DNA of 64,000 nt from Watersipora subatra. Taxonomy: Eukaryota; Bryozoa; Gymnolaemata; Cheilostomatida; Watersiporidae. A program made the translations under genes and the position numbers. The stretch's first letter is position 1; the number at the start of each line of letters is the position of its first letter. The stretch lies in assembly GCF_963576615.1 (NCBI RefSeq), contig NC_088710.1:19835114-19899113 (forward strand), in the 5' to 3' direction. Below are positions 1 through 64,000 of this stretch, piece after piece. Under the pieces are notes generated by a model. The model worked only from the letters and a program-made list of their open reading frames with translations, had not been told where the DNA came from and ran no database searches.

Positions 1-1827
1 TGGGAAAAATTATCACTACTTAATTCATACAAGTTTTTAGTAAAATAGGAAATTTGACACTAGGAATTTTTTACAATAATAATTGGGCTTGAAACACCAG
101 CTCGGCAAAAAAATTACATCATGAATATGACACTCTAATTCAACTATGATTATCACACCATCAGCGCTAATTTAACATTATCCCGGTCTTCAACTTCAAC
201 AATAAAAGACAACTTATATGCTCTATTTGCTAAATGGAGTATACAGATAATTGTAGAAGAGATCTTTGTAAATTTCTCCCTGTTGGTTTCAATAACGTAG
301 ACTGACTTTACGCCTTTTTAAATATAGTAGTACTGAGGAGGGTTTGTACATGCAGGGATGATGGTCACAGTCATTACTTTTTAGTGTACGTATAACTAAT
401 TTTCTGTGAGCGATTTGCATTGTAAACAAATTCCTAGACTGGTAGTAAATTTTGATTTAAAACACAGAGTTTATATAATATATTATAAACTACGTGTTTC
501 TTTTACACGAATAATGAGGTTAATGTACTTTTGATATATTCTTGTCACTTGTTATTTTCTTCTAAATAACGATCGTCAGTAGACAGTAAATAATGATAAA
601 GCAGACATTAAAAGACACTAATTAATTTATTTTTTAACAATATGGTTATAAATATTATATCATTTCTAAATTATATTTTTATTTTTACATAAAACTGAAT
701 AGTATTTTTAAAATATAATATCTGACCAGATTTTATATTTTTAAATATATAATGTATTACATTATATACACTGTTTATTCGATTTTAAATTACCATTTAC
801 TGTCTAAATAGTAAATGGAATAATGAAATATGCATAATAATATGAAATAATATTATTAATACTAGTTGCATTATCATTAATTATTATAAATAGTGCGATA
901 CTACATTAAAATATCACCTAAGCTCAGATTAAAACTGCTTTCAGTAAATATTTATTGCGCATATTCTATAAGATGTTTATTAGTACTGTTTCAACTGTTA
1001 GTTATTAACAATTTAACCAGTCACAAGAAGGTTTGCTAATCTTAAGCTAGTAGAATTAATAGTAAAAAAATTTTACATATTGTTTTCTGGCTTTATTGGC
1101 TGCAGGATTTACCCTATATATTGATGCAATTTTATTAGAATTAAATCTCTTTCAAGTTAATAATGGATATGGTGTTAATTTTTATGCGTCAACTAAACGA
1201 TAACGTTTTACTAGATCGGTTTAGGAATAAAGTACTATTACAGCTATGCATGATGATAGATATGGTATGATACACTACTGATACAACTAACGTAAGCCAT
1301 TTCAAATAGGCCTTTAGAAAAGTGCGACTTAAATTAAAAGAAGGCGAAAGTTACCAATAGCTTCGCAAATAATAGGAAAAATAAGCTGAAAACAACAGTC
1401 AGCGATGTCATAATTATTATTCAATATGACTGAGGAGAAGAGACAAGCTGAGTTAGATCAAGTACTCAATCCACCAAAACAGTAAAACAGTGTACTATAT
1501 TTCTGCGAGTCAGCAAACATAGGGTGTTACATCATGCTGTGCTGTCGAGTTTATTAGTGCCTTATGACTATCATGTTGTCCTTTTGTCGCATGCATTCGC
1601 ATCCTGATGAGATTTCACAAAATTTTCAATGTATCATGAACCATTAGGCCTATTTAAATATATTTTAAAGTTTTAGATAGATGTTGAGATAGACGTACTA
1701 AAATTTGAACTCACTTGACACTTACTAACTTTTACACAAGCATCTCACAATAACAAATCTTACCCATCATGTGTAAAATGCGTAAAGCTGGATTTATCAT
1801 CCCATGTTGCAATTTGAGATGACTTTG
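1..1827. other. AT-rich non-coding stretch, probably GPATCH3 intron
   Basis: Very AT-rich sequence with no open frame of note and no recognisable exon. Because the first visible GPATCH3 exon (2203) starts inside the protein, this stretch is most likely intronic and the 5' exons lie upstream of the window. I see no repeat family or RNA gene in it. Confidence 0.5.
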
Positions 1828-2110
1828 ATAGCTTGGTGGACCAATCTATTGATGTATACATGTACATTGATAGCTTGGTGTACCAATCTATTGATGTATA
1901 CATGTACATTGATAGCTTGGTGGACCAATCTATTGATGTATACATGTACATTGATAGCTTGGTGGACCAATCTATTGATGTATACATGTACATTGATAGC
2001 TTGGTGGACCAATCTATTGATGTATACATGTACATTGATAGCTTGGTGTACCAATCTATTGATGTATACATGTACATTGATAGCTTGGTGTACCAATCTA
2101 TTGATGTATA
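1828..2110. repeat. 42-bp minisatellite, about 6.7 copies
   Basis: A unit containing GATAGCTTGGTGGACCAATC followed by TATTGATGTATACATGTACATT repeats every 42 bp with few differences (GGTGGACC or GGTGTACC). Since 42 is divisible by 3 it stays open in several frames on both strands, which creates spurious ORFs. It lies just upstream of the GPATCH3 exon at 2203 and no splice signal ties it to that exon. Confidence 0.93.
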
Positions 2111-2202
2111 TTACATTTTTCTTCTTGTGTAACAGTGGACATTGAATTATTCTTTTCATTGGTTTGTCTAGAAAATATGTGTTTTCTTCTATTGGTGCCT
2201 AG

Positions 2203-4580
2203 GTCGAATCAGACGGTGAGACTGAGGAGTGGGACAGACACGAGGCCTTTCATGATGATCCAGCTAACTATGAGAGGAACAAGGAAAGGCTATATGAAGA
2301 AAAGATTGAGTTGAAGTGGGAGAAAGGCGGATCTGGTCTGGTATTCTATACAGATGCTCAGTACTGGAAGAAGTTGGAAGGTGGTGAGTTCTACAAATAG
2401 AACATGTGACTTGTATGTATACGTCATGTGACTCATATGTTTATGTCATGTGACTCATACGTATACGTCATGTGACTCGTATGTATACGTCATGTGACTC
2501 GTATGTATACATTGTGTGATTTGTATGTATACATTGTGTGACTTGTATGTATGCATCATGTAACTTGTATGTATACATCATATGACTTGTATGTATACAT
2601 CATGTAACTTGTATGTATACATCATGTAACTTGCATATGTCATGTGACACATATTTATTCATCATGTGACTTATGTGACTCATATGTATACTTAGTATGG
2701 GTCATATGTACATGTCAGTGGTATAGATGAATCCCATGCATGAGTCGCTAAAGCAATCATAAGGATGTGGATGATTTTTTCCCATTACTCGATCTTAGTT
2801 TCATTAGCTCTGTGCCACTAACATCATTCAGCCAATTTCTAAAATTGCAAAGATGAGTCTAATTGGGGCTAAACTCACGCAAGCGGTTAATGCGCAGTAC
2901 AACCTCAGCAACAGGATAGTTGCTCAGAGTGTAACATGTCTGTTTCACATCATGGAGTATTCGTGGAGTTACATCTCTTCATTGTTAACAGCTTGTGTCA
3001 TAAGCTCATTCTGTCGCACTTCTATAACAATCTCATAGAAGGTCAACTCCGCTTCTGCCTGTAGTTCTTCGTGCTGTGGTTGAAATAATGAATTCTCATG
3101 CACTATGAATGCAGGAGGTTTTGGTTTTAGGAGTTATCACACCATATCACTATCATGACCAATTCAAAGGAATATTTTTAGATTGTTCTTTTCTATTGCT
3201 ATTGATTTCTACTGGTTGTTGCAGACTTTGATGAGCAAACGACTGATGATTGGGATGTGGATATGAGTGAATACTACGAGCCTGGCACGGGTGACAAAGA
3301 TGCCCAAGACTATATAAAGATGAGGGCAGAGGATAGACTGAGAGGAGACATCGCTCATCTTGAAGAGGTCTCTGCATTCGATAAACCAATTGGATCCTTT
3401 GAACAGCACACTAAGGTAATTGATTACAAAGACCAGTACACCATATGCGGGAGTGTCGAATTACATGATAGGGTGTTTGTCTCGCATGGTATGGCCTACT
3501 GTTCATATCTCATTGTGTTCTCATATCTCATAAGATGTAGTTACCTGTCATATCACACAGTGTTTTTCTCACATGACATGGAGTTTGTCGTATGTTATAT
3601 GGCGTACCTCTCATTTAGTAGTACTTTTGTCGCATGATGTATGTCTTATATCACATAGTAAATTTTATGCAGTATTGCCTAGTTTTCTTATCATATAGTG
3701 TTCATCTTATATCACATAATGTTTGTCTCATATGACATACTGTACCTCTCATATCGCATCGCCTGAATCTCATATATGAGGTCATGCATATATCATATAT
3801 GATATATGCATATCGTATAGCCACATATCATTTAGTGTGGCTCTCATATATGCATGTAGAAGTGTTTATCTCCTAATATGAAGTTTCATATGTTATGATG
3901 TGAATCTAATATTTTCTGCTTGGCATCTTAGAGCCATTTATGTTTTTATGAGCATTTATGAGCCTCCATATGTCAATGTATTCAGTTTATGCCAAATTAT
4001 GCAAACTTCAGGGACCATGCTAGCTAACTTGTAACTAACATTTTCATAGCTTGCTATGTGCCAAGCATCTACAAGAAGACATTTTACAAAGACAGGTCTG
4101 TTGTTATTAAAGGGGGTAGGAAGATCTGTGCTGGAGAGTCAGGGCTGGAAGGACGGGCAGGGGATGGGCAGGAAGGAAGAGGGCAGAGCTCATATCATAG
4201 ACACTGATGGGCAACATCCAAGAGACAAGAGAGGCCTTGGGTAAGTCCTGTACTGGCTTGACCAAATGCTAACAGATCTAGCATTTCTTCTGTATTGATG
4301 AGAGGTTTGTACTTTGTAGGCACTCTAGTGCACATGCTGTTAGGTTAACATAGTGAGCGTTTGTTATGTGTTGCGTGATGTTTAGTTGTATGACTAAATT
4401 TTTAGGTTTTATGGAGAAAAAGTCGCTCGATTTGTCACCCCTCGTGGCCGAAAACGAGTGTCTGACGAGGCAATAATTTCTACAAAATATGATGATCCAG
4501 CTGACACAGATGAGTCTGACAATTTGCTTGAGCGTAAAAATCCTCACAATATCAAGCATAGAGGGTTGCCTAAACGATAG
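2203..4580 (+). CDS. GPATCH3: G patch domain-containing protein 3, C-terminal four exons (5' end outside window)
   Basis: Exons: 2203-2383, 3225-3415, 4113-4240, 4406-4580 (TAG stop), joined by GT-AG introns in consistent phase, giving the last 224 residues. The first two exons hold the acidic conserved block of the family (ELKWEKGGSGLVFYTDAQYW, then DFDEQTTDDWDVDMS). The third holds the G-patch core, with glycines in GVGRSVLESQGWKDGQGMG and then DTDGQHPRDKRGLG. The fourth is a basic C-terminal tail. G-patch segments usually bind and activate DEAH RNA helicases; human GPATCH3 is also reported to affect MAVS signalling. That is family knowledge, not visible here. The known human protein is about 525 aa, so more than half is missing upstream. 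The upstream exon's phase is unknown. The gene converges tail-to-tail with NAPEPLD. Confidence 0.9.
2405..2690. repeat. degenerate 22-bp tandem repeat in GPATCH3 intron
   Basis: About a dozen imperfect units of the type CATGTGACTCGTATGTATACGT follow the donor of the exon ending at 2383. Units drift to CATTGTGTGACTTGTATGTA. Intronic; no function visible. Confidence 0.85.
3480..3860. repeat. degenerate CATATCACATAG-type repeat in GPATCH3 intron
   Basis: Loose repeats of motifs such as TCTCATATCACATAGTGTTT, with irregular spacing of roughly 30-40 bp. They fill most of the intron after the exon ending at 3415. The short frame running on from that exon is read-through into the intron. Confidence 0.6.
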
Positions 4581-4663
4581 AAAGACAACTACTGACACCC
4601 ACCATACCTCAAGTGTTTTATATTAGACACGTTAAAGATTATTTATTTTTACAATTGTTATTT

Positions 4664-4669
4664 AATAAA
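4664..4669 (+). terminator. AATAAA polyadenylation signal for GPATCH3
   Basis: A canonical hexamer 84 bp after the TAG stop of GPATCH3, in AT-rich sequence. Suggests a very short 3' UTR. Confidence 0.6.
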
Positions 4670-4984
4670 ATTGTACAGTATTTCTAAAACTAGCCAATCA
4701 TGAATCAGTTTTAATAGATGATTTATTTGTGACTTTTTTAATCTTTTGAGCTTTGGAAGTGTTAGTTTCAGTTTAGGGAAGCGTCTGGCATCGCTGACAA
4801 TACAAGAGAGGGAAGCTAAGAACTCTGTTAGGACCTAAAGGCATGCCTTGTTGGTCCTCAGATTGACCAAGTGCATCACCCACACAGCTTTATCTACATC
4901 AAAGTAAAACCAGTGCCAATATATCTGAGAGAGGGCAGCAGTACTGCCATTATTTGCAAAAACCCTGCAAGTCTGATATCATCC

Positions 4985-5440
4985 ATATATAGAAATCTCA
5001 GTCTGTCATTTGGTGTGTCCAGCTATAGTTATTAAAATCTAGGGATGAAAGACTAACTTGGTGCTGGATTTGATCTCGGAACCTTTGGTTCACTAGGCGA
5101 TAACCTAACCAATTAAGCTACACAAGATGCAATACATTCATTAAGCCATATGAGTTGTTAGGTCAGTAAAATACGCATAGCATTCTGCGTTATGCAACGT
5201 CACTAAAGCTTGCTCTCACGGCTCTTAGTAGGTTTAGCAGTACACTAGTAGCTTACTCGCATTAGTCATTGGTAATGTGACAGGCTAATGGCAAGTGGCA
5301 GGCAATTACATTACCTGTCACTGTTTATAACTTTAGAAGCTTTTTTTAATTCCTGTGCAACTCCGGGCAGTCGGCTAGTTTCCTATAGTAGTATAAAACT
5401 CATACTTCGCAAAAACTGCTTTGTATTCAATTCCATGGTT
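4985..5440 (-). repeat. composite tRNA-derived SINE-like element, copy 1
   Basis: On the minus strand the segment 5063-5126 reads like a tRNA gene: an A-box-like TAGCTTAATTGGTTAGG and a B-box-like GGTTCCGAGATCAAATCC. The flanking body (GTCCAGCTATAGTTATTAAAAT on one side, TTACTCGCATTAGTCATTGG on the other) recurs at 25075-25460 and in pieces at 36473-36585 and 37538-37660. A family of four is evidence for a dispersed repeat. The tRNA-like segment, with pol III promoter boxes, supports a SINE. Confidence 0.72.
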
Positions 5441-5629
5441 TTTGCAAAGAACATTGTTCAACCTTTGCAAAACCCTGGATTTGGTTTTAGTTGCAAGCTT
5501 TTGCATAATGGCAACTTTATGGGACCTGCATGGGGTACACAAGACTTGCAGGATTTGTGCTGATGAGAGCAGTACAGGGGCTTCCACATGAGAAATCAGT
5601 GATTAACTCGAGTATTTTGCATGGGGTCC

Positions 5630-5745
5630 TAACTTCATTTGTTGGAATAAGGGTCAATATAAGGTGACTGTGTCATTGAATCCCAACCCGCTGCTCACAG
5701 ATCAGCAGTCTAGACCACTAGGCTACTGCAGCTTCTGAGATTGAA
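5630..5745 (-). repeat. second tRNA-derived SINE-like fragment
   Basis: Minus-strand reading gives GCAGTAGCCTAGTGGTCTAG (A-box-like) and, about 40 bp on, GGGTTGGGATTCAATG (B-box-like). The sequence between lacks good tRNA arms, so this is unlikely to be a working tRNA. It differs from the composite family just upstream. Confidence 0.55.
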
Positions 5746-5973
5746 GGTAGGAAGGAAGGATAATGATGTGCAAAAAGATGATGTGGTACATGTATATTTT
5801 CATTTGATTTGAAATTGTTTTAGGAGCAAAGCCAATGTTCATCAGTATGAGTGCTTTGTTTAGTTTGCATTTGTACTAGCCTTCTATTGATGTTTGCAGT
5901 TCCATTGTTGCATCTACTATCATTAACTATTGCTCTGGTAGTCTTGTGTGCTGTGCGAGATTGTCAGGTAAGC

Positions 5974-6322
5974 CAGTGGGCCCCAACCCTTTTGCCGCGG
6001 ACCGGTCTATGAATCAATCAGTACCAGCAGCACAAAAATTAACTAGCTATAACTGATAACTTCATACCTAATATTTTCTTCTCACACGACTGTATATAGA
6101 GTAGTTAGTCCCCTTCTATCATAGTCGCAGTCTAGGTCAAGCGGTCTTTTATTTTGACCTTATTCTCTTCACTTGCGCGTCAAAATGTAACCCGTCTAGC
6201 AAATTAAGTAAGAAACAGACGTTTTATTTTTTATTAATATTTCAACCCCTTCCTCTCACCCGTCGTCAGTGAAATTGTCATGCTTTGACCGGTCCGCAGT
6301 TAAAAAAGGTGGGTGTCTGCTG
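5974..6322. mobile_element. short non-autonomous hAT-like element (349 bp)
   Basis: Left end CAGTGGGCCCCAACCCTTTT with GCGGACCGGTC just inside; the right end read in reverse starts CAGCAGACACCCACC and also carries GCGGACCGGTC. Flanking 8-bp sequences AGGTAAGC and CGGTGAGC match at 6 of 8 positions, as expected for an aged hAT target duplication. No transposase frame inside. Confidence 0.72.
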
Positions 6323-7021
6323 CGGTGAGCCAATAAAGCACAGAGAATAAGTATTTGCACAATTAATGCGTCTGACAAAGGCATTACTGTGTCAGACCGG
6401 CATGCTAAAAACCAAGTTTGAATCTCACACGATGCAATCTTTTTTAGAACCTCAAACGGTTGCTTCGGACAGGCACAGCTTTTATCATAGTAAAGATGGT
6501 TTGATATTCATGTATAGCCCGTTGTGGTGTTATCTCTATGATTACTGTCACACGTAGATGTACGAAGTTAATCTCTGTTCCTGTATTTGCTTCAAATGCC
6601 CAAAATGTCTTACGTAGGAACAAACATTCTCACAAAGATGCATTGCTTTGTTTGATGTGTCCCGAAGTCCAAACAACAAGGAAAAATATTTCGAGTAGCT
6701 GCATATAGCATCAAACCAAACACATTGTATGAAACTATGTAGAACCATAAATTTCGTGTAAAATATAAATTTGTAATCCGCAAAAAGAGGCTTTTGCTGT
6801 TACTTTACGTTAGAGACACGCGAGTGGAAATGTTGGCTTGTCAATGCCGGAGTCCAGCAATAGAGTAACACACACGCATGAGGTGTAATTTACTCTTGCA
6901 CTTGATGTAGTTTGTATGAACTTAATTTGCATATTTTTTATTGTTTTTACATTTTACTTTTGATTTTACATATTTTACATTAATTTTGTTTGGATAGCAT
7001 GTTGGAAATTTTATGGATCAA

Positions 7022-8040
7022 CACCAAATTTAGTAGTCTATATTTTGGCTCTATATCTATTAACGATGAACTTACACAAAATGTTAGTAGATTTCAACAG
7101 AAAGTGTCAGTATTTTTTATCATTTGCAATTGTTTTATATTATATTCTTAAGGTGATCTGACTGCCAGGATGTCTCAAGATTAAAATCGACAAAACATGG
7201 TCGTGTTCAGAAGCAGAATACGTGCCAAAATGACATAATCACTTACATACCAGTAATTGCCCGACTGCTGGTCTCTTTATCGTTAATGATATCTGCTTGG
7301 GCAGGGGTTCCCAACCGAGAAGGAATTCCCTCCTAAGGAGTAATTTTGAATATACAAGGGGGGAACAGAGAGGGTTCTGATTTGTTAAATTTTTAATTCA
7401 TGCCTTGCAGTGTCGTGTGAGTTTGGATATCATCATTTAACATTTTAGTTTTATCTATAACACTAGTTGCTAATAATGAGCTATTAGTCAGAGACTCAGA
7501 ACCCAGATATATGTGAACACATCCATCCAGATTTTGTTTGGATAGTAATTTGACCTAGTCATAAACCAATTCATCGCCATGCCGAAGGTTATGCATTGTT
7601 CTGTGTTGTATGCGTGCTGTATAAAAGTCTATTTTATGTTGTTATATGTTTAGATACATGTATGTACAATAAAATGGGATTATAAGTTGTATTGGTTGTT
7701 TTTAGTCATGTGAGTTAAAAGTGCATGGGGAATCAAATTTATGAAACGGCATAAGGGGGGAACTAAAGGAAAAAGGTTGGGAACCCCTGGGCTAGTTCGT
7801 ACAAGCCGCAGCATTACGTGTCTCTATTCTGTCAATCTCTTTACCAAAGTGCAACTATAGATGGATTAATCACACTTTCGCTTGAATCTGACCATTTTAA
7901 CTGCAAAAAATCCTGACAGTCAGATCACCAACATCAAAAACAATCACAAATGATAGAAAAATACCAATATTTTCTGATAAGATCTGCTAAAACGTTGTGT
8001 AAGTTCATCTTTAAGCTATAGACCAGGTTCTATATCAACT
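7022..8040. mobile_element. foldback-type element with about 150-bp inverted arms
   Basis: The segment about 7060-7172 (GATGAACTTACACAAAATG ... GGTGATCTGACTGCC) is matched in reverse by about 7910-8015 (CAGTCAGATCACC ... GTGTAAGTTCATC). The arms are imperfect but clear over more than 100 bp. The loop holds a hAT-like insertion (7302-7789). Confidence 0.65.
7302..7789. mobile_element. short non-autonomous hAT-like element (488 bp) nested in foldback element
   Basis: Ends are perfect 15-bp inverted copies: CAGGGGTTCCCAACC at the left, GGTTGGGAACCCCTG at the right. This terminus is common in hAT elements. Flanking octamers TGCTTGGG and GGCTAGTT match poorly, so the target duplication is eroded or absent. 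No transposase. Confidence 0.7.
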
Positions 8041-8687
8041 ATCCAGGATTATAGGCTAATAGATCACATATTTTCAGTTAACTTGAGCTATTTTTGCTTA
8101 CAATAACCAAATTATTCATGCCATGAAAATTTCCATAATTCATAATTATCTGTCTGAAGGATAATTATAAAACTTTAATGCTTCAAATTCAAGTTCTTCT
8201 TTTGAGGTGATCATGTATTTCAAACTGTCGCTGCGAAACCCTGATTTGTATAAATAATCAACAAATAAATACACTTTCAATGGGAAACAACAAAGAAACA
8301 TTACACTGAACTGCGAGTAAAAGGCAGTGATAAAAATGCAGCAAACTCTCATCCCACAGAAATATCGTGAACTAAGGTTGCTTGCACAAACTGTCTAGGG
8401 TCGGCTGAAGTGATTCTTCGCCTGATATAAAAATATAATTTCATCAAGTCAATCACAATATGTATAATTTTCAACCAACTGGTTACCAAAATAACCAGAA
8501 TCAAAATAATATAATCGAAATGATATCCACAAATTCTGACTACTCGACACAATAGAAACAATATTCTTTAACGTCAAGAGATTACATGTTGTATATGATA
8601 AAACTTGACCTACCACATATGTACTAATGACACTATATAGATCAAGTTATAAATGTTTGGTATAAGAACGAAATGAGATGGCCCATC

Positions 8688-11600
8688 TCAGTCTTGCGTG
8701 TGAATAGCTCCGTGTGAGACAGTTATGAATGGAAATTGTCCGCCATCTTCTTGTTGTAAACGTTCAATGATCTCCTTTGGCTCCATGTAAGGCTGTACGT
8801 AATAAAACAGCAGTAACATATGTTATTTAAAGCAATGACTGCAGCATTATCATACAGTCATACATCAACATACGCGTGCCCCAACATTTGGAAAATTTGA
8901 AATATGAGCAAATTGTTGCAGTTTTTCCTTTGAGATACAAGACAAATTTTGAATTTGAGCATACAAGACAGTTCTCTATGCGGTCGTTAGGCTATAGGGT
9001 GACCGAGGTTATTAGGACAGCAGCATTGCTCGGACTTCCTTGTCAGATCAGTTTGAAGAAGTTTTAGAAAGGCCGGCTAAAAGAGAATGCGAGGCAAAAA
9101 GAGCCTTGTTAGAAGATAATAAAATGAAAACAAAGATAAAATCAGAATTAAGTTTAGTGTAAGATTTAAACTTGTTTTCAAGTGGATGTGTTTAGTAAGC
9201 TAAATTCATTAAAATTAAATTTAAAGTTCATGTTATATTACATGGCACCACAAAAGTTTAGTGTACCGAACACATTGCTGTCAAGTCTCTCACACACCGC
9301 CATGAGCCACTGCCTCTGTCTCGAAGTTAAGAACTCCATAAAGTACTACACATAGTAATGTTACATTGTATCGCAGAGCATAACCACTAAATAGGAATTT
9401 GCTAATTTGTGAGTTTGGGTGTGGATTAGAATAACAAAAAACATGTTTTTCCATCATAGTATCTTGTTTTTAGGAGCTTTTTTCAAATGATGGGAATGGA
9501 TCAATTTGTATTTAGCTATTTTATATAATAAATATTTTGATACGAGAAAATTGGCATATGAGCTCTGTCCCGGAATGCAGTAAACTCGCATGTTGAGGTA
9601 TGACTGTACTAAGATGCCTCAGCAAATTCGTAGGTAGAAACTATGTATGATAACCATGTGTAGTTATTTTAAAATCAGCTGTAATTAACCATGATGCTAA
9701 TACCAGTTTACAATGATTTTGGTAACACGGTGTGCAGTGTTGTTGGTATGTTGTGTATATAGTATGGGTTGTAGTGTTTTTAAAACTCAACACACTATAT
9801 CATATCTCTGTCCTTTACTGGATTGCATGAAATCTCCATATTCATTGAAATCATCAACTGTTAAAAGCCATGATATATCATCATAACAGAATATGGCACT
9901 ATAAATTATAACTCACAAAACGCTGGTTACAAGAATTATGACGCGGTATATTTTGTATCAGTGAAAAATTGTTCATTCTAGCAGAAATTCAACCTCTGTT
10001 TATATATTATCATTTTGCTGAACCTTACTCAAGAAAAATGCATTTACATTTTGGTTTAGCATCTGAAGCAAAAGCACCATAAAGTTTTATTTGAACTTTG
10101 ATAAGTTTGATATATGAAGCGTTGGAAAACCAAGGTTGGAGTGTAATGATAATTGTTGTATGCTATAGAGGAAACGGAGATATAACATAGTTACATGAAA
10201 TGCTTGAGATAAGTTACTTTAAAGAATTATTTACTTTCCGACAAACATGAGAATGGCTCGATAGTTAATACATTTCATCTCTCTATGATCATTATACAAA
10301 AGGCTCTATTGAAAAACAGTGGTCATGACAAAAAACAGACAAGACCAATAACCCACCTCCAATGATCCCATGGGAAAAGTACCCCAGTGAATTCCAATAC
10401 TCAGTTTAGACTGTAAATCCTTGTGTATTTGAAAAGCCTCCTCGGGATTGATGTGTTGGGCAGCCATCATATATCGAGGGCAATAGGCTCCTGCAAAATT
10501 TCAGACATACTTTTTCTGATTTACCGACACCAATAGGTTTAGCTATTTCACAAATATATATCATCTATCCAAACTTATGTATGTTTGCTTAAACTTTTAT
10601 GCTTAACTAATCATAGGCAGTTAATTCAAAGTCGTGAAATCCAATATCCAGCAGTATAATTTCTAAAATGGCTAAAACACCAATTTGAGCAAGAGAGTAG
10701 TAGCAATACATGCAATAACTTGTTTACATAGCAAATCGATCAAACAAAAATTTTGATCGACGTCCTATTGCAGTTAGCAAATTGGTGTACCTATTCTATG
10801 GTTTAAATATTTCCTACATCTAGTGCAAACTGAAAACAATTGTACCAAGTGACACAGATTGAGCAAACGTTGTAACATTTGGCAAAACATTTCAGTAAGT
10901 AAAACACTACAGCTGAACATGTTTTAAAGTGAAACTGCTCGCTGTTCGGAACCAAATGAAATCACACACCCTAAATGTTTAAGTGTCTCCTCATCAGTTA
11001 CCATAACAGAATAATTATCTGAAAACTGATCAGGAATAGCCTCAATTTTTAATACTCATTCAGCAAGAATCTGATCAGTCGATAATAGAAAATTGCTTGA
11101 AAATGGCTGGTCAACTTTTAGCAAAAGATTATTGCCGAGTGTATACCATGCTTTAGATATATCTGCTCAATAAAAGCAAGGTCCAAACTTATCCAAAGGT
11201 AACACTCACCAATTGCTATAGCTGACAAATCAAAGGGGCCATACTTTTTGCCAATAACTTTGAAGGCTGGACAGTATCCTGTGTCGCCGGAGAACCAAAC
11301 AGAATGTTTCTCTGTTTTGAAGATCCAGCTGCTCCAGAGTGACTAAATCATAGAAACAAGTAGTAAAACTATGACATCAGCTCAATACTAACCACCAGTC
11401 AGATGTCTGTAGGTAAAGGTCAAACTATGACATCAGCTTAATACCAACCACCAGTCAAATGTCTGTAGGTAAAGGTCAAACTATGACATCAGCTTAATGC
11501 TAACCACCGGTCAGATGTCTGTAGGTAAAGGTCAAACTATGACATTAGCTCAATACCAACCACCGGTCAGATGTCTGTAGGTAAAGGTTAAACGAGGTCA

Positions 11601-14600
11601 TCAGCTCAACACTAGCCACCAGTCAGATCGCACTATGTAAAACCTTCATGGTCATTTTAATTTTGACCTAGTTTATTTACAAACTTTTGCACTTGAAACA
11701 GGAGTGAGATGTTCTGCTCAAGCAAGGAAAAATCACAGCCATCAGGGAACTGTATAATAGATAGCTACGCAAACGCCTTGATGCAAACGCTGTTGCATCA
11801 AGGCAGAGAAAAGCTAGAGGTCCACTGTTTTGTGAAACATCAGTAGTTATAACTATGAAAATATATTCACAGAATCAATTTTGCATCATGCGATTAATTC
11901 ACCATGCAAATAGGAGAAATAGTGATGTTTGATTCTTATAGCCAAAAATCACCACTCACGGCTGCCTATCTCATTTCCCACATCTCTAGAGTGCACTGAT
12001 ACATCTATTTTGACCTTTGCATATAAGTCTTGTTTAATTCCAGTTCAAACAGAATAGCAAAGATACATTTTACGAGAAATCCGAATAACTATAAAAAATA
12101 TGTTTTTTTATCCCTGATTCACTTGAAGTTACTGCTGTAATGATATGAACCAAAATATTTCAATCAACACACAAAGTCAAAAGCATAAGCTATGGATAGA
12201 TACATGCAGATGCCATAAGTCACTGACATGGGCATCTGCATGAATCTAGCATCTTTCATCACCTTTGCGTTAATTGCATTAGGGTAAAGTTGTGTATGAA
12301 AGGACAATACATACCTTATTCCTATCAAAGCCTGATCTAAGGCTCCAGTGCTGTGCAGGGGTGCAAACTATATCCAGCTTGTCTCGTTTCATACCTCGGA
12401 GATCATCAGGAGAGGCTGACTCCCACCATGACAATTCAGTCACCCGTCGACATCCCCTCGCACTCATCCATGAGCCAAGACCCTCTGGGACAAACCATCT
12501 GCGATGGCGGACAACAAAGATTACTCCATCGATGGTTGTTATTGGCAACCCACAGCAATAAACTTATGACTCATCTGCCCAATGATTACGGAAAACATTT
12601 AGGGCTCTTAACTAACAACTACTTTTATCTACGGTTACGGACAACTCCAGATATCTATAGTTACTGACAACTCCAGATATCTATAGTTACTGACAACTCC
12701 AGATATATATGGCTACTGACAACTCCAAATATCTACAGTTACTTGCAACTCCAGATATCTATAGTTACTGACAACTCCAGATATGTATAGTTACTGACAA
12801 CTCCAGATATGTATAGTTACTGACAACTCCAGATATATATGGTTACTAATGATTCCACAAGTGCACTCATACACATACATACATGTAGATTTACATGAGG
12901 GACTAACAACTTTTAACAGTGATTACTGACTGCTCAGGAGCAACGAACTGAGTGAAGGTGAGAGCTAACAATTCACTCTACTCACTGAAGTTGGTCACCA
13001 AACCGACTGTTAAGTGCTGTTACAGACGATATACAGAGATGATCGTAGTGGTTGTGGCTGATAACAACAGCGTCAATATCTGGCAGCTCATCTATGGTCA
13101 GCGGTGGTGGACGATATCGTTTTGGTCCTATAAAGCTTATTGGAGAGCACCTTTCTCCCCATATGGGATCTAAAGAAATTGCAAGAAATAGTTGCATAGA
13201 CATCGAGTCTGCAGGAGAACATTCCTTAGTTCCATTTTAAACTTATCGTGCAGGTATAAAACAAGAGGGAACAAAACCAAAAATATTTGTTATTTGTGTC
13301 GAAAGATATACACATATACATGCTTAATCATAGTTGGACAGTGTTAGGAGGATATTTACACGCAACTAAGTCTTTGATGAACATTAAATTTCAGTTTTCT
13401 GATCAAATCTTTATAGCATTTTTTCCTTGTCTGCTTATAAAATATCAACTTATAGGAATATGTAAAAGGCTGAGAGCATTTTGAGCAGACTACAAAAGTT
13501 TTCTGCAGAAAAAATTACACTCCAATGCTTTACTAATTCAGTATAGAATGTTCATGCAGATGCTGAAGGGCAAACTGTTTGTAGTGTAGTGTGTTGGGCA
13601 TGTTAAACCCATAACCCAATCTTATGAAAGTTGATTTAGTTCAGGGGTGTCAAACTCATTTTCACCGAGGACCACATCAGCGTAATGGTTGTCCTCAAAG
13701 GGCCAGATGTAACTTATAATTGTAACAAAATGTAATCGAATAATGTAAAATAACTTTAACTAGTCTTTGATAATAAATAACTCTGACTTTATTACTTAAA
13801 GTTTCAAACAGAACAGTTGCACAGCAAAACATGCAGAATGCTTGTTTTCGAAAAAAATCCGAAAAATTACACAATACCCATTAACATGGGCAAACTTTCA
13901 GTAAAATCAAGAATTCTGAGCTGCTAAGATAATGAATTTGTTTGCATACACACATTAAACCTGCAAACGCTAAATAATTGCAACAGCAACAACACAAAAT
14001 CAATATGTAAGCAGCAAAAAACAAAAAATGATTTGCTATTTGCTGAAACAAAGTTAGACTTGCACTAAAAAATTGCAAAATATACAGTGTTTGACTAAAA
14101 TTACTTACATACAATACAATGCTATGAATATTATTCATACATATACAGTTAGTCATGAACATGAAAATCACGAAACTCTAATTTCGAATTTTTCCTCGCG
14201 AGTATTATCCTTCAAAGCATAGCAAATCTACATCCAATATAACTCAAATAAACTGTCATAAACATGTTTTAAATAATAAAAATATGTTCAGTAACTCTGC
14301 TCTTGACTTTTCAGACTTCAGGGACAGTTCTAAGAATCAATATGATCCTATCGAGATTGAATGATAACTTTAGTCTGACTATGGCTGACAGCCTAAAAAG
14401 TGCATTTTTATTCGAGCATAACGATTCAAATTGACAAAATTAAAAGTTAGTAAAAACTTTGAGACATTAAAAATAATGTTTCGATTTCATTTATGCAGTC
14501 TTTCACTGTTTTACCCTTTCTGAATCTGCATATTTACTTTTGGAGTTGAAAAAGAATTGGTCGCGAATGATAAATTCTCAAGTGACCGCGATGATTTTCA

Positions 14601-17577
14601 GTTCAGCTAGATGTCGAAATGGGTGTAGTATTTTAGTTATAACTTTTGCCAGAAAGATCATTGAGGCATATTTGTACGCTTGTTTGATTAGCCAGAAAAC
14701 TTTCTCTAGACTAATCAAAATTATTCTTATGTAATTAAAAAATAACGATACAAGAAATAGATAATTTTCGGAGGCAAGATAACTCGCGTTGGGGCGCCTA
14801 GCAACGTTATAAATACGGAAGTTAACTCCGTCTCGTGCGAATGAGTAATTAAGCTCTCGCGGGCCACATAAAATGACGTGGCGGGCCACATGTGGCCCGC
14901 CGGCCATGTGTTTGACACCTGTGATTTAGTTGGTCAAACACAATTTGTTTGCAAGATAAAAGGTGCCCTAAGAGATTTCGCTATCAGTAATGTCGAATAC
15001 AGTCTAGCTGACGACAAACTTAAAATGATCAACCAAACGTGTAGAGTACTCACAGCCTCAGCACAATAACGACAAATAGACTGTACCAACCACTGTTTAC
15101 TAATAAATCAAATTATCTTACCACTGAGCACATTCCAACCATCAAACTGATAGAGGACTGTAGCGTGGCCAATCCACATGTACTGCAGTTTTCCTTCAGG
15201 TGGATTCTGCAGCTTGCTAAGCTGAGGTTTTATCACAGGAAGGTTTCTATCATACTCATCCTGAAAATAAATAAAGAAATTTTGTAAACCATCCACAAGT
15301 TAAACAGGAATTTCAATAAATAAAAATGTCTACATAAAAAGTAATATGAGCAAATGTGCTGATAAAATGTCAACATAAAATGGGAACAAGCGTCAATATA
15401 CAAGGTGATGAGATACTGATATGCAAAGTGGTAAGATATAAGGCAACTGTCAGTGCACCCTGAGGAAGAAGGACACTACATTAGCCCATGGATAGACTAT
15501 CCTGAAGATATAAGGGCAACTGTCAGTGCACCCTGAGGAAGGACACTACATTAGCCCATGGATAGACTATCTTGAAGATATAAGGGCAACTGTCAGTGCA
15601 CCCTGAGGAAGGACACTACATTAGCCCATGGATAGACTATCTTGAAGATATAAGGGCAACTGTCAGTGCACCCTGAGGAAGGACACTACATTAGCCCATG
15701 GATAGACTATCTTGAAGATATAAGGGCAACTGCCAGTGCACCCTGAGGAAGAAGGACACCACATTAGCCCATGGATAGACTATCTTGAAGATATAAGGGC
15801 AACTGTCAGTGCACCCTGAGGAAGAAGGACACTACATTAGCCCATGGATAGACTATCTTGAAGATATAAGGGCAACTGTCAGTGCACCCTGAGGAAGAAG
15901 GACACTATATTAGCCCATGGATAGACTATCTTGAAGATATATGGGCAACTGTCAGTGCACCCTGAGGAAGAAGGACACTATATTAGCCCATGGATAGACT
16001 ATCTTGAAGATATAAGGGCAACTGTCAGTGCACCCTGAGGAAAAAGGACACTATATTAGCCCATGGATAGACTATCTTGAAGATATAAGGGCAACTGTCA
16101 GTGCACCCTGAGGAAGAAGGACACTACATTAGCCCATGGATAGACTATCTTGAAGATATAAGGGCAACTGTCAGTGCACCCTGAGGAAAAAGGACACTAT
16201 ATTAGCCCATGGATAGACTATCTTGAAGATATAAGGGCAACTGTCAGTGCACCCTGAAGAAGGACACTATATTAACCCATGGATAGACTATCTTGAAGAT
16301 ATAAGGGCAACTGTCTGTGCACCCTGAGGAAAAAGGACACTATATTAGCCCATGGATAGACTATCTTGAAGATATAAGGGCAACTGTCAGTGCACCCTGA
16401 AGAAGGACACTATATTAACCCATGGATAGACTATCTTGAAGATATAAGGGCAACTGTCTGTGCACCCTGAGGAAGAAGGAAACTACATAAGCCCATGAAT
16501 AGACTATCTTACTATTAACATCCAACAACAAGACAAATCTCAAGCCTAAACAGTAGTGAGTTCACCGCAATAATCACTAACAACCATCTACATAGGGATT
16601 AGAGTGATTTACCAGATTACTTCCATTGGTGTTTCAGCAATTGTACCTTAGTTATTAGTAATAGCTGACTACAATTAAATTTCGACATAAAACCACCTCT
16701 AAATATGAATCTGGTGATAATTTTCTTGCGAATATTTGTCACATCATATGAATTTGCAATTTTGCATTTATAAATACGGATTGAATGAAATGCAATGTAT
16801 TGTTATAGGAATACTCGCTCTAACATACAAGGGTTTTAACATATGAATCAAATATGCTAAGTTTGACTGTCTCTATATCTGACACTATTTCAGCTTGTTT
16901 ATTAAAGCACATCAATTATATCAGTAATATATAGTATATATATAGTATATATATATAGTATATATATAGTATATATATATAGTATATATATATAGTATAT
17001 ATATATAAATATATATATATATCAGTACTGTTTCAGCTTATTCAATATCTTGGCTTTCAAAGCCAAGATATTCAAAGTATTGAATATAAGCTCATTCGAA
17101 AGCCAAAACTCTGCAGTACTGAAATATATGATAAAAGTACTGATATAATTGATGCGCTTTAACAAAAATAAAATATTGATATCTACTTCTTTACTACAAC
17201 TGACTATGTCATATATAATCCCATTGACCAATACTAAATGAGTAGCACACTACAAGGTGAAAACTTTGCCAGCTTTTGTTGGTATTTTGCCACAAGTTTT
17301 AATTACGACAGATTCCATTCAACAAATGACTAGTATGTATACAAGTACTACACACAGAAAACTCTTTCCAATGCTAGGACATATGATAAGATGCAAGGAA
17401 ACAAAGCAAAACACCAGAATGCTGACTTACTCGAGTTGGTGTCGGAGCATTTGAAGAAAACCGGTCTCTAAAATACCTGCACATTTTACCTCCACCAGGA
17501 AAGTCAAATCTGGGGAAGGGATTTTCAAAAGACCCATCGTTGTACCTTATCGGAACCATAAGATCATCATCCTCCAT
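8688..17577 (-). CDS. NAPEPLD: N-acyl-phosphatidylethanolamine-hydrolysing phospholipase D
   Basis: Seven exons on the minus strand: 17431-17577 (ATG), 15122-15260, 12986-13169, 12315-12498, 11210-11342, 10357-10490, 8688-8792 (TGA). Phases agree throughout and give 341 aa. All junctions are GT-AG. The protein is a metallo-beta-lactamase-fold zinc hydrolase that releases N-acylethanolamines (such as anandamide) from membrane N-acyl-phosphatidylethanolamine. Zinc ligands are all present: HNHYDH at 134-139, His207 in PAQHW, Asp238 in SGDTGYC, His297 in GIHWGTF. They keep the spacing of the human enzyme with a constant offset of about 46 after exon 3. IGHATVL lies before the first motif. The N-terminus is shorter than in mammals (393 aa in human). 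No signal peptide is seen. The start is the only in-frame ATG near the first exon's 5' end. Introns carry large arrays and a hAT element. Confidence 0.93.
8855..9606 (+). mobile_element. pogo/Tigger-like MITE, copy 1 (752 bp)
   Basis: Both ends read inward as CAGTCATACATCAACATACG and CAGTCATACCTCAACATGCG, flanked by TA on each side, the usual target duplication of Tc1/mariner-type elements. The CAGNCATACCTC terminus resembles pogo/Tigger elements. A homologous copy lies inverted at 59267-60146. It sits in NAPEPLD intron 6. A short frame at 8876-9067 resembles one in the other copy (shared F.LRY.TN....R.FSMR pattern), so it may be a relic of coding sequence. Confidence 0.78.
11365..11627. repeat. 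56-bp minisatellite in NAPEPLD intron 4
   Basis: Nearly five units containing AACTATGACATCAGCTTAAT and CACCAGTCAGATGTCTGTAG at exact 56-bp spacing. The array starts about 22 bp upstream of the exon-5 acceptor (11343) but does not include it. Confidence 0.9.
12643..12850. repeat. 26-bp minisatellite in NAPEPLD intron 3
   Basis: About eight units of ACTGACAACTCCAGATATCT plus ATAGTT with single-base differences. Between exons 3 and 4 of NAPEPLD. Confidence 0.9.
13642..14923. mobile_element. non-autonomous hAT element (1,282 bp) with perfect target duplication
   Basis: Left end CAGGGGTGTCAAACTC; right end in reverse CACAGGTGTCAAACAC. The octamer ATTTAGTT flanks both sides exactly (13634-13641 and 14924-14931). 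Subterminal inverted GC-rich motifs occur near the right end (GCGGGCCACATGTGGCCCGC). No transposase frame remains. It lies in NAPEPLD intron 2. Confidence 0.9.
15416..16505. repeat. 70-73-bp satellite-like array, about 15 copies, NAPEPLD intron 1
   Basis: Units contain GGGCAACTGTCAGTGCACCC, then TGAGGAAGAAGGACACTACA, then TTAGCCCATGGATAGACTAT and CTTGAAGATATAA. Copies vary by loss of AGA or GGAAG-type triplets, giving 67-73 bp lengths. Higher-order pairing is visible near 16250-16460, where a two-unit block repeats almost exactly. Confidence 0.95.
16895..17166. mobile_element. foldback/MITE-like inverted repeat cluster around a (TA)n tract
   Basis: 16895-16926 (TTAAAGCACATCAATTATAT within it) is matched in reverse by 17138-17166. 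Inside is a TATATAG-type microsatellite (16925-17020) and a hairpin at 17044-17072 with 14-bp perfect arms (AATATCTTGGCTTT) and one base between. Further inverted pairs (TCAGTACTG) occur at 17022 and 17114. In NAPEPLD intron 1. Confidence 0.6.
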
Positions 17578-19890
17578 GGCTTATTAGATTTGCTTTCGTG
17601 GATACCCTTAAAATAATCAAAGAGAAAAAATAGACGTGCAATATATCTCGGCTGCCTTGTCAATGCTAAAATCATCAACCGACAAAAACCTCACAAAGTT
17701 ATCACAATGAAGACAGCATTGAATACTACATGCTCGAACAAGGAAAGCTTCTGATTGCGAAATTTGGGAACCGCGATAGAAGCTTAGTACAAAGCGATGA
17801 TCAGCTTAATAATTTGATTGTAGAAACCTAATCTGTAACAACTAGACTCAGCCTCTATGTACTACCACCTGCGATATTGGTAGTTGGGTCAAGATAAGGC
17901 ATGAACGTAGTCGTTTACGTCTGTGTAACTATTTGATGTATTGCTGATGCTAGCAATTGAAAATAAACCGTCCAGTGACAAAAAACCTTTAGTTGCTTTA
18001 CCTTTAAAACAAATGCACTATAAAAGCAGTAAGAATCATGAGAACTTGGCATAAAATAGATGGAATATAAGAATAAGGAGAATAAACAAAAAAGACAACA
18101 TACAAAGCATATATGATCAAAATAAGGCAATAGATTGGAATACTAGATTCATTTATTAGTGTTTGTTCGCAAGGAGCAGGTGGAACTATATCTAATGTGA
18201 TAGTTTATGTTGTCCATTTTATTATAAATGTGTGAGTCTGAAAATAGTAGGCAGAAAAATAAATATGGCACCAAAAGATAGCGCTAAGTCCATGTCATCC
18301 TTCTGGGGATTAAAATCTCACTAATGAGTTACATCTACGAGTGATAATACGCAAAGGACCAAACTGATTGCTGTAAATCAATAAAATAAAATCAGCTGAT
18401 GGCACCTCTCATGTGAAGCAAGTCTAAGGTTTAGACATGTTTCAGGATGAGGTTTTGTAAATCAGTACATACATGTATGTTCTACATACATGTATGTTCT
18501 CCATACATGTATGTTCTTCATACATGTATGAAGAACATACTTGTATGGAGAACATACATGTACAGTTTTCCATACATGTATGTTCTCCAAACATACACGT
18601 ATGTTCTCCATACATGTATGTTCTTCATCACGCTGTTTAGTTTTACGGTGTCTGAATCATATTAGCAGTGCTTCATGCCTTCCTTTTACTGGATTAAAAT
18701 GATGGACACCAAAAAGGCTTGCGCTGGTAGTAAGTATAATGGAAAAGGTCCATGTTTACCTTAAACTTTAGGTAAAGCATTATGTATAAAACTATGAGCA
18801 AAATCTTGAAATAAATTCACTAAAAAGCTCTACGGAACCATCTGGTAGTTGACTAGTAGTGAAGAAGAACGTGATGATGCAAAAAAGAAATCTTGAAATA
18901 GAAGACACCAGAGAGGACTGCTGAGTGAACTAAAGATAAAATGTAAAAAAATATTCAAGATAAAAACAGAATTTATAACTACGCTACATTAGGTTAAAGC
19001 TTACATAGTACAAATTAGACTACATCTGTGTATCTGTTGCCATTTCTACATTCGCATTATGCAGTTCTGTTATCGGCAAGGTTGTACCTTTGTTCGCATG
19101 GCATGAACGTGGAAATGAAACCAATTTTTGTTGATTACTATTTTAATAACTTAATATCTTGAATACAATTTAGTTTTTGAATTTTTTTCTACTTAATCTC
19201 CAATAATATATTTGTTTGGATGCAAAATACTGATAATTACATGAAATATTTAACATTAGGCTTTTGAACTATAGGACAAATTAAACAAAATATGGTATGT
19301 TCTTATAAGAATCTTTGCTCCGACCTCAATGGTTTTGACATATTAAGCAAATACTGGAGTGAACTAACATTGCTATAAAAATCTGCTTGTATATTGAATG
19401 AGACAACTGTTTGTTTGAAGTAATCACATGCTTGTGTCTGACAGAAACAGATACACAAGTAGCTGAGTATAGCAATATAATAAAAATCCAATGCTTTACT
19501 CACTATACATGTTCAGTGTATTAGCTTCAGTAGTATGATATAAATCATTGATAGAAGCATTTTCATTATCAGATTGGAGATGGATAATTTTGAATAATAG
19601 TGCATGCCTTTAGTCCTCAATTAATCCACCCCTTACTGCACTTATACAGATTCACGTAAAATAATCTTATCATAAGACACACATTAATCTTATCATAAGC
19701 GGTAACATCAACGAAACTACTGACAAAATAATCAGCATTTTAGATACTATGCTAGCCGGTTCTTCAATAGTTGTTTTGGCTTTTTTCTAAGACTCCTTGC
19801 TAAGTTGACTTGCTGAAATTTCATATATAAATAATTGCAATTTTGAAAAAAAAACTGAGCAAAGCTCTTACAAGCCTATATATAATTCTA
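17578..19890. other. intergenic region upstream of NAPEPLD
   Basis: No exon recognised. The first few hundred bases beyond the NAPEPLD ATG should hold its promoter and 5' UTR, but I see no sharply defined element. The rest is AT-rich with only the palindromic microsatellite at 18460-18640. Confidence 0.5.
18460..18640. repeat. palindromic ACATGTATGTTCT microsatellite
   Basis: About eight units of ATACATGTATGTTCTCC. The direction flips near 18525 (CATACATGTATGAAGAACAT), so the array forms an inverted repeat with its own left half. Confidence 0.8.
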
Positions 19891-19894
19891 CAAG

Positions 19895-21100
19895 AGATCA
19901 ATGCTCTTCTCGACGGAATACTGTATAATTGCCAACATAGATTCAGAAGAGGATTATCTTGTCAAACACAACTGTGTGGCACCTTTTCATGAACTTTCTA
20001 AGACCGCAGACAAGGGCATTACTCCCCAAGCTGTAGTACTAGATTTTGTGTGAGTGTTTGATAAAGTGCCTTACAAACTGCTGATGCAAAAGTTATCCAC
20101 AGTACCAAACATCAGCAGCCAAATACTGATGTGGATACACAACGCCTTATGTAATTGTTAACAAAAAGTGGTCATTGAAGGCCAAAAATCTCTAGAACTC
20201 CCAGTCACATTTGGCGTTCCTCAGGGCTCTGTCTTTGGCCTACCTTATTTCTAGCTTACATCTATGATTTACCTACTCAAATTAACTGTGGTATCAGCCT
20301 ATTGGCAGATGATACTCTAATCTACCAAGTGGCAAATAATCACTGACAAACAGGCCTTTCAAGAAAACATTAATAACTTAGATTCCTGGGCTTTAACCTA
20401 GTGAATGTCTTTTAATATTGACAAACGTTCTGTCCTCATCTTCAATCCAGAGCATACATCACCCAAGCGAATTACACACTATCGCATACCACCCTAGAAG
20501 TTGTCCAGGAGACCAAAGACCTGGTGTTATCTTAAAATCTAACTTAAAACTTACAACTCATATTGACAGGAAAATATCCAAGACAAAGCACTAACTTGGT
20601 ATGATCGAACGTAGTTTATACAAAGCTCCGGGGCAGGCTAAACTACAGGCCTACACAAGTCTGTGTAGACCGCATTTAGAGTAGTGCAGCAGAGTAGGAC
20701 CTACGCCAACAGTATCAAGTGTACAACATAGAAATGGTGCAAATACAGCTTACGATTAATTTCTAATGTAAAAGGAAGAGAAAGCATAACCAACGCTAGT
20801 GAAGCGCTGAATCTAATTACTCCAGCATCAACATTAGAGACGACCTTCGGCGTAAACTTCCAGCAACAAGAGAAAATCATTCACCTCTTATCACCTCATA
20901 TGATGAATTGATGAACAGTAAAACTGAAAACGCTCCAAATACCAAAGCTACAACTAGAGGTGACCTACCTATAGTATATGCAAAGACTTCGATATTTTAG
21001 AACAACTTCTTACCAAGAACTGTACATGAATTAAAATCCAAGCTTCATATAGCCAACTAGTTGCAGCATAGCAACAAAATTGCAAACAGTGATGGCTAAG
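19895..21100 (+). pseudogene. decayed non-LTR retrotransposon reverse transcriptase (CR1/Jockey-like)
   Basis: Broken plus-strand frames give the family's landmarks in order: a QHRFRRGLSCQTQL block near 19940, DKVPYKLLMQKL near 20060, GVPQGS at about 20213, LADDTLIY at 20302-20325 (the catalytic F/YADD site), and LYKAPGQAKLQAYTSLCRPH near 20615. Several stops and frameshifts separate them. It is a 5'-truncated, dead copy between NAPEPLD and RUSF1. Confidence 0.88.
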
Positions 21101-23895
21101 AACTTGAAAAACTGAGGCGTACTCCTTGCCACAAGCTCTAATACGTACTAAAGAAGGAGAGTAAATGTAAGTCTAGGTTGGCCAAGTATGGTTCGAAAAA
21201 CCACTTCCAATGGCATTTTCATATTTTAGTTGCTCAAAATGACAACCTGTAAATACTAAAAGCCATTGTCAGCTGCCATATATGTTAATAAAAATACAAA
21301 ATTATTTCCACATTCGTAGGAGAACTGACTCACCAGTCACCATCGGTGTTAATATTCTGATTCAACAATGCCACGCCTCTTTTACCAAATGACTATCAGA
21401 TCATATGCTACTTGTTTATTATTTAAAACTTTCTTTACTAACCTTAATCTGTACACTAATAACTAACAAACACTCAATAATTATGATACCTGTATAAACA
21501 AAGAAACACATTCGCTGTTTCGATATTGCTTACATAATTACTTGTCACATTAGAATACATATACTGTATATGACCTTTTACCATAAGATACAAGTAGCCG
21601 TACATGTCACGCTGTAGCTAAAAGAATATCAAACGTGTATTAAGAAGACTGCGCATCAAAACGCGAGGGACTTACTGTAAGTCAATAAAACACTCCTTAA
21701 CTGCATAACGGCTGCACGCGTGATTGGCAATATTGAAAAAAGACTCTACATCGAGCAGTTTTCCCAAACAATGTTTGGATTGTTAATCATTGTAGCGAGG
21801 CACACGGGATGCTTTTTTTATAATTATTAGGCTGTCCTTGACATTTTCTGCGTATGAAGGGCGTATTCATAAATCGAGTAAATGTGCATAGTTCAGGAAT
21901 AAGTTAAAAACACTGGATTTACCGTTCTTCCCGGAGCATAATCTTGGCTTGAGTGCGTTTATATGATATTCAGTTTCTGCATTAGTTTGTGTAACAATGC
22001 ACAGCTAAAAATGTGGTACAAAATTGATACAAGTTTTAAATCTACAATATTTTCAATTTGCATTCTATTGTGGTGTCAGTGTAAAATACTTCAAAACTGG
22101 CCTCAAGTAAAAATTAGTACTCAAAGCACGATCAAAATTTGACATATGTGATAGCTGCGTACTAAATAAATTTCGTTTTATTAAAAAATCATTTGTTTAA
22201 AAGTTTTGTCGAACCGGCCGGGATGCAGCTAAAAAGTATAAATTTGTGTTTCATTTTTTTTGTTATATATTGTTTTAAACTCAATTAGATCATTCTGTAG
22301 TTTGCTACTTTGTAGCAAGAATAACTATTGTGTCTTAGGTAGCCAGCAAATGCATGCAGCAAAGTCGTTCAGACCCATGGCATTGGGATCGGAATTGTGT
22401 ACTCTTGTATATTGTTGAGATAAACCTTTTGTTTTTATTTGGTTGTTGCATAGACCTGTGTATGTTTTTAGAACAGTTATTCAAAAGTAACTACTGTGAT
22501 ATTGGTACACTTGTTCTCTTACATTAAAAAATAAAAGGGTGTAGATCCCTAACAAATCTCGGCTAGTAAACAACCTGCTTCATCGACCATCTCTACAATG
22601 TTGTGTATTGGCTATTGATTTCATAAATACATACAGATAAAAGGTCCCATTCCTCTACCATTCAGTTCTTATACTGGTACTGAACTATGTGGAATTGTTA
22701 CCCCTTTAAACCCTGGCCGTCGTCGTCATTGCATGTCAGTGTCTCTGGTCAATTTGTCAAACAGTAGGACGTTTTGAAACTTATTAAATATATCAAAATA
22801 TTCTCGTAGTCAGATGATATTTGATATATCACTGGAAAACAAGTCCAACAACACACAGCAAATGTCACCAAGTATAAAAAAATTGTTTCATAGTTTTTCA
22901 AACTGAAACCATAAAAATTCATACGATTTTAACAAATTCTAAAAACGTTTGCAGTATTATCATCTTCATCAAGCATGTGTTTGTCATTATTTTCTGACTC
23001 AAAACAATCAGCACCATTACAGTTGGTATCACATAATTCATCATCCGCATTTCAATCATCTATCTCATACCAACAAATGAGTTGTATCAAATTTTTTCGC
23101 GATATTGTCTTAGTAAAACTTACAAGAATGAAGTTGATAAAGATATGGTGAAAATGGTAAAATTGGAAGTGAAATTTTTGGTCTAACACCCTATGCAAGA
23201 ATTAATTTTATTGGTTTATGATATTACTTGGAAACAGCATTTGTAAACAGTCATGTGAAAGCCGTAATACCAACAGTCGGGGTTTGTGTCACACGCGCTA
23301 CGCTAAAATACTGGCTGTCAGTGTTCAAAAGATTAATTTTGTCTAGATGTTCCGATAGGTAATGAAAGGTTAGCAAATTCTGGTGCTAATTTACCTGCTG
23401 GAAAAACCTTGAAAAGTTTTTGGCATATTGATAATAAAAATAATGGCATTTGGTCATGCTTGCCATGCTACATATTGTCATGCCAGCTACATGTTGCGCT
23501 ACATAGTTTCAGTAGAGTCTGAACATAATTCAAACAAAACGACAGTGTTAACACCATAATCTCTCTTTGGATCAAGGCATTTTGGTCACAAAGTGTATAC
23601 ATTTTGTGAATAGGCATGAACGCGTATCACTCATTGAACAGAGCATCTTTTTGCAAGGCATAGTGTTTATTATTTACCTAGAAATAAGCATTAAAATTAC
23701 TAATATAAGTACTGCTAGCATGAAGAGTTATATTTAATAGCACTACATTCTACTACAATAAAATGCTAAATTTAAATTGCAAATATGTTTTACATCATTT
23801 TTTTATGAACTATAGAACTGAAAATGGTATAAAATATTACATAAGCAATAGTACATAACTATACAGCAATGTCAGCTAGCATTTTAAAAGCACCG
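21101..23895. other. intergenic, no gene recognised
   Basis: AT-rich sequence with no convincing exon, array or RNA gene. Some of it is probably old repeat that I cannot classify. Confidence 0.45.
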
Positions 23896-23899
23896 AGTG

Positions 23900-23905
23900 T
23901 TTATT
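23900..23905 (-). terminator. AATAAA polyadenylation signal for RUSF1
   Basis: TTTATT on the plus strand reads AATAAA on the minus strand, about 90 bp after the RUSF1 stop codon. Confidence 0.5.
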
Positions 23906-23995
23906 TCCGACGTTACCAGATCTGCTTACATTAGCGTTTGAGATTACTAGCGCCTAGGCCTGAAACATAGTTGCTCAACATGGAGAGGACAACCC

Positions 23996-26900
23996 TTATT
24001 GCATAGCAGAACCCCAGCTTGCTCTCCACTCATCAGCACCCAGGAGCACATGGGAGGTTGTCCAACCAGAGTTCTGTAGCTTGGAAAAGAAAATTGGAAA
24101 GAGGTTTTTGGTCAACTCCAGCGAAGTGCGGGACACTTCATAGGCATCATCTGCAAGATACAGGATATCGTCTGCTTATCTTTGAACTAAAACAACTCAA
24201 TTTATGTAGATATACATGTCAATCGTAGAAAAGCGTGCTTTACATACTGCATACAAAATGTTATTCACAAAGAGCTCACAGCAATATAATTAATGTAAGA
24301 TTATATCTGTTATAGTCAAATGATGAGAACCGGTCACTTCTCACTCAATATTCAAAATGTTATGCATACATTACACACTGATGGTAAAACTTACTCTTTG
24401 CCATTGCAGTGTGGAAGGATGAGCAGAGTATTTCATTGATGGCATTTTCTGTAAGACAAATGTACCAAATAATAGGGTTCAATAAGCGAGACTACTCTAT
24501 ATATTGCGAATAGAACTGAGCATGCCAGGCCTGCCTGAGCATGCCAAGCATGTCTGAACACACCAGGCTTTGACTGAACACGCTCAAACAAAATGTTTGG
24601 TTAAATTTACTTTAGCAAAGTGTGTTTAAAAAATCAAGGAATAGAGATGTTTTATCACATGATTGGATAGAGGGACCAGGGGTTCAAACATTGTTATTGG
24701 AAGCTTCCATGAATGTTATTGGAAGCTTCCATGAATCTCACAAATGACTAGTTGAATTAAATAAAATTAACCAGTCTGTTTTTTATTAATGCCAAGAATA
24801 TTAGCCGATTCTTTATGGTTATTACTGCTGACCGAAACACATGACTGGTCAGTCAGCAATGAAGGCACTTGAAAGCCTTAGTGCTTTCACCAACTGAGAT
24901 GAAATGCGCTGAATAACATTAGGTCACAGAACCGTTGAACAGCCAACTTTAGTTTTTAGACTAGTGTGAACAGCTACACCCACATGCAACTGTGGTGTGT
25001 CCTTGGAAAATAAAAGTTCCTTGAATTAATCTTTAATCTATTAATCTATCAATATATATATATACATATACATAACTCTCATGGTCCGTTTTTAGGTGTG
25101 TCCAGCTATAGCTATTAAAATTTAGGAATGAAATATCCACTTCGTGCTGAATTTGATCTTGGAACCACCCGTTTGTTCGGCAAAAATATTACCAATTAAG
25201 CTATGGAGATGCAATGAATTCATTGGGCGACATGAGTCGTTATGTCGACTAAAATACACATAGACCTTTGCATTACACAATTGTCGCAAAAGCTTGCTCT
25301 CACGGCTCTTATTAGTAAGTTTAGCTATATGAAAAGTAGCGTACTCAAATTAGTCATTGGCAATGTGCCAGGCTAATGGCAGACAACTACATTAACTGCC
25401 AGTGTTTATAAGCCGTTTTTTAATACCTGTGTAACGTCGGGTATTCGTCTTGTATACGAATAAATTAGAATTAAGCAAAGATACGCAAGTTGAAAGTTTC
25501 CTGATCTCACAGCGTACATACGTGTTTACCAGTGAACTTGAAATGAGGGTAGAGCAGATATACTTTATAAAATATAACTCACCATTCACGGCAGTGAAGC
25601 CTAGCCTGTGATCTATGCTGCCCACACCAACCTGTTAATAAAAGCATCACACAGCGTGAATACTCTAGTTAATTCTTATTGATCAGGGATGTGAGTATTA
25701 CAAACTATCTCGTTAGTTTTAGCTGTCCATATTACACAATAGTTGGGTTATAAATAAAATAAACTGACATGTTGTCACCCATGTGCATTCCTGTGACTGA
25801 CATCTTAGCAAATCCTGAAAGTGCAGTTCATGTGTTAAAATGTCAAGGTAGATTGGACAGTCAGAAATAAGGTATAGAAGAATATAATTAATTTTATTTA
25901 TAGAAACCATTCCTGCCACTAACCCGGACTCTACAGACCAGGTTAATGCGCTTTACTGGTGCAGATATCATGCCTATGTAACATAGAGTGAATCCTTGCT
26001 GCACTTTTTTTATTTCTTCCGATATTGTAACCGTAGGGCAAAAATTTTGTATAGAGAGGTTTTAGAAACCCATAGTACATATTTAATGCAAACAACCCCC
26101 AGTAAACATCATCAAAATTTTATACATGTACTATACAAACTGTACACATGAAAAATTAGTAACAAAATAATATGTTAACCTTAGTAACTATGGTTACCTA
26201 CAGCAACTTTAGTGTATTTAGTGGTTATGATGTGCAATAAAATGTGAGGTTACACTGTACTACATACAGTACATACAGTAGGGAGTTCTTGCCTTTGAGG
26301 CAAACGTATAACATAAACATTGAATTTACCTGAAATGAATTTAGCCTACTAAACCCATACTTGAAGCTAAGTTTTGGTAAGTATTTTAAACTAATTTACT
26401 GAACTTCAATTTTTTCATCTAAAATTTTCTCACTTATCTGTTTCTGGTTTTGTTTCCACAATAGCTTTTAGCGCGAGATGGAGCATCGTATCTCTTTCAT
26501 TTGTGGTTAGAAGAATTTCGGTGATCAGCATATTTAATATTCTGACATAATCAGCACACCGACTGCCAAATTTGAATTTCGGGAGAAATTTATGTTGATA
26601 TCGTATGGTGAAAAACATTTCGTATGGAGAGGGTGAAAAATCATCGTGTTCTACATCGTAGGTCAAAAAATCGCATAACAGGGTGATCATGACCCGAGAA
26701 CGCACTGTATTCTCATTGGCTAAAAGTTTTTTAAAAATAGAAATGCCAGCTGCATCAAATGTGTGATGCCAGGATTAAGTTGCATTCAGGGTGAAACAGA
26801 ATCCTACCGTTGTTTGAGGAGGACAGCAGTTAGATAAACTGTCTGATTACCCTACTGCTCAGTGATCATACACCAACTAAAGCATAGTTTGGGACCATAT

Positions 26901-29900
26901 CGAATGCGAGACCTCGGCGGGAATCTCACGCAGCAAAACATTTGCGGCGCTGGGCTCGGCGGCTAATGTTCACATAAAGCTGTGTCGCTGCTGATCGCAT
27001 AAAAATGGCCACTAGCCACACCGTCTCGAAAGTGCTGACCTTCACCTGTACAGGGCAATTTGGGGAGGTTTTACCTGCGGCTCTTCACAAAAGTTAAACA
27101 GCACTGAATTCTTGCGTTGACCGCCGGCAACTACCAGCGTTACTTGGAGCGCAGGCTCACATTTCACCGCTGATAGCCCTGCGGTCGCCGGTGATTGCAG
27201 CGTATATGAGAACCAGGCTTTAAGAGCTAAAAAGTCAAAAAGAAAAGCCGCTATAGTTTTTATAATAAAACCAAAGTAAGGTTCTTGTGAGTCTTGAAAA
27301 TCATCAGTTCAACTGTTCATCAGTTGAGTTCTTCGGCAATATTAAAATAGATGTTAAGCTTCGTATTATTGTTCCACCTTTTAAGCAATTAATGATCCAA
27401 TGAAGCAATTCATCGTAAATTGAACTGACTCACCGATAGACCATCCTTATAACTAAAGTCTCAACATGTCAGCATATCAGACTTGTGACATCACAGACTA
27501 AACATCACAAACTATTTGGAATTAGAATATGAAGAGCAACACTGTTTCCAAGTTTATTTCCATTCAACGAATTCACTGCATATTTTATTTTTGTAGTGCA
27601 TATATATTATTATGAGTGATGGTGGTGTCGTATGTTCATGTAATTACTATTCCATAAAAGGTCTCAACAATTCTAGCTGGTTTACTGATGACATGGAAAG
27701 AGGATGACTCCAAAAGTGAATAACACTTAAAAACTTAAACTTGTAGACTTACAACACCATTTTGTTGCATTTGTGTCAGCACATTAATAACCTCGGCTTG
27801 AAAAGCTGCCATAAGCTGATCTATCTCCGTGCTGTCCCTCCGCAACACAATATGGATCTTTCGTGAAACAGTATTCAGCCCAAGGATGTACTTCTCAACT
27901 GAGTAAAGGTGTTGAAGCTGTGCCAAGTCATCAAGTCTGGCACAACAAAAAACAGAAATGTGAGGAAAGCGGAGGCATTAAAGGTTGCATGGAGATAAAA
28001 TGCATGCATGAAAAGCTCACTACATTGGAATACTCTTACAAGGCACCTCTGCACAATTACCTCAGGAAAGAAAAACTTAGCAGTACAAATTTGTTTTCCT
28101 TCTAAAAATATTCAATTAATGTTTTGAGCAAAAGCAACTTAGTATGCGATTCAGAATAGCAATATTAGCTAATCATACTCAATAAACTAATGCTCTACAA
28201 GCTTTTGGTCGTGTCGCAGAATAATTTGATAACATTAATATTCTATATGAATTTAAAATTTTATTAGGAAATTTTTTATTATGAAATAAAATATCCACAT
28301 TTTATAAGGAAATATTTAAAAACAAAGCAGAAGCCTTAGCCTTGCTTCTGCTTTGTTAAATAATGCAAGGTCAGAAGAGCAGCAATAAACCTGTCTTCTT
28401 CATCATATGTACAGATGGTGCATTTGTGCATATGCTGAATAAGAGTTTATAAGCTCACTTATAAACACCATAAACAGTAGTATATCTAAGGTTAGTTTAG
28501 ATTTAGCTGATCAGTATACATCTCATTTCCTGTTGAAGACAGTCCGTAAAACCAGCCGTTATTTCTGATAAGCGTGATTAAATGGACCATTCTGTTCTTT
28601 ATTGAAAATACTTGTCATGGAAATCTACTGACCTATCTGAGAGTAATCGTAGCTGAGATCCCATAAATATATTAAACCTCCAGTTTGTCTCTATAACACA
28701 AAAGATCATACACATTGGCATGGAACATTCTAATCACATTTAGTTGTGATATAGGATTTACGAAAACATTTTCATAGGAACGTTTAGCTATTTTATACTG
28801 CACACATTACAGACAGTAACACACAATATAATACAACATCCAAGTAATTTTAGGAACTCAAACAATGCGCAATAAAATTTTTGTCTAAAAAACACTGAGG
28901 AATGTTGTACTCGACATAAAGAAAAAACAGGCCAAGTAAAGCATCCTTATTTAATATTATGAGAGTTCTGCTGTTCATTTTTCCAGCTATACAAAGATGC
29001 CAAGGGTGCCGTGTAGCAAAACAGTTCATTCAAAGTGACAAAAGGTGAAGCAAATATGGTGACTTTTCCGGAGAATACAAAAATAGACATACTGAAAATA
29101 ACAGGCTCCCTCATGTTGGTCTCTTTGACTGACAGCAGGCTGACTGTATCCCGCCTAAAGAAGTCTTGCACTAAGATGTGCAGCCTCGCCTGGTTAACTG
29201 TCTCCATGACAACAGAAGTGACGGCTGAGTAGTTGGCCCATAAATGCACACCAGTAAAGATGGTAAACAGAGCCCAGACTAGACTACAAGTAATAAGCTT
29301 AGGCTAAGGAGCCACACAATATATTATAAATTTAAATCAGCTCTTGTCAGCAAACAGCGAGTGTGATTAACAGATGTGATTGTTATACGCAATGTAGCTG
29401 CATAACTTTAGGGATTCTACAATGCATATTACAGTAAAAAAACGTATTCTCATATTGTGTAGCGAAAAGTGTACATCATCTCATGGTATGTACTTACATG
29501 GTTTTAGAATATGTGATATAATCTCGTTGTCATTTAATTACAATTTTGTAATAAAACACCATTTTGTAGTAGGTAAGTTTATAATACCTATCTTACTGTT
29601 TATACGTGATAGATGCATAAAAATATGATATACACCAGCTTGGTAATATATAGAACATAATTTAATATGTTTTTCTTTCAAAGCTTAACACTCGACAGTA
29701 ATTTCCAGCTTAAGATGTTCGCAGTTTTTCAAAGCACTGCAGTTTCATCGTAAAATGTAAAGGGGCTGCTGTGAAGAAGATAAAATATATTAAATGGATA
29801 GAAAGCTAGTATAAACCTCCTCTAGTCTGAGTTAAGAGAAAGTTATGCTTCATACCTTTATTGTAACCTCGATCGTAACCCTTATCATAACCTCTATCAT

Positions 29901-32900
29901 AACTCCTATCATAACCTATATCATAACCTCTATCATAACCGCTTCCTCTGAGGCTACACACACCTTAGCTTACCTGCCTCTATGGTTGAGTAACAATTCA
30001 AACTTTTTTTACACATTATTAATTCATTTTTTATGGGTGTCTTAGTTTTTGTGTCCTATTTTTATATACAATGCGATATTTTAACGTTATGTATAATTAC
30101 CTGCATTGTCTATCAAGGAGTTATAATGTTATAAGGTCGAGAAATGAATTAAATGTATAGCAGTGTATTATTATAGGAACATCTGCTACAATATGAAATG
30201 GTTTTGACAAAAAATCAGTCGGAATGAATTGATTTTGATTTAAAGAGGCTAGCCTGTATATAATTTATAACACAAAAGATAATATATATGATATGAAGTA
30301 CACAATATACTATACAGTTCAACCTCAGTTTTTGAATGTTTTGAACATATATGAGTTTGGAGAGTAAATTTGAGGTGTACTGATTCAGATGCCGAACACG
30401 AACACCTCTAAAATAAGTTTAGGAAATTGAATGACGCAGTTTCACTGTCAACTGATGTGCACATTTTCTCTCTCCTCACTCTCTTGTATCAACTATTGCA
30501 TGTGGACATGTCTGGTGTGTTTAATGAAATACTGTATTTTGTGTTCTGCAAAGAGTTTTAGTGTAGTCTTTTATAGTCAAGTTTTACCAGAACAAACACT
30601 CAGGCTGTTTCTACATTTTCATTTCACACAAAAATTTGAGGAACCAAGGCTGGGGTACGAGTTGCTGCAGACACAGCAATACATTCTCTAGCCTAGCCTA
30701 CTCCATGGATAGAGTATTTATGGTAAATCCAATGTACTTTATGTATTGTCTGCTCTGTTGATATACAGTTTACAGTGTAAAGCAATGAAATACATGTAAT
30801 GCTTAACAAAAGTATTGTCTAGAACAGCCTTCTGGAGAGGATTGTGGTGGAAACTGAGGTTGGGATATACATGTATATACTATATAATATAGTATTGAAT
30901 GAGTATATATAATATAGTATATAATATATACTATATTATATATACTATATAATATAGTATATATAATATACTATATAATATATAGAATGTAATATATAGT
31001 ATACAATATATAGTGTATAATATAATTATAGTATATGCATATATACAACAAGCGATCAGAAAAGGGCTACCGTCATTGTCAGGTCAACATTTCCAATACA
31101 CAGAATTTCGAGAGCATCCAGTCATATACACATAACATACAACATATGTGATATACACAGTACCATATACATTGTAACAGACCTACAACAAATATAATAT
31201 ACACAGTCATATACACGTAACATACATAAAATATATATGATATACACAGGACCATATATATGTACTTGTAAACACTCACAGGTGCTGCTCAGCAACTATA
31301 GGCACCATGAGCAGACTGCAGATGAGAGCCGCGAGGTTGACTAGAGTTTCTTGACTACCGTCTTTGGCAGAAACATCCGCCATATTGTTCCTCCTGGCTT
31401 GATGTAGAGTGAGGGCGGCGCGAGTAGAACCCCCTGCCACACCGACTATTGACTACAAAACATGGTGCTTGATGTAGAATAAGGGTAGAGCGAATGATGC
31501 CCTTACTACTTCAATTATTGACTACAAAACGTGGTCATCAAAGTTACAACAGCAATATCGTGTTTAAACTGGTCATACTTACAACTCAACAAGATGAGGT
31601 TTCCATCTCACAATTAAAGGTTATACCGTAGCCCATAGTTCACAGAATTGATCAATGAAACAAGAGTAAGTGAAGTAGGTGTAAGTCGAGCTCAATGAAA
31701 AGTTTCATTTCATGTATAAAAATGGGCAGAATAATTAGTAATAGTGAAGCATGTAAATTGCGGACTTTATTGATTTCTGAAAAAAAAATTTTAAATACTA
31801 GAAATTCCCCTGTCATACAGCCCACGACCAAAGTGATATTGGAAAAAAAGAAAGGGTACTGATGGTTGAGAAATGCAATATTAGAAGTCAAATGGCACTG
31901 CAGTGCAATAGGATAACTGCAATGGTGGCTGTAATGTACTGGGTGTGGGTGTTATTATATACAACAGATAGCAATAATGAAAGGAAAAGATTATATGTTT
32001 ATATCTCTCCCCTGCAACAGGAGAAATGCAATATTGGCCAATATTAGAAGTAAAATGCACTGATATTATTAGAATAACCAATATTATTAATGTAGTAATA
32101 ATATAAAACCAATGCACAATTTTGTTAACATTTCAAAACGTCATAGCTAACAATATCGAGAAGCTGTGATATTTATATAGATTTTTAGAAAGTCTGTACT
32201 ACGTAGTCATTGTTCTGTAGTCATCCAAACTTATAATTAATTATTGTAATAATCTCATAAGAACCGTTAGAAAAAATATCATCGCCATTTTCTTTACTTA
32301 CACTGCGTTAGACATCAGTTAGAATACCAAAGTACTCAAAATTGTCTAAAATGCCAGTTACTTTGAAATCGGCAAAAATGAAACGATTTCAGTACTCCTA
32401 ACTTAATTACAGAAACCTTCGGCAATTCGACAATGCTATAGACTGGTGAAACGTACACGTTATTTTTTTCGTGAAATGCGCACGACTTAATCGTTCTATT
32501 CTCTGTCGCTCAGCGTTTTAATTTCCGGTCTTAACTTTGATAAAAGTGAGGCTTAGCAAGTTTTAATAACGATTTTTGGCCAAATAAATCTGTCTATTTA
32601 TGTATAATCCGATCAGATGGGTTAGTTTTAGGAATTTGCGGTAACCTTTCAAAGACTTGGTAACATATTTAAATAGGTTTATATGCGTTTTGTATCATTA
32701 TTATACTTAAACGACTTTACTGAAAAATAGTTAAATTTGTTGAAAGGATTTCGTTACAAGGGTTTGGTGACGGCCGTTAACGAATAATTTTTTGGGAGTT
32801 GTGTGCACATGTGCATTTATCATAAATCTCCCAAACCAATCGCTTCGCTCGTGTTTGGTCGTGGGACAATCAGCTGCAGCATAACATAAACTCATGTTGC

Positions 32901-35900
32901 ATGGAGAGTCTTAACAATTTTTATAAAAAAATTCCTTTAATAGCCGTGACAACCTCTGCAATGATTGTTAGAAAGTCAATTTTGAACCAGAAATGCAACA
33001 GTCTGTTAAAGTCTGAGATTCCTACTGGGTAAATGATGATAAATAGAGAAACCAACTTCTCTGGCAGAAATTTCCCTTATTTAGTGCAGTGCAAAAAATC
33101 AAGACAAGGCTGACAGATGTACTAGAAACACAAACAGAACTAATAAAAAATAAAATATCCCAAATCTGCCTAAGCGATTGTTGATATAATTGAGTTAAAT
33201 ATCTGCACATGAGTTAATTTGTTTATAGATTTTTTATGCATTTTAAAACAATGTAGATACAGCTATCTCTGCCTGGTAAAAGAAGAAACATACACGTGTA
33301 TGCCATACCACATGTGCTGAGTTACTAATCACTTGGAATAACTATTGCTAAAGAATCAGCTGAAATTATACTTTTACAACAAACAACATAAAAACCTTGA
33401 TAACTGTGAAAGCTGCAGCAGAGTGACAGTGCAGTATATGTATTACATATATGTATATTCCTTTTTTATACAGTAATAACTCAATACAGCTGAGATTTAT
33501 GTCAAAACCAATTATAGGTTTGTCTCTCTTGATCTGTCAATCATGTAATGTCCCATGTTCAGTCTAAGACGATCTTATTCAGATTTTAATTTGAGTTTTT
33601 TAATAAGTTATTATAAATGTACTCGGGCAAGTGATCCTGTTATGCTGTAGAGCACTACACTATTCAGGTTGAAAGCTTTCAGAATAATAATAATACCACG
33701 ACCAAACGAGCGGAGCGAAGTGTGGGAGTTTTTATGATAAATGCATGTGCACACAACTTACGAAAATTATTCATCAACGATGAGACGAACCATTGTCTAG
33801 AAATTTCATCAACAAATTTAAGCATCGCTTTGTAAAGCCGTTAAAGTATAATAACGATACAAAACACATCTAAACCTATTTAAATATGTTACCAAGTCTT
33901 TGTAAACCGTCGGTATTATCTTAAAACTTACCCATCTGATCGGATTATACACAAATAGACAGATTAATTTCGACAAAATAGCCACAAAACGCTTGAAAAG
34001 CTCAGTTTAATAAAAGTTAAGACCGAAAATTGAAACGCCAATAAAGCCGTTCGACAGATAGTAGAACTATTTAGCAGTGCGCATTTCATGAGAAAACCGT
34101 GCTCATTTCACCAGTCTATGGTATTGTTTACTTGTAATCGAATTTATTCGAAGGTTTCTGTAATAAACGTAGACCGTTTGAGGCGTAGACTGATTTACAG
34201 GTACGAAATTGTGGTACACAGTTTATCAGCCTATGTTTTTTTGTCCAATCACCGAAGGTTTCATTATTAAAAATGTTAGCCGAAATTCTTTACAACTTAT
34301 GTACAAGCTAGGGCCGAACTACAACGCCCCTTTATGACAAGAACATTTTTTATTTTGCTGCAGTTTCAGACGCGTGAATGCTCATACTCGCTTTCTGTTA
34401 AAGATCGTTTATTAAAACCATTCTACATTCAATGCAACCAACTTTCAAACTGTGTATAGTACACAGTAGCTTGCCATTTTACTTCTAATTTTGCATTTCA
34501 GAGTTATAATAAACATATTTCTTTATTGTTGTTGAATTACATACATTACAGTAGATTAGGCCTACAGCTTTATAACACTTTTATAACAGCTTTTATTTTG
34601 CTGCAGTTTGCAGAAATCTTCCAGACGCGTGAACGCTCATAGGTTTTCTATTATTGCTGTATTACTATATTAACAATATTGGTTATTCTAATAATATCAG
34701 TGCATTTTTCTTCTAATATTGGCCAACATTGCATTTCTCCTATTGCAGGGGAGAGATATAAACATATAATATTTTCCTTTCATTATTGCTGTTTGTCATG
34801 ACCAAACACTTTTTAAATAAATTTTCTAAAAATCTATATAAATACCACAGCTTCTCGATATTGCTAGCTATGACGTTTTGAAATGTAAACAAAATTGTGC
34901 GTTTGTTTTCTATTATTACTATACTAGAAATTTCAATGTCATACAGCCCACAACCAAAGTGATATTGGAAAAAAGAAAGGGTACTGATGGTTGAGAAATG
35001 CAATATTAGCAGTCAAATGGCACTGCCGCGCAACAGAATAACTGCAATGGTAGCTGTAATGTACCGGGTGTGGGTGCTATTATATACAACAAACAGCAAT
35101 AATGAAAGGAAAAGATGTTTATATTTTCTCCTTGCAATAGGAGAAATGCAATATTGGCCAATATTAGAAGTAAAATGCACTGATATTCTTAGAATAATCA
35201 ATATTATTAATATAGTAATAATAGAAAACCTATGAGCGTTCACGCGTCTGGAAGATTTCTGCAAACTGCAGCAAAATAAAAGCTGTTATAAATGTGTTAT
35301 AAAGCTGTAGGCCTAATCTACTGTAATGTATGTAATTCAACAACAATAAAGAAATATGTTTATTATAACTCTGAAATGCAAAATTAGAAGTAAAATGGCA
35401 AGCTACTGTGTACTATACACAGTTTGAAAGTTGGTTGCATTGAATGTAGAATGGTTTTGATAAACGATCTTTAACAGAAAGCGAGTATGAGCATTCACGC
35501 GTCTGAAACTGAAGCAAAATAAAAAATGTTCTCTTCATAAAAGGGCGTTGTAGTTCGGCTCTAGCTTGTACATAAGTTGTAAAGAATTTCGGCTAACGTT
35601 TTAAATAATGAAACCTTCGGTGATTAGACAAAAAAACATAGGCTGATAAACTGTGTACCACAATTTCGTACCTGTAAATCAGTCTACGCCTCAAACGGTC
35701 TATGTTTATTACAGAAACCTTCGAATAAATTCGATTACAAGTAAACAATACCATAGACTGGTGAAATGAGCACGGTTTTCTCGTGAAATGCGCACTGCTA
35801 AATAGTTCTACTATCTGTCGAATGGCTTTATTGGCGTTTCAATTTTCGGTCTTAACTTTTATTAAACTGAGCTTTTCAAGCGTTTTGTGGCAATTTTCGT

Positions 35901-38900
35901 CGAAATTAATCTGTCTATTTGTGTATAATCCAATCAGATGGGTAAGTTTTAAGATAATACCGACGGTTTATAAAGACTTGGTAACATATTTAAATAGGTT
36001 TAGATGTGTTTTGTATCGTTATTATACTTTAACGGCTTTACAAAGCGATGCTTAAATTTGTTGATGAAATTTCTAGACAAGGGTTCGTCTCATTGTTGAT
36101 GAATAATTTTCGTAAGTTGTGTGCACATGCATTTATCATAAAAACTCCCACACTTCGCTCCGCTCGTTTGGTCGTGGGATTAATAATATTGATTATTCTA
36201 AGAATATCAGTGCATTTTACTTCTAATATTGGCCAATATTGCATTTCTCCTATTGCAGGGAGAAAATATAAACATCTTTTCCTTTCATTATTGCTGTTTG
36301 TTGTATATAATAACACCCACACCCGGTACATTACAGCTACCATTGCAGTTATTCTGCTGCGCTGCAGTGCCATTTGACTGCTAATATTGCATTTCTCAAC
36401 CATCAGTACCCTTTCTTTTTTTCCAATATCACTTTGGTCGTGGGCTGTATGACAGGGGAATTTCTAGTCTGTATATATATATAGGTTTTAAAGTTTGTTG
36501 TCATCTGTCAGTGTCTGTCCAGCTATAGTTGATTAAAATTTAGCCATCAAAAATCCACACGCCTGAGATTTGATTAAGTCACCAGCACTTCATGAAAAAA
36601 ACATGGACATTTCACCAGTCTATAGCATTGTTTAATTGCCGAAGGTTTTTGTAATTAACGTAGACCGATTTACAGGTACGAAAACGTGGTACACAGTTTA
36701 TCAGCCTACGTTTTTTTGTCCAATTACTGAAGGGTTTTTAAATTATCTAGAACATTAGCCAGATTTCTTTACATCTTATCTACAAGCTAGGGCCGAACTA
36801 CAATGCCCCTTTGTGACAAGAATATTTCTTTATTTCACTACAGTTTGCAGAAAACTTCCAGACGCGTGAATGCTAATGCTTGCTTTCTGTTACATATCGC
36901 TGTCAAAACCATTCTACATTCACAACACAACCAACTTTCAAACTGTATATTACACAGCAGCTTGCCGTTTTACTTTTAATATTGCATTTCAGAGATACAA
37001 TAAACATATTTCATTATTGCTGTTGTTAGTTAAATTACGTAAAGTAGGTTAGGTCTACAGCTTGAATTAATATTTACTTTATTGTTGTAAAACATAAGTT
37101 TGAGATAGTAGTAGATTAGGGTTGATTTTTATATAACCTTTTGTTTTGCATAATTGACCTTTTGAATTTCATTTCAAAACAACTTGACAACTACCATGGA
37201 CATACAACCTCCCAGAACACCACGTCGTCGCAGTGGCCGTCCACGTGTCTCCCAATTATTACGGAGGAGGAGAAATAGAAGTCCTCACCGCAACCATCAA
37301 CATCAAATGCTAATGTTCAACAACACGCTACTCCAAATAATAAAAACAACTCATCTGATTCAGATAATTCTTTAGTAGATGTTGTAGGCGAAGCCTACAT
37401 CCACTAAAGAATTCTACTTTTGTAGAATTCTGACCTGTTGTGACTGCTTTTTCAACAACCAGCAGTACCCATTCTTTTTTCCATTATCACTTTGGTCATG
37501 GGCTGTATGACAGGGGAATTTCTAGTTATTAGTATGTTTAGCGATACGAATGCTAGCTTACTCAAATTAGCCAATGGCAACTACATTACCTGCACCTGTT
37601 TATAAGCTGATTTTTAATACCCGTGCAACGCTGAGCATTCAGCTAATTTTCACTATAATAATATCAGTGCTTGTTTGTCTGTCGCCATGCTGAGAGCATT
37701 GGGAAAAAAGACAGCTTCGCACGGAATCAAACCTAGCGCATCATATTCCAAGGCAAGCTTGCTACTACTACACCACTCACACACCTTCATACTTGATGGG
37801 ATAACTCCCCATATACTGATTACTCCTGATGATCTCTCACAGTATGACTGGCAAGTGTATGACTGCGTATGACTGGCAAGCGCACCAGTAGTAATAATAC
37901 CCACATACTAACTCAAAATACTGATCATAAGGACTATGGCACATAAAGACTAAAGAGTCATATAGATGAAAGTGTCTAATCCATAGCAACTAGGAATACT
38001 GATTTTCAAGGTAGTCTTTATTTATTTTTGACAAGTTAGAATTAAATTTGATGGAACCCAAAGATTTGATCATCTAACGAGTATTTAGAGAAACGTGGTA
38101 ATTTCTTTTGCGACGTTAATTTGCAATATTTGTGAATTTTACTTTATTATGTGCAAAACATGGTTAAAAAAAAGGATTTACCTTACAAACGCCGGCCGTG
38201 CAGACGATAAAAGTGAATGAGAGGGGGAAGAAGGGAGCAGATATCTCCAGACAAATAGCAAAGTCATTTAACATGTCGGCAAACAATCTCCACCTCTTAG
38301 CATCACAATCCAGACTTGACCTACAAACAATTTCCATCTCTTAGCATCGCCATGCAGAATTGACCTACAAACAATCTCCATCTCTTAGAGTTACAATCCA
38401 GACTTGACCTACAAACAATCTCCATTTTTTAGCATCATAATCCAGAATCGACCTACAAATATTTTCAAACTCTGCATCAGAATTCAAATTTTACTTAAAA
38501 ATAGTTTCTAATTGTCAGCATCACAGTTCAGACTTGCCAAAAATAAGCTGTGAGTATATTTTCATGCAAGTACCAGTTGCCTCCTACCAAGGCTCATTGC
38601 TACTGCGAATACTCGATGAATGACATTATGAATATAATTTACAGAATTAAAGCAGAACATCCAAAAAGCTGTTATTAAAGATTAGAACCAGTAACCTCTT
38701 AGACCTATTACAAAGCATTTAATATATCCCACATTGGTTAACAGAGAGACCTATTCCAATGCATTTAATATATCCCACATTGGTTAACAGAGAGACCTAT
38801 TCCAATGCATTTAATATATCCCACATTGGTTAACAGAGAGACCTATTCCAATGCATTTAATATATCCCACATTGGTTAACAGAGAGACCTATTCCAATGC

Positions 38901-41900
38901 ATTTAATATATCCCACATTGGTTAACAGAGAGACCTATTCCAATGCATTTAATATATCCCACATTGGTTAACAGAGAGACCTATTCCAATGCATTTAATA
39001 TATCCCACATTGGTTAACAGAGAGACCTATTCCAATGCATTTAATATATCCCACATTGGTTAACAGAGAGACCTATTCCAATGCATTTAATATATCCCAC
39101 ATTGGTTAACAGAGAGACCTATTCCAATGCATTTAATATATCCCACATTGGTTAACAGAGAGACCTACTCCAATGCATTTAATATATCCCACATTGGTTA
39201 ACAGAGAGACCTATTCCAATGCATTTAATATATCCCACATTGGTTAACAGTTAAACAATCCCTTCAAGATCAAGTATGAGGTTTGCTTAGCATACTTCAA
39301 AGAGAGGCTGTGCTAAGAGCATTGCTACACAAACAATGTGCTCAGTGATATTTCCAAGCGTTTCTCAAAAAAATCCCTTCTTAGAATCGCTGTCCTGCGA
39401 TTCTTTCATTGAGTCCAGGAGACAGTTTCAACAATTCTGAGTCCAGTGGCAAGGAAACCTCACCGACTGGAGACATGCCCAGTTGCGAAGGGAAATTTAT
39501 GGTAAGATGGCCTTCCTGTCACCGCTGTGAGAGTTTTTGATACTATCTAACCTGTTGTTTGCAGGTCAGGCGTTGTAGGCCACCAGACTGCAGCTGCTCC
39601 CTAATTACTACTTGAAAACAATCTCCCAGCATGACCTTTTTATTACATATTGTTTCCAGATCAGCTACAAGCAGCACGATCAGCTACAAGCAGCACGATC
39701 AGCTACAAGCAGCACGATCAGCTACAAGCAGCACGATCAGCTACAAGCAGCTCGATCAGCTACAAGCAGCACGATCAGCTACAAGCAGCACGATCAGCTA
39801 CAAGCAGCTCGATCAGCTACAAGCAGCACGATCAGCTACAAGCAGCACGATCAGCTACAAGCAGCATGATCAGCTACAAGCAGCTCGATCAGCTACAAGC
39901 AGCACGAGCAGCACAGCTTTAAATCTGTGCAGGTATAGCTTTTTATTGGCATTTGTAATCCTCAACAAAATGGTGTTTTTCGTTACATGTCAATAGAAAG
40001 AAAGATAAAAAGACAGAAAATCAGTAATTATTGAGTGAGCTGAAAAATGTATTTTAAAAGTTGGTAATCTATTGGTATTGCAGAGGAGCCAAATTAAGAA
40101 GGATATTGCAGGTTGTAACAACAAAAAGGACAAACTGAAATATATGATGACGGATGTAGTATGTTGGTGTCACGAAATAGAAAATGACGCTGGTCACTTA
40201 CCCTTGATAGCTATTATCAAACACTAGTACACACCCTTGATAGCTAGTATCAAACACTAGTACACACCCTTGATAGCTAGTATCAAACACTAGTACATAC
40301 CCTTGATAGCTAGTATCAAACACTAGTACATACCCTTGATAGCTAGTATCAAACACTAGTACATACACTTGATAGCTAGTATCAAACACTAGTACATACC
40401 CTTGATAGCTAGTATCAAACACTAGTACATACCCTTGATAGCTAGTATCAAACACTAGTACATACCCTTGATAGCTAGTATCAAACACTAGTACATACCC
40501 TTGATAGCTAGTATTAACAACTAGTACATACCCTTGCAACCACGCAAAAAGGATCCTTCCCAGCATACCAGTTCCATCTACAAGTAAGAAATAACTGGAA
40601 CTATAAGGTATCAAACAGACTCAGTGCTAGCTGTAGTCGTAGATCAACACCCATGTCTTTCTTAAGTTGACACCATCGACTATTCATTAAGCAGATAGTT
40701 GAGCTAACGCGAGTGTTTTCTACCGTTTGAATTTATATACATATCGGTCTCGGCCTTAGAATCCACCCGACGAAACATCTGCATTACCGTTACAGAGGCA
40801 ATGAGAAATGAACAACCTAAAGCAGGGCTTCCTGATAATGTGTGCTAATAAGGGGTGCGACCTGTTGTTCGCTAGGGTGCAAGAATCAACCGGGAAGACG
40901 AAGAGTGTATTTGTCATCGCAGCATCTTGCTTATATGAATCCATATTTTCCTCTCTATATATCAAAAGCATAGACCTATTCACTATACTATTAACTATAT
41001 TATACTATAGTTAATAAGTCTATGATCAAAAGTAAGTATAGTAATACCGTCGATCGTGAAAATTATCTGCACATTTCACTCACCCACAACGAGCCGGGTT
41101 TTGATCAGATAATAGCAGAAAACAGGCTGGAAAATTCAAAGATCATATAGTGACTTTTTATGCTGCTGATGTGTGAAAATGTTAAACTTTTCTTAGAATA
41201 ATCTTCCAACTACATATTGTTTTAATATATTTCGAATGTCTTTTTTCATTATGTTTCGAGCTTTTTTTGTTTAATTCAAAACAAGGGGGTGCGAGATTTC
41301 CTTTGTCAGTCGTAGGGGGTTCGGTGATGAACATGAATAGAAAAGCGCTGGTCTAAAGGTTATCCGAATTGTTACAATAGCTAAGTCATGTCATGGGACT
41401 TTGTAAACAATCAATGGAAGGTAACACATATTATTACTGTCTACCAACCATTATCCTCTGGAGACAAGTAAAAATGTCAGAATATCTCAATATTGTTTCC
41501 AGAAGACCAAACTTGACTAGCGCAACCGAATTTAAAGCTACTGCACGAAAGTTGTGACAGGAAGCAATAAATATGATGACAGTTAATAATACCAGCCTGA
41601 ATATCCCACACTCCTAGCAGCCTCCTGTCCTTTAGCAATGTTCAAAAAGAAGTTATAAGTAAATATTTGAGCAAGGTTTGATTTTAAATCTTCACAAAAA
41701 CCAGTGACATCACATATTGCTACTTCTCCAACATAAACCTTCAAGAAGGAATCTAGCAGCAGTGTTTGCAATAACATAATAATACAGTCAAATCTTCATA
41801 TAAAAATTTAGATTAGGCTGCCCCATATATTTAAACCATCCGCTAATATTTTTATAAGAATGCACTGTTATTTGTTTTATTCACTCCCTCACTCAGTTCA

Positions 41901-44900
41901 AAAACATGTAACAACCCCTTAATAAATGCACGTGAATCACACGTAACATTAAAACAAATGCACCATAAAAATAATCTAAAAAAATTGAATGTTACAAAAG
42001 GCATTATATATATATAAAAAATTGCTCTCAATGAAAGCGTTAATGGATTGCTGTCATGAAAGCAGTGTAGCAATTTGTATTGAGAATCTACACGCGGTCT
42101 GCGGGCTAACTGGTTGGAAATAACACAAATCCTAGGCAATGTTGTAAGCTCTGAAAGAGTTTTAGTTGTTACTTTAGATTTGTGACCTTGAACAGGAGTG
42201 AAGGCCCAGCAATGTGTAAGTTCGAGGTAAGATGGAGACTGGGTAGAAATGAAACAAACTTAGCCTACATGTTTTTAAGGTTTTAAAATATTCTGTTGAT
42301 TTAATTTTATACGATCATCTACAAAACCACAATGATTTGACAAACTTTCAGTGTTCAATATATACGAGGGGCGATCGTAAAGTTCCAGGAATTGTCTCAG
42401 TACACAAAAACCGTTAATCGTAATCACTTAATTTAAACTGTCCCCTTCAAAGTAATCGCCTGAGCTTGCTATGCACTTGTCCCATCTGTGTTTCCACTGA
42501 TCCATGCAATGCTGGAAATCACTTTCCGTAAGGCTTCGGAGTTGTCTCATCACATTTTCTTGAATAGTTGGTATGTCGTCAAATCTTTCACCTTTCATTG
42601 TCAATTTGACTTTGGGGAATAGGTAGAAGTCACATGGTGCTAAATCAGGTGAATAAGGGGGATGGTTAAGCACAGTCACCTTATTTTTTGCCAAATACTG
42701 ACGTACCATCAATGAGGTGTGAGCCGGAGCATTGTCATGGTGTAGGTACCAGTCACCTGAGAGCCACAAATCTCGACGTTTCCTTCTGATACTGTCTCTA
42801 AGTCTTATCAGAATGTCTTTGTACACATGCTGATTCACAGTTTGACCATGTGGCAGAAATTCAGAGTGTACCACACCTCTAATGTCGAAAAATGTTATCA
42901 GCAGCGTTTTTACATTTGAGCGAGACATTCTAGCTTTTTTAGGCCTAGGAGAGCCAAGGGATTTCCATTGAGAACTTTGTGATTTGGTCTCTTGGTCATA
43001 ACCATAGACCCAACTTTCATCCCCAGTCACAACTTTTGAAATAAAGTCAGGATCTTGTGTTAAAGCATCTTTTAGTTCGATACAACAGCTAACTCTTTTT
43101 TCTTTTTGGTCGTCAGTGAGCAGTTTGGGTACCATCTTTGCAGAGATCCTTCTCATGCCTAAATCTTCAGTGAGAATAAGATGACATGTACCATAAGAAA
43201 GCCCACTTTCTGCTGATATTTCCCGTATAGTCAATCGCCTATCTCCCATCACCTGCTGCCTCACAAGGTCTGTGGCAGTTGTGGTCCTTGAAGTTGCCGG
43301 TTTGCCCAGCGGTCATCATCTTTAGTACTTGTTCTTCCCTCTCTAAATCTTTTGTGCCATTCATAACAGGCTGTTTTCTTAAGGGCAGAGTCTCCATAAG
43401 CTGTCCGTAACATTTGGAGCGTCTCAGCACCGGACTTTCCAAGTTTTACACAAAATTTTACACAAACGCGTTGCTCTTCTACTTCATTCATTTTCGAAAA
43501 ATCCGACGAACGATAAAAAATGACCTTGACATTACCTACTATAACTTCATTGCGGGTGCTCTGACAAGCGTAAAACTTTGGCTATGGGGAAATCCCGTGC
43601 TGCTTAGCAACATGGAACAATCAAAACAACTGCACATGGTCTTATATTTGACTAGGAAAACGATTCCGGGAACTTTATGATCACCCCTCGTATATAATTT
43701 CCAATATAATTTCAATAATTAGTAATTTTTAATATACAAGTGTTGTATATTGAAAATTACTTCTGGTGTAAACTCAGATTCCCAGTGAATTTACACAAAA
43801 CTTATATGTTGAGGTGGTCATACGTACAGTCCACCCCTGTCACAGATGGTCATACGTACAGTCCACCCCTGTCACAGATGGTCATACGTACAGTCCACCC
43901 CTGTCATACGTACAGTCCACCCCTGTCATACGTACAGTCCACCCCTGTCATACGTACAGTCCACCCCTGTCATACGTACAGTCCACCCCTGTCATACGTA
44001 CAGTCCACTCCTGTCATACGTACAGTCCACCCCTGTCATACGTACAGTCCACCCCTGTCATACGTACAGTCCACCCCTGTCATACGTACAGTCCACTCCT
44101 GTCATACGTACAGTCCACCCCTGTCACAGATTTGCTAGATGTGACAGGATTGTTATTCACTGCTGCTGCAGTCAAGGCAAGGCCAATGATTTTACTGCTG
44201 TTTATCTAGTATTTCGCAATATTATCTCATACTTATTATATACACATTATGTGGCTCTCAGCATGAAGGGCCAGGCTTGTGGAATAGAGCTAGCTAGAGA
44301 GTGGTAGAATAGACGCATGAATAATAAAACCTGCTCTGATACACTTACTGGAACCAACATCTACATAAAAAAATAAAACAACCCCCCACTACATCGGACT
44401 TCACTTCTACGAACTATAAATTGTACTGACAATGTCTGGAGTCTGGATTCCAGACAATGTCTGGAGTCCAGACTAGAGTCATTCTGTCGACAGAGCCTGT
44501 CCGAAGAATGACAGAGCCTGTCCGAAGAATGACAGAGCCTGTCAGAAGAATGACAGAGCCTGTCCGAAGAATGACAGAGCCTGTCAGAAGAATGACAGAG
44601 CCTGTCAGAAGAATGACAGAGCCTGTCCGAAGAATGACAGAGCCTGTCAGAAGAATGACGGAGCCTGTCAGAAGAATGACAGAGCCTGTCTGAAGAATGA
44701 CGGAGCCTGTCCAAAGAATGACAGAGCCTGTCCGAAGAATGACAACTTTGACTGATAGGTGACTTTGACCGACACGAGCAACGCATGCGCCTGAGTGTTG
44801 TACTGTAATTTTCATTTGTTAGAAGTACCTACTGTTATTAATATTATAACAAATATATTATACCCGATTGTAGGTATAACCATACTTTACTCTATCATGT

Positions 44901-47900
44901 GTACTGTATATGCCTATCTATATATATATAAATATCAAAGTTTGTGCGTACTTGTGTAGTTCGGTATGTCCAGTTATAGTTATTAACATCTTAGAACTAA
45001 AAGCCCGCAATCTGCTGGGTTTGAACTTAGGGATATTGCAACCACAAGTTTCAAACCACGCATTTAACCACTGAGCTATATAGTCCTTAGCATTCTATCC
45101 GCTCCTATCATATACCGTATACCTTTTTCTCGATTGCACATGCTAAATGACGTATTAAGTAGAACTCAATGAACTCTATGAAACACGAACATGATGCTTT
45201 TTCGTGTTTTCGTGAACTTCTATTTCCGGTTTTTCGTAAGGTTCAATTGCTAAATTGGTAAAGGCCAAATACTTTTCACGCAAACAATTGTATAATTTTG
45301 AGCAGGAGTAGCCTCTCCATTCTTTCTTTACTTGGCCAGACAAAGACAGTCCGATATTTCATTTTTACATTTGTACCAGTATCGAGAGGTACCAGTATCG
45401 TCGTATTCAATGTTTTGATGGATAGCATCTGCTGGAGCAGTAACCTTTTCTTATAAACACACACTTATGCACAAATTATTTTGTTCTTTTGTTTTCTCAG
45501 TTCATATTAATCGTATCATTTCCAAATCATCTTTTATTGTAATCCTAGCAAAACAGACTTAATTTAGCTATTATTTGCTAATTATTTCATATTTACATCT
45601 AAACATTTTTATAGTTGTTTTATTTTGTTTCTTAATTTATTTGACCAGCTCAAAACATTTTCCTCATGATATGAAATTTGAAAGTTACAATTGTTTGACA
45701 AAGTTCGAAAACCTTTATAGTTGTTTCAGTTTTTTTTCTTAATTTATTTAAACTGCACAAAACACTCATCATAATATGAAGTTTGAAAGTTAAAATGGTA
45801 ACTGCTGTTATATGCTAATTTAATAGAAAATCAGAAAAATAAATATTTTGTGCAAAAATTTTTATTTCCCGGGCATTCAACTAGTTGTACCATACATCTA
45901 CGAGTATATATGCGAGAAAATATGATGTTAAAATTGCCAATGTGCGAACTTCTCAATGTCCGGATATAGCCCAGTTTTTGTTAGTCAGAATGAATGAGGG
46001 TCGACTGCATATGTCCGACTGTAATTCATCAGTAATCATATTCTAGCATTCAAAAATAGAGTCATACCTTTTAAAATCCAGGTCATGGTGGCAGCAAGAG
46101 CTGTAGCACTTTCATCGCCAACTCCAACACCCTTGAGCATCGCCTGGGTTGCCAATGTGCCAGTGATAGAACTGGCAAATGCCTGTCAACAATTAGAATA
46201 AATATATAGCACTAGAAAGTGAACAGTTCAATTAAGTACCCAACATACGATGCACTTGAAGGAGTAGATAACTCCACATAAACTGAGTAGCATCACAGAT
46301 CAAAGAAACTGTCATCGGGAAGCCTGATAAAAAAGAGGGCCTTCTGGCTAGTACAAATGCTCCTGCCATCTCATAACAACACAATATTCCATGAAAAATT
46401 GGTAGTACAAAGGCACATCCACTTACGAAATTAATTCGTTCTGGAAATCATTTCGTAACTGCAAACCTTGTCAGCCTTTTGCCTTTTTCAGATCGGGTTT
46501 GTTCTCAGCAGTGGTTTTGCATGATGCTTCTAATGAACTGATATAGTTAGGTCGATTTGCTTTGGTTAGCTTTAAACAATTGTTTGAAAATGTGGAAGAC
46601 CAACACTATCATAGTGCGATAGCCCAACTAGTAAACACTTTTTCTGGGCGATTCTTTTCAACAAACTCCAAAACTTTATAGAATGTTCCTAAAATATCTT
46701 TAATTTGGGCTGTCAGAGTAATGGCTGCCTCCGAGCCTTTAATGAATTACCCCCGGCACCACCATTTGTTGCATCACCTCCAACTCTCATATTTTTAAAT
46801 TTCGTTCGTAAAAGACAATAATTTCCAAAAAAATGTTTCGTAACCTAAAGATTTTGTATGTAGGTGTACCCTTGTATGTTACAGAGTCATAAAGGGCTAT
46901 TAGTTTTTATCTTACCTGTATAGTATCATAGATCTGGTATAGCAAGTAATCTTCACTCACTGATTCAGGGTATCCTTGAGGTAGGAATACAGACTACAAA
47001 AACAAATTGTATGACTAATAAATCTCGCCTAGAGGTCATAAACTCTTGGCACAATTATAGGTTCAAGACACCTTACAAGGCTGGCTACCAAAGACACCTG
47101 CCAGTAATTAAGCCACAACTCAAAACTAATGCAAATCAGAAGGCTTTACAATTTTGATGGTGCATTGCACATTAAATAATGCTATGAAATTTTCACTCAT
47201 GGTCAGCTATATTCTCAACGCATGAACTTTCACTTTTAATCCACGGGAAATTAATAATACTACGTTTAATATTTAGGACAGGAGACAAACATCCCAAATC
47301 TAGTTAGTAAGTAATAACAGAATTCATTATCAGCACTCAATTGAAACACTGAAATTCGTTTAATCATTCAAAAGTACAGAGAGAAAAGCCAAGCCATCAC
47401 ACCAAAGAATCTACATTACCAAACAACCTTGTGATGCTGTTGGCCTTGAAAATCTTTGAAAAAAAGAGCTTACGCAAGATTTAAAAAATAAAACAGCTGA
47501 ATATCTAGCAAGATAATGCAGTCAAAAAAAACCGTCAAGCATAATTTCCAGATCACTATCAAAAAGAGCGGGTTCATTGTAAAAAAATAAGTCAAAAAGC
47601 TCTTTGAGAAATGTAGGGGAGTATCATAACCAGGGTTATGACCATTACAAAAAATCCTATTTGCGCATTGATACCCAGATGTAAAAGACTTCATAGTTGC
47701 AGCCAATTTTGTCATCTTTATGTAGTTGCATTAGCAAGCATGTCGCGACCATGCAGTATAATTGCATTGCAAACTTTTATTACTACGCAGTACAACTATT
47801 GTCTAATGCGCAGTAAGCAGTATTAGTGCAGTGACGGTGTTACTTACTGCATATTGTGCAGTGCAGTAAGAACTTTTGCATTACACTGTACACATGCACA

Positions 47901-50026
47901 GCACACTTTTGTGAAAACTCATCACAGAATTGAGTTGACTTTGTTGCAATCACACCACAATTGTAAGACGTGAATGCTGCTCAAACTTCAGTATCAATGG
48001 GGAAAAAATTCATCATACTGTTCATGTTGCAAATAGGACCAATATTGAAAATGTTGAAATATGGACCAATGTTTGAGGTTCGGTTATATACATGTATGCT
48101 TGAAATTAGCTCTCACGTAAACACAGTCTATATAAACCTATGTCAGATAGGCATACATAAGCCTATATCAGAAACCAGAATGTCTCAGCCGGACCAGAAG
48201 GGTTGTAGTAGATTTCTCCAGCATCAAATGGTAGGAACACACTCATTCTGCTGAGACCAGATGAGTGATTATATAATTGATGGTAATTACTGCAAGTAAT
48301 CAAAGCCGAAGCTGTGTACGTAATTCAACTTTTAAACACATTGTGGAGAGAACTTCAGGCAATGTGCAGTAAAAGTGAAATTGCGGTACAGAAGCTTGAA
48401 TAGCCGGGGTGTCAGTTAGGCCACAGTAACAACTTCATACTATTGCGCAGTAGCAGTACAGAAGCAGTTCCAAATGTGGAAGAAGGTACATACGCAGTGA
48501 GCATGAATTGCTGGGTTTCAGGTAATGCATCATGAAAATAAATGCGCAGTAGATCGAAGAGTGGAACTTGAAGTAGGAGCCACGTTGCAATAGTAGTAAG
48601 CTTACTGGGAATTAGAAATCTGTTATGCAATGCAAAATTACTGTGTGCTACGCTGCTATGAGCAGTGCAGTTCCAACATGTCACAGTTAAAACCCTGTCA
48701 TAATCTTTGGCAGGGATAATTCCTTGTTAAAAGTGACTAATTACTCTCAACTTAGTTATATATAAGTTGAGAGTAATTAATAATATTACTAATACTTGTG
48801 TTGAAAGATAAAAGTGGTAATTCAAAATTTACTTCCACATAACAATTACATCTCGGATATGCATATTCAGCGTGAGAGAATTCATGCTTCTATGGATGCA
48901 ACTAAAGATAGCATTTGCTTTTAAATTCTTTTGTTCACTTTTCAAGCTTGATCAGTTGTTTATACTGTTAATACATTGCTCTTCTTTTAAAATCCCTATT
49001 TTCTATCTCATGTTCCAAGCCAATTAGTTATTTTGCATGAATAATACATTCGTTATTTTCTGTCAAACAATGAATTGCATATGAATAATTTTATACTGTG
49101 TTCCATCGCTAACTACCTCTAGTTTTTATAGGTTTTCAGCAAAAGTTAAACATAGACACATAATTTTGTAACACTCAAACATTCCCATCATTAATGACTA
49201 CTACTGATAGAAGCGGTCATCGACGTATTTAGCAATAATATAGTAGCATTTATAGTCTAATTAGCTCCTAAAAAATATTTAACAAAAACATTTTAATGAA
49301 GCTTTCAAAAGAACGACAAGACTCAATACCGGGCCGTACCACTAAACAACGAACTCATCATTGCAAGACCCAATTACAGTAATTATGTAGTATGCTAACA
49401 AAGAGCCCTAAATAACATACACTAAACAAAAAAGTTTTGAGAGCAATGTAGCTTTTTCAAATATTTAGGCGCCATTGAGATATTAACTATACTATTAATG
49501 ATATTGCTATTAATTATTACTATTGAATATTAAATGATATTATTAATATCATCAATAACATTAATATTATAGAATATTAAATGATAATAATATTAATAAT
49601 ATATAAATATTAAATGATATTATTATTAAATATTACTACATTAATGATATTACTATACTATTAATGATAGGAACTGATTGATAAACTTATCAAGCTACTG
49701 TCATAGCGCAAATTTCCTGTTTAAAGGAAAAGGGTTGCAATGCCTACGTGAAAGTGAGTATTAACTCACTAAAGCTAGTAGATCAGCAATTCTTCAATTT
49801 TAAGAGCGTTCAAGATTAGCTAAAACAGCATATTTTATGATCAACAGAGGTCACATTAATTGTGCGGTCCACAGAGGGCCACGGAGTTACTTACCCGAAA
49901 TGCATGGCCAATGGACTGGAACGTTTCTTTTTTATTTTCAATAATTTTTACTGCACCAGTTGCAGTACAAACGTAACGCTGGTTTAGGGTCGTTGAACCA
50001 TATTGTTCGTCAAATAGCACAGCCAT
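23996..50026 (-). CDS. RUSF1: RUS family member 1 (DUF647, ROOT UVB SENSITIVE family)
   Basis: Twelve minus-strand exons: 49895-50026, 46916-46993, 46068-46182, 40532-40577, 38182-38320, 31280-31452, 29093-29283, 28633-28690, 27753-27936, 25583-25631, 24395-24448, 23996-24150. Phases agree and give about 457 aa, close to human RUSF1 (468). Recognisable blocks: SVFLPQGYPESV (exon 2), GTLATQAML (3), GTGMLGRILFAW (4), WRLFADMLNDFA (5), HQARRNNMADVSAKD (6), LHILVQDFF (7), and DEWRASW at the end (12). Plant RUS1/RUS2 act in UV-B response and vitamin B6 homeostasis; the animal function is unknown. The protein is predicted to be membrane-associated, with hydrophobic stretches in exons 3, 6 and 7. 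Exons 10 and 11 rest mainly on splice signals and phase. The start used is MAVLFDEQYG; an in-frame ATG 25 codons upstream is possible. The exon-4 donor and exon-5 acceptor are both copied by tandem arrays. Confidence 0.9.
25075..25460 (-). repeat. composite tRNA-derived SINE-like element, copy 2
   Basis: Matches the element at 4985-5440 along its length, including the tRNA-like segment (25148-25212; minus strand CATAGCTTAATTGGTAATAT and GGTTCCAAGATCAAATTC). A (TA)n tract (25055-25075) is at its minus-strand 3' end. In RUSF1 intron 10, just below exon 10. Confidence 0.7.
26877..27221. mobile_element. GC-rich MITE-like element
   Basis: A sharply GC-richer block of about 345 bp in AT-rich intron. 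Its ends are imperfect inverted copies: AAGCATAGTTTGGGACCATA at the left and, in reverse from the right, AAGCCTGGTTCTCATATACG. The CCTGGTTCTCATA terminus is common in PIF/Harbinger-type MITEs. No coding frame. Confidence 0.5.
31798..32866 (-). mobile_element. Helitron-like non-autonomous element, copy H1
   Basis: Read on the minus strand it starts TCCCACGACCAAAC (32866) and ends GGGGAATTTCTAG (31798) followed by T. A TC start and CTAG end with no inverted repeats or target duplication is the Helitron pattern. Parts recur at 33.7-36.5 kb and 36.6-37.5 kb. A weak stem (CTGT-ATG-ACAG) lies about 15 bp before CTAG, weaker than a classical Helitron hairpin. In RUSF1 intron 5. Confidence 0.55.
33698..36179. 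repeat. long inverted repeat, arms about 1.09 kb
   Basis: 33698-34797 is matched in reverse by about 35090-36179, with only scattered differences and small gaps, around a spacer of about 290 bp. Anchor pairs: CCACGACCAAACGAGCGGAG (33696) with its reverse at 36178; GACGCGTGAACGCTCATAGG (34624) with its reverse near 35233. The arms are built from Helitron-like sequence. The right arm plus spacer side (34924-36179, minus) looks like a full copy from TC to CTAG. Confidence 0.85.
34924..36179 (-). mobile_element. Helitron-like non-autonomous element, copy H2
   Basis: Minus-strand start A|TCCCACGACCAAACGAGCGG at 36179, end AAATTTCTAG|T at 34924. Insertion between A and T, as Helitrons do. About 1,256 bp, mostly open to stops; no Rep or helicase motif. 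A further partial copy (36180-36467, plus orientation) abuts it and also ends CTAG|T. Confidence 0.6.
36180..36467 (+). mobile_element. Helitron-like 3'-terminal fragment
   Basis: Same sequence as the terminal module of H1 and H2 in the opposite orientation, ending GGGGAATTTCTAG followed by T. Starts exactly where H2 begins, at the CCCACGACC junction. Confidence 0.55.
36473..36585 (-). repeat. composite SINE-like element, copy 3, 3' part
   Basis: Contains the (TA)n tail and the CTGTCCAGCTATAGTTGATT body of the family, then breaks off where Helitron-like sequence begins. The 5' part of the same family resumes at 37538-37660, in the same orientation. Confidence 0.6.
36590..37525 (+). mobile_element. 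Helitron-like copy with a short basic open frame
   Basis: 36590-37010 matches the 34100-34560 arm sequence. The end at 37522-37525 is CTAG followed by T, with the GGCTGTATGACAGGGG terminal module just before. Inside, 37196-37375 encodes a short basic peptide starting MDIQPPRTPRRRSGRPR that ends soon after. It may be the N-terminal remnant of an element-encoded protein whose remainder has been lost, but no Rep/helicase motif can be seen. Confidence 0.5.
37538..37660 (-). repeat. composite SINE-like element, copy 3, 5' part
   Basis: Matches 5240-5390 and 25330-25450 (TTACTCAAATTAGCCAATGG, CTACATTACCTGCACCTGTT). Lies directly after the CTAG end of the Helitron-like copy that appears to split the element. 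Confidence 0.6.
38321..38500. repeat. 44-bp array duplicating the RUSF1 exon-5 acceptor
   Basis: On the minus strand, TTGTTTGTAG|GTCAAGTCTG marks the exon-5 acceptor at 38321. The same junction recurs at 38365, 38409 and 38453, exactly 44 bp apart, with the exon's next 25 or so bases copied too (GATTGTGATGCTAAGAGATG with changes); further units fade out by 38500. Confidence 0.9.
38701..39250. repeat. 46-bp minisatellite, 12 nearly identical copies
   Basis: Unit: AGACCTATTCCAATGCATTT followed by AATATATCCCACATTGGTTA and ACAGAG. Only the first copy (CTATTACAAAGCATTT) and one later copy (CCTACTCC) differ. In RUSF1 intron 4. The homogeneity points to recent expansion. Confidence 0.96.
39657..39915. 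repeat. 19-bp minisatellite, about 13 copies
   Basis: Unit AGCTACAAGCAGCACGATC with A/T changes. In RUSF1 intron 4. The long frames across it are artefacts of repetition. Confidence 0.95.
40202..40531 (-). repeat. 33-bp array duplicating the RUSF1 exon-4 donor; possible optional coding extension
   Basis: Ten exact 33-bp units follow the minimal exon 4. On the minus strand each ends CTAGCTATCAAGG|GTATGT (or a variant), the same CAAGG|GT junction as the exon-4 end at 40532. Candidate exon ends: 40532, 40499, 40466, 40433, 40400, 40367, 40334, 40301, 40268, 40235, 40202. The last is followed by GTAAGT, the two before it by GTGTGT, the others by GTATGT. No stop occurs until the TAA formed inside that final GTAAGT. 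Each unit encodes 11 residues (GYVLVFDTSYQ). Confidence 0.95.
40823..41350. mobile_element. short non-autonomous hAT-like element (528 bp)
   Basis: Left end CAGGGCTTCCTG; right end in reverse CAGCGCTTTTC. Flanking octamers ACCTAAAG and GTCTAAAG match at 6 of 8 positions. In RUSF1 intron 3. Confidence 0.7.
42365..43690 (-). mobile_element. mariner element, 1,326 bp, both ends intact
   Basis: Ends read inward as CGAGGGGCGATCGTAAAGTT and CGAGGGGTGATCATAAAGTT, flanked by TA on both sides. It holds a mariner transposase gene on the minus strand, split into two frames. In RUSF1 intron 3. Length and organisation are those of a complete mariner. Confidence 0.95.
42428..43491 (-). pseudogene. mariner transposase (DD34D) with one frameshift
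   Basis: The N-terminal frame starts at ATG 43491 and carries the helix-turn-helix DNA-binding region (RVCVKFCVKLGKSG ... ALKKTACYEWHKRF). The frame shifts at about 43300-43312, where one base appears to be missing; if read on uninterrupted it meets a stop. The C-terminal frame (to 42428) carries the catalytic residues: Asp in TGDESWVYGYD, Asp in HHDNAPAHTS, and Asp in YSPDLAPCDFYLF, with 34 residues between the last two. Family members are about 350 aa, so nothing else appears lost. Cut-and-paste transposition with TA targets is expected of the family. This copy should be inactive unless the apparent shift is a sequencing error. Confidence 0.93.
43815..44130. repeat. 22-bp minisatellite (first units 32 bp), about 14 copies
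   Basis: Unit CATACGTACAGTCCACCCCTGT; the first two repeats carry an extra CACAGATGGT. In RUSF1 intron 3, close to the mariner. Confidence 0.94.
44490..44750. repeat. 21-bp minisatellite, about 12 copies
   Basis: Unit GACAGAGCCTGTCCGAAGAAT with C/A and A/G changes. Being seven codons long, it leaves open frames on both strands. No splice or similarity evidence for coding. In RUSF1 intron 3. Confidence 0.94.
44905..45110 (-). repeat. tRNA-derived SINE-like element, copy 4
   Basis: The clearest tRNA-like head of the family: minus strand 45086-45014 reads GGACTATATAGCTCAGTGGT (A box) then AAGTTCAAACCCAGCAG (B box). The body has GTCCAGTTATAGTTATTAAC and a (TA)n tail at 44915-44935. It diverges upstream from copies 1-3, suggesting that only the tRNA head and tail are shared. 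Confidence 0.72.
45600..45900. repeat. diverged dispersed repeat, also at 51530-51690
   Basis: TTCTTAATTTATTTAAACTG...CATCATAATATGAAGTTTGA recurs within this stretch (45640 and 45740) and again at 51530-51690 (AACTGCACGAAAACACTTTT, GATATGAAGTTTAAAAGTTA). The class is unknown. Confidence 0.5.
46408..46874. mobile_element. TA-flanked MITE (467 bp), Tc1/mariner-like ends
   Basis: Ends read inward as CAAAGGCACATCCACTTACG and CAAGGGTACACCTACATACA, each flanked by TA. No coding frame. In RUSF1 intron 2; the right end lies about 40 bp from exon 2 (46916). Confidence 0.68.
47631..48697. mobile_element. non-autonomous hAT-like element (about 1.07 kb)
   Basis: Left end CAGGGTTATGACC; right end in reverse CAGGGTTTTAACTG. 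Flanks ATCATAAC and TCATAATC share a shifted TCATAA core, so the target duplication is likely but imperfect. Inside, TGCGCAGTA/GTGCAGTAA motifs repeat in both directions near both ends, like the subterminal binding sites of hAT elements. In RUSF1 intron 1. Confidence 0.62.
48698..49894. other. RUSF1 intron 1, AT-rich remainder
   Basis: Includes an ATTAATGATATTATT-type low-complexity tract at 49480-49670. No exon or element recognised. Confidence 0.5.
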
Positions 50027-50461
50027 CTCATAGCAATAAGTTTTGGCCCGATAAAGTATATGGAAAGGAAAAAGTGTGTGGAACATAATAGAATTGTGCA
50101 AACTTGACCCGCACTACCCAGGATGTGTTGAATTTCATTTATCGGGGACCGTGATAAAGGAGCCCGTAATAAAAGCTAAATGCGCATAACAGAATTTGCC
50201 ACATACTGATATCTGAGTGGACGTTTTCTCAGACTCGCTTTACCTGAGTGGACAGTAGCAAATATCCGCACACACTGCAAATATATTTCATAAGCTGCGC
50301 AACGGACGGCCTGGCGGAATTACACCGGTTGTTTCGGTTTTGTGGCCACATGCGTTTATTTTAATTCCAACTCTATAGCTCATATAGAGCGAAGTGTAAT
50401 ACATATTAGAGAGGCTAGTTTACTATTATACGAAAGTTTCAACTCGCCCATTACATCAAAC
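50027..50461. promoter_or_regulatory. candidate bidirectional promoter of RUSF1 and TMEM14
   Basis: Only about 435 bp separate the divergent start codons of RUSF1 (minus, 50026) and TMEM14 (plus, 50462). The stretch contains a repeated CTGAGTGGAC motif (50213 and 50243) and is less AT-rich than the surrounding introns. No TATA box is obvious. Shared promoter use is inferred from spacing. Confidence 0.5.
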
Positions 50462-50773
50462 ATGGACGTTATTCATCTTCTTTACGGTTCTCTTGTCGCT
50501 GCAGGAGGTGTCTTTGGTTATGCCAAGAGTGGCAGCACTGCAAGTTTAACTGCTGGCCTTATATCTGGTGGCCTCATAACGCTTGGAACCTATCTAGCCT
50601 CTACTGGCAAAGATACTCTTGGTCAGGCTCTCGTGGCTTTTACTGCTCTCGGGTTAACCTTTGCGATGGGAAAGCGCTATATGAATTCGCATAAAATGAT
50701 GCCAGCGGGCATAGTGACAATTATTAGTGTGCTGATTTTACTGCGAATGATCTACGAACAGTTTCTTAAATAA
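50462..50773 (+). CDS. TMEM14: TMEM14 family small membrane protein
   Basis: A single uninterrupted frame of 103 aa starting MDVIHLLYGS and ending YEQFLK. It is a complete TMEM14/UPF0136 protein (human members 99-114 aa): Gly- and Ala-rich hydrophobic segments at about 4-21, 28-47, 55-70 and 78-97, and the conserved HKMMPAGIV motif before the last. TMEM14C in mammals is an inner mitochondrial membrane protein needed for haem synthesis; TMEM14A is linked to apoptosis control. I cannot tell which paralogue this is. The frame is open 40 codons upstream without an ATG, so the start at 50462 is firm. It is intronless here, unlike the vertebrate genes. Divergent from RUSF1. Confidence 0.92.
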   Translation: MDVIHLLYGSLVAAGGVFGYAKSGSTASLTAGLISGGLITLGTYLASTGKDTLGQALVAFTALGLTFAMGKRYMNSHKMMPAGIVTIISVLILLRMIYEQFLK

Positions 50774-51006
50774 GATCTCTGTGCCCGTTCAGAATTATCG
50801 CCAGATTGAAGCTTGTTCAGGTGACTTCCGTTTGTTGTTTGCCAGGTTAACATGTTTTCTTTACGGAGTATTAGCAAGCTATAACTTTGACGGTATAATC
50901 AATATATTTAAGTTTTTTGTCAAAATTTTTGTTGCAGCATAATGCATTGACGAAATATTTGCTCCATAAGATATAGGCGTAAAAAACATACCTAACGACT
51001 GATCTT

Positions 51007-51012
51007 AATAAA
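51007..51012 (+). terminator. AATAAA polyadenylation signal for TMEM14
   Basis: Hexamer in TTAATAAACAAG, about 235 bp after the TMEM14 stop. Confidence 0.5.
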
Positions 51013-54000
51013 CAAGCTTTTTTTAAAGTTGACTGGCCATTATTGTATGCAAGGTATAATAGTAAAACTGAATCAGTGTATGATTGAACAAAGGTTGATT
51101 AGGCGTTGTACAAGCAGTAAGGCTGAAAACAGGTTTTAAACGCCTCTCAAAAGAAGTTTCACTCAGCCAAAAGGAGTTTGTTTTCGATGTAATCAATTGC
51201 ATATATCTAGATTTTTTGGTAGAATCAGTTTCTCTCATTTACTGCATTTAGTTTTTGTCTACTTTTTATTGTTGTAAACTAAACTAGCGACCCTTCACAA
51301 TATAATTCATACATGTTGTCATTCAAATCGTCTGCTGTAGTGTAGTTGCCTGTAATATTATAGACGTATTTTCATTGTAAAGTTGAAAAAAACAAACACT
51401 GCTTACTACAACTCTGCTGTTTTTGTCTTCTCTTTTGATGTTTTACTTTAGTTCGGGTAATAGAAACCAACCGTACCAACATTTGTAAATGTAAACAATG
51501 TAGGCCTATCCATTGTTTATTTTTCCTCTCAATTTATTTGAACTGCACGAAAACACTTTTCTGATGATATGAAGTTTAAAAGTTAGAATGGTAAATGTTG
51601 TATATATGTTAAATAAAAATAAGTTCTCTGCACCAAGGCTTATTTATTACCGTGGCAAAGCTAGGCAATCACCTAGTATACACATAAACGGTAAACATGC
51701 ACATGGAGTCAAAGACATTTAACAAACACATAGATGGTACATGCAAGTTCTGTAAATGTATTTAAAACCTTTTCATTGCATTCTGTGGAATTCGACCATG
51801 GAAGGGCATGGAGCAGATATTGTATGGGGCAGATAGAACAAAGAAGTTATTTTACCTCGCGTTGGAGAACATCTAAACTAATGGGAGGGTTGAGTTTGGA
51901 TAAATTCTGTTCGGCGCACAGCCCTGAACCACAGCTCCATGAAGCTACAAGAGTATTGTTGTTTCCGTTTTCCTGTTTATCAGTATTGATTATCATCTTC
52001 GTCTGTACATTTAAGTTTCATAGGACAGATTCTTAATTTTGTGCAGTTTAATACTTCGAAATATGCTTTTAGGGGCCAATCTTCAGCGCTTGGAAACAGT
52101 TTTTTGTCTACTATTAAACATCTAAATTCTAAGTTATCTGCTCTAAATATAATAACATATTTATAGAAAGCAGTACACACGATTTTTTGCATGTACCACA
52201 GCTATAACATAACTGCCAATGTTTTTAAATTTTGATTGCCCATCTTCAACTTTTAATACTTGTCTCTGCTAAAAAGGCCTCGCGAGATTTATTTAACCTG
52301 CCTTCCTGAAATAGCTCAAGGAAATTCACAGTTGTGTTGCTGAGCTATTGAGTTCTATATTAGTTTTCTGTAAAATTACTAATATTGAAGGATATTGATA
52401 GCAGATTGTTATACTTTTAGAAATCACACTTGATACTACATGGTCACTCGTTTAGATAAGGAAGTCTATATAATATAATGGGAGGAAGTGTGATGCCTAA
52501 ATTAATATCCTCAGTTATTACTTACACAATTTGCTCACGAATGCTTTTGAGCAATCCCAACTTTGGTGGTCTTGTTTTTCTCACCAAGTAAACTGAGAGA
52601 GGGCTCATTTGTCATCATCTCCTGCCTAGATTAACAATATGTCAGTTTACATGATTAATGCTTTTATGATTCTAGATAAATTAGGCCTTGGTCCATTCAT
52701 GTCACTCACTTGCAGTACTGTACTTGATTCTTTGTCTCAGTTTGTAACATTAATACAAGTTTTGCGTTTTTGAATATTTGTTACTTGCACATGCTTGTAA
52801 CAGTAATATTTTTTATACTTGTAGGCTGAAGATTGGCGTTATTGAATATGTCTGCAGACACTACAACCCAGACTAAAGATTTCCTAAAACATTCTACCAT
52901 ATTTGTACTTTCATATTCCTGTTTGAAATATATTTGTAATGTTTGCCGCTCTATATGTACATTACAACTGCACTTATTTGACCTGATCAATAAATAAACT
53001 TTAGTGGTCACGGTATTGTCACCAATTCGGTTCTGAGCAGGCCCAACATATTGGCTGCAGGATGATATCAACAGAAATGTGAGTTAGCCTGGGGGCCATA
53101 CTCAAATTGTTGGCGACCTATAGGCTCCATACATATGTGGTCCCGTTGATACCGTGCTACTTGATTAGAGCTATATGAGTCTCACCAGATTAATTTGATA
53201 GAATGCGTACTATCATGTTCTTGTTGTGTGTGAAAACTAGATTAGCTAACAATAAAACATACTCCGTTGGTGTTAGCTGATGAGCAGTTAGCTACAGAAA
53301 CTTCTCAGTGTACTTGTTTTACCTCAGTTCATGCTGATTAGAACTTATTCCATTGGTTACTAGCAGGTTAAACGTAAGTTATTGTTGCTAACAATAGAAG
53401 TTGTATGCTGTGTGGCTTTTTCGACCAGTTAGTAGCTAATCAGAGATTCAAACTGGATGTGTAGTTAATCATTGGAGTAAATCCTATTCTATACTTTAGA
53501 GAAACCAAGAAAAAAACATCATTTCAGTATTAGTCTTGCTTGGCAGCTACTCTTTGAATCATTTACCTGTCTAAATAATTTTACTGACATCTCATTGGTC
53601 GTCATCTATGCTGAAATAGATTGTTTATAAATTTCACCCTGTAGCCATTGTTAGGTGGTCATCACTGCTATCACTGGATATGGAAATTGGAATTGTCTTC
53701 TTATTGTGGTTGTTACTCCTCAGAAATACATACACGTACAATATATTTAATTAAACACACTTTATGCCTCTGTCTGGGCAATAAAATCATAGTTTTTTTT
53801 TGCTTATTTTATCAGTTTATGGAGATGCATACATTTTAAGGCTTTCTAAAAAAACTCCTAATGCGTAAATACATGTATAAGGGAAATTAATAGCATTTTT
53901 AAATTTGTATTTGGGAACAACTTTAAAGTTCAATTGGTAAATATATTATCTATACTTCATCACTCTCTTTAATGCTCAAGAGATCAATAAAAATATTATT

Positions 54001-55516
54001 TTAATTTTATTGCAAAGAGCAGTTAGAACTGCATCACACCCATCTAAGCTATGCATGAACACAAAGAAAAGTATCAGGAATAAAACTTATTATGGTATAT
54101 CAATGAATTAACTAGCTTACTAGAGCTTACTTCCATTGAATATCCAAAAATATTTACTAAGTTTCCAACAGGGTAGATATTTGAAACTAGAATATATTTA
54201 CTGATTACCTTATTTTAGGTAGTCTCAGAATGAGGAGGAAATTCACTACATCGTATCTATGTTTGTTCACAAGCTCTTCCAATCTCAGTGATAAAGTTTC
54301 TTTACCATTATAATTATAGGTTACCAATTTTGTACACAAATCTTTTATACAGACTTTTCAATTCACCTCAGCTAGTCGTATAAGGCTGTACTATAATCAT
54401 AACATTTTCAGTAATTTTAAAAAGTTATGTATGTTATTATCCTAATGAAGTTCGAAGTTTTCTGAAAGATATCCTAGTTAAGCCTTGTAGATAAATGTAT
54501 GTTTTTTAAACAGCGGTAATGAACATAGATTTAAAAGTAAAAAGATTAATAACTTGGTTTCATAATCCATTCATATGTTGAACCATCTTTCATTTCTCAC
54601 ATTGACATACTGTGTTGATCTTCAAAATTCAAGTTGCTATTCCTGTTTATGACAACAAAAATAATGTAAAAATGAGCCAATTAAAAAATATATAATGTAT
54701 TAAAGATGTCTTGTGGACCTTTATAATTTTGTTCATATAAAATTTTAATTTTATATGGAAAGCATCTCACTGCTCTCAAAATCTCAGAATCCATAGTTGA
54801 GCAATAAAATGCTACGTGTTTATACCTAGTTCTCGCGAAGACAAATGCAGCATCTGGCTGTCTTGTCTGACTCACGGATTCAGTCTACAATAACGCAAGC
54901 AATATTCTGCGCTGCCTGAACGTCATCATTTTTCTGCAAACAATTGTCCAATAGCATAGATTGACCTTCTCCAATAGAAAGATGACAAAAGCCAAAACTA
55001 GGAATCAAATCGATTTTTTAAAGTAACACTTTTACGAAACCTAACATTCCGCTATCACCAGAAAACCACCCATTTTGGCTCAAACAAATTTGGTTTCAAT
55101 GTATCATTCGAGGTTTCATCGGAGTTTGGTCCTTTTGTGAATTAGATGACAGTCTCACAGAAGATAGGTTACTGGTATACATTTACAGTATATATTTGGT
55201 TGCATCATGCTTGGTAAGCAGTTCCAAGTTTTGCGTCATCAACATCACCTGATAAATACATGTGATTATTAGCTGGTAGCAATGCATGGGCAATAAACAA
55301 GAATGGACTTTGCACCCTAGTGCTTACTCGGCACTTGATAATGGTACTTGATAATTACTTGGCGCACGCATTGTATAATAGTTCGCCTATATCCGCACTG
55401 CGTACCCCTGAGACAGTGCTCCTCACCCTCTAATTTCATTAGCTGTTGCGATTACTGTATTATACATAATATTCTTACTGCATAGCTAGTTGGAAGTCAC
55501 AACTCTTGTATGTGAA
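51013..55516. other. intergenic between TMEM14 and the vanin-like gene
   Basis: AT-rich. Apart from the diverged repeat at 51530-51690, I see no exon, array or RNA gene. Short frames here have no splice context and no recognisable similarity. Confidence 0.5.
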
Positions 55517-58500
55517 ATGATGGCAGCGCTGTTAATCCTTTTACTAACACTGACAGCCTTCTGTTCTGCCAGTGACAAAGGATATTACACAGCTGCAGTT
55601 TATGAGCATGCTCTAAAAGAAAAGACTGCTAGGAGCTTTGTAAGTCGAAAGGAAGCCCTGGATATGATGAACTCCAACTTGGATATCTTAGAATATCAAG
55701 CAATCATCGCCAAAGGAAAGGTTGGTAGTCAATTCTCATGACACACAAACAGTGTGTATAAACTTTATGCAGTTGTAGAGTTCAGGGAACATTTTCGAGA
55801 TAGCTTCACTAGTGGGTCTCTATCAGGAAAAAAAAGATAAAAAACTTTGCTGTTCCTTGCAAGGAAATGAGCCCATTGTCTGGTAAAAAACTTGGGCTAT
55901 TTATCCAGTAGCCAGGCTTCTTGTTACACCAGAATAGATATTTATCCAGTAGCCAGGCTTCTTGTTACACCAGAATAGATATTTATCCAGTAGCCAGGCT
56001 TCTTGTTCCACCAGAATAGATATTTATCCAGTAGCCAGGCTTCTTGTTCCACCAGAATAGATATTTATCCAGTAGCCAGGCTTCTTGTTACACCCGAATA
56101 GATATTTATCCAGTAGCCAGGCTTCTTGTTACACCAGAATAGATATTTATCCAGTAGCCAGGCTTCTTGTTACACCAGAATAGATATTTATCCAGTAGCC
56201 AGGCTTCTTGTTACACCAGAATAGATATTTATCCAGTAGCCAGGCTTCTTGTTACACCCGAATAGATATTTATCCAGTAGCCAGGCTTCTTGTTACACCA
56301 GAATAGATATTTATCCAGTAGCCAGGTTTCTTGTTCCACCAGAATAGATATTTTAAACTTTTAAAAACTCTTTTGCTACAAATAAAGTTAGATTGTCGTT
56401 TTCTGAATGCAACGAAAATTTAAAATACTTTTTATTCATTTCTTTAAAGCGCCATTACGTCTAAACAAGTTGATAGCAAACATTTAGTATGGCAAACAAA
56501 TTGGAGGCTGCCTCAGTGACACCTCCAACTGTTTGTTGGAAAATTGTCGGATTAGAGCCTAAGTTAAAAGAATTTATAAACCATAGTGTGATAATGCCAA
56601 TCGTGACTTTTCCCCCTCATACCACAGCAATTTTCACCAAAAATCAGTTTGTCATTTCCACTTTGTCAGTAAACTAGAAGTTTGGCAATAATTGTAGGTT
56701 TCACTTTGGCAGTAAGCTATAAGTTTCACTTTGGCAGTAAGCTATAAGTTTCACTTTGACACTAAGCTATGAGTTTCACTTTGTCAGTAAGCAGTCAGTT
56801 AGAAGTTAACCCACCATTTGATTTAGTTCAGCTTCTAGTCACCTCAGGGCTCATTATGCAACTATATATATTTTAAGACTAATAAAACAAAATAGTTAAC
56901 TAAAATTCACAAAACTGTAACTTTATTTAAATAATCTTTATAATTTGTATGTTCCACATATATTCCTTGAAAACAATAGCTTAAGGTATCAGTTACTTTT
57001 TGGCTTGCATTACTCAGGTACCTCGTCCACCTAAATTTTTATTTTTTTGCATTTACTTCCATAATTAGTAGCTTAAGTTCTCAGCTGCTTTATGGCTTGC
57101 ATTTCTCCGGCACCTCCACCACCTACACGTTTAGTTTTTGCATATATTGTCATAATCAATAGCACGAGTGATCACTTACCTCTTTGTTTGCATTCCTCAG
57201 GCACTCCCACCTAGATGTATGTTAACTATGACTTGAAGCATACGCAATGAATACATATTTTATCTTGCTTCCTCCATGGAAAGTTAAGGTTATAATAACG
57301 ACTCTCGAACTATCAAGCGCCATCTCTCTTTTCACTGCGTATTTAGTCTACTGTAGCAGTTGTTTTCCATTTATGATCAGCATTATCAGCAGTATACATT
57401 CAAAATCTACACGCAAAGTTTATTCGTTTTGAGATCTGCTTCATATCTTAAAACCATTGCATGTTGAATCAATTATTCCTATAAGGAGCCATTGTAATTC
57501 ATTTATTTCATTCAACTGCCAAAAGAATCTACCACAGTCCTTAACCCTTTGGCTGGGGAAACGACAAAAATGTTTATCGGTTGCGTGGGGAAACGACTTT
57601 TATGTCGCTTTCGGTAGACGTTTATAAAGCTGTCGCCTAGTAATGTTAAACAAAGGATATTAACACTAGTAAAGTTTAAATATTATCAACAAGATATTGG
57701 TCGATAATTTACAATATGAAACGATTATCTGAGAAGTGTTGCATTGTGCTAAAAGCTAAAGAAATGGTGCCTCCTTAGAACAAAAATAGAAATTGGAAAA
57801 ACCAGTCAACATCGGCTCAATGTTCGAAACGGTAAAGCAAAAATTTATTTGATCCTGCGATCATTAAGGGTTTTTTGTCTGATCAGAATAAAAATAATTC
57901 AGATGATAGAAGTGATGTAAACTTTTAAAACTTTCGAATATACAGAGAAAAGCTATGGTAGCTCGCACGGCTATATGATGTAGTGATGGACACTACCGAA
58001 AGGAATGCTTTCAAGCATTTCCTACAGGGACAACTGAACATAGTTGTATTTCTTTTGTAGTAGTCCATATGTAAATGAATGTGTATGTGCAGAAGAATTT
58101 TTTAATAAAAATAACTTTCAGTTTGAGCATGTTCATAAACTATCGCTTTTATTGATTTTTCAAAAGTAAATTACACGACTTTCGGGTGTTTTTGCGAGGC
58201 TTTAACCCAGCCAAAGGGATAATTAAGCTTACAAATAATTACACATAACATTCACCCAAATGTAGGGATTGCCTGTTCCCTATTCGTTTTTATAAAACAG
58301 TGATTTCTTTCCATTTTCATAATACTTTTGGTTTTAAAATGATCGAAAAGGAGAGTTTAGTATGGATTTTTTTACATTTATTTCAAGCAAGAGGTAATAC
58401 AACTAAATATACATAAAAAAATTGCCTATACTGAAGCATATATTCAATAATTCTGGTGAAATGTTCAGACAACGTCAACAAAATCATTGAATTCAGAATT

Positions 58501-61500
58501 TTCCTCACTAAAGTTTGAGTCAGAATCTACTAGAATATTTATAAGAGTCTCCTTGATATATTCTATGTTTTATTCTTATTGGTTTCGTGTTTGTGCCGTC
58601 AACTCGGTTGCGAGGCTTAGAATTTCAAATGCGATTAATTATAAATTGTTTCTTGAAAAAATTAAAAACTTTTTAATCCTTGCATGTATAATTGCCCAAA
58701 ATCCTAAATTTTTTTCAAACATGTGCAATGCGTTTTGACCATTACTATAAAGTACTATAACAATATCAGCAAAAAGACGTCTTCAATGTTTTCAAATAGC
58801 AATTATTTTTTTCAGCATTGTATTTCGCCTTACACCTTCTCACTTCTACGTGAAGCATTTCATAATGGTACAAGTAGAGCAACATTGCAGGAGTTGTCTG
58901 ACCTTTGATGCTATTTTTAGAAAGATTCTGTACATGAACTGATTAAAGATTCTCGATCAGACAAAGTATTGTAATTACATACAATGTGTACGTTTAAATT
59001 TTATAAATTCTTTTGAAATTAAAAGTCAAGGATAGTAAAAATAAGCCTCTGATGTTAAATTGGAATATTGGATGAATTTAGTCCAACTTGAAAAATCATA
59101 GCTTTGGTTCCATATGATTAGGGTTTGGTTTTACTTGCTAAAATGGTTTAAGTTGTTGAAATAACGTTTAATCTATGACTGCTATTTTAACTGTTGTCCA
59201 AACACCAATCTGGTAGTACTTAAAAGAGTCCTAACTAGAGTCTTAAAAAATGCCCTTTTGGGTATACAGTAATACTTTGAGATACGAGCTTGATTTTCCG
59301 GGACCTAGCTTGTATTTCTATTCTTTTGTATTTCAAATCAATTTTTTTTATATAAAATAATTAAATACCAATTAATTTGCCCACATCCTCTGAAAGAACT
59401 ACTAAAAAACAGATTGTTACTATGGAAAAACATATTTAATTGTTCTAGTTCACCACCTACACTAACAAGGTAACAAATACCTAACTAGTGGTTATGATCT
59501 GGAATAAAATATAACATTATTATGTATAGTAGTGTACGAAATTCTTATTTTTGAGACCGACAGCAGCGGCTAACAGTGGTGTAAGAGAAACCTAATGGCA
59601 ACACCTTTGATACGCTACACTTTTGTGACGCTAGCATAACAAACTTTTAATTTAATTTAAATGCATTTAACTTGCTAAACGCACACTCGAAAAAAGTTTT
59701 ATTAAAGCTTCTTTGATAAAAATTTTTTTATCAAAACTGTTGTGAAAAAAGTTTTATTAAAACTTTGTGATAAAAAAGTTTTATCAAAAAAGTTTTATCA
59801 AAACTTTTTATCAAAACACAGAACTTAATTCTAATTATGTCTTTGTTTTCACTTTTTATTATCTTCTTCTGGCTTGGCTTGTTTTTCTTCCCTTTTTCCT
59901 TGACTTTCAGCTTTTTTAAAACTTTATCAAACTCATCCAACGAAAAAAGCCAAGCCATGCTGTTTTCACAAGCGCTCGATCGCATACTCGGCCATCTAGC
60001 AGCCGCATCGAGAACCGCCTCACATTCCCGTACTTCAAATTTGTCTCATACCTCAGAGCAAACATTTGTTTGAAATTTTCCTCACAACTCCAGTTTGTTG
60101 TACATGTATGTTGGGACACTTACATGTAAGTGTCAAGGTATAACTGTACGCACTTTCTCCTTCACATCCATGAGCTCTTGCCCACCCTTGCCCTGCATTG
60201 CATAATCACTATTAATAAAATCATAAATAAATGGTCAGACTTCGCTCGTGCTTTAGGCGCCTCTTCAAAGCGCATTTAATAGACCCGGTAGACAGTACAG
60301 AAATCTGTGGGGTCTCTATATTGTAAACTTCATATTGCGCACTTGCACACCTGCGCTAACTGTTAAACAAACAGTGCATATGATTTTGTCTCATTAATAT
60401 TCTGGTGGTAATAAAGCCTGCAGCGCTGTAATCAAATCGCTCTCAAACTAGCCTTCTCGCCATAACATATTCATTCACATCTGCTTTTCGCCCTAACAAC
60501 ATAGCTAAGTTTATTGCTTGCTTTTATGTCTGTGTTGAGAGACAAGATGTGGTGTCCTGAGCATCTCATTCATTGCCTTAACTAGCTGGAGCACAATATG
60601 TTCATTTGCATAATATACATTATTCAACGTATATACATAATATATATACTGTAATTATACATAATATATATGCATAAAAATATATTATTTGCATTATATG
60701 CTTTATATACTCTAACCTGGCAGTCTGTGATCCTCTGGCAGTTGAGGAAACCTACAATTCTATCTGTGTTAAACAAGCTAAACATATTTTGCAGCTGCAA
60801 CACAGCAGAGTAAAACATGGTGAACCTTTTGATACCAAATAACTGTAATGTGAATTTTGTTGCAAGTCAACCTTTTACAACAGTTGGCCCAGTTCACGTC
60901 TTAGCTAAGAATAAGAGCAGAAGTTTAGTTATTTTTTTATCGGTCATCTGCAAAGCAAGGTGAATTTGCCAATTCGTATCATTTCTGAAACCAGCTCGAT
61001 CAGTAGAAATTATAATCGAATGCACTATTAGTGGTCTATCCAGTAAGCATTGGTTAAATCACTTTAGGAGAATAAAGAAATCATTTGATCCAACTGTTGG
61101 TCAGTATGTTGGTTAGATCAGAGCTGTAGCAAGGAGGGTAGCTAATCACCTCTGCTGCCCCTTCAAATCTTACATTATTTTGCGGAACTGTTTTTGAACT
61201 AATTTTGAAACTTTACACAGAATTGTGGTTCAACTGTTGCCATGCAACTGTTGCCACGCAACTGTTGCCACGCAACTGTTGCCACGCAACTGTTGCCACG
61301 CAACTGTTGCCACGCAACTGTTGCCACGCAACTGTTGCCACGCAACTGTTGCCACGCAACTGTTGCCACGCAACTGTTGCCACGCAACTGTTGCCACGCA
61401 AATGTTGCCACGCAACTGTTGCCATTCAACTATTGCCATGCAACTATTGCCATGCAACTGTTGCCATGCAACTGTTGCCATGCAACTGTTGCCATGCAAC

Positions 61501-63227
61501 TGTTGCCATGCAACTTTTGCCATGAAATCTCGCTCGACTCGTGTGAATAAATTAGTGAACAGTTTATTTCAATAGCATTTATATAAGACATCAAAATACA
61601 ATTCAATAATGATATATAATGTAATAATGTTATTATGTTTTTAAAAATGTAATTCAATCCCTACCCACCCATAATATTCTACATACTTCGTTTTCACTAA
61701 CTATTTATCTAACCCAAAAATATGGTTATTCAATAGTTGTTGAAATGAATTGTTTATTCTTGCTAGCGGACAGCAAATATTCAAGTCACAATTTTGAAGT
61801 TGATGTGATTATTAGCCTACTCATAATTAATAAATTGTGTGAAAAAGAATAGTTTTATACGAAAATGAATTATTTTGCAGCAAGCGGACATATTTGTTTT
61901 TCCTGAATATGGTATATCCGGAGAGCTCTTTGGATTACTAGACTTAGATTCTTACCTGGAGCAGATACCTCAACCAGATGGAATGTATTGCCCGTGTTCT
62001 AAAGATTACGTTCAGAAGGGAGAAGAGGTTCTACACCGTCTCAGTTGCATCGCTTCAAATCTAAGTATTTACGTAGCAGCGAATATGGGAGACAAAGTGC
62101 GGTGTAGAGATCATGACCCTGACTGTCCATTGTTTGGTTACTACCATTACAATACAGAAGTAGTGTTTGACAGGAATGGTTGTCTTGTTGCGAAATATCA
62201 TAAGCAACATTTATTCCAACACGAAAGGTTGCTATGGGATGAGCCAAAGGAAGTGGAGTTTTCATTCTTTGATACTGAGTTTGGTCGGTTTGGTTTGATG
62301 ATCTGCTTTGATTCAGTATACAAAAGCCCTGGCACAGTTTTGGTAGAAACCTTTAACGTAACAAATATTATATTCTCAACTTTGTGGACAAATGTATACC
62401 CTTATTATGTCTCCGTTGCTTATCACTCCGGTTGGGCTCGAACCATGGGTGTCAATCTCCTCTCCTCCAACATTCACAACATTCCTGAACAGGTCGTTGG
62501 TAGTGGTATTTATGGCCCACAGGCTATTCTGAATTACACATTCAATGTGACAACCGACGAAGGAGTATTAGTGATTGCCCAAGTTCCAATCAACAACGAA
62601 ACCAAAGAGGAAATTATTGTTTCACAAGTCTCCAAGGAAAGCCAACCGACTGCTGTTAGCGACAGTAAATCTTTTCATTCGCACATCTTTGGTGATGACT
62701 TCTTATTTACTCCTTTAGAGTCAAACTCTGGTAATATCACTCTATGCAATGGAAACATCTGTTGCCATTTGCATTACGCACGAGAAGGTAACACCCAAAT
62801 CTATGCTTTGGGAATCTTTGATGGGACTCACTATTTGCAAGGAAAGTATTACTTGGAAGTATGTCTGTTGACAACATGCTCCAAGGATGGAAAAGTATGT
62901 GGAACATTGCCAGGAAACCCGGCTGAGTCCTTTCTGTTCTACAATCTAACTAGCTTAATGAACACCATTTACACATACCCAGAGGTTGTATCAGGAGATA
63001 GGTTCTTTTCCGACTGGCAGTTCACAAACAAAGGATATGTCAAAACTATTCAAGGATCTAACCAAAACGTGTCTTCTGTAGTATTGTTAGGTAGAAATTT
63101 TGAAAAGGATGAGCCAATCACGCCGTTTATAACAGGCTGTTTAATTTCGGGAAGTCAATCTGTGTATTTTCTTTCTCACTTTGTAAATTGGTATATTTTG
63201 ATGCATTGTCTCTATTGTCTGATATAA
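55517..63227 (+). CDS. VNN: vanin/biotinidase family amidohydrolase (pantetheinase-like)
   Basis: Two exons, 55517-55720 and 61881-63227, in phase 0, giving 516 aa (vanin-1 is 513, biotinidase 543). Residues 1-20 form a signal peptide (MMAALLILLLTLTAFCSA). A nitrilase-fold domain follows with the Glu-Lys-Cys triad: Glu77 in FPEYGISG, Lys176 in KYHKQHLF, Cys210 in MICFDSVY. Their spacing is within a residue or two of vanin-1 (79, 178, 211). Several N-X-S/T sites suggest a secreted glycoprotein. The last 25 residues are hydrophobic (FLSHFVNWYILMHCLYCLI) and could be a GPI-anchor signal, as in vanins. Vanins cleave pantetheine to pantothenate and cysteamine; biotinidase releases biotin from biocytin. 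Sequence alone does not separate the two. The intron donor is GTTGGT, weaker than usual. ATG 55520 is an equally good start. Confidence 0.93.
55893..56352. repeat. 41-bp minisatellite, about 11 copies, vanin-like gene intron
   Basis: Unit ATAGATATTTATCCAGTAGC followed by CAGGCTTCTTGTTACACCAGA. Copies differ mainly at TTACACC/TTCCACC and CCAGA/CCCGA. Begins about 170 bp after exon 1. Confidence 0.95.
56695..56800. repeat. short 25-bp tandem repeat
   Basis: Four to five units of TAAGCTATAAGTTTCACTTTG plus GCAG, with GCAG/TCAG/ACAC variants. Confidence 0.75.
56960..57215. repeat. three degenerate copies of a repeat of about 95 bp
   Basis: TTGGCTTGCATTACTCAGGTACC, TATGGCTTGCATTTCTCCGG and TTTGTTTGCATTCCTCAGGC occur with similar flanks (CACCTAA..TTTTTGCAT, ATAAT.A.TAGC). 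Intronic. Confidence 0.55.
57545..58222. mobile_element. non-autonomous piggyBac-like element
   Basis: Left side TTAA|CCCTTTGGCTGGG; right side CCCAGCCAAAGGG followed after four bases by TTAA. TTAA targets with CCCTTT termini are the mark of piggyBac elements. Inside the left end, GACAAAAATG/GACTTTTATGTCGC repeats occur, typical of subterminal sequence. No transposase frame is left. In the vanin-like gene intron. Confidence 0.65.
59267..60146 (-). mobile_element. pogo/Tigger-like MITE, copy 2 (880 bp)
   Basis: Ends read inward as CAGTAATACTTTGAGATACG and CAGTTATACCTTGACACTTA, flanked by TA. Its minus strand aligns with 8855-9606 through both outer parts. A frame at 59916-60119 resembles the one in copy 1. 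A TTTTATCAAAA-type low-complexity tract (59690-59815) is extra. Confidence 0.75.
60150..61229. other. vanin-like gene intron, no element recognised
   Basis: AT-rich, with a TATATAC-type tract at 60610-60710. No exon seen. Confidence 0.45.
61230..61525. repeat. 14-bp minisatellite, about 20 copies
   Basis: Unit CAACTGTTGCCACG in the first half, CAACTGTTGCCATG in the second: two sub-blocks with a switch near 61425. Three units are 42 bp, so frames stay open on both strands. About 350 bp upstream of exon 2 of the vanin-like gene. Confidence 0.95.
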
Positions 63228-64000
63228 GAAATACATGCATAAATTCCAAATTTTGTTGTTGTTTTATATGTAATATATAAACAATAATATTTGTACTTAA
63301 CAAGTGGTAGCTATAATATAACCATTTTAAAACAAAAAATTCCACAAGGTCTGCATTAAGCATTGTCCAACTGAACTTTGGTTTACATTTAAAAGCACAC
63401 TGCCGTATATAAAATGTGGTAGCCACGAAACCAACCATTTACATTGTATGGTAACGCTTTAGCTGAAAGTCGATATGGAATTCTGAGAGGCTCAGTTATC
63501 ATATCTTCCATATTGAAATAAATGCTGAATATTTTAAATACTGTGAAATAGCTCATAAACTGCTATTAGTATTTTAGGAAAATAATTTTCCTTATGTTCC
63601 ACAGTCTAAATAAAAATGTCTTAAATGTCCAAATATGCAAACAGTTTAAAGACAGAATGCTATCAGTAATTAATATTTATGTAGATGTTAAATATGTACA
63701 TGAAAAGGTTCCTTGTCAAAAGGCTTTATGGCTGGCTATACAGTCAATCCACTCTGGTATTTGTGTTGTATTATAGTGCTTGACTTTTTTATATATTAAT
63801 GTATCTAACACATGTTTTTGTTTAGCAAATCTATATAACTGCTGCCCAGGATTTTAATTAGGGATTAATTAATGTTTTCAATAAGTAATCAATTAACCAT
63901 ATTAATTATTAATTTGAATTTATGAATAATTGGGCTTCCTGTTTGTTAATTATTGTTCAGTAAGTGCTATGACTCATGTTTTTTGGAATATTCTGCCGAT
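63228..64000. other. 3' flank of the vanin-like gene
   Basis: Probable 3' UTR with AATAAA at 63517-63522 and again near 63606. Beyond that is AT-rich sequence with no recognisable gene. Confidence 0.5.

Follow-up and report, generated by a model that had tools for sequence, protein, structure and literature searches.

Mirages, described in amphioxus, are minisatellites that span an intron/exon boundary and are reported to leave splicing undisturbed (PMC3087553; PMC3902484). They occur at both 5' and 3' boundaries, RT-PCR is said to suggest that splicing is regular, and the mirage of one globin gene comprises 6 units in one haplotype and 3 in another (PMC3087553). Regular splicing is also stated for further amphioxus mirage genes (PMC3902484). 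These papers are what our literature search for mirages and boundary minisatellites led to; it yielded no bryozoan intron with tandem repeats at its splice sites, with most subscription journals lying outside its reach. The human gene IFI6 (G1P3, 6-16) is said to have been described by Turri and colleagues in 1995 as carrying a minisatellite with multiple splice donors. Its downstream repeat units are reported to serve as donors, giving three mRNA species (PMC4526556).

The RUSF1 gene of Watersipora subatra contains a splice-boundary minisatellite that is probably of the amphioxus mirage kind, here in a bryozoan. As in the mirages reported for Adh3, the globins BflGb6 and BflGb9 and TnC, and in the similar repeats of PGBD5, the boundary is present in tandem copies, many with AG/GT (PMC3087553; PMC3902484), and the 33-bp unit falls within the 10-72 bp given for the Adh3 mirage. 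Unlike the amphioxus mirages, the RUSF1 case belongs to another phylum and shows boundary arrays at both ends of one intron. The splicing of amphioxus mirages is reported as regular; that of RUSF1 may be so as well, the deposited protein lacking the array. RUSF1 resembles IFI6 in that every repeat unit supplies an in-phase donor at an exon end, but a form with the insert was not found at E <= 10 among 8000 scored candidates, in contrast to the three mRNA species of IFI6. Finally, tandem duplication copying splice signals is shared with a reported intron gain in a potato RdRp gene (PMC4974935), except that the boundary copies of RUSF1 sit inside an existing intron.

RUSF1 occupies positions 23996..50026, on the minus strand, of the 64,000-nucleotide stretch of DNA analysed here (the window), which spans C3:19835114-19899113 of the assembly. 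Its model of 12 coding exons, read from 50026 to 23996, runs without a stop across 457 residues from the modelled ATG. The product exceeds both Pfam cut-offs that define RUS1/DUF647 membership, with 329.6 bits for PF04884 (cut-off 28.3; E 1.6e-98) and 92.3 bits for PF24160 (cut-off 20.7), and the five matches to PF04884 in the assembly of 783,720,542 bases all lie inside the window. The best protein match is a deposited RUS family member 1-like protein of W. subatra (P0001), identical over the entire query (100%), which is the same protein with 20 additional N-terminal residues encoded in frame upstream. The identity of the gene, proposed in a preliminary description made from the letters alone, is supported, as are the two junctions on which it relied: exon model and P0001 agree that exon 4 (46 nt, 40532..40577, minus strand) ends at 40532 with the proximal donor CAAGG/GTATGT, where the slash marks the junction, and that exon 5 (38182..38320, minus strand) starts at 38320. 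Intron 3 harbours the remnant of a mariner-like transposon (42431-43581, minus strand) whose open frame is split in two, the frame at 42431-43312 matching Transposase_1 (E 7e-14). An open frame of the TMEM14 family (50294-50770, plus strand; PF03647, E 2.3e-22) stands head to head with RUSF1, and a vanin/biotinidase-like open frame lies at 61869-63224 on the plus strand (PF19018, E 1.3e-18; PF00795, E 2.7e-15).

The donor array lies at the start of intron 4 (40199..40536, minus strand), where TRF delimits 338 bp made of 10.2 copies of 33 bp with 97% matches, that is, ten units and a partial eleventh. Each unit corresponds to 5 nt from the end of exon 4 followed by 28 nt from the beginning of intron 4. 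Eleven donors result, at exact 33-nt steps and in the phase that matches exon 5, so that exon 4 could end at 40532, 40499, 40466, 40433, 40400, 40367, 40334, 40301, 40268, 40235 or 40202. The array is not a chance pattern. The preliminary description had recognized this regular series and its preserved phase, and both hold, the exon-4 frame being the only one without stops. Its account of the units requires some correction. GT is present at all 11 junctions, and CAAGG/GT at 10 of them (CAAGG/GTATGT seven times, CAAGG/GTGTGT twice and CAAGG/GTAAGT once, at the distal end), while the junction at 40367 (40367..40371, minus strand) reads CAAGT/GTATGT. Similarly, the announced 11-residue segment GYVLVFDTSYQ is exact in 6 of the 10 units and altered in the other 4. 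A 131-base piece of the array had three matches in the genome, all within the array itself, in a search that skips very common words.

Preservation of the frame is weak evidence for coding, since a given frame is open in 39.8% of 20,000 shuffles of the 33-bp unit and about one period in three would be a multiple of three anyway. Among the units there are 5 nonsynonymous changes of 72 possible and 1 synonymous change of 22; two of the six fall in the 9 donor positions and four in the remaining 24. These six changes, a small number, carry no signal of selection on the 11-residue repeat. Matches of the repeat peptide to the Pfam domains tify and AcnX_swivel fall under their cut-offs.

Several lines of evidence bear on whether the array contributes to the protein. 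First, the deposited annotation (P0001) joins 40532 to 38320 and lacks the array. Second, a search using words drawn from the insert, placed within a full-length hypothetical protein and run without a positive control, scored 8000 candidates of a database clustered at 90%, and at E <= 10 none of them carried the insert. Third, all 34 aligned sequences, P0001 included and chosen among 120 listed of 1243 found, are gap-free over P0001 residues 53 to 176 and share the glycine that intron 4 splits. Together with the lack of constraint on the units and the frequency of open shuffles, these observations indicate that the donor array is most likely intronic, and RUSF1 would probably carry it mostly silently. 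We give a probability of about 80% to a mirage-type array in which splicing mainly takes the donor and the acceptor nearest their exons (40532 and 38320), so that the array would be removed with the intron and the protein left unchanged. The sequence shows that a 33-bp segment across the end of exon 4 has been multiplied in tandem toward the intron. The array most likely grew through slippage or unequal exchange between units, and the deposited protein and the conservation of the region suggest that the spliceosome mainly takes the outermost sites.

The main fact against an intronic array is that the distal donor outscores the proximal one. Using a position weight matrix, together with computed U1 duplexes, the distal donor AGG/GTAAGT (40196..40204, minus strand) reaches 6.2 versus 3.4 for 40532, with duplex values of -10.8 versus -7.6, which makes it the strongest of the eleven, as had been claimed. 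Among the 1615 GTs of the gene, 5 score as high as 40202 and 44 as high as 40532. The inner donors score 3.4-3.8, apart from the CAAGT donor (-0.7), and the median of 11 real RUSF1 donors is 3.5. RNA structure was considered as a factor favouring one donor and does not discriminate, the chance of an unpaired 9-mer being 0.003-0.058 at all eleven for a regional mean of 0.069.

The alternative that fares best is the ladder of isoforms put forward in the preliminary description, in which several of the eleven donors would be appreciably used and the number of 11-residue segments in RUSF1 would range from 0 to 10, as has been reported of IFI6/6-16. Every donor is in phase and none brings in a stop, hypothetical splices with 1 or 10 units remain open through to the normal end, most inner donors are about as strong as the median real donor, and a human minisatellite is reported to supply alternative donors. 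We nevertheless regard it as improbable, given that a single form is deposited and lacks the array, that the insert search came back empty, that none of the 34 aligned sequences has an insertion at the junction and that the repeat peptide shows no constraint. Minor use of inner donors may still add multiples of 11 residues. The same description had also envisaged that 40202 could be the main donor, the normal protein then having about 110 extra residues. This donor ranks first on either measure, matrix score or U1 pairing, and is the closest to the acceptor, but P0001 has no such insert, no protein bearing it appeared among the 8000 candidates, and its presence would break a block that is gap-free in 34 of 34 sequences; constitutive inclusion thus appears highly unlikely. 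HiFi reads are much longer than the 338-bp array, and the differences among its units are scattered. An error in the array or in its copy number is hardly credible in a HiFi-based assembly with a reported primary QV of 63.2 (PMC12902671), even though one amphioxus draft mirage was judged aberrantly assembled in a supplementary legend.

The favoured reading, removal of the array with intron 4, finds support at the other end of that intron. What is new in RUSF1 is that the intron 4 acceptor is covered by a separate array, of 44 bp (38280..38459, minus strand; TRF and junction copies), and that exon 6 is preceded by a decayed duplicate of its acceptor. Upstream of 38320, at distances of 44, 88 and 132 nt, copies of the exon 5 acceptor share 35, 34 and 33 of 40 bases with it and retain both TTTGTAG/ and the exon start, so that tandem units cross the boundary on the donor side (33 bp) and at intron 4/exon 5 (44 bp), with splice signals kept in the three clear acceptor copies as they are in the donors. 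Two fainter candidates share 27 and 24 of 40 bases, the latter within noise. As functional acceptors, the five upstream positions were rejected, as all 15 combinations with three donor choices (0, 1 or 10 units) stop early. The decayed duplicate before exon 6, which covers its acceptor and first bases (31453..31521, minus strand), lies 69 nt upstream, matches at 28 of 40 bases and leads to a stop if used. At donor 4, acceptor 5 and acceptor 6, P0001 fits the exon-most copy in all three cases.

Intron 4 further contains a 46-bp minisatellite of 12.0 copies (38701..39250) and a 19-bp minisatellite of 13.4 copies (39659..39912), both read on the minus strand and detected by TRF away from splice sites; arrays account for 1276 of its 2211 bases. 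Across the window, 46 TRF rows were merged by hand into 32 intervals, which cover 10.1% of the RUSF1 span and about 9.9% of the window. With this coverage, the encounter of arrays and splice sites is unsurprising: 2 of the 22 RUSF1 splice sites fall inside arrays, versus a mean of 2.2 under circular shifts, and special targeting of splice sites within the gene is not shown. Near copies of at least 28 of 40 bases accompany 3 of the 22 junctions; of 400 positions drawn at random, 7.75% attain 29.

Elsewhere in the W. subatra genome, the evidence that arrays with donors recur is suggestive. Triples, defined as a motif repeated within gaps of 8-38 nt, were counted genome-wide against reversed motifs and non-donor anagrams. 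Counts reached 3735 for AGGTAAGT versus 270 for its reverse and 2678 for AGGTATGT versus 1390 for its control, with 786 and 841 for a pair of non-donor anagrams; a few long arrays dominate these counts and the control motifs themselves range from 270 to 1390, hence the donor excess is no more than suggestive. The acceptor motif TTTTGTAG gave no excess genome-wide (195 triples versus 528 for the control). A stricter pattern, CAGGTAAGTG, whose matches were fully listed, gave 58 matches in 10 arrays versus 1 control match. At least 60 open codons precede the first donor in 5 of these 10 arrays, versus 10.3% of 4000 random window positions, and the chance of 5 or more is 0.002, a value possibly biased by the choice of array starts, 8 of which were picked by eye and 2 taken as the first GGTAAGT of the stretch. 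No clear exon is seen at the remaining five.

Exon bases are visibly part of the unit in two of the five open-frame arrays. The array at C1:1.75 Mb, in a gene that we take to be FAM135-like, has a 34-nt unit with about 11 nt common to the exon end, its better copies matching at 33-37 of 50 bases; its exon and the next together give a weak DUF676 match (E 0.002, below cut-off). The array at C2:38.48 Mb has a 40-nt unit with about 17 nt common to the exon and 40-41 of 50 bases identical. Since three divides neither 34 nor 40, the phase-keeping of RUSF1 may well be luck. Three exon-like stretches compared with Pfam exceed no cut-off, and for the open-frame array at C3:52.16 Mb, considered as tRNA-like, ARAGORN finds no tRNA. 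A separate 28-bp array (G000:C1:3480598-3483097) contains CAGGTAAGT in every listed unit, with at least about 88 matches.

Eleven near-identical, phase-matched donors at a single exon constitute a natural experiment in 5' splice-site choice, in which the best-scoring donor lies furthest from the one implied by the deposited protein. The RUSF1 intron framed by two arrays and the repeated occurrence of arrays with donors in the genome are what deserves further attention. We tentatively propose, as a possibility that we consider rather doubtful at present, that minisatellites of W. subatra recur on 5' splice sites, such that many introns, perhaps hundreds, would start with ladders of near-equal donors. 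Duplication of their boundaries would then lengthen introns from the edges, and the exon-most copy would be chosen even against a stronger inner copy, thereby keeping splicing accurate. If this were true, W. subatra would offer a natural setting in which to test the choice that the spliceosome makes among near-identical donors.
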